Part shown: one piece after another, positions 1-64,000 of the stretch
Numbering within the stretch: position 1 is the stretch's first letter
Layout: each line of letters starts with the position of its first letter
NCBI GenBank assembly: GCA_022496205.1
Contig: WTXD01000005.1
Location: forward strand, 682,001 to 746,000
From: Gloeopeniophorella convolvens
Taxonomy: Eukaryota; Basidiomycota; Agaricomycetes; Russulales
Length of the DNA stretch: 64,000 bases
Direction of reading: 5' to 3'
The notes under the pieces: generated by a model
What the model saw: only the letters and a program-made list of their open reading frames with translations
The model's database searches: none
What the model was told of the DNA's origin: nothing
Position numbers and translations under genes: made by a program

Positions 1-1475
<1,475 letters not shown>

Positions 1476-2701
1476 GATTGATTATCGCCGGTGGATCGCG
1501 CCACGGCCAAGAAGTCTCTCCGCCTGTACGTCTACACTTGTCGTTATTGCGACTTTGTAATACTGTATATCTCAGCCCTTGATACTGCCCGGCGATGGGG
1601 TCCACGAACCAAAGCTATAGCTTTGCCGCCAGTCTCTGATATCTCCGAAAGTATTTGCTGGTTTACAGTCATACACCGTCATCTTCTTGAGGTATAAGCG
1701 ACACAGGGCGCCCGGCGCTTCTCCTCGTGACCTCATCTTCGAGGAGAAGAAGCGTCAGAGTGGATGCCTTGTGTTTTTCCTCCTTTTGCGAAACATGCAG
1801 GGCGTTCATTCAAATGAAGATCACGAGGAAGGATGCGCGTCTAACCTACTCTGCCTTGCTTCACAGGTCCGGGCGCGAACGCCACCACAGAATGTCTAGG
1901 ACCACCTCGGCATTTCGCAAGAGCGCATGTGTTGCCTAGCTTCCGCAATTTTTTTTCGAGGTGCACCGGGAGTTCTGATATCTGTTGTACCGCGTCGCGT
2001 GCAATTGCAGAGCAGATGAACACTTGCATTGACATCTTTCTTGGCGCCGCAGGACTTTTCAAGAAGGTTTCAGGGTGAGAATTTACGAGTTGTCACACAG
2101 CTGGTGAACTCTAACGGAAATCACACGCTGTGGTGAGCACACCGACCCCACTGTGGCCAAGCGAGCCCCTTCTGTGTTCGGACCCAGTGCGCTGCGCATC
2201 GAAAGCGCTTCGGAAATGCGTCAGCGACATGGCACCTCCTGTCCGCCTTCGATATAAATACGACGTTTGTTCCCACCCGAAGTCGACGAGGGGGCTCAGA
2301 AGGGGATAGAGATGTTCATGAGTCGTGCCTGCCTGTGATGGCGCAGAAGGATCGAGCTGCGTGTGCAAGAGCAATGCAGAACCTAGAGATCTAGGACATA
2401 TGACTGGGTCATAATGCCTGGTTGGGGCGATAGCCCTTCCCACTGTCAACAGTGAGATAGGAGATGGAAAGGGTGCGAGAAGCGTAAGAGCTCGTAAAAC
2501 TAGTTCCAAGTCCGAGTCGTAAGACGCCTTGGCAAGTAGTAGCGGGTCACCTTGAGTCGAGCCCGGTGTCGAGCCGGGCCGTATACCGGTGGCCGGCCCA
2601 CGCTGGAGCGACTGCGCTGGCCTCGAGGCCCACAACTCTTCCAAGTCACCCCAACATCTCTTTGCCCTGACCAATTCTCCATTTCTGACCGTTCCTCCGA
2701 T
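1476..2701. other. Intergenic region between RPC2 and UBC7
   Basis: It holds the RPC2 3' flank and the UBC7 upstream region. Open frames of 60-190 codons occur on both strands, but none gives a recognisable protein or a consistent splice model. I see no repeat or RNA gene here. Confidence 0.5.
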
Positions 2702-3735
2702 ATGTCTTCGCGTGCATCTGGAAGCTCGACAGCGCTCAGGCGGCTCATGACCGAGTACAAGCAGCTGACTGCAGGCGGTATGTCTCTGCCGCCCATCTGA
2801 ACACTCTCACTAACCCCACGCGCGTGCACAGGCTCGCCTGATGGCATGTTCACAGCCGGTCAGCGCGGCTTCACTAGGACCTCGCCATTACAATCACCTG
2901 TGCGCTAACCTACTGTTCCCAACATGCAGGCCCAATCTCCGAATCTGATTTCTTCACCTGGGAAGCCCTCATCTGTGGACCCAAGGACACCCCCTTCGTA
3001 AGTCCATCAGCGTGAGCCGAGTTGCCCTGCCACCTCACAGCACCCGCCGCGCGTCATTCAGGAAGGTGGTGTATTTGCAGCCAAACTGACATTCGTGCGT
3101 CGTGCTTCCATGCATAGCGCGGCCCCAGCCTAGTAACCTAACTCTATCCTCGCGGCGTCCAGCCCCCGGACTACCCACTATCCCCTTTCAAGATGAAATT
3201 TGAGCCTCCCTTGTTCCACCCCAACGGTGCGCATGCACGACCGATCCGTTCCCGCAGCAGCCCGCGTCTAGCCTTTCTCGCCACCCCTCCGTATGCCACG
3301 TTGCTGACGTGCGCGCCCCCCAGTCTACGCGGATGGCAACGTCTGCATCTCGATCCTACATACGCCGGGTGAAGATCCCCTAATGTACGAGCAAGCTTCG
3401 GAACGATGGAGCCCGGTGCAGAGTGTCGAGAAGGTGCTGCTGAGCGTAATTTCGATGCTCGCCGGTATGTCACACACCCCCATTAGTGCGATATTAGTGC
3501 ACAGCTTTGGTTCACCTATGTTTTTCTTCTCTTCTTCCTTTTTTCCGCAGAGCCAAACCTTGAGAGTGGAGCGAACATTGACTGTTGTAAGCTCTACCGG
3601 GACAACCACGCGGTACGCCCTCCGAAGTCTTGCCGTTGTCCCCAGGGATTATGAACTGACCGGCCCCCTGGTGCCTCTGCATAGGAATACGAGCGGATTG
3701 TCCGGGAATCTATCAAACAGCAGTTGGGGCTGTAA
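2702..3735 (+). CDS. UBC7: Ubiquitin-conjugating enzyme E2, Ubc7/UBE2G2 type
   Basis: This E2 enzyme is expected to work with ER membrane ubiquitin ligases (Hrd1 and Doa10 type) in ER-associated degradation. Eight exons (2702-2777, 2832-2858, 2930-2997, 3062-3094, 3163-3226, 3324-3464, 3551-3612, 3685-3735) join in phase to give 173 residues, close to the usual 165-170. The start ATG gives the family N-terminus with the '[13 protein letters not shown]' helix. The active-site region reads HPN...DGNVCISIL, with the catalytic cysteine in 'NVCISIL'. It is followed by the acidic insertion diagnostic of the Ubc7/UBE2G class ([11 protein letters not shown]), then '[20 protein letters not shown]' and a C-terminal 'IKQQLGL'. 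The 3' end faces ALO1. A second UBE2G-type enzyme lies at 26173. Family assignment is strong; the ERAD role is taken from orthologues. Confidence 0.94.
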
Positions 3736-4449
3736 GTACTCCACGCCGTTCCTGAGCGATTCCAGTTGTACGCTTGGTGCGAACTGACCTCATGCCCGGG
3801 CGCGCGCCGGCCGTCTTAACTCCGCCTGACACGCCCCCCTTCCATACCGTGTACTCTTGCCAATCTTTGTTTATCCACCACCTGTCTTGTGCCACAATCA
3901 CGCCGCCCTCAGACAAGCGTATTTCCGGCCCACCCACTACCAATTCAATCGTGCCAATTTGATTTTTTTGTAGGCCCGTTGAGAGCGCAGGGCTTTTGGA
4001 GTAAGGTTTGATTCGGCCAGACACGCTCTGTCCGCCGTTCGTGCGCTGTGACTAGTAACTCGCGCTTCCGGCCTGGCACCTATCTCAACGTGCACTTGTT
4101 ACGCGCAAAGCACAATGGAAGGCACAGGTAAATTACAAGCAGATCCGCAACCTCGGGCCCTAGAATTAAAGAGGTGATGATATGCAATTGGCATTGGACG
4201 AGAGAATCGGTACAGCTGATTACGATGCGTAGATGTAAAGTCTCGAAATGTGGGCGTAAGGTATTATATGTAGTATCCAAGGAACCGCTGAAGATACAAA
4301 AGCTCGATGGCTCGTCAAGCGAATAAATTAAGGAGGCACAGATGTGTCCGGGGCCCGAGATCTCGCGTCTCGCGCGCCTACCTGTGGCCAATCGTGGGGA
4401 TATTATCCCCATCCGCACACTTTAGGCTGTGGCACCCGCCCCCGCGCGC
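3736..4449. other. Convergent 3' intergenic region, UBC7 / ALO1
   Basis: Two genes end toward each other here. Beyond untranslated sequence I see no gene, repeat or RNA structure. Confidence 0.5.
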
Positions 4450-6261
4450 TCATGGCCGGGCCTTGAAAACGCGCTCGCCATAGCGCGCGCCTGACGCGCC
4501 AAATATGTGCCGTGAGACATACTCGTTGCGAAAGACGCCATCAGGATCGATGGTCTGCAGCAGTTCCCGGAAGGCATCGAAGCGCGGGTACAGCGCGGAC
4601 AGCGCGTTCGGTCGCAAGCTGTGTGTCTTTGCCCAATGCGGGCGCCCACTGTGGCGAATCATAATACGCTCAAAGCGCTCGAACAAAGCCCGATAGGGAA
4701 CGCTGAAGCCATAGGGCCTACATGTGAGGCGTGGTAAGTCAAATAGGAGCAAAGGAAAAGGCGACTGGTGTGCGTACTTGAACTGTACGACACCAATCCA
4801 ACAGGTACGTTGGCCGTAACTGGGGCTGAGCCAAATATCATCGGCGTCAGAGAAGCGTATTTCCAGGACGCAGTGTGGCCTGAGGCCATGTGGGTCCGCG
4901 AATTCCGAATCCATCCAGTTGCGCAATTCGCGCAGGCAGGCTGGGCTTGCGTATATGGTACTGCCCATTCAATGGTATATTGTCGGTACTGCCAGGGCGT
5001 CTCGTATCAGCGCACGGGAATAGAAGATGGGGCGCGGCACGGACCTTGCAGTCTATATTGAATAGGTTGAGGCTGTCGTCGACAGATATTGTCTTATCTT
5101 TAACGAGCCAAGATGACAACTGTCCGATCCAGATGTTGACGCGGGGAACCAAGAGTCCGATAAAGAGTAGGAATTGGATGACGTGGTATCCGATTAGGGA
5201 GTGCCAGAGCCAGCTCCCCAGGGGGCGTTTAGACTGACACACGATCACATCAGGTGAGAAGATCGTATCGGATATCAGGATCAAGACGGACTACGCACCT
5301 CTGAGGTCTTGGTCATAGCGCTCACACGCACATCGTCGGCCTGAGGCCACCACCAAAGACGCACGAACTCGGCCGAGTGAGCGACAGCGTTGAGGCGATT
5401 GATGACGTCATCAAACTTGAACGTTTCCTGAACTTCTTGGAGACGAAACGCCGGGGCGACCTCCATACGGATGTCGAGTATGAGACCGGTACTTCCCAAA
5501 CCGCACAGTGTGGCAGAGAACAAGTCCGGCATATGGTCTCGGGAGCAGATGACCTTGGAGCCATCAGCTAAGAGTAGGCGCACAGCCTGCACGTGGGTTG
5601 AGAGAACTTTGTGGTCGACGCCCGTGCCGTGCGTCGCGGTTGTGAGCATGCCTGCGAGGGTTTGGTCGGAGATCGATCCCAGATTAATCATAGCAAAGCC
5701 GCGGGCTTCGAGCGCAGCATGGAGACGCTGGAGGGTTACACCGCCTTGAGCATGAACGTAGCGCTTCTCGGGATTGACCTTGGAGAAGGAAGATGTCAGA
5801 TTAGTATAATTTCGTGCCTGGAGACGACTCCGCAGGGGCGAGGAGAAAACGGGCAGGCTCAAAGACCCTAAGGGCCGGAAACCTCCCGGCTCACTCCCGC
5901 GATCCCGAGGGACCATCCGAGCACCAAACACCACCAAACAAAGATAAGCCGTTCCGCGATTCCGTACCTCGATGATCCTGTCAAGCCGACCCATCTGCAC
6001 CATGTATCCCGACGTGCACGCAAGATCGCTCGGCGAGTGGCCGACGCCGACGGCGCGCACGGTCTGCTTCTCGCGGCGCGCGAGCTCGAGGATGAGTTCG
6101 AGCTGGTACTCGGTCTCGGGAACGAAGACAGAGGCGGGCGTGCACCGGAAGGTGCGTCCCCAGTTTTGGAAGACAGCATCGGAGGAAGACATGATGGGTC
6201 TGAGGAGACCGTAGAGGTCGTCCAGGGTGATGTTAGCGAGAGGAGAGAGGGGGAGCGACAT
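4450..6261 (-). CDS. ALO1: D-arabinono-1,4-lactone oxidase (frame broken in exon 4)
   Basis: This FAD-linked oxidase makes the last step to D-erythroascorbate, the fungal vitamin C analogue, and in yeast sits in the mitochondrial outer membrane. Exons read downward as 6261-5968, 5778-5299, 5233-5045, 4988-4778 and 4717-4450. The N-terminal FAD_binding_4 domain carries 'VGVGHSPSD', whose His is the family's covalent flavin site, and 'GSISDQTLAGMLTTATHGTG'. The C-terminal ALO domain has 'DDIWLSPSYGQRTCWIG' and ends with the typical 'GRPHWAKTHSL...PDGVFRNEYV'. Exon 4 begins in one frame ('YTIEWAVPY') and continues in another ('ACLRELRNWMD'). The switch is near 4945 and equals one missing base; total exon length is one short of a multiple of three. 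So the gene is either miscalled or a recent pseudogene. Without the break it would be about 480 residues, close to the fungal norm. Confidence 0.88.
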
Positions 6262-7411
6262 GGAGGAGCACGAATTGTTGGAGCATAGGAAAGGAGGGCT
6301 TTATAGAAATTTTGAAGCTGGCTGAGGGCCCTTGACGCGTGTGTCGTTGGTCGGATGTGGCCCCGATCAATTGCGGCAATCTGCAGGAGGGAGCCAATGC
6401 GATGGACTGGCGATGGACTAGGGGATGCCTGGCGGACAAACTCGATAGATCTCGTCCGCCATCTGCACTTCGGCTCCCTCCGACCTGAATAACTCCCGTC
6501 AGCTCCGCGCCATCCTGTCGGGTCCTCTGTCCTCACCGTTGCGCGAAACCGAAACCGAGCAAACCGAGCAGAGGCTGATTAACCTTGAATCAGCCCCCCT
6601 GCGCAGCAGCTCCCCGCTGCAGCCAAAGGCTCCCTCCTTCCGTCTTGATTCCGCTTCCCGTCCAAGGGCCATGCCGGCGCATCGCCGCTAGACTGAGCGA
6701 GCAGTGCCTGTCCTACCCACCAACTTCCTCTCTCTTCCTCCATTGCTGGCGGCATCCCTGCCCGGTCTCCGGTGTTCGCCAGCCCACCTGTGAACGTGCC
6801 CGGCGACTTTCGTCTTTTTGATCTTCTGTACGCCGCCACAACATCCTCTCGGCGCGCGCGCACCGTGCGCTTACAGCACCGCCGCCGTGCTACTTGCTGC
6901 GCGCTGATTCTGCCATCCATCTACTATCTGCCCTGCGACCGAATCCGATAAGAGAGCTCGCCATCATCCGGTTCGACGCCCGCGAGCACCTCCACTGCGC
7001 TCCGGAGTGTGAATTGACTTACCCGTCAGCGGGACCTGAGAAAACGCTACTCCGGCGCATCACCCATCCATGCACCGCACCACACGGCACCCGCCGCTGC
7101 ACGACCAAGTTTGAGCAGCTAACCATTAGGGTCTTCCAGTAGCTTCCCTGCGGGTCTACAGTTTTCGCCCCTGTTGTGTAGTCGAGTCAAGCACAGCTGA
7201 CTGCGGCCCCGCTCCGACGCTCGTCACTTCCAAGTCCGTCGGCAACGCCCGGACCTGCGTCCCGCCATCGCCGAACTCTTACCCGACTCAGATTGTGCAA
7301 ATTTCCTCGTCATAGCATAGCATCGATATCATCACTGATCCACTGGTATATCGGCCGGTCCTCCGAAGCCACGATGAAGCAAACAATAGTCTCCTGCTCA
7401 GCCTGCCACCC
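6262..7411. other. ALO1 upstream region and 3' flank of the Hsp70-like gene
   Basis: The region is about 1.15 kb and holds the presumed ALO1 promoter and the downstream flank of the next minus-strand gene. Short open frames at 6585-6821 and 6894-7142 have no recognisable content. No repeat was seen. Confidence 0.45.
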
Positions 7412-10400
7412 TCACGACAATAAATCGAATACCACACGACCCCACTCCTGACCCTCGTAAAGCAGAATCCCACGGACTTCTGCGCTGTCCAGCTCGAGTC
7501 CGAGTTCGAAGTCTGCGGTTCCGATAGTCGCACCTTGTGTGAAAGTACACACGCACACAGCGCACCTGTATAAAACCCGTTCTGCGTGGGCATGCTCGCG
7601 TTCTCTTGGAAAGACGGCAGCGAACCAATGTCCACGGTCCATTTACAGAGCTCCACCGTCTCACCCTAGTAAACCGATTTAGAAGCGCTATTCCTCCTCC
7701 GCGTTTCGGAGTCGGCCGCACGCACCTCGTCCGTGTACCGCATGATTTTGTCAGCATCCGACGTATACATAGTTGCCACGAAGACGCGGTCTGCCGGAAT
7801 GAAGCATGAGCAATACGGATTACGGATGAGCGGTTGACCGCCACACACCGTGCTGTGACTGTGAATATTTACTTTCGGAGTAGTCAGTCGAAGGTTGTCC
7901 AAGCGTTAGCTCAAGATGTCATAGCTTACCAGAATTTCGTCTTGATCTTCTGGCTGCATGGGGACTTAGTCATTCAACGACATTCAATCAGTTCACAAAG
8001 CGCACGTACCCTTTGCGCAGGATAGCCCCTTTCGCCACCAAATATTGCAGTCTTCATGAAACATTAATTCCACGAGGTAACAGGCGCGTGCAGATTTCAC
8101 ACCTGTTCTCGCAGATAGACACACCAGCGTTATTCTGAGAAATGTACGCCGGGCGCTTCATAAAGTCTTCCTGCTCCGCAGGCAGCTTGACCTAAATCGA
8201 AGTCGAAACGATCAGCCTAAGACCGAACTGGTACGTAAACGCAACAGGTTGGCTTACCTTCATCATATATGACCGCGGCGCAACTACCGAAGACACGAGC
8301 GGACGGCGCGCCAGGCCGTATTGTGCCGCGCCACGCCCCGTGGCTGTATCGGCATCTGAGGGGCGTGCGATGACCTTCACTCGTCCGCCGAACTGCTCCT
8401 GGCGTGCCGAAAATCAAATTCAGCAATACGATTTCCCCAGGTTCAGCGTAAAGCGCGCGGTGACGCCACCGACCTCGACCCGCTTGAATAGGTACCCGCT
8501 TCCGGAGAAGCCTCCCACGAGAAGGAGAGCGTCGATGCGTTGATCGACCTTCTTCATCTGTTCTTCAATGAGGTCCAAGACCTGTAGGTCGCTAAGATCA
8601 GCCGGACTGCCACATACATACACGTAATACCACGCTGATATTCGGACGATGACGACGAAGCGATTGAGGGAGCACCGCACCTGGTTTACGACAGGATCGA
8701 AGACTTCGCGGCGCAGGAGGTTTCCTGGAATAGAGAGTTCGCCATTAAACAAGCCAACCTGGGGGTCATCTGGGTCCTCCACATTGAAGCACGTGAAGTT
8801 GAACATATTGGCTGAAAGCAGGACATCCAATCGGCGGAGATTCGGGAGTAGGGGTCGGACTGAGGCATACCGTCATCAGCCTCTCCTCTGTAAGCAAGCT
8901 TCTCTGTCTCGCTGAACGAGTGCATAAAATAGGCCAAACTAGCTGCATCTAGATGTGCGGGGTGGTCGGCAAGTAGCGTGCGCACAAGTTCGCGGAAGCG
9001 CAAGTCCAGAAACAGGGAGCCGCAATTCGCGCCAGAACGCGCGCACATCTCGGCAATCTCGAGATTTGCCAGCTGGCCCAGGATCTGGTACACCGCGAGG
9101 TCCTGTAAAGGGGGCGTGGCTTCAGGTACAAGTCTGAACAAAGTATAATGAGACGCGCACAACTGTACCACCACCGGCGTCGCAAATCATAAACGTCTGA
9201 CTGGGTTTCAGCTTGTGAACGTCGGTCAGGTGCGCACAGTGCACCGCCGCTGCCTCGGGTTCACTGGATGACACGTCGGACGGCGTTCAGTCGAATAGAA
9301 GGCAATTGGGAGACGACATACGTGATGATGTGGAGGCGATCGCGCCAGTCACGATCCCGTGCTGACGCTGACCGGACCAGACCGGCGGTGATGGCGGCTT
9401 CACGCATGATCTCGCACCCTCTAGCATCCCAAGCAGCAGGAACCGTCAACCATACGTCGGCAGAATCTTCAAGAATAGCTCAAAAAGAGGTGGAATGGGA
9501 AGAATAAGGGTGTTTTCTCTCACCGAGGTCCGCAACAGTACCGATTTCGCGGGTTATCTGTTCCTTCGCGTATTCCCACATACAGTATAAAAAGTCCACA
9601 ATGAGATGTGTAGGCTTCTTGCCGGGCTACATGGACAGGCGTGAGCTCGCACGGTCGTCAGCGGTCACTTCCTTACTGGTAGTGGAGGCAGCCGTGGGTC
9701 GATGGTGTTCTGATCGCGAAGAGCGTGAGGTTCTAAGAAAAGCTTGAACCTAGCAGACGTGACGTTCAGGCATGCGGAATTGGCAAACGGATTGCACATG
9801 TCCTCACCATTCGCATTTGATGGACCCGGGCGTTGGATTGGCATTTTTAGCCTCCAGCCCCCACGCAAGAACCTGCCCACGGTCGTCGTACAAAAGACAC
9901 GTCGGAACTTTCCTGAACGTCTCCATCGATCCAGGCCAGTGAAGGATTTGCTGCACCTTCCCGGCAGCGATGCGCGAGGATCCGTACGCCTATCGGGCAC
10001 ATGATTCGGTGTTCCTGAGGCGCGTCGAAAATTATGATATACTCACCACACCGGAGAAGGTAGTTCCTAAAGCGAAGATGTGAGATCTAAGTAACATAAA
10101 GTATATGTATGCGCACCGAAGTCGATAGAAACCGACATCTTTCCCTCATCTGTAGTTGGTGAAGTGATTGGCATGGCCATTGACGGCTGGTATGTAGTGA
10201 GTAGGTTCGGATTCCCAGGAGCGGGGTATGAAGGGCTTGGTCGCCTGAATGGGCTTAAGGAGCCTGTGACATCGACGGTCGACGTCCGGTTATAACCACC
10301 AAATTGAGACGTAAGTGGAGGAGGTGAAGGGGCAGATCCATGTGTCACAGTCGACGGAGGTGGTGGGGACTGGTTCCCGTTCGCGTATGGGTAAGGGTGC

Positions 10401-10573
10401 ACAGGTGGAGGAGGGGATACGGTGCTGGGAGGAACGGATTGCTTAGTTTCAGGAAAAGGGTTGATTCCCGGGTGACCCGTGGGCTGCTGGGTAATGGGAA
10501 AGGGCTGGAGCGTGCCATAGATCGGTGCACTCTTGGTGTTGCCTTCAGTGCGAGATGTGCCACAACACGACAT
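7412..10573 (-). CDS. Hsp70-like (HSPA12-type) actin-fold ATPase
   Basis: This is a divergent member of the Hsp70/actin ATPase superfamily of the kind expanded in mushroom-forming fungi; its client or function is unknown. The start at 10573 (MSCCGTSRTEG) leads a proline/serine-rich segment of about 140 residues. The nucleotide-binding domain follows: phosphate-1 'SIDFGTTFSGVAYGSS', phosphate-2 'MICDAGGGTVDLAVYQI', and the adenosine loop 'LLLVGGFSGSGYLFKRV'. 'ITEPEAAAVHCA' precedes phosphate-2, as in true Hsp70s. The canonical substrate-binding domain and EEVD tail are absent. The end is a C-terminal segment of 'ELDSAEVRGILLYEGQEWG' type, and the stop is at 7412. Many small introns interrupt it. 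The first two junctions (DFG|TTFSGV|AYGSS) are clear; I did not fix every internal exon border. The first ~140 residues could vary with start choice. Confidence 0.85.
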
Positions 10574-13028
10574 CTTGCAAGGTGCACGCGGCCGGGACGA
10601 AGACTAGATGACCTGGTGGAAGCAAGAAGAGGAACTGGCCGTGCACAGCCGCATTGTGCTGTGTGCGGACAAGGCGCTCCCGCGGACGACCGTGACAGCG
10701 CGCCCTGAGCCATTTTTGACATCGGGCGCTACTCCGACACCGCGCCTTGACTCCGCGAACGCATGGATCTGCGAAATACTGCACCACCCAGCGCCGCTGG
10801 CTGAGTCTTGGGCATCGACTACAATTCGTGAAGGGCGAAATCTTGCCAGCAGGTTGCCATGACAGGCAGGACCCTTGGAACTAACGCAAATATGAATTTC
10901 AAACGCCGTAACCGCATCTCCGCCACAATGGCGGAATGTAACAAAGCATGAGTAGGATGGAATATAGCTATGAAATTACATTTATGCTCGTGCTATGCGT
11001 CAGAACTCCCGCATAATGAAAGGACGCTGGGTATTCGGAAGGGTGTCTCGTACGAGGAACCTGGGAGCTGGTTCCTGAGAGTAAATGGACCGGGACTATA
11101 GAATAGCACAAGTAGCCTGCTCATCGGGCAGGGATCACCTGGGGTGTAGACGTTAACGGCGACCGGTATGCGCGTAGCCACAATACGGATGCGCCCTTTG
11201 CCGATGGATGGGTTGTTTAGATGCGAAGGGGACCCGCGGGGTTGGGTGAAAGTGGGGGGAAGGGGGGGGGGAGGGGTTATTCGCAGTGAGAGGGCCGCAA
11301 CTCTTGACTGACCCGACTGGCGAACTGGGATTGAAGGACAAAGCTGGGGGGTGGGGGTGGATGAGCGAGCTGGTAACCCTACTCCTACTCACGTAGCAGA
11401 CCACATCGTATACAATTACACTCTATGGGAATGCCCACATGGTGACAAAGTTCCAGCGAGTACATGGACCCCGCTATAGCAAAATGCACTCCGGCAACGA
11501 TCCAATCATCTGCCAGGTTGGCTGTAATGCTGCCACTGTAGCTTGTGGGTAGGTCGGTACTGACGGAGCGCTCCTGAACTCATGGAACCGGATGAAGAGT
11601 CAGGGCGGCCACGTTCCCAAGGAGTAAATACAAATTTCCACTCCGATCCGCGTAACTTCATGCGAGGCTTATCGAATAGATCGTGCCGGCACTGCGAGCA
11701 AAAGGAAACTGTGGTCAACAGATGATGAAACGATGATGCGGCGACAACTCAAGCTGACGGAATAATCATCAGTTCTGCCCATTTATGGAGACGGGAGAAT
11801 CCTGAGATGTGGCGTAATGAGGAGCACCGCGGACTGCGTGGGTCAGTCAACAGCGACGTCGTGAAGGAATTGCACTTCCATGCGTGCTAGGGGGAGGGGT
11901 GCCGCCACTTACTACGGGGAAGACAAAAGGACGGATGAGGGGGCATATGACTGATCAGCGTACTGTGAAGGAACAAAGATAGCGCAGGAGAGCGCGCGGC
12001 ATGGCTACTCCCGGGCACGGGGGAGCGTGTTGGCATAGGAGGATATTTGCCCCGGATGAGTTGGCCGCGGTACTGGGAACTGGATGTCTGAGGCAATATA
12101 GAGCGCCACCTCGGCTTCTGGCATATATGAGACTTGTTGAAGAAGGGAAGGTCTCTTCCAGGAGCAGATAGGTGTGGGACCTGGCCTAGAAAAACGCACA
12201 AGACGCCGGGGATCCGTCCGGCGAATGGATCTCATGCCCGGAACCATGGACCGCCCTGAAGCTGCCAGTGTACGGCAGGCTTCGGGATGAGAAAAGCGGA
12301 GACGGGGGTGGAAGTCGTCCCATCGCATCGATGGGAGAATTTTCGAATATTGGACACCCGGCAGAGGGTGGGGACGGAGTCGAAAACAGGTGCTCATGAA
12401 TCCTCGCGACGCGAGTGTGATGTAGATAGAGATCTGTATGACTGAGGCCCCAGTGCGACAGAGGAAGCAGGACCTGCGACAGACAACCATCTGAAAGGCC
12501 GAAATTCGATTAACAGGGCACGTTGAGAGGATACTTACGGAATGGCAGGAACGCATGGCACAGTGGACCAGACCGTGACTTGCGGTGACAATCATCAGAA
12601 GCAGGAATAAGGCTTCGTTGTTGGGTAGCAGTCCAACACGCCATGAAACATGATGTATGATGGAGCTCTCCGAGAAGACATAGACACCGCGGTACGAAGT
12701 CCGCCACGGTAGTGACCGTAGGAAACGTGCCGGTGTGTGAGCAGGCCCCAGCAGAGGCTCTGCTCTGCGTGTGAGCAGACCAGGCCGGAGGCCGACGGAT
12801 CTTCCGGAATTTCTCGAGTCCCTGGCTGACGCCATTCTTCGCCGGCAGGGGCGAGCAGGAGCTTGCAGAGAGGCCTATGCATCATTCCATGTCGTCGTCT
12901 ACGGAAGAAGCTCACGCCAACCCGTCGGCAGCCCACGTGAACCTACTGGGGGAATGCCGGCGCACAGACTCCGAGCCGAGGCCGCTTCCGGAACAGGACC
13001 GACCTGGGCAACTCGATTCCGAACGACA
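10574..13028. other. Divergent intergenic region with no supported gene
   Basis: This 2.45 kb lies between the starts of the Hsp70-like gene (-) and the CBP6-like gene (+). The longest open frame (12005-12835, minus, 276 codons) shows no domain, no conserved motif and no sensible splice pattern, so I do not call it. A G-run cluster is listed separately. The part near 12800-13028 is probably the 5' leader of the CBP6-like gene. Confidence 0.4.
11252..11276 (+). other. G-run cluster, possible G-quadruplex
   Basis: Runs of 6, 10 and 4 G are separated by one or two A. A further G-rich stretch lies near 11345-11360. The tract could fold as a G-quadruplex on the plus strand, though a simple low-complexity tract is equally possible. 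Confidence 0.35.
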
Positions 13029-13412
13029 ATGTCAACGGCTCACCTCAAGCATGCACAGCGGCGGCTCCGTCACATTGCCTCAGAATGGCCCGTGGATCCT
13101 CTCCGACCGAATCTTCAGCTGAAGAACTTTCTCACCGCGCTCGCTGAGCATCCTGCACTTTCGGAGCGAGCTGTGGCGGCTACGGAAGCACTCCACAAGA
13201 ACCACCTCTCAACGCGGGTCAGTCACCAGCTTCGACCCTCATTGACCCACTCATGAACCACCGTCTTATGACATGTCTAGATTCCTATACCCGAGACTGT
13301 ATTGCAACCTGCTTCAATGCCAATGCACTACGTACGGCTGAAAGAGGGATACGAGAAGACTCTCAAAGGCATCGGGCGGCCTTGGTGGAAGATTTTCTTT
13401 GGTGTGTGGTAG
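13029..13412 (+). CDS. UQCC2/CBP6-type mitochondrial complex III assembly factor
   Basis: This small protein of 106 residues is made from two exons (13029-13217 and 13281-13412) that join in phase 0 after 'NHLSTR'. The N-terminal helix contains 'RHIASEWPVDPLRPNLQLKNFL', matching the EWPVD signature and spacing of UQCC2/Cbp6 proteins. These bind newly made cytochrome b and help build the bc1 complex in mitochondria. The second exon ends in 'MHYVRLKEGYEKTLKGIGRPWWKIFFGVW', which resembles a membrane-facing amphipathic tail. Both length and basic character suit a matrix protein. The start ATG at 13029 is chosen because it directly precedes the conserved helix; an upstream frame (12771 onward) reads through without similarity. 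The family call is from motif memory and needs a profile search. Confidence 0.6.
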
Positions 13413-16400
13413 CAGCAGCGTCAACGGTCTGTCGCGGGCGTCTATGGAAAGATATCCTGTATATTCGGTACGCTAGCAAAAACTTTCAGACGTTGTTACC
13501 GTGGGTGACACCGAGCAACAGCCTGGCGCGTCAGAGAATGCGTCCTGTAGGTGATCACCCCGAACTAAGGCCCCTATGGATGTACTGCCGTGGGGGTTGG
13601 CTTATTCATTCCCCTACCTCACCCGATGATTACGGAGGGGAGTCAGGATCCATTCTCCAAGGCTTTTCATAGTACCGCTCTCTGCCTACATGTTTCGGGA
13701 AATCTGGTATCTTCCAGAATAAACCTATCTCAACAAGGAATACGTGTCTAGTGTGATTCCCGTTCCCTCGTGTATCCTGGTATGCTCAATCTCCGCTTGG
13801 GATGCGTCTGGTGGGAGGTAGTCACCAAACAGTAGGTTGGGAGCATGAGCACGACTCGAGCGCGGCCGCTGTGACCGCCCTCGGGTACAACTCGTGTACT
13901 GGTATCCCTTGCATCGTGCTAAGGCTGGAGCAGGCGGAACACGACTGACGGGACCTGAACTTTAGTTTAGCATCCGCGAGGAAAGTAGGCTTCGGTGCAG
14001 CAGCAGTGCCAGGTCGGGTTTAACGGGCTGAAGTGACCCAATCAGTTGTCAGCGTTAATTTCGGACATCACTGCTTCCCAGACCAGAAGTCGGGCGAACT
14101 ATGTTTCAACGTGCCTCCTGGAGGAACATCAGCTCCAGCTGCTATTAGTGGGGTTAGCCTACTTGTATCAGACTCACGAGTTCAGTTGTTCGGTTAGGGC
14201 CGTCTCCGCCACCCGTCCCTTGGTATGTATGCCATGGCAAATGTGACTGAGGCCCCTCGACGGACACTCGGGGAAGGAAGCTTTGAAAGCTCCTGTGGCG
14301 CCATCAACTATACCCGGAAAGGCTGGCGGACAATGTGCTTTTCATAAAGTAACCCGGCGACAATCACATTGAAACGTCCCGTGGTTCTTGGCCGTTGACC
14401 GTGGGGGAAACTCTAAAGGCTTTGACGGCACTTGCGCGACAGCGGGGTTTGATAGGTAACGAGACTTGGTTTGGTCTATTTTCTCGGATTTGAATGGGAA
14501 GAAGTAGTGCCAGCGAGGAGGGGCAGCATGAAAGGGACACAAAAAAATACCCAAAATCCTGGCCCGGAGAAACTAGCTGGCTAGAGGGGTCACGCCGTAG
14601 ACGACTCGGGGCATACTTGTGTTGGCCCTGTCCGAGGATCAACGCCACACGGGCGTCATGAAAAGCCCAGAGATTGTTGGCTTTGTGAAAACAGATTAGG
14701 ACGAACGCGGCCGTGAAGGTGCCTGCCCTCGCCACTGCGATCAGAGTGTAAACGATCGAGGCGTCGCGCCTTCCTGATTCGATAATGTTGTTACTGGCCG
14801 GAGATATGACGGTACCTTCGTATCCGAGCTTAACTTGCCCAGAAAACCGTGGCCCCGAGGCAAAACAACGCGTTGTGTCCGGTGATAAGCGAATTATCTT
14901 TGGATTGGGTAATCACAAGTGGTATGGACCTGAGAGCCTCTAGTACGCGTCTCCTTTTGCTTGCTCAGTTGAGTATTTGTGATTGACGGTGTCATGTGAA
15001 CCACTGACCAGTAGGCTCCGTCGCAAACTTCCCCAAATTGTTACACAAAAGAAAGGGCATCTAGAGTACGGACGGGGCGTACCAAGGACCGCGTGTGACA
15101 CATAGGGGCGGTAAATGTTATTCTTGGAATTCTACAAGTCGGGATCGCCAGAGGTGGCGCGTGACGGACCTGCGCCGTCCGCTATAACCCCCACTACCAA
15201 TACTACGTGTCGAAGATTAATTCCAGCGGCAGAAACAGTAGTAGTAGCAGTGGCAGGCACACGTACCGAGGATCAAACCTCCAGACCGTGGAGGTTGTGC
15301 GGCCCACCAATACTTTCCACTTCCTGGTCGGGTCTGGGCTATCGTCGATAAGCCTGGATGGAACTTACAGCAGCTGGGGAACGGTAACGCGCCGCAGCCG
15401 ACAGGGCGAGCTTAGCTTACCTGGCCATTACTAATTTCGTCCAGGGAGTCACAATAAGACTTGCAGATCGCCGAAAGTCGATCAGGCTAGCTGTGATAGC
15501 CTGGGAAGCGTCATTGGGGGCGTAGTCTCCTGGGAGTCGGACCGGGTAGTGTGTGCGTGACCGCCCCGGTTGCGTCGTCTTTTTTGTGTCAGGATTCCCA
15601 TTTTCGACACCATCGTGTAAGAAGTCAAATCCTCTGTAGAAAAAAATCAAGTCACAGAGGTGAACGTAACTGTCAGCGCGTGGAGCTCGAAAGTCATGCA
15701 GCCGGCGGTCGCTGCAGTGGCGTACTGAGCACATTCGTCGTCCAATCCCAGCCCCTCTGTCATCGCCGTTAATCCGGTGGCGATGCACTACATCTCCTGT
15801 TCTATCTCCAGGTCAGCACTTGCGATCATCGATGCTTTCAAAGAAGTCTGATGTTACGGCGTACATCACGGTAGCCGGTGCACCACAGGTATACCCGCGC
15901 ATACAGTACCTCACGTGCGATGCCACTGCCTGTAGGCGCCGCAGAATTAGGTAGGAAGGTAACCAGATGCGCCAGGAGCTAATGCCTCGAGGACGGAAAA
16001 GCCGCCCGTAACGCAGAGTCGAACTGTTGAACGTACTCAATCCGGGAGCTATATGGAGCGTTGCAGCCGCGCACCTGATTCCAGCAGTGGGCCCGAGTGT
16101 CCGACGACGGCGGTGTGAACCTTCCATTACGCCTACTTCAATGGTAGAACCGGTTGGACGACAGAATTAGGTACTGCCATAGCTAGTATAGCCCATGCAA
16201 TCGTGTGATTGGTAGAAAGGGGGGTGACAGTGAATATGAGAGAACGCCGCTAGGTCCATTACCACATTGTGAGAAGCAGTCGCTGTCAGCGCCATTACAA
16301 TCTAGGTGTTGTTCGTCGACTCGGCATTCCCTCCACACCTTTCCGGCGCAGTGCGCACCGGTGAAGCATATTCGCCGCACGATCGATCATGGGTGGTTGT

Positions 16401-16909
16401 CAAGCAATGTCGAAGTAGCACATGCGCCGCTGGACAGCAGTGTATGGTAAGGTGCACCAGCTAGATTGGTGCGCGTCAGCAGCAGCGTCTATGAGGCGCC
16501 TGACCGACTTCATTTTTCATTTTGCTAAGTGGCGCAGTAGCCTTTCGAAAGAGAGTGACAGGGGACGCAATTGGGCACTGCAGGCTTCTCTGAGAACAAA
16601 ATCGACGTTCATAGAAGCACGCCATTGTGTCGCAATCAGCACGAGACAGGCTCACCCGGGGTTTGTTACGGAGGAATGGGGTTCAATTTTTCATCTCGGC
16701 CTGTCCGCGGAAGTCCGCGCCTCAGCAATACGCCTAGGCGTGCCGGAGAAGCCTTTCGGGCGCTGGCGTAGCACATGAAGGTACATGAAATTGAGACAAA
16801 ATTACCGCAATGGACGTCCCCTTATCTCCGCAGCATGGGATAAGCCAAAGCCACACAGGGCACTTAACATCGAGCCGAGGGGCGATAGATACTACAGAAA
16901 ACCCGGAGG
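13413..16909. other. 3.5 kb stretch without recognisable genes
   Basis: This lies between the 3' ends of the CBP6-like gene and NOC2. Open frames are short (up to about 125 codons), unrelated between strands and have no recognisable motifs. I saw no terminal repeats, transposase fragments or tRNA-like folds. It may be decayed mobile DNA or lineage-specific noncoding sequence. Confidence 0.4.
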
Positions 16910-19581
16910 TCATTCTTCGAGAACTTCATCCTCGCCCTTTCGTGCCTATGGAAGCTCATCGTTGATACGTAACGGATACTACGTGAAGTAATCACATACC
17001 TTCTCGACGAGCTTGCGCTGCTTCTCGCGGGCTTTGCGTAGCACACGGACGTATTTGAGGAGCGGCGCATCGTCGAGTTGCAAGTCCGTCTCCCACAGGT
17101 CAACGGCAGCCGTCTTCTTGGGCGCGAACGTGACTTCTGCGCGGCGCTGGGAAACCCAGCGTGCGCTCTCCTCGACACGCTCTATGAGCGCCTTGACCGT
17201 AGCGCTCACTTTAGGACCGCCGTGTGCAGTTTTCAACGCGCGGCGTAAGGTAGCGGTAATTGGAACGACGAGTTCCGGAAACGCAATGCTGCCGTGCACG
17301 GCACGCACAGAAAGCCATTCAGCCGAAAGGAATGCTGCCTCATCGGCGAGGCCTTCCACATACACACGCGTGTGAAGATACTGCTGTGGTGCGCGTAGAG
17401 TGGTTTCGAAGTCCGGGGGCCGCAAGGTGGAGGCCTTGGTTTTTGTGGAGGCGAGGGTAGCAGTCAAGATTGGGAGAACATGAGGAGCAAGGGGGATGTA
17501 TGTGCGTGTGTGCCTCGTCAGGTGGACCAAGGAACGGACCAAGTGGAGGTGAAATGGATAAGATCGAGGATGCGAGAGTAGCCTATGATAGCTCATCAGC
17601 GCATGGGGAGCGTGAATGCAGCGATTACGGCTTACTTGACGGCCCCAGTGGCGACTTGAACGAGAGGGTAGATAAGAGGCTCCAATTCGCCACTCTTGGT
17701 GGCATTGGAACCTTGAACGTCGCAGGCTCGGGCCAGGACGAGAGTCCAGAAGTCGATAGCGTGGACGTATTGCCAGTTGTAGACTTGCTTGTACGACTCC
17801 TACATGATCGATGGCTTTAGTGGGGCCGAGTGCGTAGTTGCAGGTGTTTACCTTCGTCTTCATCTTCATACTATTGCGCAGATGGATGGCCAACTGTCGG
17901 ATGTAGCCGAATGCATGTTGGTACGCCGCTTGGTGGTTGAGACAGAACACCTCTGAAGCCGAGTTCTTCATAAATGTTATTGACGGTAAGGAATGTGCGC
18001 TGGTGGTCTTCGAGGATTGGACCAATGTCTGGTACGTGTTCTAGTGCAAAACCTTAAGGTGCGTCATTCCCGATGCCGCTGACAAGAGCCCACCTTTAAC
18101 ACGAGGTCCAATATCGACTCATCCGCAGCAGAGGCGAGTCGACGAATGGAAAGGAAAGCGGCGATCCTAACACTATCGTCCGCTGATGACCATAGGTTTA
18201 ATGAGGTCTAGCAAGAGAGTAAGCGACTCCCGGACATCACTTGGAAGTGAAACGAACCTTCAGATACTGCTTAACGGTCCTTCTACTACTGATTACATAG
18301 GGTAAAAGCTTGGTGCTCTCTGTGACAGCCAGTTTTAACAACTCCGGGTCAGATAATTGCGAGGTGATGTGTATTATATTGTGGAAGAAGGAAAGAATGA
18401 GTTTCTGCAATGTCTTGAGCTTTTGTGTCTGTGTGGGAGGCTTGCTGTGGTAATGAGTTAGACCATGTTAAGGGCAGACGGTTACTGCGAACGCACAATT
18501 TTCCGTTGGGAAGGGATTTGTAGGGAACATGGTGCTCCAGAATGATAGGCGTATACCGCAAAGCCGTCCTCACAAGCTTGTCGTACACTGAGATCTATTA
18601 ACAATGGGGACTTTGTAGGGTATGAGCAAGCCACACCTTCGGGGCTATCTATGGACCATGCAAGCACTTTGTCTTCTTCGTTCATGAGTGCTGCAGAACG
18701 GAACGCGACCAATAATTTGCGCAAAGCGCGGAGGGATCTTTGCTTTAGTTGGAAAGTTAGTATGGCGTGACGCGGACCCTAGAGAGATGATGCTTCGAGA
18801 CATGAGGGCTCACCTCGAGAAGAGACTTTTGCCAGACATGCAATATCTTCTTGGTCAGGACAGGAAGCTTGTCATCTTCCTGCCCGTCTGCGTCTTCCAT
18901 CTCCTCATCATAATCCTCTTCTATGGCGTTGAAATCTAACAGTTCACGGTCGTTCTCCTGCAGATACTTGTAGAACTCGGGATCTTTCTCTGCGAGTTTA
19001 GACAACTCTTGCATGTGTGTAGCACCCTCGTCTGCACAGTGCATCAGTATTATTTCCGGAAGAATCGATAAGGTAGCATACCTTCCAAATCATCTACGGA
19101 CCCGAAGGAAGCATCGTCCTCCATGTCGTCCTCATCCTCGTCTTCGTCTTCGGGGTCGGAATTCTCATCGCCTAGTTCTGCATCCTGCCGCACGCGTCGT
19201 AAGAAATAGGGAAAATGGATTCTGCGTATGCGTACCTCGTCGGACGCTCCCCCCATAAAACCTGCGCCCAGGAAGTCATCCACTGACATGCCCTTGAAGC
19301 TTCGTTGCGGTGCCGGTTATGTGGGGCATCTGGTGTCCAACCGACGATGTGACGTACCTCTTTTTCGACGACTTTTTCTCCTCTACCTCATCCTCTTGGT
19401 CCTCATCTTCTCCACCACTCTCCTGCGCAGGCTGGGCATGCTCCCGTCCCTTGCCCTTCGTGGCGCCGCTCCTGTGGATCTTTTTCTGGATTTGCTGGTG
19501 TTTCCGCCGCGCCTGGATTTTCTTGGTCAGCTGTCCACTGGCTGCGAACTTGCGCGACGCCTTAGTTCCCCTCTTGGCCAT
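16910..19581 (-). CDS. NOC2: Nucleolar complex protein 2 (60S pre-ribosome export)
   Basis: Noc2 pairs with Noc1 and Noc3 to move 60S pre-ribosomes through the nucleolus and nucleoplasm. The start at 19581 gives a basic nucleolar-targeting N-terminus ([20 protein letters not shown]). Acidic runs of Asp/Glu follow around '[19 protein letters not shown]'. The conserved body includes '[20 protein letters not shown]', '[17 protein letters not shown]' and the C-terminal block '[15 protein letters not shown]' to '[10 protein letters not shown]'. I place the last exon at 16945-16910: the acceptor after CATAG joins 'KLVEK' to '[11 protein letters not shown]' and a stop, which restores the usual acidic end. 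Reading through from 17000 would instead stop after 'VCDYFT'. The gene has roughly a dozen exons, and those between 18000 and 18350 are the least certain. It shares a 287 bp promoter region with the METTL14-like gene. Confidence 0.9.
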
Positions 19582-19868
19582 GGTTCGCGGTGCGGGATGC
19601 GAGAGAAAGTTACAAGCGGATGTCGACTCGCTCGAAGACCAAATGGACTGTCAAAATCCCGGCAGCTCCGTTCCGTTCTTCCGGATCCGGGTGCAGGCGG
19701 ACCGGTGTGTGTCCCGCAGCCGCGGCTGAGCGCTGCGCCTTGGAGTCCTTGTCATTTCAACTGTTCACCTCGAACTGTCTCCGGTGCTCTCTACGACACA
19801 CTATTGACGATCTGCTACTCAGAAGACGGGGATACTAAAGTCAACCCGTGGCCTGGATAGCTCTTCCT
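19582..19868. promoter_or_regulatory. Divergent promoter region, NOC2 / METTL14-like
   Basis: A 287 bp segment separates the two opposed start codons, so both promoters must lie here or overlap the genes. I found no clear TATA box. Confidence 0.5.
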
Positions 19869-22067
19869 ATGGCCTCTGTGACGGAAACCTTGGCTTCTGC
19901 CAATGACTTGCTCGCTCAGCATGCTACGCTGATGGCTCGGGTGCGGAACTCGCAGAAGACATACAGGCGAAGGCTACGCACGCTTCCGTCTCCACCACTC
20001 ACAATATTGCAGCTTCCGCTTCTTCCTCTTCCCAAGCCGTCGCCACCCCCATCACCGCCGTCGTCTCCATTACTAGTACCGCGGCGCAAGCCCCCAAGAA
20101 CTGATCTCCCACCAGCCAAACGTGCGCGAACCGAACACTATACCAACTATGTCCCAGAGGAGGAGACTATTCGGAACGACTATTCGCAGCGGTATGTGGA
20201 TGGCGGCGAGTGGCCGCAGAATTGGGTGCTCGGCGCGGAGCCGGAAAGGCGTTTTGAAGAGTTCGTACATTCCTATCCTCGTCTCTCTCGTCTCCTCTTC
20301 CCAAGGGTCGCATACACTCGTAGTGTCCCACTCCTGTAGTTACACTATGACTTGGCTCGTGACGACATGCTACACCCTACGCAACGGACCTGTCTCCATA
20401 CGCATGTACTGATACACCCCGCGCCTTCGCTCCGACTAGATACCCCAAGCAGCAGCGCTTGCTTGCACTCAAAAAGGCATCTGTGACAGAATACGCGCTT
20501 CCCCCATTGTACCTCCCCTTCTCCGAGCTCGCAACGCTCCAGCCATCCAAGTTCGACGTCATCGTCATCGACCCGCCGTTCTCATCGTCCTTCACGTGGG
20601 ACACCCTGCAGGAGCTCCCGATATCGACGCTCGCGGCGGACCCGTCGTTCGTCTTCCTCTGGGTGGGCAGCGGCGCGGGCGATGGACTCGAGCGCGGGCG
20701 CGAGGTCCTTGCCAAGTGGGGCTATCGCCGCTGTGAGGACGTGTGCTGGGTCAAGACGAACCGAAAGAACAACCAGGGGCCTGGTGTATGCGCCTTCTCC
20801 GACATTATCACCCCTTACTGACACGTATATGCGCACCCAGACGGACCCCCCGACGACGTCCCTGCTGACGCGCACCAAGCAGCACTGCCTCATTGGCATC
20901 CGCGGCACCGTGCGCCGATCCACAGACTCGTGGTTCGTCCACTGCAACATCGGTGAGCACCCTCCCCTCCCCACCTCCCCCACCCAATCCTGACCGCCCG
21001 CCCCACAGACACCGACGTGATCCTCTGGGAAGGCGACCCAGTCGACCCAATGCGCAAGCCGCCCGAGATGTACACGCTCATCGAGAACTTCTGCCTCGGC
21101 CTGCGCCGGCTCGAGCTCTTCGCGCGCGCCCGCGCGCTCCGCCGCGGCTGGGTGAGCGTCCTCGCAGACGGCGAGGACGCGCACGTTCCCGGCGTGGTCG
21201 CCCGCGCGGGCGACCCCACGCTCGCGCCAGAGCAGACGATCGGCGGGACGAACGTGCTCGGGCAGGAGCTCGGCGTCGCGCGCGCAGAGCGCTGGGCGCA
21301 GGACGCGTGGGAGGCCCGCATGCGCGCGTGGCACCAGAGCGGGCGCGCCGTCGTGCCCATGACGCCCGGTGCGCGCGCCGTCCCCTCCGCTCCCACCTCA
21401 GAACACACACTGACACGCGGTGTCTGCAGACGTCGACGCGCTACGCCCCAAGTCCCCCGTCCGCGGCGGCTCCTCCAATGCGCCTGGCGGCGCATCCATG
21501 GGCGGTACGGGCATGGGTGGCGGCGGGCTGCCCATGGCGCCGCGCGGCCCTGCGGGCGCGATGATGAAGCCGCAGCGTGCGCCGGGGATGATGGACATGG
21601 GCATGGGCATGGGCCCGCTGGCGGGCTTCGGTGGGATGGGCTGGCCGCTGGGCATGCCGCTGGGCATGGTGAACGCGGGCTTCGGCGGCGGTGGTGGCGG
21701 CGGTGCGATGCAGATGCAGATGCAGCCCGGCATGGGGTGGATTGGCGCTGGTGCGGGCGGCGCCGGCGGCGGTGCGGGCGGCGGAGACGGCGCGCAGTAC
21801 ATGGAGGGGATGTGGGACGGCGATGCGGGCAACGGGATGATGGGCATGGGCGGGATGCCGGGGATGGGCATGGGAGGCATGGGCGGGATGAACATGGGTG
21901 GGATGCCGGGGATGGGCGGGATGAACATGGGTATGGGAGGGATGAGCATGACGCAGCAGGGCGGAATGGGCATGGGCCAGCAGGCGGGCATGGGCATGGG
22001 TCAGCCGGGTGGGATGAATATGGGCCAACAGGGACAATGGAGCAGAGGCGGGTTCGACGGGTACTGA
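19869..22067 (+). CDS. MT-A70 family protein, METTL14-like m6A writer subunit
   Basis: It is related to METTL14, the RNA-binding partner of METTL3 in the nuclear N6-methyladenosine writer. Five exons (19869-20260, 20440-20785, 20841-20952, 21009-21368, 21430-22067) join in phase to 615 residues. METTL14 hallmarks appear in order: 'NDYSQRYVDGGEWPQNWVLG' then 'RFEEYPKQQRLL', 'FDVIVIDPPF', 'VFLWVGSGAGDGLERGREVL', 'KWGYRRCEDVCWVKTN', 'RTKQHCLIGIRGTVRRSTD' and 'FCLGLRRLELFAR'. The motif IV position is DPPF, between METTL3's active DPPW and METTL14's inactive EPPL. The last ~190 residues form a Gly/Met-rich tail of repeated GMGGM-type units, where animal METTL14 has RGG repeats. The N-terminus is proline-rich. 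Catalytic state cannot be judged from sequence. Kar4-like status is possible but fits less well. Confidence 0.88.
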
Positions 22068-22277
22068 GCCAGGTGGCATACTTAGAGCCCAAGCTTGCAT
22101 TTATAACTGTGTTGTATCATCTCAGCTCTCCAGACTGTATCTGTACGTGTACACGTCGTATGCAATGTAGCACCCTCGACGCCCTCCTCCCACTCGGACT
22201 CCATGACAGAGCTTGCCGTATAAATTAGATGACGGCAAACAAACACAGTGCTCCTCTAAGTACTCATGCATGTGCGT

Positions 22278-25200
22278 CTACTGGTACCACCTCTCGCGCA
22301 GCCGCTTCCGCCCTACCATCGGTTTGGTGACGGCGATCGCCGCGACGAGCCCGCCGATGGTGAAGACGAGCTGTACCTTGTTGAACGTCTCGCTGAGCAC
22401 GTCGAACGTGCCCGAGGGCGTGACGCGCGTGCAGAACAGGTCGAGCCCGTACGCGAAGACGAGCGAGGTCGACTCGAGCAGCGCGGGCGCCGTCAGGATG
22501 CGGCGCACGTTCGCGACCTGCGTAAGCGCACGTGGTCAGATTAGATTCAGACTGCCGCACCGTAGGGTGGCGGGCGACGTACGTGGTAGTTGTGCGAGAG
22601 CACGCGGGTCGGGTCGTCCGGGAGGAGGGGGTCGTACTGCACAAGCCACTCCTCCTGCTCCTCCGCGGTCGGCTTGGTCTTTGGCCGGCGCGGGTTGAGC
22701 ATGATATGCGGGAATGATTGGATCTGGCCGTTCGCGTTCGCCACTGGGGGACCTGTTTAGGGAAGCCGCGCGAAGCCAGGGTCGGAATGCCTACCGATGA
22801 TATCCTTCATTGATACGCCGAATTTGGTTGACGTCGTCGTGATGGCCGTGATCGCATGCGGGAAGACATACGCCTGCTCGACGGTCGACACCGCCAGCGT
22901 CTTGTTCGAGTACGCCGACAACTCCGAGCTGCGCCCTCATCAGCCCCTGCGTGCAATACAAAAACAGACATACGCACCTCTTGGTCCTGTCGTCCGGCTG
23001 CGACCCCTCGTACAGCTCGACGCTGACCAGCCGCCGGCCCTTCGCCTGCCCGACCCACTGGTACTCCTCGTCCCAATACACATACACGAGCCAGTTCTCC
23101 ACGAACGCTGCCTGCAGATCACACTTGCCCCCGCTCTTCGCAGCTGCGATGCTCGCGTGGTACACGATGCTTCCCTTCGCGCCGTCGACGACGTACACGC
23201 CGCACGCCGCGGGCGACGCCGTGGTCACCGCGAATAGATGCGGGTTGAGGTACTTGTACAGCGTCGTGCGGTTGCCGAGCACTTTGCCGAGCGACGCGAC
23301 GTGCCCTGCCGGGCGCGGGATGACCGCGGTGATCTCCTCGCCTGCGGGGAAGGACGACGCCCAGGTGGCGTGTACGACGGCGCGCTCGCCCGCGACGTCG
23401 GTGAATTGATGGCCCGTCAGCTGGCGCCTGCCGAGTGCACCGGTGCGCAGGGCGATGTTCAGCTTGCCGACGACCTTCTCGAAGGCCTTTGCATTTGCGG
23501 CCGTCTCAGGGTACACGTATGCCTGTAGTAGTGTGAGCACGCTGGAAGCGATGTTTTGGAAGGGCCACGGACCTGACGGAATTCGTCAAGGAGGACAACG
23601 GCCTTGCTGCTCCCGGGAAGTTGGTACGCCTCCAGCAACGGGCCAGAAATAAGGTCGAGGCCTTGCAGGACGGTGCCGGCCGGCGACTTGCCCAGCACAT
23701 CCTCGCCAGTAAGCGCATTGACATGGAACAACACGGTATCGACGAGACCCTGAAGCACAGGTTAGCCCTAGTGTCCCATACACAGCAAACGAGCGCACGC
23801 ACGTTGCCAGCCTTCCGCTGCGTGACGAACACAGCCTCGGGGTTCCCGCCGTCCGCCACCGTGCGCACGATGAACAGCTTGCTCGGTATGACTTGCCCGC
23901 CGACCTTCGCGGCCCACCCAAGGCCCAGCACGCGGCTCCAGAGCACAGCACCGCTGCTCGAGTCGAGCCCGTAAATCTTGCCGAGGTCGTTCGCGGCGAC
24001 GATGACCTGGCGGAAGCCGAACGCGTCGCGCGCGAGCGGGTCGAGGTCAGACTCGGTCGGGGAGGCTGGGGTGGCCCGCGTGTGCGCGGATGCATACGAG
24101 CCCGTCGCGAAGCGCTTGACAAAGTGCAGGAGGTACTGAGGCAGGTCCTGCGGATCGACTTAGTGTCGCCGAATGCGGCGCGCACGTGTTGGGAAGGGCG
24201 CACCTTGGCATCCGTGAGCTGTCGCGTAACGCGCCCTATGAACGTCTCATGCTCGTTGACGATGTGCGTCGCGATCGTTTTGCGCTCGGGCAGCTCGACC
24301 ATCTCGGCTACCTGCAGCCTGGAGAGACCCTCCTCACGCGTCCACTGCACGATGTTGCCCTGCCAGAGCTGGATAGCGCCAGTCGTCGTAGTCACGGCGA
24401 TATAAGGGAGCAGGTCGAGTTCTTTCACGTATGCTGTGTGCAGTGCAACCTGAGAAACTGATGAGTATATGAGGAATGTCGATAATTGAAGGTGTTGTTA
24501 CTGACATGGCTTATTATTCCATGTGCCTCGGTGTCAAAGTTGAACGTGAATCCAGAGACGAGGCCCTGCCCGTCGGAGAGGTGAGGAGCATACACATGCG
24601 CACTGGCTTTCTAGATAAGATGCAAGTCGAGGTGTGAACTTACTCCAATTGCTGAAATGGTGCAACTTACGCCCAACGCCAACGACCAGAAGACGCGTCC
24701 GATGTAAGGCAAGCCTGCTTTGTCAAGACCGCCAATGTAGAACGAGTCCGTGTTTTTGTTCGACTTGGCCTAGAGTGCTTCTTCAGTGACATCACAAACC
24801 ATACGTTGCACATACACGCACCGAATCCGAGAACTCCCAGATGACCTTCAACCCTTCCTTGTCCGCGTCGAGCTTGAGCACGCGCCCAGCGTCATCTGTT
24901 TTGAGGGCGACAAAGTAGCCCTTGTGCTGCAAACCAAGATCGATTATCTTGCTGTACGTAGTACCCTTCACAGTCGCAGGCTTCTCGGTGAGCTGAGGCA
25001 CGAGCGCGACGGAGCGGATGGCGCCGGCCTCGAGCCAGATGGCGCGCGGGCTGAGGTCGGCGGTGTCAGACGAGAGGGTGAGGATGCCCGACGGCCCGTC
25101 CGTGATGCTCGAGGGAACGTTCGCGGAGGTGACAAGCTCTCCAGTGGCCGCAGACAAAGAAGTGACGTGCAAGGTGTAAGAGGCGAACGACTTGGCGAGA

Positions 25201-25954
25201 CCGACGACGTAGACGGTGGACGGGGTGGCGACGAGCTTTGCGTAGATGACGGAAGAGCTAAAGGCGCGTTCATGTTACGAACATCAACAGAGAGGGATGA
25301 TTTCATACCTAGCGTCGGGAGATTCCCAAGTCCACTCTACGTTGCCGGTGCGTCCGATGCGTCGCACTTGGCAGCCGTTGGTCATGACAAACACATCGTT
25401 AGAGCCTTCTACATGGACTACCGATGTCCCAAAGTCATCTGGTTCGAGTAGGCGGCCTGTGTGGGGTGAATGGAGGCGCTTTTCCAGGATGAGGTGTCCC
25501 GTGGCATAGTCGAAAGTCCTGAGTGTTGCACCGCCAGGCCCAGATAGCGATGTGACCACTGGAGAAATATGAGACCGCGATAACCCGCAGCAGGTAATAT
25601 CGCACCATCTCCGTTCTTTTGGTAGTATACAATGTTGTCTGCGGGCTCGTAGATATACCGCCATGCTGTGCCGGAGTTCTGTCACCAGTAGACGTGGTAC
25701 GGACGACGCGCACCTAATGAGCCATTCACGGCATGCAAAGCGGCCAGCACATTGCTGCTCGTCGCGGTGAGTAGCAGAGCCTCTGTTGGCGGCCGCCCGG
25801 GCTTGTTGTGAAATGCAGGGGCAGTGGAGAGGGAGTGGGTGAGCGGGACACCAGCGTACGCTTGGTGCCAGTCGACGACGCCCACATCTGATTCATGAAG
25901 GGCGGCTGCTGCAGACCACAGCGTAGTCAGAAAGAGAAAAGAAAAGGTGCGCAT
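22278..25954 (-). CDS. EMC1: ER membrane protein complex subunit 1
   Basis: EMC1 is the large lumenal subunit of the ER membrane insertase that inserts tail-anchored and multi-pass proteins. The start at 25954 opens with a signal peptide (MRTFSFLFLTTLWSAAAAL). A PQQ-like beta-propeller follows, with motifs such as 'DFGTSVVHVEGSNDVFVMTN', 'IAANDLGKIYGLDSSSGAVLW'-like text near 24000, and 'TVLFHVNALTGEDVLGKSPAG'. The C-terminal DUF1620/EMC1 domain has 'AYVFPHAITAITTTSTKFGV', 'IQSFPHIMLNPRRPKTKP' and 'YDPLLPDDPTRVLSHNY'. It ends with a single transmembrane helix (VQLVFTIGGLVAAIAVTKPM) and a short tail 'RERWYQ'. About ten exons keep frame throughout, and I found no disruption. It is divergent with UBC15 across 218 bp. 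Confidence 0.92.
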
Positions 25955-26172
25955 GGCGTGTTGTGGCCAGAAACGCGCGCTGAGCGTTTCCCCTCGATGG
26001 CCGACTTGTGTTTAGAGAATGGCCGCGTCGCTGGCCTGTCGTCCGCTTACATAATAGCAGCGAGGAGATATAAGCAGAGGAAGAAAGCGCAGACACAGTC
26101 TTTCTCCTCCTTGCTCTCTATCTGCACTTGTCTCCTTTACCAAAACTACTGCAGTCCGCAAATATCGACGCA
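25955..26172. promoter_or_regulatory. Divergent promoter region, EMC1 / UBC15
   Basis: These 218 bp lie between opposed start codons. A pyrimidine-rich tract (about 26097-26135) precedes the UBC15 start, as is common for fungal leaders. Both genes serve ER or protein turnover functions, so co-regulation is possible but only inferred. Confidence 0.5.
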
Positions 26173-27134
26173 ATGTCCACCGCAGGATCACCCGCACCCT
26201 CCAATACCCTCCTGCTCCGCCGCCAGCTCGCGGAGCTCACCAAGCACCCCGTTGAGGGCTTCTCCGCCGGTGCGTGCCCCAGCTCTCGCGCCCTGCGTCC
26301 CGCAGCGTCCATCCTGATAACACCACCCCCGCGCAGGCCTCGTGGAAGACGGTAACCTCTACGAGTGGGAGATTATGATCATAGGGTGCGCCGCCCCCTT
26401 GCGCCGTTCCCCGCCCCCCGCCCCAGCGCTGATCCCCGATGGTTCGATCGCAGCCCAGCCGACACGATCTAGTGCGTCCCCGCGCCGCCACCGTGCGCCC
26501 GCATCGCTGATCTGCGTCTGCAGCGAGGGTGGCTTTTTCAAGGCGCGGTTAACCTTCCCACCCGAGTTCCCGCTCCTGCCGCCCAAGATGCGCTTCATCA
26601 CCCCGATGTGGCACCCGAACAGTGCGTCCACCCCGCGCTGCTGCTGACAGGGTGGTCTGAGGCTGATGGGCGGTGTGCAGTCTACCCCGACGGCGTCGTC
26701 TGCATCTCGATCCTCGTAAGCGCCCACGCGTCGCCTTCCCGTTGACTCGACCCGGCTGACACTGCGCCCAGCACGCACCCGGCGACGACCAATACGGCTA
26801 CGAGGACGCCGGCGAGCGGTGGATGCCCGTGCACTCGGTCGAGTCCATAGTCAGTGCCCGCCCCCACGCCAATGCGCCGCAGCCAAACTGACCAGCGCGT
26901 GCGCGCACGCTCGCGTATTCAGCTGCTAAGCGTCATCTCGCTACTCTCGTCCAACACGCCGAACCTCGACAGCCCGGCGAACGTCGACGCTGCCAAGGAG
27001 GTCCGGACAGATTTCGCCTGTACGTGCGCTGTGCTGCCCCAACTCGCCCACGCTCACCTGACGATCGCACACACCAGCGTATAGGAAGAAGGTCCGCCGC
27101 CTCGTCCGCCGGAGCGCCGAGGAGGCCTTCGACT
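26173..27134 (+). CDS. UBC15: Ubiquitin-conjugating enzyme E2, UBE2G1/Ubc15 type
   Basis: This E2 transfers ubiquitin to ligases and resembles human UBE2G1 and fission yeast Ubc15. Eight exons (26173-26269, 26337-26385, 26454-26471, 26524-26621, 26681-26715, 26772-26849, 26933-27019, 27078-27134) join in phase to 172 residues. The N-terminal 'LLLRRQLAELTKHPVEGFSAG' is nearly identical to the UBE2G1 pattern. The active site lies in 'HPNIYPDGVVCISIL', followed by the class-specific insertion 'HAPGDDQYGYEDAGERWMP' and 'PANVDAAKEVRTDF'. The C-terminal basic helix is 'RKKVRRLVRRSAEEAFD'. Exon 3 is an 18-base microexon. It differs from the UBC7 gene at 2702 mainly at both ends of the protein, so the two are old paralogues and not a recent duplicate. 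Confidence 0.94.
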
Positions 27135-27799
27135 AGAGCTCGTAGTTAGTGCCCAGTAGCCCCGCGCCTGCGCATCCCCCTCTCCTACTCAGGACCCTTT
27201 TTGTTGATGATTTCTGGCATATATATTCCGCTACTACGTCTGTACCACCCCCCATTTCCCCGGTCCCCGACCCTGCCCCTCCCACCGGTTCTCTTGCTAT
27301 TGAAGTGTCGTTGTAACGAACCACCCCCGCCATCGCGCGACAAGTTCAGGTCGTGGCATGTGAGCGCAGTGCGCTCGGGCGTACATTATCAGTCCAAGTC
27401 TGTCTAGTCCATCGCATGGTCATTTCGTCCGCCGCACCCGGCCACCTCGCACTCGGACTTGTACAACAAACACACTTCAAGCTTCAAAGCTTTATGGGCA
27501 GTACACGCACGCACGAACGCACATCCAAGGCAACGGCGGCGCGGGGGGGCAGGTGCGCAGCCTGGTATATGATACGTACAGTACATCCCCGGCCGAGCGA
27601 GCGCGCGCGCGCGGGCCATGGCATCGTACAGTGCAGTCGTGAACATGAACAATAAAAACGCGGCCGGGAGACGAGACGGGAAAGAAGAGAGACGAGGCAC
27701 AGGGAGGTACTAGTAAGAAGCGACGCCTGCAGTATATAAAAAGAAAAAGAAAAGGAAAAGAAAAGGAGACGCAGCAGAGGGGGTCCGTCCGCGAGACGC
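27135..27799. other. Convergent 3' region, UBC15 / CLA4
   Basis: This is untranslated flank of two converging genes. It contains an A-rich tract around 27735-27770 and no gene-like frame. Confidence 0.5.
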
Positions 27800-30781
27800 T
27801 TACGATGCCTGCTTGTTCGTGCGGAACCGCAGGAGGGGCGCGAGCCCCGAGAGCGCGCACGCCTTCTTCAAAAATTCGTGCTGCATGCATGCACCCACCC
27901 ATCAGCGCCCGCAAAGCAAAAACGTGGAGAGGGACGGGGGACGGGGACACGCACCTCGAGCAGCTCGCCGGCCGTCGCACGGCTCTTGACGTCGACGCAC
28001 AGACACACGCTCAGGAACGCCTTGAGCTCGCGCGAGAGCGCCTCGGGCTTCTTGAGCGTCGGCGTGCCGTTCGTCGCGATCAAATACAGCGCCTTGAGCG
28101 GCTCCTCGTCGAGGTACGGCGGCTCCTGCTCGATCATCTCGATCGCCATGATCCCGAGCGACCAGATGTCCACCTTGGCGCCGTACTCCTTCTGCTTGAC
28201 CACCTCGGGCGCCATCCAGTACGGCGTGCCGACCATCGTCGCGCGCTTCGACTTTTGGTCCGTCAGCTTGGCGCAGAAGCCAAAGTCGGCTGGGTGCGGG
28301 CGGGTGGTGAGGGGGGAGACGGGGAGGTCGGGAAAGGGAGGGGGTACGCACTGATTTTGACGCGCCCGGCGGCGTCGAGAAGCACGTTGTCCGACTTGAT
28401 GTCGCGGTGGATGATGTGCTGGCTGTGCAGGTGCCCGAGGCCCTTGCACGTCTGCCCACACACACGCCCGTCAGCCCCGCCCCCCACACACCCACAAACA
28501 CACCCGCACGCACCTCGTTCGAGATACACGCAATCTGGTCCTCCTCGAGCGTGTTGTTCTCGATGATGTCCGTGAGCGCGCCGCCCTCCATGAATTCCAT
28601 GACGACCCAGAGCTCGTTCGAGCGTATGAGGTACGAGTTGAGGAAGTTGACGATGTTCGGGTGACGGCTCTCCTTCATGACCATGATCTCGTTCACGATC
28701 AGCTCCTTGCGCGGCTGCGTCGCCAGGTCCATCTCCTTGATCGCCACCTTTTTCCCCGTCGCGAGCGTCTTGGCCACGTACACGTGCCCCGACGCGCTGC
28801 GCCGCACAACGTCAGCCCAGACCCGCCGCGCCAATGCAACGACGGCCCACGCACCCCTGCCCGATCTTCTTGATCTTGCTGTACAGCAGCTTCGGGTCGC
28901 TCGGATCGACGACCGAGCGCATCTTGTCCATGATCTGCGCCTCGCTCATTGTGCTGATCCGCTTCTCGACCTCCTTGACCTTAGGCTTCTCCAGCGCCGC
29001 GGCCGCGGCCGCCACGCTCCTGTCCTTCCCGTCGTCGCCGCCCTCGACGACCGCCGTGATCCCGCCGGGCTGTGGCAGCGGCTTCTTGTTCGTCTGCAGT
29101 GGCTTGACCGGCGGCGGGCCAGCGAGCGCGCCGGCTGCCCCGCCCACCGGCTGCGTTGCGGGCGTGCTGCTGCCGGCATCGACTTGGCCGGCGCGAGCGG
29201 AGGCCGCTGCTCGCGCTCAAGCTCGTCACGCTCCCGCTCCCGCTCGAGCAGCTCTCGCTCGCGTTCGCGCTCCTCGCGCTGCTGCTGCTCCCGCTCGCGC
29301 GACCGCTCGCGGTCCCGTTCCTCGGGCCGCAGCGTCTGCAGCGAGTCCTTGCGCTCCGGCACGGCCTGGTCGCCCGGGCCTTGCGCCTTGACGCGTGGCG
29401 GAGGTCGGACGGGTCCGGCTTGGGCGCGGACGGCGCGGGACGCGTCGCCGTGAGCAGCGGGCGCGGCGGCGCGGGGCGCGTCGCCGTGAGCCCGGGCCGG
29501 GCGCCGTTTGCCGGTGGCGCGGCGATCGTCTGCGAGTACGCGCCGTTGACGTAGTCGGCCGCGCGTTGCGCGCCGAGCGCGAGGTTCGTCGCCGCAGAGT
29601 CGACCGCGGGAGGCGCCGATTCCTGGCGAAGGATGGGCAGGCGCGGGGGCGTCGTCGTTGGCGTGGACGGGCCTTCGGCGAGTGTGGGCAGCTTGCCGAG
29701 GCCGCCGAGGCCGGTGCCGGCGCCGAACCGTGCTAGGAAAGTGTGAGCGGGAAGACGGGCACAGAAGAGAGGATTTGGCGTACGTGTGCTGGCGCCGGAT
29801 GCTATTCGCGTGGCGGGAGAGAGGCCAAGCTCCTCCATCTCCCGCTTCTGGTGGTCGGTGTAAAACTCGAGCACGTCGAGCACGGCCTGCGGGTCGCGCT
29901 GGTAGTCCTCGCGCGTGATGGCCGACTTTGTAAGCAGCTTGCTCCATTGCTCGGGCATGCCCTGCGCATACGCTTGCATCACGAGGCAGGACGGGAGAGA
30001 GCAGCGGATCACGTACAGTAAAGGCACCAGAGTGGGAGTCAAAGCCGACATGCACCTTGTGGACAAAGTTGGTGGGGTTGCTGACGCCGCTAAGGGGGCT
30101 GCGGGAGTAGATGTCGTCCTGCCATCCGTAGAGCTCCTCGTCGCCCTTGACGGAGAGGTAGTACCGCTTGTCTTTGGTCTCGAGCAGGAGGCAATAAGGT
30201 TTAAGATCCGTCCGCTCGATGTTGGACAGGTCGCGTAACCAGATGGTGCTTTGTGGGGGCGAGGTCTGAGGGGCGAGGGGTCAGCACCTGCGCCTGGTCC
30301 CTTATTCCAGGTGCGCCGGCGGGGCAATCGTGGTGCCAGATGGGGCGCGGCAGGGCGCGGTGCCGGGGCAACCGCGCCGACAGGACAGCGCCGCCGGTCC
30401 CCGCCCAGCCACCCAGCACACAGCTAACAAAGCAAAGAAGGGGAGACTGACCTCGTTCTTGTGCACGGTGAGGGACTGCTCCTTGAGGACGAGAAACTTT
30501 TCTCTCCAGAGCCAGCTCGCAAAAGCGTCCTCCTTGAAGCCGGCGAGGCCCTGGCGGATGATGCCCGACTCACCGGAGCCGCGGTTGGGGAAGCCACCGA
30601 TGTTGGGTGTACCGCCGATGCCCGAGTAGGAGGTAGCGTAGGAGGAGGTGGAGGGGGTGAGGGTGAGGGACGAGCCGGCGGGGTAGGAGATGGAGGAGCT
30701 GGTCGAGGTGGAGCGGATGGGAATCTGGGGCGCAGGGCGGGAGGGCGTGAGGGAGGTGGCCGTGACTTGGTTGAAGGCCAT
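27800..30781 (-). CDS. CLA4: PAK-family Ser/Thr kinase, CLA4 type (two frame breaks)
   Basis: This is a Cdc42/Rac effector kinase acting in polarity, septin organisation and mating morphogenesis. The start at 30781 opens a Ser/Pro-rich leader. A PH domain follows ('[20 protein letters not shown]' to '[20 protein letters not shown]'), placing it with Cla4 rather than Ste20. The CRIB motif is '[19 protein letters not shown]', then a 'MPEQWSKLL' stretch, a Pro/Ala linker, and a charged Arg/Glu coiled segment (about 29200-29330). The C-terminal kinase domain has 'VAIKEMDL' (ATP lysine), '[11 protein letters not shown]', 'DFGFCAKL' and '[11 protein letters not shown]'. The last exon encodes '[17 protein letters not shown]' and the stop. 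The frame changes twice within the linker, near 29400 and near 29165, each equal to one missing base with no plausible intron. The kinase and N-terminal domains are otherwise intact. Confidence 0.9.
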
Positions 30782-31341
30782 GATGACGGGCGAGCAGGAA
30801 GAGGCAAACGCGGTCGTCAGGGAACTAGGTTGTGTGTATTAAAAAGGGAAGAAGATGCAGGCGCAGATAACGACACAGGGCCGAGATGCGGGGCGTCGCT
30901 GTGGCTGCGCTCGCCGACGTTACGGGGCGCGGAGACGAGAGCAACGATGGGGAGCGGTGGTCGAGCTGGAGACGAGGGAGCTGAGAGAGAGGGCGATGGA
31001 GAGATGGGCTGTAGCAGCTGTAGCCAAGCGAACGGACGCGATCTGATGAATCATGCCCTCGCCCTTGTTCTGCCCCTGACACATCCTATCCACAACATAT
31101 TTCCCCTCTTTTCTCAACGAGCTACCCACAACAGCGCTCGCTTGTGTCGATCCAACAGTCCCACTCTAACAGCGAATCACGCCCAGCAACGAGCCGCTCT
31201 TGCCCACCGCGGCGCAACCCGTATGGAAACAGCCCCCGGACGTGGCAGTGCCCATCCAGGCGTCCAGGCGTCCGCCACTGATGGCCAACGGAAATACGAT
31301 TATAGAATGCTCTATTATGGTACAGCAACCTCCGTATCCCT
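30782..31341. other. CLA4 upstream region and 3' flank of uS19m gene
   Basis: It contains the presumed CLA4 promoter and 5' leader, and the 3' flank of the ribosomal protein gene. No coding features were recognised. Confidence 0.5.
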
Positions 31342-31809
31342 CTACTTGTTCTTCGTCTGCCTGGCAACAAACGCGCATTAGCACCCGGCAGCACAGAGAA
31401 CACAGAGAGCCCCGCGCACTTGTACACGAAGCGCTTCTTGGTGTGCGAAAACTCGCCCAGCTTGTGCCCGACCATGTCCTGCGTCACGTTCACCGGCACA
31501 TAGTCCTTCCCGTTGTGCACCAGGAACCGCAGCCTGTCCGCCACCCGCGCGTCAGAACCGCACGCATGCACACATGGCGAGCCAGCACGCACCCGACAAA
31601 GTTCGGCAGGATCGTGCACGCGCGCGCCTGGGTTTTGATGGGGGTGTTGTTCGCGAGCGCGTCGCGGATGTTAGGGAACGCGACGAAGAACGGTCCTGCA
31701 CGGGAGAGAGGGAGCGGGTCAGCCATGCTCTGCGTCATGCGAGTGTGCGCGAGGCGCACGCACCTTTCCATGCGGACCGTCCTGAGCGCAAGATGAGCGA
31801 CGGGTGCAT
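31342..31809 (-). CDS. RSM19: Mitochondrial small ribosomal subunit protein uS19
   Basis: This is the mitochondrial homologue of bacterial S19, which binds 16S-type rRNA in the small-subunit head. Four exons (31809-31764, 31695-31593, 31533-31420, 31360-31342) join in phase to 93 residues. The family blocks are '[19 protein letters not shown]', '[20 protein letters not shown]', '[20 protein letters not shown]' and the end 'KKRFVYKQTKNK'. The last exon is only 19 bases and supplies the conserved basic 'QTKNK' tail. Without it the frame would run into unrelated sequence. The start ATG at 31809 is the only in-frame ATG after an upstream stop. The short N-terminus may act as the mitochondrial targeting signal. 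Confidence 0.93.
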
Positions 31810-32106
31810 GTGCGTGCGGTGGGGATGGAGGAGGGACAGCGTCGCGCCGGGCGCCTTGCCGAGTCGGAGTGAGCTGTCGGCGGAGTGCCACGTGGCGATG
31901 CAATCTTATCTTATCGTGCCCGACTCGGCGACAGCCCCGTGTCCACCCTCTCCAGCAGTGCTACAGAACACCCGTGTATTCCAACAGACACACGACACAA
32001 CCTAGATCTATGTAGTACGCGGCGCCAGCGACCGTCCTCAGCGCCCGCGCCCTAACTTACAGCGCATAAAGATATCCCTCTACCCAATAAGTAACCCATC
32101 ATTTCC

Positions 32107-35100
32107 TCAGGGACTGCGCGCCGACCCATTCGCGCTGCCCCCATGCGCCGCCGCGAGCTGCGCAAGCACGCCGACAACCTCCTCGCGCGCAAGCCGCCAG
32201 CGTGCGTCCGTCCCGCCCGCGCCCGTCGAGCAAGTCTCGGCGTCGTCCAGCTCGCCGAGCCGGCGCAGCAGCTTCTCGTCCCGCCCGAGCGCGAGCACAA
32301 AGTCCTTCGCGTGCGCGATGCTCTCGCTCTCGTCGCTCAGCGCCCACGCCGCACGCGGCGAGTGCGTCGGCCCACCCGCGTGCAGGATCGCGCCGACCGC
32401 CGTCGAGCGCGAGATATAGTTCGGCAGCACCAGGAACGAGTTTTCGCCCGGGATGATCCGCAGGCCGTACCGCTCCCCCAGGCTGCGCGCGCGGCGGGTT
32501 AGCTCGGCGGGTTGTGAGAGGAGGAAAGGACAATGAGGACCCACCTGTCGAAAATGTGGTTCTGCGCCTCGGCGGCCTGGCGCCGCGCCCACGCGCGGTC
32601 TCCAGCGTCGATTGCATCGTCGCCGCTGAAGTAGCGCCACACGATGCTCGCCTCCCGCTCCTCGACGAATGAGCCAGGCGTGCGCTCCGTGAACTACACA
32701 TTCCATGAGCACACACAGCCGCTGACCACACGGGCGGACGCACATAATTCAAGATCTCGATGCATGCGCTCTTCCACGTCAGGTTAAAGTTGGCCACCAT
32801 CGTGATCCACGACGACTCGCCACTCTTGCCGGGGATAGGCTTGACGAAGCACCCGTTCTCCGCCCTGGAAGCCTATCAGTCCCCCGACGTTCTTGGCTTC
32901 CGACAGGGCGTACTCACACAAACCCGACCCTCGGAAGGTCCTTCGCGAGCTCGTCCAGCGTACGCGTCGTCAGCCCGCTCAGCAACCACACCTCGTTCTT
33001 CGTGTCCTCCGACAGGCGCCGCACGACGTCGACCGCCTCGCGCGGCACGTCCTCGCTCTTGCCCGCGTCGCGCTCGCGCCGCGGGATGCGGGGCCAGAGC
33101 GTGTCCTCGAGGTCAACGAGCAGCAACCGGCGCTGCGAATGGCGGTAGCGAGGGAGCAGCCGCGCAAGGTCCAGCTTCGCGACAAGCACGTCGCCCTGCT
33201 GGTGCTCGATGTTCATCCGCAGGCAGCGCGTCAGGAACGACGTCACGAATGTCTGCGCGGTTTGCGTCACCACGTGGTTGTGCAGGTCCTGCGATGACGT
33301 GCGTGAGCGGCGGCAGGACTCCAATGAAGGCCCAAGGCGTGGCGACTTACGTCCCAGCGCGAGAACGCTTCGTCATCGTCCATCGTGAGCGCCTGGTGGA
33401 TCGCCTTGGCCGTGTTGCGCGTGTCCCACGGGTTCACCGCAATGCACGAGCGGAAGCCGCTGTAGCTGTAAGATCCGGTGAACTGCACAACGAATGACAT
33501 CAGTCGCGGCCCATAGAGGGACATCATTTGACCGGCGTACCTCACTCAGAATGAGCGGCCGATGACGCGTATCTTGGCAGACGACGAATTCGTGCGTGCG
33601 CAGCGCCATGCCCTCGCGCATGCACGTAACCAGGAACGCATCCGCGACCGTCAGCAGCGCGAGGTACTGGCTGAAGCTGAGGTCCTCGGTGTGCAGGAAC
33701 ACGACGGGCTGGTACGTGAGCGTCGAGAAGCGCGAATTGATACGGGCGACGACGTCCGCCACGCCGCCGTGCGCCTCATTCTCTTCCGACGTCTGGAGCG
33801 CGACTTGGATGAGGATGACCTTGTGGTGGAACTCGGGATGCTTCTCGAGGAATGCCTCGAACGCCAGTAGCTTGTGGCGCACGCCCTGGATGATACGATC
33901 AGAAATTGGGCGCGAGAACCTGACGCGCGGGCCTAACCTGTACTTCATCAAGCTTGTCACGCCCGACAACAAGCTTGACACCGGCGTAGCGTTCCTTCAG
34001 AGTCTGGACCCACTGCGCGACCTCAGGATCACGTCTGCCAAACGCGAACACCTGAATTAGCGCCACTGTTCCTATCCTCAATCAACAGAGAAGCGCAACA
34101 ACGCTCACTTCTTCTCGGCGAGCGCCTTGACATCGATGCCGACCGGGAATACGCCAACGTCGACAAAGTGGTCGTCGAGCTGGATACCCTTCGGCAGCGT
34201 CTCGAGCGCCAGGATGCGCGAGACCGTCTGGCGGAAGTGGCGCGCGTAATTGGCCGTTTGGAAGCCGATGAGGTCCGCGGAGAGCATGCCACGTAGCAGC
34301 GATTCGCGCACGGACAAGCAGCGGAAGATCTCGGACGAGGGAAACGCGACGTGCAGGAAGAAGCCGATAATGGCAGTAGGAAGCTTCGCTCGGACCAGCT
34401 GCGGCACGAGCATCAAGTGGTAATCGTTTACCCAGACTGGCCGCGTCTTGTTAGTGCCAAAAATTCGTTTGGCGATGGGAAGACATACTGATGTCGCCTT
34501 CCTGGTAGTTCGCGATAATAGTATCTGCGAAACGCTGGTTCACCGACACGTATTGTTTGTAACTCGAGCTCTCGTAGAAAGTTTTTGTCTTCGGCGCGTC
34601 CGGGACGACGTAGTGCAAGCACGGCCAGAGCACTTGATGGCAGAAATTGTCATAGTACTGAGTGAACTCTTCGTCAGGGATCCAGACCGGCGAGCTGTCG
34701 TATTCCTCGCCCATGCGGCGGTCGATGTTGCGCCGCAAGTGGTCCTTGAAGAAATCCGTGTTAGTGCCCAGGGTGCCAACCCACATCTTGCGTTTGAGGC
34801 GTCCCTCGACCGAATTGACGGCGTTGGTGAGACCGCCATTGCCGTGAGGGTTTGGCTCGATGTGGTACTGGCGGCCGATGGGCGAGTCTGAGAGCGGCCG
34901 GCGTGCGATGGAGCGGGTGTTCTTGCGCTGAGAACGGAGTGGGACGTGTGCATGGTGCTCGTCTATCGAGCGCTGGCGAATAGGAGCCGGGGAGCCAGAG
35001 GGGTCAGCGAAGAGAGCGGTGGGCGCGGGAGACCTGGTTCCCGCGTCGCCAAATGCCGGCGAGAACGACGCGAAGAGTGGATTAACGTGCTCCACGCCCG

Positions 35101-35565
35101 GAGTTGTTGCAGGTGTGCCCGCTCGGGACTGCGAACAGATCAGTAAGTATCATCTATGCGCCAGGACGCTAGAAAGGGTGGGTTCGGCAGCTTTCAGCGA
35201 AAATTGGGGCCCTGGACAACTTGTGCACCCGAGATGCATTCAGATGCAAGGGGAGCGCGTCGGACCGGAGATGCCGTCCGCGCAGGCGCCGCCACGTCGA
35301 AGACACAGAATTCTGAGGTGCATTCAAGCCTCACCTTGTCTTTTAGGTCCTCGACAATACTGAGGATCGGTGCGGGGGTACGAGCTCTTGATGGAGGTAG
35401 AGACAGCTTGAACGGCTGGTCTTTGCCGACACCGGGGAAAGCCGTCGGTAACGGAGCATGGAGAGCGGTCCGTTCTGGTGTGGGAGGGTGGGACTCGCCG
35501 ATGATGGCAGTGTTAGGGAGAAAGAGGGACGCGATGATGACCCGATGGTTTCTGAAGGAGCTCAT
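32107..35565 (-). CDS. Trehalose-6-phosphate synthase complex subunit, Tps3/Tsl1-like
   Basis: This is a cytosolic subunit of the trehalose synthase complex. An N-terminal low-complexity region (start at 35565) precedes a GT20 synthase domain. That domain has 'GFFLHVAFPSSEIFRCLSVR', 'DLIGFQTANYARHF', 'VFPVGIDVKAL', 'LVVGRDKLDEVQGVRHKLLA' and 'VTCMREGMALRTHEFVVCQ'. A trehalose-phosphatase (HAD) domain follows with 'RLLLVDLEDTLWP', 'VWLLSGLTTRTLDEL' and 'VAENGCFVKP'. HAD motif I normally reads D-x-D-x-T; here the third position is Glu and the spacing is altered, so phosphatase activity is doubtful. That favours a regulatory Tps3/Tsl1-type role over a Tps2 enzyme. The stop is at 32107. About eight exons remain in frame. 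The gene lies in the same strand block as CLA4 and RSM19. Confidence 0.86.
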
Positions 35566-36412
35566 TGCAGTGCGGGAGAGGGGATGGGGTGCCCGGACAA
35601 CTGAACGTATGCATCTTTTAAGTATGACGCTCTTGGCCGGAGGTTGCCGGGGGTATGATGTCTCTCTCCCCGGGGCTGGCGCATCTCGCTGGCTCTCTGC
35701 TTCCTGCCGCGCAGCGCATACACGTTTATCACGTTCTGCGCCCCCATAGGACGCCTTTTATCGTAGACGCCTTTCTCGACCTAGAAGTTGCTGTCCAGCA
35801 GAGCGTCCGACCGTATCATAGAATCACGGCCCGCTAATATCTCCCATAGTCCTCCTTATGTCTTCGAACACCCATCGATCAGCTGTTTCCCGGGGTGATC
35901 ACTTCAACTCACAAGATCTCAACCTTGGCGGGGAATTGACGGATCTTCGCCGTTCCTCGTATCATGCAACAGTGATTTACCTCGTAGCCGTTGTACCGAG
36001 ACGGCTGCTGATCGTGTTGTACAACAAATATTAATGTTGATGCCGCGTGCTACCCCCACCCTCGTCAGTGTGGAGAAAGTCCCCTGATAGTGGCCCCAGC
36101 CGCGGCTGATTTGCAGATTTCGTCATGTGTATCATGATCGGTTCACAAGATAGGTCCAGACTCTGGAGAAACGTAAAGGAAGTGCAGGCTTGTCCGACCC
36201 TGTCACCAGCGCCCACCCAAGCGCGACCCCCCGCTCTGATATAGCTCTGTTGCTGCCTGTCCTCCCAATCCATCTCTTCGTAGCTGGCATTTCTACAACC
36301 TAATTCCGCATCCCAGTAAGAGACAAGACTCAGCCGATATATATCGATACATGGTATGATTGTCGAAGATCGTCGCCAGGGCCCGAATATGAACAGTCCG
36401 CGTTCTACCGGA
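35566..36412. other. Upstream region of the TPS-like gene
   Basis: These 0.85 kb precede the TPS-like start and follow the FolB gene's stop. Local AT-rich patches were seen near 35980-36040, and no gene. Confidence 0.5.
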
Positions 36413-37209
36413 TCATGTGCTACACGGACGTTGCAGCTGCACCACGAGTGCGTCCGCGAATGCCATGGCCGATGGCCTCCTTGCGCGAATGATCACCTCC
36501 TTGCAATGCGCGCTGGACGCTGCGCACGCAACGCGCGCTGCCTCGTGCACGACGCGCTCCAGTGTCCGGTGTGCCGACGACTCGGTCTCCTGCGTGACGC
36601 ACCATCACACCATGCGCCCACCTCGAACACAGAACTAGCACGCACCTCTATGACCCGGTCGACGAGCGCTGCATAGTCGACCTCCTCCGCGTGCTCTGGC
36701 TTTTCGCGGAACCAGATGTCCATCACGACACGCTGCTTCCCCTGGCGCTCCGGCTCCATCCCACCCATCAGCACGCCGAGCTCGAGCCCACGCACAAACG
36801 CCAGCACGTCCTGCGACTGCGCGCCATGTGGCGTCGTGAGCTCCCAGCCCATCCCGCCCGTCGCACGGCGGTGCCCGTTCGGCGATTCGAGCACGACGCG
36901 CACCTCCTGCACCGCGTCGCCCGCGTGCGCGAACGCGACACCCGTCACGGCCCGCGCGAGCGCGCGGCCGCTCACCCACGGTACGCCGGCGCGAATGCGA
37001 CCTAGCACCTCGTCCTCGAGGTCCCAGTAGCGGATGGAGAACCGCGCATCGTCGGTCGCGGCGGCGAGTAGCAGGGACGTGGGGTGCAGGTGGAAGTGGA
37101 TTGAGAGCTTGTGCGGCTGCAGCGATCTGTGGCCGAGGATGTCGACGCCGCTCGAGGTGTGGAGGCCAAGGTCTTCGATAGAAACGATATCGGGCGAAGG
37201 TGGCTGCAT
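36413..37209 (-). CDS. FolB-type dihydroneopterin aldolase domain protein
   Basis: Dihydroneopterin aldolase cleaves 7,8-dihydroneopterin to the hydroxymethyl pterin used for folate. Two exons (37209-36646 and 36589-36413) join in phase to 246 residues. There appear to be two FolB half-repeats. The first contains 'VSIEDLGLHTSSGVDILGHR' and 'FSIRYWDLEDEVLGRI'. The second contains 'RVVMDIWFREKPEHAEEVDYAALVDRVI', then 'SSAHRTLERVVHEAARVAC' and 'EVIIRARRPSAMAFADALVV'. In most fungi FolB domains are the front part of the trifunctional Fol1 protein. Here the gene ends after them, with no HPPK or DHPS sequence downstream in about 1 kb. It could be a stand-alone enzyme or a FolB-like paralogue with another role. 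Confidence 0.75.
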
Positions 37210-38042
37210 AGGTCAAGCAATAACAACGCAACGAGCTACGGTGCCTGCTCTCCGTGATATCGAGGGCGGCTTATTGGCGGCTTACTCATAGCATGACGGC
37301 GCGCTCAAAGGGCAGCTCTCCAAGGCAATGATTGGGCCAAGATTGGGCGCTCCGGCGAATAAATGAAATACCGATATATTGGGCGCTTATGCAAAAAGTG
37401 CAAGTTGACGAGCATTACTCTGCATTCACACTGCAGTGGTCACACGTGAGGCATTCAAGTGATAAAACATTGTGTTTTAAGGGCTGGGGCTGCACGGTGA
37501 TGCTGCAGGTCGTGCTCATCACTCCTGCGAGGCGCCCCTTGCACTGGTGGGGCAGCGGCAGTGGGGCAAATAGCAGGAACTGCAGGAACTAGCACGAAGG
37601 TACTTACAGAAGGGGCGCTGGGGTGGTCACGTACTAGCGTCGCAAGATAGTAAGAATGGTTAGCCGCCACAGTGACTGACGCGTTTTCCAAAGGTGGGTT
37701 TTAGTTGGTCTTCAATCACAGATCTCGAGCAGGGTCTAGCCACGAGATCGTTGCGCTCACTTAAGTGCCGTCCATGGGGCCCACCGTTGAATCACTCGCC
37801 CCGCGCTCAGCGGTTACCAATACGCGGGACACCGAGTAGACCAAGATGATATTGGTGGATGGTGGGGTAGTCAATAGTCCGGGTAAGGTTCGTGCACCGT
37901 CATACACGTAGCAGTAAAGTAGCATTGGCTCGTCAGATTCAACGCGTGACTGAGCTGCCCCGGATATAATGAGTCGTGGCTACAGCGAACGAAGGCAGCG
38001 GTGTCGTTTCAGATTACTGCCGTGCAGTATACGCACAGGGGA
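37210..38042. other. Intergenic region between FolB gene and P450
   Basis: It holds the upstream region of the FolB gene and the 3' flank of the P450. A minus-strand frame (37455-37691) ends in Cys-Phe-Ile-Thr but is not convincing as a gene. Confidence 0.45.
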
Positions 38043-40357
38043 TCAAGCCAAAGAAACCATCATGGGGAGCTCGGGGGCCATGGATGAAGAGCCCCTCACA
38101 GATGGCGTAATGAGACTTCCAAACCTCCAATACACCTCTCTCTTCGAAGGCGTAAACCGGAAGGTGCTGACGAGCTGAAGTAGAACCATTTCTACGAGAC
38201 GCATGAGCGAGCAGTGAGACGACTAAGATTAGCGCTTACTCATTTCCAGCTCCGAGAGTTTGAATCCGCTGAAGACCCGTGTCATGCCACAGCCACAACA
38301 GAAATCGAAGGAGAACTCACACCGCCGAGGAAAGTGAGCCTGTGGTGTTGGTTCGACCCATCTAGCACAAAGCCAATGGAGGTGGCCACTCACGTGTTAG
38401 CGTAGACGCCCGGGATGCGAGCACCTGCTACAGATTCTGGCAAAGGCGCCAGCCATCTCTCTGGCTTCCACTCGGTTGCGTCGGGGCCCCAGATATCAGG
38501 ATCGCGGTTGACACCGACAATGTTGATGACTACGTTGGTGTTATTTGGGATGAATAGTTCGCGCATCTCCTGGCCGTTCACATCCTGGATCGGAGTAGAC
38601 AAAGGTACGACAGCATCGGCCCGAGCACTGGCCAGCGTGCGGATCAGCGGTGTGCGAAACCCTTATAACGAAAGCCCCTTACATCCGTGCCGCGATGGGA
38701 ATAGGGGCCCATCTGAGGCGGGTCAGAGCTGGGAGTTACGCGAAATATGAAACTCACAAGCGAAGGGTTTCCCGGCAGATGGCCTCGAGGTATGGCAGTG
38801 CCATAAGCTCGTCGTACGAGAGATCGCCTCCGCTGGCGCGTGCCTCGATGAGCTCTTCTCGTAATTTATCTTGGGCATCTTGGTGCGTAGAAAGAAGGTA
38901 CAAGATGCGCGACAAGCCGGAGGACGTTGTGTCAGTTCCGGCAAACAAGAAAGTGCTGTGAAAAGCAACAAAAGTCAGGACGCCATACGCCGAACTCACC
39001 AAAGGAAGCGGCTTACCCTATTTGGGCCACGATCTCCTCGTCTGGCAGGCGGTCTTCGCTCGATGCCTCCATGTTTTCCCTCACTAGACAATGGTCAGTG
39101 GCCCCAAACGTTTGCAAAGACTCAATTGTCCTTACCAAGGATGCTCAAGATATCCTTCCCCTCATCCATCTGTTTCACAATGGCGTCGTCTCCTCGGGCC
39201 AATGACCCCATCTTGCTTCTGAAAATAGCTTCGGCATGTGTATGAATGGTAGACGTTACTTTCATCAACCGATGAAGATTCTCCCAAGGGAGGACCTCGC
39301 CCACGACCTTGAGTAACTTGTGAGGGAAGTACATCGAAACAGCTGGGAAGAACTGGCGTCCTAACCAAAGGCTGGAAAGAGTAGGGCTAGAAGGAGACAT
39401 ACATGAGAGTGTGAACGCGCAAAGTGATGGAGACCCGTACACGTATTCTTTGATCGCTTTAGCCAAAGCACCCTCTTTGCCTTCGAGGCTGCCAAACACG
39501 TGGCCGAGTCCCCCCTGACCAATAAGTTCCAAAGCAACGGCGCCCAGGTGATCGAGCATATCAACATTTCGTGGACCTGCTTGGACTTCCGACATGATGT
39601 TGGCGCGAAGCTTCAGCCATGCGATGAGCACTGCCATATTGTGTATATGCGAAGGCGTAACCCTACTCACCTGTTTCGTAAGTTGATGGAAGACAGGCAT
39701 GAGGTGCCGCATGTGCTTGGTTGAGAACACGGGGTTCAACATTTTTCGCTGTCTCTTGTGGCGGTCGCCTGTTCGGATGAGATGCATGAGTAGTAGCACG
39801 ATGCTCGGGATTCGTGGGACGGACCCAGGGTACCCAGCAGGCCAGGGCCGAATACGGTACCGTGTGTTCTGCAGGCAGTAAGTCTCAAAGGGACCGCATA
39901 GCGTTGGGGCCACTTACTCCACAAAAGTCTCCGCTTGTGCAAACGTACTCGAGTCTTTGATCAGGATCGAGTTCAACGCACGAGGATCCGAGATCACCAG
40001 TTGGGTGTCCTAACCTGAGTGTCAGTCACTAGTCAAAACAAACAGCCTTCCGCTATGTGCGTACACCAAAGAACCCCTTGACCCGCATGACTCTCCCGAA
40101 GTTCTGCAGAGCCTGGTCAAAGACAGGAAAGGAGTCCACGCCGTACATTTGTTTGAAATGCCCTGTGAGTAGAGTCAGGGTTGCCGAGCCGCCAAATCGC
40201 AGTGAAAACACGAACCGAAGGTGAATGTTCCTCCCTCGGGCGCACGGATTCTACGCAGAGGGAGTTGCTTAATCCTATGCCTTGCCAGCTTGATGAACAA
40301 GGTGAGGGCCATAGTGGTGACTACGGATGCCACGACTTTACAAATGAGCACGAGCAT
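38043..40357 (-). pseudogene. Cytochrome P450 with destroyed heme-binding loop
   Basis: This is a fungal class II P450 with an N-terminal membrane anchor (MLVLICKVVASVVTTMALTLF). Downstream are the C-helix 'DRHKRQRKMLNPVFS', the I-helix 'FAGTDTTSSGLSRILYLL', the K-helix ExxR in 'EAICRETLRL', and 'PERW' in 'DATEWKPERWLAPLPE'. The C-terminal part after the heme loop is also readable ('FKLSELEMKMVLLQLVSTFRF' to 'ELPMMVSLA'). The heme loop FxxGxRxCxG is not. Sequence near 38265-38330 reads LTFLGG, then no in-phase AG acceptor, then R-V-F-S-G-F, with Phe where the thiolate Cys must be. The only AG nearby (CTTCAG) is out of frame and would delete the loop. So the allele as sequenced cannot bind heme normally. 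The rest shows no other damage, suggesting recent loss or sequence error. Confidence 0.8.
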
Positions 40358-42241
40358 GACGATTGCTGTTGTCGATGGGCGTATCCCTGGTTGTCAGATG
40401 CAGAGAGCTCGGAAGGGGGTCAAGATGTGATTGCTCCGGTGAAGCCGTGCCTCATTTAAAGGTCGGCCTGGGAAACGGGCACAACCGAACCCGCCTACGC
40501 GTGCGGGTTACGCTGGTTCGCGAGTGGTCTCGGGGTAAATCCTATGGGATAGTAGGCAGGGTCACGAACGCTGCGGAGAAATTGTGAGGATGCAGCGCAC
40601 ACTGTTGCCACTTTGATCGATAGACCCGCAGTACTTATGCGCGAGCGGGACACCCGGGTTTCACCCGTATCGGATATGGCCAGCCGTACTCATAGGACTT
40701 TAAACCCGGCCAACCGACCTTGTGGGCAAAGTTCGTTGGCACCCGTGCACGTATGTTGCTCCCATGTTGATCATAGAAACCCGTTTATGATACCATCGAC
40801 ATGCAATCGACATGCACGTACGGCGCGGATGGAACTTTTCCCAAAACAAAAGGGAAAACGCACGGCGGCAACCGGCGGACCAAGGATGTCTCGAGGCGAG
40901 GGGACAGCGCTGCAGAGTACTTAGCCAACGAGAGGGGATCGGTCAACGTAAAAATCCATGACATGCATGACACATGGTCAGTGAGCTCGAGCCCGAGTGC
41001 CAGTGAGCCAAGTGAAGGCTGTCTTAGCTGTGCTTCCCGGAGTTAACTTGGGCGTTCGACAACCGAAACTGCATGCTGCAGCGGGCGCTTGTGGTGAGTG
41101 CAACCTCAGCGTGCATTGGATCCAGTCCGGGGAGAAGACCTGTGGAGCGCCAATGGACGGTTGAGAGACGGAGAGCAGCGCGAGCTGTCTGCCTTAGGAG
41201 ACAACAACCGTGACCGTCTGCGAAGCACTTGGGTCACCTTCCCGATCTGCATTGGAGTATGGTGTATCCGCTTTTAGTAGCTCAGTCTCACGCTTGCCTC
41301 GGCCTTGGCCTCAACCCCCCCAGTCTTGCCCGAGTCCGCCCATGACACACACAACATACGGTGTTTGAATGCAGCCAAATCATGCATTCTTGTGAAAAGG
41401 GCCAATATCTGGCCGACAGCTCCAGGCACGCCCGAGCAGCGTTCGTGGATCATGATGCATATCCCGTTGGCATTGTGAGACTAGTGGACCGAAAGTTGAA
41501 CGTTGACGCACAAATTCCGGATCGGATCGGGAAGCAAGGTAACTCAAGTCAACGCAGATCATGATTGCAGTAGGTTGTAGCCTCTTTTTTGACTGAACGT
41601 ACTCATGTTTCAAACAGCCAAAGGCTGGTAACAACGCGTCCATCATGGAGCTGTGACGCGATGACGATGCATCACCAGAGTCACTCGGGACCTCAGTAAA
41701 AGCATGCGCCAGAGCTGGCGTTGCCAATAACAGTATGTGGCCTTCTTCTTCTCCCCGCTCTATTGTACCCGTTTCGCATTACCCTACAGATGAAGATTAG
41801 CAGGATTGCAGAGCTGGCGTACCGTTTGCTAATCGTCCCGGTCACGGTGCGTCCTTGGGTACCTCGTGGTGGTACCTCACAGCACCCTGCCCATATCAGT
41901 GTCTGTGACGTTGCCAAGAGTGGGCAATCCCTGTGCGGGGACTTGGTGTCGGGGAGCTTGGGCGCTCGAGCGAACCCAGAGGTGCACGTGTGGCAGTCGG
42001 GCCGTGGACCACTCACCCAGACGCCCCACTGGCTGGTTCGAAGTGTAACAACTCTTTCTCGGCTCGGCAAATCATTTGCCTGATGTGGTATAAGTATACG
42101 CATGGAGTGCTAAAGTGGTACGAATACACATTGCGAATTCCTAGTAACACATTGTGACATGTTGTGTGAAGTCCAAGATTGTACGGTCCGTGGAAGTGGC
42201 ATGGATCATGAAGCTTGAGTACATCGTTGCATATGGTAGAA
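40358..42241. other. 1.9 kb without a supported gene
   Basis: This lies between the P450 start and the CNOT11 stop. Frames up to about 135 codons occur (for example 41693-42103, minus) but have no motifs and no splice logic. No repeats were noted. Confidence 0.4.
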
Positions 42242-43769
42242 TTAAAACCTAGACGCCGCAAGGACACTGTAGAGAGCGTTGGCCTCTTCAAAGCGCGAGT
42301 TGCGCAGAGCGAAATGAGCAATCTCGGCCGAATCGGCGTCGGAAGATGCATCGACAACGCGAAGTTTGAGAAGCGCGCTGTAAAAGCGACAGAGCTATGT
42401 GGATTGAATCAGTCACTGCGACACAACAGAGCGACGTCGGGAACGGGTACATTCTGCACACCCTTGGCAAAACGGTCGTCACTTGTAACTCCGTCGCGCT
42501 CTTCACGTTCAGCGCGGTCCAGCCATAAAATACACTGCTGTATGAACGGGCCGAGGACCTCCATGCGCACTACATCGGCAACTGTGACTGTCCCACCAGC
42601 GATAGAGTCTGTCGTGGGGGTCATTTCACGTAGGAGGCGGCCTAGGACGTCGAAAGAAGGTAGTGTAGGAGGAAGTTGTGCGAGGACATCCAGAAACGCG
42701 TTGGTCGCGTCGGATGGCGGGAGAGTGAGAAGATTGATCAACAAAGGTGTGGCGATAGTCGGGTTGTGCGCGATGATAGGCGGAAGATCGAGAGATGTTA
42801 ATACGGAGGGCGAGGTCAGTTGCGGGATCAGGGGATTAAGAAGCTAGCAATAGGATGAGGCTCAAGTAAGATGGAGGAAACAATGTCACTGACACGCTGC
42901 TCAGAAAGTGTGAGCACGCGCTCGCGTGCTGCCAGCAGCAGCGTCAAACCCTGGGATAGGCGTCGAGTATTCTCATCTTCTTCAGGAGAGACAGGAGAAT
43001 CTCTAGTCAGATTAGATCCCTCCACTTGATTCACATCCGATTGTAAAGGAAGGGCATCTCTCGATGTCCTAAGCATGATGTGAGAAACTGCCTCAAGGAG
43101 ACCAAGGACTATCACGTACGGTGTCAGCGGTGCCTTCTCTTCGTCCAAAACCAGGTTGCCCGCCCTTAACTTGGGCGGAAGGGATTCACGAGCCAGCGTG
43201 TTCGGAGGATATGGCCCGAGCTACATGGCTGTAAGCAGCTGCAACGCAATATACCGTTCAAGACTTACATGGTCACCGTCGCCTTTGAGAACTTTCCAGA
43301 GGACCCACACCAACTGTTCGCTGTCACTTGCCCTTCCCTCTCCGGCCAGGTGAATGGCGACACTGCGTTCCTTGACGAATGTATCGAATAGAACAGACTT
43401 GAAAGGATTAATGGTTATCGGATGCGGTGCGTATAGGGAGTACAATATGTATGACACTAGTATTCGTTGCGGAAGCTTCAGTTACGGACATGGACGTACG
43501 TAGTGTAAGCGATTTTAGCGAACGGTCGAAGTAGAAAGGTTGTAAAGGTTACTGACTTCAGATCGAGGTGAGTCCAGAATGGGTAGGAGCGCATCGAGAG
43601 CCAGCTGGAAGCGCGCAGTCGGCTGGACAAGTTGTGCAAAAGCCTGAGCCGCCGTAGAGCATGTATTAGAACAGGCCTTAGCGAGAAAATGCCCAACGGA
43701 AGTATAAAGCGGGTCAGCGTGACCTTGATCCGCGGGCGGGGGTTGACTGTGGTAGGCGGCAACATGCAT
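42242..43769 (-). CDS. CNOT11: CCR4-NOT complex subunit 11
   Basis: CNOT11 joins CNOT10 and the CNOT1 N-terminus in the CCR4-NOT deadenylase. From the start at 43769 the N-terminal part has 'HADPLYTSVGHFLAKACSNT' and 'FVKERSVAIHLAGEG'. The conserved C-terminal CNOT11 domain reads 'LTSLDLPPIIAHNPTIATPL', 'DVLAQLPPTLPSFDVLGRLL', 'MEVLGPFIQQCILWLDRAE', then 'LCRFYSALLKLRVVDASS' and 'HFALRNSRFEEANALYSVL'. Matching features of the animal protein are the 'PP.I..NP..A...L..LL' and 'EV..FC...S...EA..L...L' patterns. Introns are short and the frame is intact to the stop at 42242. Divergent from the next gene across 350 bp. The start could be slightly upstream. Confidence 0.8.
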
Positions 43770-44119
43770 TGGACTATACTTTCCAGGCGAGCTTGGCTGG
43801 CTGAGATCGAGGTTCCAAGGCCAAATTAAAGAAAAGAAAGAGTAGTGAGAACACGAAAGGGCAACGACGCCGCCGAGACGACGATAAAAGGAGCCCGGGG
43901 AAGGTCCTTGTCCTAAGGATATAGGTATCGACGATAACTGGGCCACTGGCATCATCATCCAGGTCCTGTTGTGGTCTGTTTGCTCGCACACGTGGATCCC
44001 ACGTGGGTCTCCCTCGCGGCATTCTGGGTGTACTTGGGTGCAGTGCAGAAACGCTTTCACCTCGAAACCGGCACTATATCGAACGTCAACGTTCACGTCC
44101 AACTCTTGACCATAATCTG
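43770..44119. promoter_or_regulatory. Divergent promoter region, CNOT11 / unknown gene
   Basis: A 350 bp segment lies between opposed starts. No TATA-like element stood out. Confidence 0.4.
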
Positions 44120-45027
44120 ATGTCGAACGCAGACGAGGCTGGGTCTTCAACCGGGGCGCCCCACGCTCGCGGCAGGGGGCGTGGCCGTTCGCGTGGTGGC
44201 CTGGGCAAATTTCTGCGCGCACGCGGACGCCGTGGAGGAGGACGCCCTGCTGAGTTCCGCGAGCGATTGGTCCTCGAGGACGAGCAATACGAGGAATTTG
44301 ATGAAGAAGAGGCGGCGGAGCTCCGTGCACGGTACTCCAGGCGCGCGCTCGGGACTAATGCCGATCGCTATGAAGAACCTGAACCAGAGCTCGGGCCTGA
44401 TGGTGCGATGTGCCGGCCTTTGCACCCTACTACCGCGTACTGAGCACCGTTTGATGATGAAGGTCGGCCTATCACAGAGCCAGAAGTCGACTTGAGCGCC
44501 TTCTTGGCCCGGCAACGGCTGGAGGACCCATCTGCACCTTTACTTGGCCCGCCCACTGCTGATGAAGACGATGACGACGTCGACCACTCACTTGCGCATA
44601 TGTCTTCGAACGGCCGAATAGAATCCGCATACAAAAAAGGCAAGGCGCAACAGATCGAATGGGACGCGTCTCTGGAAGAAATGCGGCACGAAATAAATGT
44701 GGCTCAGGCGCAGTCAGGTGCTTTCACCCGCTCTTCCACAATCGTCAAACAGCCACGCAACCTGACTGCTCTCTCTCTCAGACCTTAAGGAGAGGTTTCG
44801 CGCAAGTGCTACTCGGCAGATGGGGAAAACGGCTACTCGTGAACGCGTACGTCGACAAGGTGAGAGTCAGTTCACGTTGGCAACCCCAACCTGACCATGA
44901 CACCCTACATCCCCGCCTTCTAATAGAACCTCTGAAGCAAGCCCCTCCGCTACCCTCAGACTCGGACCTTCCCGTCAAAGCTCCAAAGGCGGAAATGGAG
45001 GATTTCCTTGACGATCTGCTTGGTTAA
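44120..45027 (+). CDS. Conserved-looking acidic protein with RG-rich N-terminus, function unknown
   Basis: Four exons (44120-44402, 44445-44717, 44782-44859, 44927-45027) join in phase to 244 residues, which argues for a real gene. The N-terminus has an Arg/Gly-rich stretch (ARGRGRGRSRGGLGKFLRAR), typical of RNA-binding or nucleolar proteins. Acidic segments follow ('EQYEEFDEEEAAELRARYS', 'ADEDDDDVDHSLAHMSS'). Then come 'AYKKGKAQQIEWDASLEEMR', a basic helix 'DLKERFRASATRQMGKTATR' and the end 'EMEDFLDDLLG'. I do not recognise a named family. The short acidic C-terminus looks like a peptide interaction motif. A role in RNA metabolism is a guess from composition only. Confidence 0.65.
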
Positions 45028-45704
45028 AGCGTTCACCCAACGATGTGGCTGAGTCCCATGCCGTTCCGCGTTGCCCTTCTGAGCTTTGTTGTGGTGCGCA
45101 TTCTCTGTGAAGAACACCCGCGATCGCGACTTGACCCCCGGTGGGCGCGTATCGTCATGCCATGGCCCCACCAACACCGCCCCCAGAAAGCCCGACAGGC
45201 TAGACCATGAGCGTGGACCATGTGTCTCATTTCGTCACTACACTCCTCGCACGATGAGTTGGCCATACACTTCCTTACTCGAGAGTTCTGGCCCAGTTGC
45301 CTGATCATGTCGAGCGCACTCCATATCTATGACTCCATTTTTGTCTGGTCGAGACCCAATGGCGCACCTTCTGGAGGTGCCTATCTGCTTCTCTGTGATC
45401 CAACCGGCGAGGTAACTAACATTTGTACTGGGCGACAAGGATCAACATGATGGCTGCACACGACCGATGACGCTCTCAAAAGCAAAGCAAGTCATGCACG
45501 AGCGAGCATCGTCGACTATGGCATAGCTGAATCCTCATCTGCTGTCCACAAACTTCCGCTTGTTGATGTGGCTTCGGCCTCATAACCATGCCACATACCG
45601 ATCGGAATAGCTGTGTTTCGCGCGCGACATTAATCTCAATTTGTCTTCCACCTCTCCACGTATTCGCGGTTGTGTCAGTTGTGTCCTATCATCGCCCGCA
45701 TCGC
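45028..45704. other. Region upstream of the pheromone precursor candidate
   Basis: It comprises the 3' flank of the previous gene and the upstream DNA of the small pheromone-like ORF. Short frames on both strands (for example 45033-45308, minus) are unconvincing. I found no second CaaX-ending ORF here. Confidence 0.45.
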
Positions 45705-45711
45705 TTAAATA
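45705..45711 (+). promoter_or_regulatory. TATA-like box upstream of pheromone candidate
   Basis: TTAAATA lies 127 bp before the ATG at 45838. It sits in a region with pyrimidine-rich sequence after it, a reasonable distance for a fungal promoter. It is weak as sole evidence. Confidence 0.3.
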
Positions 45712-45837
45712 CCGCTAGCATCGCTGTGATGCAGCCCCAATATCCCATACTCATTGTGACACCTCATTCACTCTCCACTGATTACGCGCCACCTTCCCCC
45801 GCGCGCCTCGCCCGCACCCCTTGCCCCGCACGCAACC

Positions 45838-45978
45838 ATGGACGAATTCGAACGCATTGACATCGTGCTTCCCATCCCCGCTTCATCCTTACCGATGTCG
45901 ATGTCGGGCGTTCCTCTCGACCAAGATCACACCCCGGTGACGGACGGCCCTCACCAAGTCTCCTGTACGATCGCTTGA
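45838..45978 (+). CDS. Mating pheromone precursor candidate (CaaX protein)
   Basis: A single uninterrupted ORF of 46 residues starts MDEFERIDIVLPIP and ends in Cys-Thr-Ile-Ala before the stop. The features match basidiomycete B-locus pheromone precursors: length about 40-60 residues, an N-terminus beginning Met-Asp, no intron, a small-residue/proline-rich middle, a charged pair (Asp-His at 'DQDH') about a dozen residues before the end that could mark N-terminal processing, and a CaaX box for farnesylation and carboxymethylation. The mature peptide would be the ~12-14 residues up to the prenylated Cys. It lies 0.76 kb from the 3' end of the STE3 receptor gene, in convergent orientation. Pheromone genes are too short and variable for reliable recognition, so location and the CaaX box carry most of the weight. 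Confidence 0.72.
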   Translation: MDEFERIDIVLPIPASSLPMSMSGVPLDQDHTPVTDGPHQVSCTIA

Positions 45979-46740
45979 GCGACGAACGGTACATTGAACG
46001 TCTGCCATCCTGCACAGCACCGCTGATCAGAATCCCGCATGCAGCCCTGTGATTGTGTGTCATGGACTCCTCGGACCGGTCTGCGGAGTCGTTGCGCAAT
46101 TCACCCACCCCCTCACCCAGCCCCCGACGCCTATCATTATCACTAACTTACGTTCCCCTCGTTTGGCCTAAATTATTGGCGTCGAGTCGTCCCTCCCACG
46201 CTCCTTTGGTCTCGACCCGCTTCACCTCTTGCTGACAAGTTGCACATACATATCGAAGTCCGTATCGCCAGCTTGTACATATCATTCGCATGCACCTCGG
46301 TTTACAATGTTGTGTAGTCAGTTTCCTATCGAAATGTGAACTGGTGTCGCAAGTCCCCGAGCTGTCTTGGCGACGTGACTCTTCCGGGCAAGCCGCGAGA
46401 CCCTCAAACCTGACTCGTACCTGTCACCAAGTAGTAGCGGCGGTGCTCCGAGGATGAGAATACCATTGCAAGATTTCTTGTAAACAATACAACCGATCAA
46501 CGAGTGTGAGTGCAAAAGCAGAGACAGCGAAGTACGAAGATCGGAATATTCGAGATGAAACTGGCCGTGGACGCACGAAGATTGACTCCAGGACGCCGAC
46601 GACCATATCTGATGTACATTCGTTGGGACGAAAATGGAGGAACGAAATGAGTGTGCATGATGATTCGTACCGAGTCGTGAGGTGAATATGCGTTCAAATG
46701 GCTGAAGCAAGCAGTGAAAGGAAGCCGAGGAAATGGTGCT
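45979..46740. other. Region between pheromone candidate and receptor 3' end
   Basis: Convergent flank of 0.76 kb. I scanned both strands for further Cys-a-a-X-stop patterns and found none with a suitable upstream ATG. Open frames at 46318-46710 (minus) are without motifs. Confidence 0.45.
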
Positions 46741-48151
46741 CTACGCTTTCTGTGCAGCCACCTCTTCAAGAGGCGGTATAATAATCGCCCCTGCGGGCGC
46801 TTGTGTAGCTGACCAGCCCTTGGCAGCGACGAGCGATTCCTGAGAAGAGGGCTGATCACTGTCGAGAGAAGATCCGTCTCGCTTGATGAATACAGGAAGA
46901 GATCCAGTCTCTTGGTGAGCCGATGTCTTGCGCTTTCTGGAGGGGCTGACGAGGGCCGTCAGTCAGATACGAACATTCGAGCCAAGACACTTGGACATAC
47001 AGCGTAAAGGAAAACAGGGCGGCTATGCGGGTTAGGTAGAGTCGTCTGTAAATGACTGCGTAACATTTGCGATAGTTTTTGAGGGCTTCATCGCCGAAAC
47101 CGAAAAAGACGAAGAATACGAAAGCCGAAAGGGGGACGAGCCAGCGAGTGATGATGAGCGAGGCCGCAAGCCCGTGGTCCGGCTGCCAGAGAGAAGCTGA
47201 TATAAGTTCGACGCGAGAGAAGTCGAAGTGGATATTAGACCAGCTGATCCAAGGCTGTATTTCACCGCTGGCATTGAATATGATGACGAACACTGACAAA
47301 GGAGTCGTTAAACTCATTTCAGTCATGGACAGGGCGATGAGTCGGAAGTAGCGGCCGGTGGTCATGGTGCTACTGTTGGCTAAGAATTCCTTCATTTCCG
47401 CTTGACGGATCCAGAAGGCGCGGATTGACAGGACTGTGAACGAGTTAGCTAAGACACGCAAGGGCAGACCGCCACTTACTGCCATATACTGCCGAGATTA
47501 GACCAAGCAATAAAGGCCACATGTAAACCAATACATATGCTAGAGCGGTATTCACAGTGGCTGGGAAACACCCGATATCTTCGAAGATGTTAAAGCGATG
47601 ACCCTGTACCACGTACGCTGGCATAATATCAGCATCGAGGTCCAAGAAGATACGTGGTGTCGATTACCTAAGGCCACGCATACAAACGGGAGAACAATAC
47701 AGATAAAAGTGTCGATGATGATATTCCTCAATTTCTTGAAGCGCTAGTGAGTGGCATCGATCGTATGACGAGTACACGAAGCTTACCTCGGCTCTCGTCA
47801 CTGTGACGGCCCGAATTGTTGCGATGCAATACAAGCGTCGACTGATGCACATTGATGCCGCAGGAATGGCAACGGAGGAACCAATCATGATACGAGTGGC
47901 TACAAAACGGGGTGAGGAAAACGTGCCAGAGGTACACTGGGTGGCATACATATATCGCACCAGACGGGCGCAACATTCAGCGCGTTGTTGCGCCAGATCA
48001 TGGAGTTGACGAACTGATTCAGGCATGCCACCGACGTCCAGATCATGAAATAGCAAGTTCCGGAGTTCCAGGCCTCCAGATGCCAGGGTAGAGGAATGGC
48101 AACGAGGACTGCGCCTAGAAGCGCGCAGACAGGAAAAACTGGCTCGAACAT
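46741..48151 (-). CDS. STE3: STE3-type mating pheromone receptor (seven-helix GPCR)
   Basis: This is a class D G-protein-coupled receptor that binds lipidated a-factor-type pheromones at the plasma membrane and signals through the heterotrimeric G protein and MAP kinase cascade. Six exons (48151-47950, 47899-47787, 47743-47668, 47617-47480, 47433-47001, 46945-46741) join in phase to 388 residues with no disruption. Helix 1 is 'FPVCALLGAVLVAIPLPWHL'. The family markers 'NSMIWRNNALNVAPVWCDIS' and 'TRIMIGSSVAIPAASMCISR' follow, then 'RRLYCIA', 'IFEDIGCFPATVNTALAYVL', and the long third cytoplasmic loop beginning 'RQAEMKEFLANSSTMTTGRY'. Helix 7 is 'FFVFFGFGDEALKNYRK'. The cytoplasmic tail ends 'LPVFIKRDGSS...AAQKA'. 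A start at 48250 is possible in frame but adds residues unlike the family. Pheromone candidate and CLA4 linkage support a mating-locus receptor. Confidence 0.94.
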
Positions 48152-50215
48152 AGCCACGACAGAGGGGCGGAGGGAGCGAAAAGATAGTCTGGGGTGATAC
48201 TCCGCATCTTGCCACAGTGAGCAGCTTTTAAGTGATAGTGCAACGTGCACACGTTGGATCCTCAGTGAAAGACACAGTGCCGCAACAAAGGATCGACTCG
48301 GCCGTGACTGTGGAGGTTCAAGCGGAGGCTTAAAGCGGTATGCGTACGTAAGCGGTCCTCATCTTGTCCACCGCCGGCGGCTAGCCTCGACGACTGTAAT
48401 CGGCGGTCCACAACCTACAGTGTGTCTTAATCCCACCACTGGACTTCGTGCCAAAGTTCCGCCGTAGGAATGTGACTGAATAATTGGAATCCAAGTAAAA
48501 TTCCGGGACCCACGTATCCGTATATAATTCCTGCCTGATTTATGCATGTTTTCCCGGCACGCAGAGGGAACACGTCGCGCAAAGTCCGGCTCTGGTGGCC
48601 CGGGGGCTCCGTGACCGACAGAATCTTCTTAAGTCGTGTTTTGGCTGGAGCCCCTGAGTACTTGAGTACATCCATCTATCCCTTCCTCCCCCATGTGCAC
48701 AAAATACATTCCCTGCCCTTGTCCACAATGCTCTGACTTCGATACCCCACTTTTTCAGTCGACAAGGACGGCGCATGGCCACGGAGAAGAGGAAGAGATG
48801 TGCGAAGCCTAAGGTCCGGCCTATGCAGAGCACACGGTGCTGTGGCCCAACGATGCAAAAGCTGCGCACTCGCGCCCCCGCACGTGCCCCACTTCCGAAT
48901 ATTCGACTCCCAGCATTCGAGGATGCTCCACCGCCGAAATGGGCCCGGCTGACGACGCGCTCGCAATCGACGCGGATGACCTACGGTCAGGTGAGCGAGG
49001 GCCAATGTTCATCTGAGAGCTTAAATTTTTCAGTGACCAGCAGAGTCGGGGGCCCCATGCTCTTCTTTTCATTTCCGGGGTGCAGGAATGCCCCCCCTTT
49101 CTCTCCTCCGTTTCTCTTACTCACCCATTCCTGTACACTGTGAAGGCGGGCCGACACCTGTAAACCCAACAGCGCCATCTTCGTGTGCAACGCCGCCGGC
49201 CTTGCGCTCAAGAGCACCCTCACCGCCCGCGTACGTCGCGCCCCTGCCCCCCGCCCTCTGTCTCGTCGCAAGCGCAGCCCTTCCCCTTCGGCGCTCCCCT
49301 TCGCTTACATCCATCCCTGCTCCTGCAGGGTGCTGCACGCATAGCCGAGTACACGCATTGCTGGCTCGTCCTCGAATCGAAGATCTGTGGCAAGACCAAG
49401 GATTCTGTCCTCAGCAGGGCGCACTCGGACACGGTCCGCGTCGGCATCAGGCGCTCTGCAATTCACTCGCATTCATCCGCAAGAACTCGAGCGCGAGGTG
49501 CGTGAGGTATCCCCGCACTGGCATGTCTTGTCCGCGTGACTCACGTTTGCAGATTCCGTGGTGCAGGGTGAACGCAATTACATTGTGCAGGTCATGTCCG
49601 AGGCAACGCAGAGCGTCCGGATCCCCGATCCAAACAGCGAAAGGACCTCCAGGCACTCCAGGCACTCCTCTCCGAGAATGGTGTCGTCGTGAACGGAACG
49701 ATGCTCGGGAGCGTAGATGACCCAAGGGAGCTGCGCGAGGCCGAGTGGCAGGCTGAGTGCCGCCTGCATCGGTTTGCTAGCGGCGGTACAAGATGATGAA
49801 CAGCCTCCTTGAGCCTCTCCTTCGTCTGATCGCCTGTGGCGCATGGTTGCTGACGTGCGCAGGCCCGTGCGCGCACGGATTTTCCGCGCGAACACACAAA
49901 GCTTTCAATGTCAGCTCAAATAATGGTCGCGCTGACGGGGCACCACACTTCCATTGGGTATGGGACGGCTACGGTACATAGATAAGGTGCTGTGCTACAT
50001 ATTCACTTTGGAATTGGAGGGTTCTGTCCACATTCACGCGTGCTATGAGGTAGACAGTGCGAGGGAGGGACCAGGAGGGCGGCTAGGATCAGACAGAAGC
50101 GCCGGGCCGGCCCCACCGTTCGACAATGGATCGCAAGAAAGTGCTCTAAATTGTGCTAATTGTCTGCCATACAGGAACCTACCCGTCATGATTCAGGCGA
50201 TTGACAGCTGACGGA
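48152..50215. other. Upstream flank of STE3 with possible unassigned split gene
   Basis: Two kilobases lie between the receptor start and the Mutator-like element. An ACAAAG core (48285-48290) lies about 135 bp upstream of STE3. Between about 48825 and 49797 on the plus strand, exon-like patches occur. One reads 'AEHTVLWPNDAKAAHSRPRT' and ends 'DALAIDADDLRSG'. Another reads 'RIEDLWQDQGFCPQQGA'. A third ends 'KQRKDLQALQALLSENGVVV...LHRFASGGTR' at 49797. Codon-like content suggests a gene or its remains, but I could not build one frame through all parts or name it. Confidence 0.35.
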
Positions 50216-50241
50216 TACTACGCCGGATCAGGAAGTGGACA
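50216..50241 (+). repeat. Left terminal inverted repeat of MULE
   Basis: It begins TACTACGCCGGATCAGG and matches the right end in inverted orientation over 26 bases. Confidence 0.88.
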
Positions 50242-50242
50242 G

Positions 50243-50261
50243 GACCAGGAAGTGAACATTT
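50243..50261 (+). repeat. Internal direct repeat next to left TIR
   Basis: Nineteen bases (GACCAGGAAGTGAACATTT) occur again at 53874-53892 in the same, not inverted, orientation. Confidence 0.8.
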
Positions 50262-50847
50262 TGGAAAGATCGACTCCGCACGCAGCAATGGCTGCATAGA
50301 ATTCGTTTATATTTTTATACAATGAATAAATAGATCCATTCTACATGCTTGCGAAGTTTGAAGCCGATTGAGCTGCCGGATGATGCTAGAGAAATCGGTA
50401 CTTCTGGGACACTGATGTGGACAGCTGCCAATCCTCCAGGAACAGGGGAATAAATAGCTTATATGCCATGAAACTTGGTGTCCACAACACAATTATACAT
50501 ATCTACTATACCCCCAAGTTTTGTATCATTCACATGGGTAGAACACCATCTGCGAGGGCTTTCCCTCCGGAGGGGCTAGTTTTTGCCTTTCGTCACCCTT
50601 CTCACTGGTACGGAAGCGAGCGGTCCGGACGCCCGGACCCGGGGAGTCGGACTCAAAAGTCCAAGACACCTGTGTGTCCTGGGCTTCACAGTACTGTAAT
50701 CACTTGTTAGTAATAAAAAACGCGTTTTCCCGATTTGGAAGTGTGTCCTGGTGTGTCTGTGTGTCGGGGAGGACAGGGGAGGGAGGGACAGTGTGTCTCA
50801 AGTGCTCCCCGCTCCTTCCTCACTACCCCCGCTCCCCGTACCTCAGA

Positions 50848-53483
50848 ATGTCGACCTTCATCATTCCCGACGCTCCCGACAACTTCCGGACCAATCAATC
50901 ACAACGCCGATCGCGCGGAAATGAAGCCGGAGAGCACGACGATCCGGCGACATCAAAACGCGTCGGAAGCATTAGTCATGACAGGCAGAAGAAGGGATTC
51001 ACGCACGAATGGGAGGACTTAGCCGACTTCCAGGCTTGGCTCAAGGCCCAGGAGATGGACCATGCAACCGAGTTCATTTCCCATCATACCACGCGTTCGG
51101 ATGGGCCGATCTGGCGGGAGCGGCGCGTGTATAGTTGCGCGCGGGGCCGGACCAAGGGGCCAGACCCATACAAACCCAAGAACGATGCCCAGCGAAAGAT
51201 CCCGAAGAAGTGGGCGGATTGCCGATGCAAGATTACGATCAAGCTGTATTGGCACGTCCCCACTGTGTTGGGGCGCTATGATACCGAGCACAACCACGAC
51301 ATTGGAGACGAGAATCTCCGATTTACCCGCCTGTCAGACGAAACGCGGGCTCTGGTTCTCGACCTCGTCCGAATGCGGGTGGATCCCAAGCAGATCGTAC
51401 GTCATCCGCTCATTTCCAGCTCCTATTCCATTACTGACGACAAATTAACAGCGGAAGCGCGTCCAATCTCAGTACACCGCTAAGAATAGAGATTACCATA
51501 TCACTATGCGCGACATCAACAGACTGAAGGCGATCGTCGATAGCGAAGAGATCCGCCTGGACGATAATGATGCAATCTCGACCAGGACATGGGTCAGTAA
51601 CCTCAGAGATGAGGGGAACATAGTGATCTACAAAGATAAGCAAGATCCCCCTCCTGAGGGCTCAGATCTTGCCCCAGATACCTTCTTTCTGTGTATACAG
51701 ACCAAATGGCAAATAAACGCGTTCCGGCGGCTCGGCAACGCGTTCCTGGCGATCGACGCGACTCACAACACCACTCAATACACTGGGCTCCAACTGTTTA
51801 CCCTTCTGGTGCGGGACCATTGGGGCCACGGTATGTGCCACTGTTAATTTCGTATCCGCGTGCTTCATTTCCGTTCGGCAGGTGTACCTGTGGCCTGGCT
51901 GCTGTCGTCCAGTGGCACCCAGACGACTATTCAGTGCTTCCTCAATACGATCGGGCAAAGGAGCCCCGCCGTTTACCCGTCGATCGTTATGTCTGATTGC
52001 GATCAAGCGCAGATTAATGCAATCAAAGAGGTGTATCCGAGATCTCGGATACTGTACTGCTGGTGGCATGTGCTCCGTGCCATGCGTACCCATTTCAATA
52101 CAACCGAGTTCCCGGCACTTTGGAAGCTCATCAAGCAGTGGGTGAGAATCTCGGATCCCATCAAGTTTTATGAAGTCTGGGCCCAAATTCAGACTGATCC
52201 GAGTGTTCCCGCGAGCGTGGTATCTTATCTGAGCGACAAATGGATGCCAGATGTGCAGATGTGGTCCGCGATCTCAAGGCAGCATAGGACGATCTTTGAA
52301 GAGAGCGATACAAACATGTTGATTGAATCGTAAGCTACCTTATCTACTATACGATCTGTAGCGCGAAGGGATATCTGACCAGCGATCTAGCTATCATCAT
52401 GTGCTGAAGGGGACTTGGCTTGAGGGGAAGCGCAATCGCCGCCTCGATTATCTCGTGCACACGCTGGTGAAGGACATGCTGCCGAGCTACCAAAACCGGC
52501 ACGAACGCCAGTCGCTCGGTTTCGAGGGGCCGAATCTCGCGGACCGCCGACGCGACGACATCCTGAAACGCGCGCCGGAGATTAAAGAAGATGCGCTCGT
52601 CAAACTCAATCACGGGCGCTTTTACGTCAGGTCGGCCTCTGATACATCCAAGATGTATCTGGTTGACCTGGAGAAGTCCCACTGTGATTGCTTGGACTGG
52701 CCTAGAGTTCAGCTGTGCAAGCATGTCGCCTCAGTCAGCTACTATGTCGAAGGGAGGGAGGAATTCCGCAAACGGTTCAGCAATGCGCTCAAGACGCCGT
52801 CGCCCGAAAAGGAGAAATCACCAGAAGCGCCAAGTGTGGAGTCGCAAAGCGACGGCAACACCGAACTAGTTGCTCTGGCAAGCGAAATTACGTCCCTTTC
52901 GGACGGGCTACGGGTAGCGCTGGCGGGTAGTTCATCTCCCTCGTCGGTCCAGTCTGTTCGGGGGGTTCGGAACCATTTCGCCGCTGTCGTGGCATCCCTC
53001 CGAGCAGGCGGCGGCCCCACTCTTCCCGATAAGGAGCAGATCGCTCCCAACCAACACAGCTGGACCGAGACCGCCCCACGGATGGGTGCACAGCGCACTG
53101 GCCGAAAACGCAAGGCCACCCCCGGTGCATCGGTCCCAGTAGCTGATCACATAGGCGAAATTAATCGCAAGCGTGCGCGGCGTGGCACTGACGAGCAGAG
53201 CGACCCGTACGGCGGCGGCGAGAAATCGGGCAACCGGGCCAAGGACGACGCAAGATCAGCCGCTGCCAACGCGACAGCTCGCGCTCGCGCCGCCGCCGAT
53301 GCCGCCTTGGCGCCGCCGCCGAGCCTCGCAGCATCGCTCCCTTATCGCGCTTCCCTCCCCCGCTCTCAATTCCCGGCTACCCAGCCCGTTGCGGCGGCTC
53401 CCCGGTCCCAGATTGCCTACCCAGCCACCAGCTGGATGTACTCCTACCCTCCCTCTGCTTTCCTCCCCCCCAGTACTCAGTAG
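50848..53483 (+). CDS. MULE transposase with SWIM zinc finger
   Basis: This is the transposase of the surrounding Mutator-like element. Four exons (50848-51396, 51452-51830, 51882-52329, 52391-53483) join in phase to 822 residues with no stop or frameshift. The N-terminus contains a WRKY-GCM1/FAR1-like DNA-binding region: 'RRVYSCARGRTKG', 'WADCRCKITIKLYW', 'GRYDTEHNHDIG'. The catalytic MULE domain follows with 'NAFLAIDATHNTTQYTGLQL', 'PSIVMSDCDQAQINAIKEVY' and 'LYCWWHVLRAM', which carry the expected acidic residues. A SWIM finger CxC...CxH is visible in 'HCDCLDWPRVQLCKH'. The C-terminal ~250 residues are low-complexity and basic, ending in a Pro/Ala-rich segment. All parts needed for activity seem present, so the element could be mobile; expression cannot be judged from sequence. 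Confidence 0.9.
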
Positions 53484-53873
53484 ATAGTCCAATAAAAGCG
53501 TTTTAAGTCATCTTTAATTGTGTGCTAAATACAGTTACTTAATACAAAAAAAAAGCGTTCACAGTTGTTCACAGTTCTGAGCCACAGGACACAATCCAAA
53601 CTTCTGGTACAGGCGGGGTCTGAAGCCGTACCAGGAGCTTGGATGAGGGAGACACCGGACCGGAAGCAAAACCGGACCGGAGCGTGAGAAGGGTGACGAA
53701 AAGACGCAACTCAAGCGCGCACTCCTTGCGGGCACTTTTCTCTCGACTTCGGCTTTGCTCTGGCACGCTCAGATCTCAACAAATAAATATAGAACTTGAT
53801 AGTTACATAGAAAACACATCAAGGAAAACATACGCAAAGTTTCAAGAGATTTTATTGAGGAAAAACCCAAGAC

Positions 53874-53892
53874 GACCAGGAAGTGAACATTT
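53874..53892 (+). repeat. Internal direct repeat next to right TIR
   Basis: Same 19 bases as 50243-50261 in direct orientation. At this end CAGGAAGTG (53877-53885) faces CACTTCCTG (53898-53906) and can form a hairpin, while at the left end the same units are tandem. Confidence 0.8.
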
Positions 53893-53893
53893 G

Positions 53894-53919
53894 TGTCCAC
53901 TTCCTGATCCGGCGTAGTA
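53894..53919 (-). repeat. Right terminal inverted repeat of MULE
   Basis: Reverse complement of 50216-50241 over 26 bases without mismatch. Confidence 0.88.
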
Positions 53920-54904
53920 GATTCCTGAATTGTGCTGTATTTCGGTCTTTCAGTCACAGTTCCGGCCCGAAACTTTCGCACGAAGTCCAGTGTGCACCGG
54001 CCGCTGATGTTGCTATTCAAGGCAAGATCTCTGCCACACTGCCGCATCGCTTGACACGCGAGTTCCTCACCCATAGCACCAGTCCAGTCAACATTAATTC
54101 GACGGTCGAGCCTAAATTCCTCGGTTCTCAGATAGATTAAAGCGGTACGGCCGCGTGTTCGGGATGTCGGGGGCGTGTCTCCCTATTTCCACAGGGGTTA
54201 CCGGTTCCAGTGTCCGGTGATGCATGATAAGTGGAAAGTCCCATGAGGGATCAGAGCACTGGCCCCGCGGGACTCTCTTTGTCTGCGGTGCTTTACAATC
54301 GATATCCATACATCGACTACTCATCGACATACCAATACTATTCATGCGCCTTTCACGCGTCGGAAAATGCAAATTCCCGCTTTCCTGTCACCCTGGACGC
54401 CATCTGCACCCCGCACTTGACACTGTTGACGACGTGGGGACGTTCACGAGGCCCGTGTACGATGGTTGACTCCGCCCCTTCCTAACTCGCCAGTATGGGG
54501 ACATTCTTGCATGACGCCCGTCCTCACGTATACTTATGGATCCACACTTTTACTGACCCGGTAATTTCGATCGACAAAGGCGCGTGCGGTGGGCCGTTGC
54601 GGTCCCCATGCTCATTAGTTTTCTGCAAACGGACGGCTTACTCTGATTGACAACATCCACGATATCGAAGTGGCGGCTACTACACGCCTCGGCGTGAGTA
54701 CGTGAAGCAATCCTCGATCTGGCTAGATTGGGGTGAGTACTGCATATGTTCTACACGTGGTGGACTGCCTCTAAGCCACGTACTCTAAGGCACTAAGGGC
54801 TAGAGGGAACTGAAATGGTCCCCGTTAACGCCGTTCAGTCCCCCGCACCGCCCCAGTCCCGAAATTGGACGTGCTGGCATCGAACACTTCAATGGTAGGT
54901 ATAC
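53920..54904. other. Region right of the MULE, no supported gene
   Basis: About 1 kb with only short frames. I checked for CaaX-ending small ORFs and found none. Confidence 0.4.
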
Positions 54905-56539
54905 TTAGGGAAAGTTCATTTCTGTCCACTCGTCAGCAACGCTGTGCTCTCGAATCGCTCTCCTGAACTCACGGATCCGCCCCAAGAATGGCACCTGGAC
55001 GTTCGTTATGCTCCATGAGAGAGCAATACATGCGTGACACGCATATCTGCCTGTAGAGCACCCTGCATCAGCACGCGATCCACCCAGACAGCGTCGCAGC
55101 ACAAACAACGTACATTGCGTACACTAGGAACCCAAGAAGTCACACCCGAGTCCAAGATATGCTCAACAAGAAGGTCCACTTACTTGCAGGCGTTACGAAC
55201 ATCTACGGCAGTGTTAGGCTAGGTCCCGTCAGAGGAAGAATACGTACGAAGCACCACGCGGCTATGGGATTCAGAAGGGCGAACATGAGAAAAACAGTCA
55301 CATGTACCTTCTCATAAAATGGGTACGCACTATTGAAGTTCATGTTCATGAATAGCTAGAGTCCTACGTGAGTATTTTTCTGAAACAGGGTGATAATCGT
55401 ACCATAGCCACCAGCTGCGCAAAAGTAGCCACCGCTAACCAGATGATGCCCTAAGTATGGCTCAGCAGGCTGAATCGCCACCAGTAGAAACAACTCGCCT
55501 GCTTGCACAGAAGGACCCATACTCCACGCTCCCGAGTTCGCCCAAAGCGTAAGAGCCCGATTAATTGCAAGAGTAAGAGGACAAAGTCTGTTGCGAAGAT
55601 CGAATTGACGGAACCACGGGCGCTCAGGAGCCAATCTCCCTGTGCTGTGGAACAGCCCAAGCCGGGGACCCAACTCGAGCGGCCCTGCGACGTACTACGT
55701 AAGATGTCGGACCATTGGACCCCGGGACATCACGACGAATTACCTGGATGATACCTGTGATTTGACTCCAGCATCAGTGAAGGATTGATGTAAAGCACGC
55801 ACCAAAGAGGAAAAACCCAGCAGTCACCGACCATAAACCAACCGACAAAGCAATGGTGTAGCGGGACCACAACCAGATGGCGATTCTGTTAGGAGTTCTG
55901 ATAAGCTTCTGCACCAAAGTGAGGGACGGTGGGCTGCTCACACTCGCAACGCAACAAGTGTAGCCGTGCACGTAAATGCCAGGTAGCTACAAATCTTGGG
56001 GCTGTCAACACACACATGCCATGAATCTCGAGTCGAAAGACGCACTAGACTGATCGAGTACATTGCCTGCCACCCAAGATTCGTGAGTTTCCGCTGCCTC
56101 TGATGCGCGATAGGCGTACTTGACAGTTGACTTTTGCACGAACATTCAGGCTCACGAGGAAAATGACAGCGGTGGCCAGCGAAGCCAGTCGGCCGATCGC
56201 GTAAACCTTATGTTGCGTTTGCGGCGTCGATGAGCGCTGATCTTTCATTCATTGTATGACGCACCCATATTGTTCTTCGGTAAGGCCGTTCACCAGTGAT
56301 GTAGCTCCACTCAAAGTTCAATGTCGTGAGGTACTCCCACCTAGCCAAGAGCAATGTCGGACCAATGGTACGACCGCACCAGTGATGACACGCGCGCACA
56401 TGTACAATCCTGCGGTAACGTGGATGAGCTTCACGAAGGCCACTGCTCGTTGGTCAGCTGGCGTTGCTTCGATGTACCGAGACTACGATGACGTACCAAA
56501 GTCGGCCTGAACAACGGCGGGGTCATGAAAATCGACCAT
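54905..56539 (-). CDS. DUF6533 fungal membrane protein, copy 1
   Basis: This is a multi-pass membrane protein of a mushroom-expanded family with unknown function. The start at 56539 gives 'MVDFHDPAVVQADFG'. The next exon leads to 'RAVAFVKLIHVTAGLYM', and then comes the DUF6533 signature 'WEYLTTLNFEWSYITGERPY'. Helices follow: 'YAIGRLASLATAVIFLVSLN', 'CSYLAFTCTATLVALRV', 'YTIALSVGLWSVTAGFFLFG', 'SIFATDFVLLLLQLIGLLRF' and 'GIIWLAVATFAQLVAM' (composed from adjoining exons). One intron uses a GC donor (CAG|GCGAGT) with a normal AG acceptor. The paralogue at 60853 has GT at the same place. Exons below about 55370 and the stop at 54905 are uncertain. The mate copy lies in opposite orientation beyond YRA1. 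Confidence 0.7.
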
Positions 56540-58949
56540 ACTCAAGCCAGTGCCAGACTTGACTTGGGAAGAGACCGCAACATGTCGCTGCTTGACTAGA
56601 AGCAGCTTTTAAACATGTGCTGGCGGCCGTGCGAGGGGTTCTGCCGCTGACGCCGTTGAATTGTAACCCATTTGCGCAGTCTCGTACGTGATTAGTCGGC
56701 GCTGCACCGGTGCCATATCCGGCGAAGCCGGAAGTGGCCGCCCTTACTGAACTTAGCCAGCCCGCGGTTCCGCCGCCCTTTCGAGGCGAACGCGTCAGAC
56801 CCGGGTCCCGAGAAGAAAGATCTCTTGGTGTTACCTTCTTTTTTCGATACTCAGGCGACGGTCCCCTGGTCGTTGGGACTGTAACGTTCCGGGGTACGTA
56901 TGAAGAGCTTGGATTGGGGGCATTAAATCTGTCTGGTATATTGATTCACGTGGGACTCCACGCTTTTAATGTAGCCAGAAATGGTGTGCTCGTCGAAGCA
57001 GTCGAGGTAAGCCAGAAGCAGTGACTACTTAGTGATTGGGCATGCCGATATTGGGAAGCCTTAGGTGAGGCTTGTTCGTGTACTTACTTACTTGGGTGAT
57101 CTGTTCGGATCCAGCCACAGGGGTGCCGGTGAGGTCAAGTTGAGGCTTGCGCTGCATGGGCGTGCTGGCAAGAATAGTTCCTTCAGATGGAAGTTTGCAG
57201 AAATGACGACAGCGTTCCTTATGGGCCTACTTGCGTAATGATTAATTGATTACCAACTGCCGCACCGCGTATTCTCGGTGTGTTTACAGTATGTGACTGT
57301 CCAGTCGCCACGTTCTTGTGTGTACTGAATGCCAAGTTGACCACGAAACACGCTCACTTCCGTCTATTCCGTTACGTCCACCTCTGGGCGTTCACCCTCT
57401 CGGGGTCCGATATAGCGGAACAGTGCTTCTGTGCGCCTGCAAGGCTTGATATATTGGCTTCGATCGAATTTGACCATTCCTCTGAAGCGGCCTGTCGCGC
57501 GCCTTCAATGCTCCTCTTGGACCAAGGTACTTATTGGATATATTGGGTATCTGAAAAGCAGTGCCAAGTCAGCCTAGGTCCCACATACATATTCTATGGC
57601 CAGAGATTTCACCGTACCCCAGTCTTGGTCAAAGGTGCCGGCCGTTCCACGAGCTCGAGGTTGAAATCTATCGCAGAGGCCAGCAATTGCGTAAGCGGCA
57701 TTTGCGGCGCCCAGCCAACCTTAAAACCTTAAAGCGTCGAGATTTGGTTAAGATAACCGCCAGGGGGCAGCCGTCTGTTCCCAATCTGTTCCGCTGTGGC
57801 AGCCTGGCGACCTGGCTCGATCAACATACATACATCTTGGCATTCTGGGACCAGGATGTGTACGGGAGAACAGGATGTCCACGTACTGTTCCTACGTACG
57901 CAGTAAATTTGGGCAGGCGTACCATCAGTGACAACGCCATGCCCCACGAGGTTCTAGAAATGTCCAAATGTTCAATCATGGCACCGGCACCGAGCGGTGC
58001 GAGCAGCCTGGGCCTATATGCCGCGATATCATGAGCTAAATGTATACAATACCGTGCAGTCATGACAGGTCGCGACTGCGGCTCTTGTGGAATGTCATGT
58101 CCTCCAACCGATCTCCGAGGGGGTAAGGTACAATTGAATTCGAGCAAAGAACCACACACAAAGAACCTACCTTTTGAAGTATGACGTTTCGGAGCCTCTT
58201 CGCGGCAAGTAAGTTCAATAAACAGTGCTGATTTGCGCAGTGTTCAGTGGCCCTGTAATCTCAGAAATGCGTCCAGAAAGAGCACCAGAGGTTGACAACG
58301 AGAGACACGCATATATAGCATCTGGGCCACACGCGGATCTGCGAGCGCGCAGGAGGGTTGACCTAGTTGTCTCTGGGCCCACTTGAACCAAGAAAGCAAG
58401 GAGCAGTCACGAGTACTCCGGGATGTGCTTCGGCAGTATTGCAGTAAGTAGGCACGGCGGCTCAATCAATGTGCTCGAGTCAGGGCGTGCCGCCAAGAGA
58501 GGGGTATGTCGCTTCCATTCTTGCCAGCCTCGGTGTTCGGGGTGTCTCTACGCGTGGGCTCCAAACGGGTATACTTAGTACGGTCCGCTGCAGTGAGAAA
58601 TATGACACTGTCTGCAAGGTACCTTGGTCAGTCACGTGAATGCAGGGGCTCGCCGCGCCAAGTGACTTCGCTTGGACTTCGCAATTTCTTGATGACCAGG
58701 GTGGAGGTACTGTAAATCCAAGCTGCACCACAATCGGAAGGAGATGGTGGACGCTTGACTTTCGACAGGCTGAATAGGGGCCTTGGCAGACTGAATCATG
58801 GCAGGACGTGGGGTTCAATGGAGGACACGCGGTAACCGATTGCATGAACTTGTACAAGTAGAAAGCGCAGATTCTGGGGAGCGGTGGATCAACGTACATA
58901 TGGAATGCGGTTTTAGAACGGCGGTAGGAGCAAAAGTAGCGTAACGAGA
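56540..58949. other. 2.4 kb without a recognised gene
   Basis: This lies between DUF6533 copy 1 and YRA1. Frames up to about 157 codons occur on both strands (57561-58034 plus, 58480-58953 minus) and lack motifs. No repeats were identified. A degraded gene cannot be excluded. Confidence 0.35.
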
Positions 58950-59892
58950 TCAAGCCATCTCTACGTCTCCAGCCTCCGCAGCTTTGGGGGCAGCGGTCCC
59001 TGACCCGGAATCGGTTGACATGAATGCCTCTATCTCGCCGTCAAGTTCGGCGGCAGTTTTCGGAGCTGCCTTGAACGGACGGCCACGACTGGGGGCAGCC
59101 CCTCGCCCTCGCCCTCTACCGCGTGTTGGACCTAATCTCCTACTTTGGCTACAAAGAGCCATCAATGGCAGAGCACGTATGGGAATGAGCAGCAACTCAC
59201 ATTAGAGATGCCTTCGCATCAGTTTCAGCTTGGCCGAGCCTTGCCAGAAGCGGTGGCTTCTGAATTCGGTTGAGCAGTGAGGACGCGGGAGCACTGGCAC
59301 GCCGCGGAGCCTCTATGTCATAGTCTATCGAGATGGGTTGGCCTGGACAAGTTTATCAATGAAGGGGAGGGGGTTGGGTCCGGATGACGCAGACGTACCT
59401 TTCGCCAGAACGCCATGGAGCTGCTTCTTCGCCTGCGTTGCCTCTGCTGGTGTCTCGAAAGTAATGATAGCAACGCCGGACGAGCGGCCGCTGCGATCAT
59501 ACTGATAGCCAGAGAGACAAACATGAAGGCAACGCGAAGAAGGGGATAAAACGCAAGCGCGTCAACATAACAGATTCCCATAACGGAGGAGCGAGAAGGT
59601 CGAGGGCCTTCTTCTACGGCAACAACGCGAGGTAATGGCAGTCGGACTTTCGTACCCTAATGAATGGCTCGCGCACAAGCGTGCCAATTTGACCAAAAAT
59701 AGCCTTCCAGAGTGAGTGTGGAGTAGCGTAGGCAGAACCACAGCAGGGACATACTGTCAAATCCTTCGGCATGATTTCATAGTGTAGATTGGTGACCATG
59801 AGCTTGCTGCCTAAGGGAGAGTTGAGGTTGGCGGGTTGTGTGGGTGCTCTTGGAGCCCCTGGAGCCTTGTCGTGAACCCAGATATCGTCCAT
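58950..59892 (-). CDS. YRA1: mRNA export adaptor, ALYREF/Yra1 family
   Basis: This RNA-binding TREX component recruits the Mex67/NXF1 export receptor. The readable protein starts MDDIWVHDKAPGAPR and has a single RRM. RNP2 is 'KLMVTNLHYEIMPKDLT', then 'IFGQIGTLVREPFIRYDRSG'. RNP1 is 'RSSGVAIITFETPAEAT'. 'GQPISIDYD' and 'RASAPASSLLNRI' come next. After the RRM is an Arg/Gly block (GRGRGRGAAPSRGR) and the C-terminal FoP-like end 'KTAAELDGEIEAFMSTDSG', finishing 'GDVEMA'. Five exons join by good GT-AG sites. Many orthologues have a longer N-terminus with a REF motif ('LDxSLDDII'); I did not find it, so an upstream exon may be missing and the start is provisional. Confidence 0.85.
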
Positions 59893-60852
59893 CGCGCGAG
59901 GCTGGCGAGGTGATGCGACATAATGAACGACGTGTTTCTTGCAGTGCCGAAAAAGCTCACTTTGGAGGTGGGCTTCCGAGACGACTTGAATGGAGCCATG
60001 TTGCAGTCTTCAAACTTTGGGGGGAGGTGAGAGACAGAGGGCTACGGGTGGAGCTGCTGGGACGAATCAACAAGCGCACACAACGCGCAGCACGTGGCAC
60101 GCGGCGACTTTGGGCGTCCCTCTTGAGTCTTGCCACGACAATCGCACTTACGTTACTGGTCATATGGAAACTCCAGCGCTGATTTGCAACCCCCAGTTGT
60201 CCCAGGATTCCTCAGCTTTCGACGAAGTGTGTCGAAAATCGCACCGGACGGTGGGTCGACCCGATGGTAGATGTCATTGGCGGGTGCAAAGTTGCTGCGG
60301 TTCGTTGCAGCTTATCAACGGGTGGCATTTACTCAACCTTCGGTCATCAGCGCCAGTCACCACCTGCATATTTTCCATCACGCGGACTCAGTACATATCT
60401 ACGCGCCCGTGGCGTCTTGCCCAAGCCTGAGTTGCTACAGAGATACTGGCGCGTCCGCATGAAGCCAATGACAGACACTTTCTGAGCTGTGCGTATCGTC
60501 ATGACACCTTCGACCACGCTGTTCCAAAGTCCAAACAGCATTCGATAATTGAGGGTCCCTCGTACTTATCAGCCATTCCTCTCCGATACGTCAAACATCC
60601 TTTGATTGTCAATGGCGACAGGCACCGCCCTAGAAACGCGAGACTCGGACTTTGCCCTCAAGAATCGCCGCATGAGGGTCTCTGGCGCTCAAAGATTTCG
60701 AGAATTCCCCCTGCCTCCCGCCGCCGGGCATCATTAACCGGAGTGCTGACGGCCTACTTAAGCTTCATGAATTATGACTAGTGGAGTAGTTCCTCTCTTA
60801 TAGTGCACGTCACGCGATATCTCGAGCAACCATTGCAACAGACAGCGAAAAC
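59893..60852. other. Divergent intergenic region, YRA1 / DUF6533 copy 2
   Basis: Just under 1 kb. It probably holds the YRA1 promoter and possibly a leader exon (a frame from 59999 reads MAPFKSSRKPTSK before a GTGAGC). No other gene was seen. Confidence 0.4.
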
Positions 60853-62650
60853 ATGTTCACTTCTGTAGATCGACCACCTACCACACCATCGACGGCTCGC
60901 GGGAGTAGCAATCCGTCGAAGCAACATGTCCCCGGAACCAACAGGCTGTATGCTAAGACTGCGCACGCTACTGGGGGCTTGTATATGCAGGTAATTTCGC
61001 GCTCGACCCCTATTCACCGTTGACGGTTTGCTGGCATAGCTGGGAGTTCCTGTCGACGTTGGACTTTGAGTGGGAGTTTGCCATGGGCCGTCGCCGGTAT
61101 AGGTGGAGCATATGGGTACGTCTTGCATTGAGCTTATCCAGTGGTACTATCGTGCTCACAACAGCCCAGGTATATTCAGTTGGTAGGCTAACGACCCTGT
61201 TGGCTATCGCGACAAACTTCATCCTATTGGATGCTCAATCACAGGTCAACTGTCAGGTACGGACTGTTTTAGCACGTCGATACTCGTGCTAACGTTGTAT
61301 TAGTTCTGGTACACGGGCACCCTCGTAAAGACCCTGCCCCTCATTATGTGCTTCCACTGATGCCCTTGAAGGTGTTTATGCACGTATCTTTCGCCTGTGC
61401 TTCTGCATTGGTCTTGCTCCGCGTGTACGTCATCACGATGAACGTCTCGAGTCTTCTCGTGACAAACGAACCTATCGCGCAGCTTGGCAGTTTGGCTATG
61501 GAACAGGCCTGTCGCGGTTGCCTCCATCGTTATATGGATGACAAACGTCGGAGTACTTCTTCACGGTGCGTGCACTTGATCCTGTTTCTGACATTCAAAG
61601 GGACGATCATTGACTGGACGTGAAGGTATTGTAACTGTGGGTTCGCCTTGCCGTGATAGTTGCGGAACTATGGACTCACGAAACCCGCGCCGACGCAGGC
61701 GCGCTCAAGTTGGATCTCAGGCTCCGGGTGCTCGCTTCATGTAGGTTCACAGTTGGCCGGGCGCGAGGTCATCAATTCCGTGCTTGCAACGGACATTGCG
61801 CTTCTGACATTGAAGCTATCCGGGCTGTGGTACTTCGGACGAACGCATCCGCACGGCGTCTGGTCGCTTCTACTCAGACAGGTATGTCTCCTACAGCTTA
61901 GGACGTGAGGGCGATTAACTGATCATATGGTGTACTATCAGGGCTTAATTTGGCTATTTTTTGCTACCCTCACAGAAGTGCCTGCTGTGGTGCGGCTAGA
62001 GCTGTATGTCACATTGTGATTTGCTGACTTCTATCAGGTTCTCGTCAACATGGGGCTTGGTGAGGCAATATCTCTTCTGGGGGATGGGTATAACCTGAAT
62101 CCTTTGTGCGCGTCGTCTTTCAGCACCACAGAGTGGCGTACGTCTTCGATGTCATCCTTTTGTCAAAGCACTCAAGTCTGATTCATGTTTTCAGACGATT
62201 CAAAGCCCAGCACGTATGTATCACTGGGCCCATTTCCCCAAAACTTGTCTCTAATACACGCCATCTTAGTCTTCATAATGTAGGCTGATCGGTGTGATTC
62301 CACGAGGATGTCATGCCCTAACGGTTTCCAGGCAGATATGCGCCAGTCGAATGTATCGGGAACTCATAAATTTTGCAGACAACCCAGATAGCTTATCAGG
62401 GCCCGAGTCGTACGATCCCGCTTTCACAATATTTTTTCGAGAATTCTCATCCGTTGTATGCAGGCTGGAACTCGAGGGTATAAACCCTGTCGCACATGGA
62501 CAAACCGACGAGAATGGCCCTGGGCAGCGAGCAACAAACTCAGGAGGACCCGTTACCGGCCCACATTTCTCGATGTGGCGCAGATTCGTGTCTCTGTCCT
62601 CGCAGGTTCTACGCGGGCGTGTTACGGGGCGTCTCTGGCCGTCCCGGTAG
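60853..62650 (+). CDS. DUF6533 fungal membrane protein, copy 2
   Basis: It is a paralogue of the gene at 54905-56539. The start at 60853 (MFTSVDRPPTTPSTARG) runs in frame to 'RLYAKTAHATGG', equivalent to 'RAVAFVKLIHVTAG' in copy 1. The signature 'WEFLSTLDFEWEFAMGRRRY' follows, then 'VYSVGRLTTLLAIATNFILL', 'VFMHVSFACASALVLLRVW', 'VAVASIVIWMTNVGVLLHG', 'INSVLATDIALLTLKLSGLW' and 'GLIWLFFATLTEVPAVV'. The last clear exon is 'ASRMYRELINFADNPDSLSG'. The junction before the signature is awkward: the obvious donor (CAG|GTAATT) leaves the frame out of phase, whereas an earlier donor (GTATAT) keeps it but shortens the helix. The stop near 62650 is tentative. Function unknown. Confidence 0.65.
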
Positions 62651-64000
62651 ATTGTCGGGCGCTCTGCTCGGTCATCGTTACTTCTTCATCATACTTCCAG
62701 CGATCCTCCGCAGGCTGTTTTCTTCTCCTTTTAATCCATCCGTCTGCGATTGTAGCGCGATCTGTTTCTTCGCTTCCCAAAGACCATGGTGCGTGTGCTT
62801 CTTGCCGGGAGGGCCGTCGTTGACGCTCGCCGGACTGGGTTCCGATGCTAGATCTTGCAAACACGCTCTTGTTCCCTCCCTGTCCTGTAATATATTTACC
62901 AGCGCCCTCGATCAAAAAAGACAGAAGCAATATCACAGGGCAGGGTATTCGAGAGGACTGTAGGCGCCGTCTGAACAGGATATGTACTTTCAAACCAGAA
63001 AATTACTCAGATGTACTCCAACCAGCTCTACCTCCGATAGCCACAGACTGTATGGGCGCGAGTTCCACGTCGGTACCGCGGACGTAGCTAACATGCAAGG
63101 ATCTGCCTTAAGGCGCTTATCTCGCTCTAAGTGATATCATTCATCTTCGTTCAACGCATGCCTGTCGGCAATGGAAGCGAAGGAGGATCGGCTCCGCGAA
63201 GTTGTCGCTGACCCGTGAAAAGAGTACAATGCCATGACTTGTGTCATCGGGCTTGGAATCTGCGAACTCGTGGCGGTGGGGCTGCGCCCGCTGACCATTG
63301 AGAGAGCAAATCTCACAATGAGGTGCGCCCGCTGCGGGATCTTGATCCGTGTCTCGTGCTGAAGCTCCCTTGCGCTTCACCCCTTGCCGTACAAGACGCT
63401 TTTGCTTCGTCTGTAGCGTTGCCGGATGCGGTACTCCCTTTGTTGTTGTCGCAAATGCCTTGCTAGACATATGCCTGTGCTATCTCCGTCTTGGCCGTGC
63501 TACGCCTTGTACTTGGATGGAGGTGTCAGAGTCGAGCTTGGGCTATGTCGAGATCGCGGTGGTCTTGTTCTCGTAGCTGTATTCCTCTAAATTGAGGTAC
63601 AGGTAGGACAGTTTCGACTACCTGAGTCGACGATTCAGGGCGTACCCTTGAGCACGTCGGGTCGTCAGCTATGGTGCCAGGAGACTGGTACGGGCACAGC
63701 GTGTATTGTCCACCTATCCTCGGGGCGAGGACAGTAACGAGAAAGGAATTCGAACTAAAGGAGAGTGACGACATGCGGCAGTATCAAATGAGGTACAGAC
63801 CCGAGCCATGGCGAAGATGAAGGACCAAGTAGAGTACAAAACTAACAGTACGATGGCGTTACAGAAAGCCGTGAACGAGGGAGTGATACAATACGACAGC
63901 GAATAAACAGTGCGAATCAGCGCTTAAACGAAGAAACGGCGAAAGGGGGGCGACACAGCGAGGAGTATGGCGATAGCAAGGCGGTAAGGCAGGGTGACGA
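62651..64000. other. Right-end region without a recognised gene
   Basis: Short frames on both strands lack motifs. From about 63740 to the end the plus strand is strikingly purine-rich with few T, so open frames there are composition effects. A gene continuing beyond the window cannot be excluded. Confidence 0.35.

Follow-up and report, generated by a model that had tools for sequence, protein, structure and literature searches.

A receptor gene of the STE3 family and a small open reading frame (ORF) that is a candidate pheromone precursor lie side by side in the DNA analysed here, and the pair is best read, from its sequence and surroundings, as belonging to the orthologue of the B (pheromone/receptor, P/R) mating locus of Gloeopeniophorella convolvens, a crust fungus of the order Russulales. 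It is probable, though far from certain, that the P/R role in mating type has been lost at this locus, with the homeodomain (HD, or A) locus alone deciding. The window, by which we mean the whole stretch of 64,000 nucleotides that was analysed, corresponds to C350:682001-746000 of an assembly of 36.68 Mb in 404 contigs, and the features within it that matter to the argument are as follows.

27905..28945, minus strand: exon ORF with a protein kinase domain (PF00069, 4.9e-16)
28984..30423, minus strand: exon ORF with a P21-Rho-binding domain (PF00786, 1.9e-8), the N-terminal part of a PAK/CLA4-type kinase
45838..45978, plus strand: candidate pheromone precursor of 46 aa, MDEF start and CTIA (CaaX) end, with a putative 12-residue mature peptide after DQDH
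46741..48151, minus strand: STE3 pheromone receptor gene, six exons, 385 aa (gene models, Pfam STE3, deposited protein P0001 and an AlphaFold model of P0001)

That the receptor is intact had been claimed in an earlier note on this DNA, and a profile search of the 388-residue product bears this out with a match to the full length of Pfam STE3 (PF02076; profile 1-292 of 292, E=8e-104, 347.4 bits against a cut-off of 29.2). The top protein match is the deposited G. convolvens protein P0001, with 99% identity over 83% of the query, which is already annotated as a STE3-type pheromone receptor. The six in-phase exons described previously were reproduced on the minus strand (48151-47950, 47899-47787, 47734-47668, 47617-47480, 47433-47001 and 46945-46741), all introns being GT-AG and the product 388 aa, but an exon-3 acceptor 9 nt further on, giving 385 aa, fits the relatives better, as it restores the residues TRAEK that are present in several of them and in P0001. 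P0001 itself (365 aa) uses this same acceptor yet reads into intron 5, whilst the spliced last exon includes SLPVF, which by eye resembles LPxY stretches in the tails of several relatives. The best model therefore combines the exon-3 acceptor of P0001 with the spliced last exon, and the public model probably runs through the last intron, leaving its C-terminal tail wrong. An AlphaFold model of P0001 (mean pLDDT 75.9) has seven long helices, of which the first is broken in two, and an extra C-terminal helix, with the helices presumably placed in the membrane; no PDB relative of the receptor was found by sequence at 1e-3. The gene is thus a member of the STE3 family, apparently intact and with a predicted seven-helix fold.

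The small ORF (46 codons plus stop, start context CAACCATGG) was recovered exactly as first reported, running from MDEF to CTIA, and is convergent (tail to tail) with the receptor gene at a distance of 762 bp, which is the linkage of a MAT-B (P/R) locus, given that the ORF encodes a pheromone. It has the hallmarks of a precursor in being short, with an MD[x]F start and a C-terminal CaaX, and when 204 kb were scanned for intronless ORFs with an MD start and CaaX end, only one other came to light, outside the window.

C350:670240-670404, minus strand: second pheromone-type precursor of 54 aa, ending CVVA, which passes the PF08015 cut-off (9.6e-5, 23.8 bits against 22)

For this second precursor, the closest STE3 remnant is ~20 kb away and the closest STE3 gene ~51 kb. 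The two align over DQ[DE]H, 11 residues and then the CaaX cysteine, so that the pair DH, 11 residues before the cysteine in the window ORF, corresponds to EH in the other. The cleavage motif of precursors is given in PMC5473757 as two residues, usually ER, 10-15 residues before the CaaX; it is E/R in the matB precursors of Flammulina velutipes (PMC3140503), in contrast to D/H here. As this arrangement is common to the second precursor on the contig, the window ORF is probably a pheromone precursor. Among 100 sequences simulated from the 204 kb by an order-2 Markov model, the mean number of CaaX ORFs of 35-80 aa with an MD start was 0.21, compared with the two observed, of which the window ORF is one, and with the stricter demand of an acidic residue plus H, R or N 9-12 residues before the cysteine there was one case in all 100 sequences; that the window ORF arose by chance is accordingly judged unlikely.

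Against this, PF08015 does not match the window ORF at E up to 10. The profile is also weak on published precursors, with those of the F. velutipes matB scoring 0.0013, 0.45 and 0.035 (PMC3140503), a likeness to its poor performance here, and it is for these reasons that we term the ORF a candidate pheromone and not a confirmed member of the PF08015 family. A profile search of the protein database found no relative of the window ORF, and no database protein had three five-residue words in common with either precursor of the region, a weak test given how short these proteins are; annotation often overlooks precursor genes, according to PMC5473757. The F. velutipes precursors are comparable in other ways, being 46 and 54 aa long and 320, 427 and 2102 bp from receptors (PMC3140503).

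The earlier note had found no more than a single receptor and a single candidate pheromone, and had taken this to be the minimal form of the locus or one half of a larger allele. Within the window the count holds, but contig C350 carries six STE3 genes together with one pseudogene, one fragment and the second pheromone-type ORF described above. The gene models of R1, R2, R4, R5 and R6 have unrefined tails.

C350 615.1-616.4 kb, minus strand: R1, STE3 gene
C350 618.2-619.6 kb, minus strand: R2, STE3 gene
C350 643.5-644.8 kb: STE3 pseudogene, a stop-ridden copy
C350 650 kb: STE3 fragment
C350 728.7-730.2 kb, minus strand: the window receptor, STE3 gene
C350 748.3-749.4 kb, plus strand: R4, STE3 gene
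C350 751.8-753.4 kb, plus strand: R5, STE3 gene
C350 754.7-756.2 kb, plus strand: R6, STE3 gene
C350:771165-772661: SNF2-domain ORF (Pfam scan), the right flank

The deposited G. convolvens proteins P0121, P0122, P0123 and P0129 map to the same contig, with P0121 identical (100%) to R5 and P0129 at zero distance from R1 in the receptor tree. The kinase-domain ORF of the window is taken, from the order of P21-Rho-binding domain then kinase on the minus strand, to be part of the same PAK/CLA4-type gene as its neighbour, and this gene on the left and SNF2 on the right enclose the window receptor, R4, R5 and R6, a block of ~60 kb with four apparently intact receptors that continues past the window edge. 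A minimal B locus is therefore rejected. R1 and R2 are outside the block, in a stretch of repeated duplications (C350:612-658 kb) that holds these two genes, the pseudogene and the fragment. The PAK-type gene is itself within a part of the window (20001-38000) with a G+C of 0.575-0.681 in 2 kb bins, compared with 0.513-0.579 in the remainder.

It is the position of the window receptor and three other STE3 genes between PAK and SNF2, both published flanks of MAT-B, that leads us to read the locus as the B orthologue. In Trichaptum MAT-B is flanked by PAK, RSM19, DML1, RIC1 and SNF2 (PMC8970355), and two of these five were found in the C350 region; RSM19, DML1 and RIC1 were not found by Pfam among its 54 ORF pieces, which leave out exons of less than ~95 aa and could let a small RSM19 escape. 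As here, the Trichaptum locus is described as a block of four STE3 genes whose flanks include PAK and SNF2, but it spans 30.3 kb and has two precursor genes, between the receptors, whereas one precursor was found inside the ~60 kb from PAK to SNF2 (PMC8970355). Linkage of a CLA4/PAK-type kinase to the mating locus in other mushrooms is stated in PMC3140503, in which CLA4 is reported as unlinked to matB in F. velutipes itself, unlike the linked kinase found here.

The phylogeny of the receptors was inferred from 65 rows, comprising 59 chosen from 211 proteins found by protein searches and the six C350 gene models. The window receptor pairs with P0095 of Artomyces (99/60) and then with P0004 of Hericium (98/96), both of them Russulales, and falls outside a 40-row clade (100/98) that contains R1, R2, R5 and R6. 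Also within this clade are a record named as a putative B mating type protein of Heterobasidion and one named STE3.1, whilst a record named as the Hypsizygus mating-type protein STE3.2 is outside it. As records named for mating type occur on both sides, the tree alone leaves the function of the receptor unsettled. The end branch of the window receptor is 0.77 compared with a median of 0.31, R1 and R2 are also on long branches, and R4 is on a very long branch with its placement unsure.

Whether a P/R locus with these features determines mating type can be judged against the other mating locus, as MIP and homeodomain genes occur on both C1 (966.5-969.9 kb) and a 14.2 kb contig, C184, neither of which is C350.

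C1:966.5-973.6 kb and C184:1-6133: two MAT-A (HD1/HD2) alleles, with a divergent core between near-identical flanks

The flanks of C184 have 93.9% DNA identity to C1 over 1.2 kb and 95.5% over 3.9 kb (97% over 6.4 kb in a separate search), whilst the core of 4.9 kb has no blastn match to its 5.8 kb counterpart at 1e-10. Between the two, protein identity is 48.7% for HD1 (347-column alignment), 41.9% for HD2 (160 columns) and 96.2% for MIP (212). The C184 HD1 matches both Mating_N and Homeobox_KN; the Mating_C profile (PF12737) matched nothing anywhere, controls included, and is hence uninformative. With HD1 and HD2 so strongly divergent between near-identical flanks, the assembly seems to derive from a dikaryon with two MAT-A alleles. 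The strongest Homeobox_KN match in the genome (2.4e-16) is elsewhere, at C365:15571-15678, away from both MAT-A copies.

If the P/R locus were heterozygous and divergent in the same manner, the assembly should contain another STE3 cassette. Only one version of the window receptor came out of profile and protein searches across all 404 contigs, with STE3 occurring only on C350 and as a fragment on C267, and the window ORF has a single match in the genome. An allelic DNA copy was absent for all three of the 10 kb stretches of C350 that were searched, although the same type of search finds the MAT-A haplotig C184 (1 of 1): with window 40-50 kb as the query only a dispersed repeat was matched, with window 24-34 kb only short 71-82% matches at the kinase, and with C350 746-756 kb nothing but R2, at 65%. 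The repeat lies upstream of the receptor, at window 48436-50000, and has copies on C1, C68, C146, C383, C354, C290 and C190 and elsewhere on C350. Where it aligns with C350, at ~648.6-658.5 kb, C267 is 94.7-97.7% identical, and it looks like a leftover haplotig at background divergence, although it is possibly a paralogue given the duplicated stretch in which it matches; together with C184 it makes two contigs identified as resembling leftover haplotigs. As assemblers drop alternate haplotypes, the missing second haplotype is weak evidence. Low polymorphism between mating types had been proposed beforehand, together with no transcription of the small ORF, as what would count against a mating locus, and the low polymorphism appears here in weak form, as a single version of receptor and ORF in one assembly. 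The B mating locus first proposed is thus upheld as to its STE3 receptor, plausible pheromone and PAK and SNF2 flanks, whilst its determination of mating type is doubtful with one version found against two MAT-A alleles.

As two MAT-A alleles are retained and yet no second version of the receptor or ORF was found, the evidence leans towards mating in this strain being HD-only (bipolar), as in Heterobasidion, also of the Russulales, which is bipolar with a single MAT-A locus (PMC3489678). According to PMC10598064, bipolar species have either linked mating loci or one locus, usually P/PR, that no longer takes part. Agaricus bisporus (PMC8305134) and Amanita phalloides (PMC10598064) are given as bipolar Agaricomycetes in which P/R genes persist but have no mating-type role, and the polymorphic HD locus and the presence of receptor genes described for such species are found here also. 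The likeness is incomplete, as the orthologous receptor of A. bisporus has no linked precursor according to PMC8305134, whereas a pheromone-type ORF is beside the receptor here. This linkage, as in a working B locus, is counted against HD-only mating, whilst the PF08015 miss and the DH cleavage pair weigh against the small ORF as a pheromone.

The same linkage, along with the conserved PAK and SNF2 flanks, would be expected if the species were tetrapolar and this were a B locus that determines mating type, its second allele lost or purged from the assembly, and we regard this as a serious possibility but on the whole a doubtful one. The receptor being outside the 40-row clade together with the Hypsizygus STE3.2 record is in keeping with it, and the window ORF is unlike the dispersed precursors described below, very distinct sequences being typical of B-mating-type precursors according to PMC4101180. 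Set against it are the one P/R version found in an assembly that keeps two MAT-A alleles, and the one pheromone found for the four receptors of the block, as in the Boletales the number of precursors per receptor tends to be higher in tetrapolar than in bipolar species (PMC5473757). It is unlikely that the adjacent pheromone and receptor have turned into a self-activating (autocrine) pair, though such a pair would explain a B pathway that is on in every cell and a shift to HD-only mating with the linked cassette kept intact. It is very improbable that the receptor is a STE3-like paralogue with no part in mating and that the neighbouring ORF ends in CaaX by chance. The PF08015 miss, the long end branch and the lack of proteins with enough words in common (the weak test above) might point to this, but it is opposed by the low chance expectation for such ORFs, the DQ[DE]H motif that recurs in a PF08015-positive ORF of the contig, the 762 bp distance and the MAT-B-type flanks.

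What is known of the family suggests that the product of the small ORF would be farnesylated and processed to a lipopeptide of ~12 residues, which would be trimmed before export. The receptor would bind a pheromone of this type and signal via a heterotrimeric G protein and MAP kinase cascade, which would drive nuclear migration and clamp fusion. Less certainly, the P/R locus would no longer decide mating type, this being left to the homeodomain (A) locus, and the receptors might then be a common signalling module, perhaps fed by self-made pheromones. Among the papers listed from the open-licence literature, judged by titles and the starts of abstracts, none was on the mating system of G. convolvens or its genus, and as far as they show this is the first map of both mating regions in this Russulales crust fungus, with strongly divergent HD alleles and an apparently non-divergent P/R locus contrasted in the same assembly. 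If reads confirm this, it would be an independent case of the transition from tetrapolar to bipolar mating with apparently working pheromone cassettes kept.

Self-made pheromones could include those of a dispersed family. When the genome was searched with PF08015, the 670 kb precursor was not recovered and a single weak match (E 1.55) pointed to this family, and a whole-genome search with a C235 precursor as the query then gave eight precursor-type ORFs, itself included, at E 1.9e-19 to 0.0085.

C235:91823-91936, 93804-93917 and 102322-102438: three dispersed precursors
C201:199340, C350:930768 and C301:25908: one dispersed precursor each
C39:12365 and 14137: two dispersed precursors

All eight have a cysteine four residues from the end, and PF08015 matches six of them at E < 10 with one passing the cut-off. 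They resemble one another and not the window ORF, the family (at least eight) having similar predicted mature peptides of the ES-xGxGSxTSC type, and seven of them lie on contigs that have no STE3 match. Such a dispersed family of pheromone-type precursors is of a known kind, as A. bisporus also has extra pheromone-precursor-like genes away from its receptors (PMC8305134).
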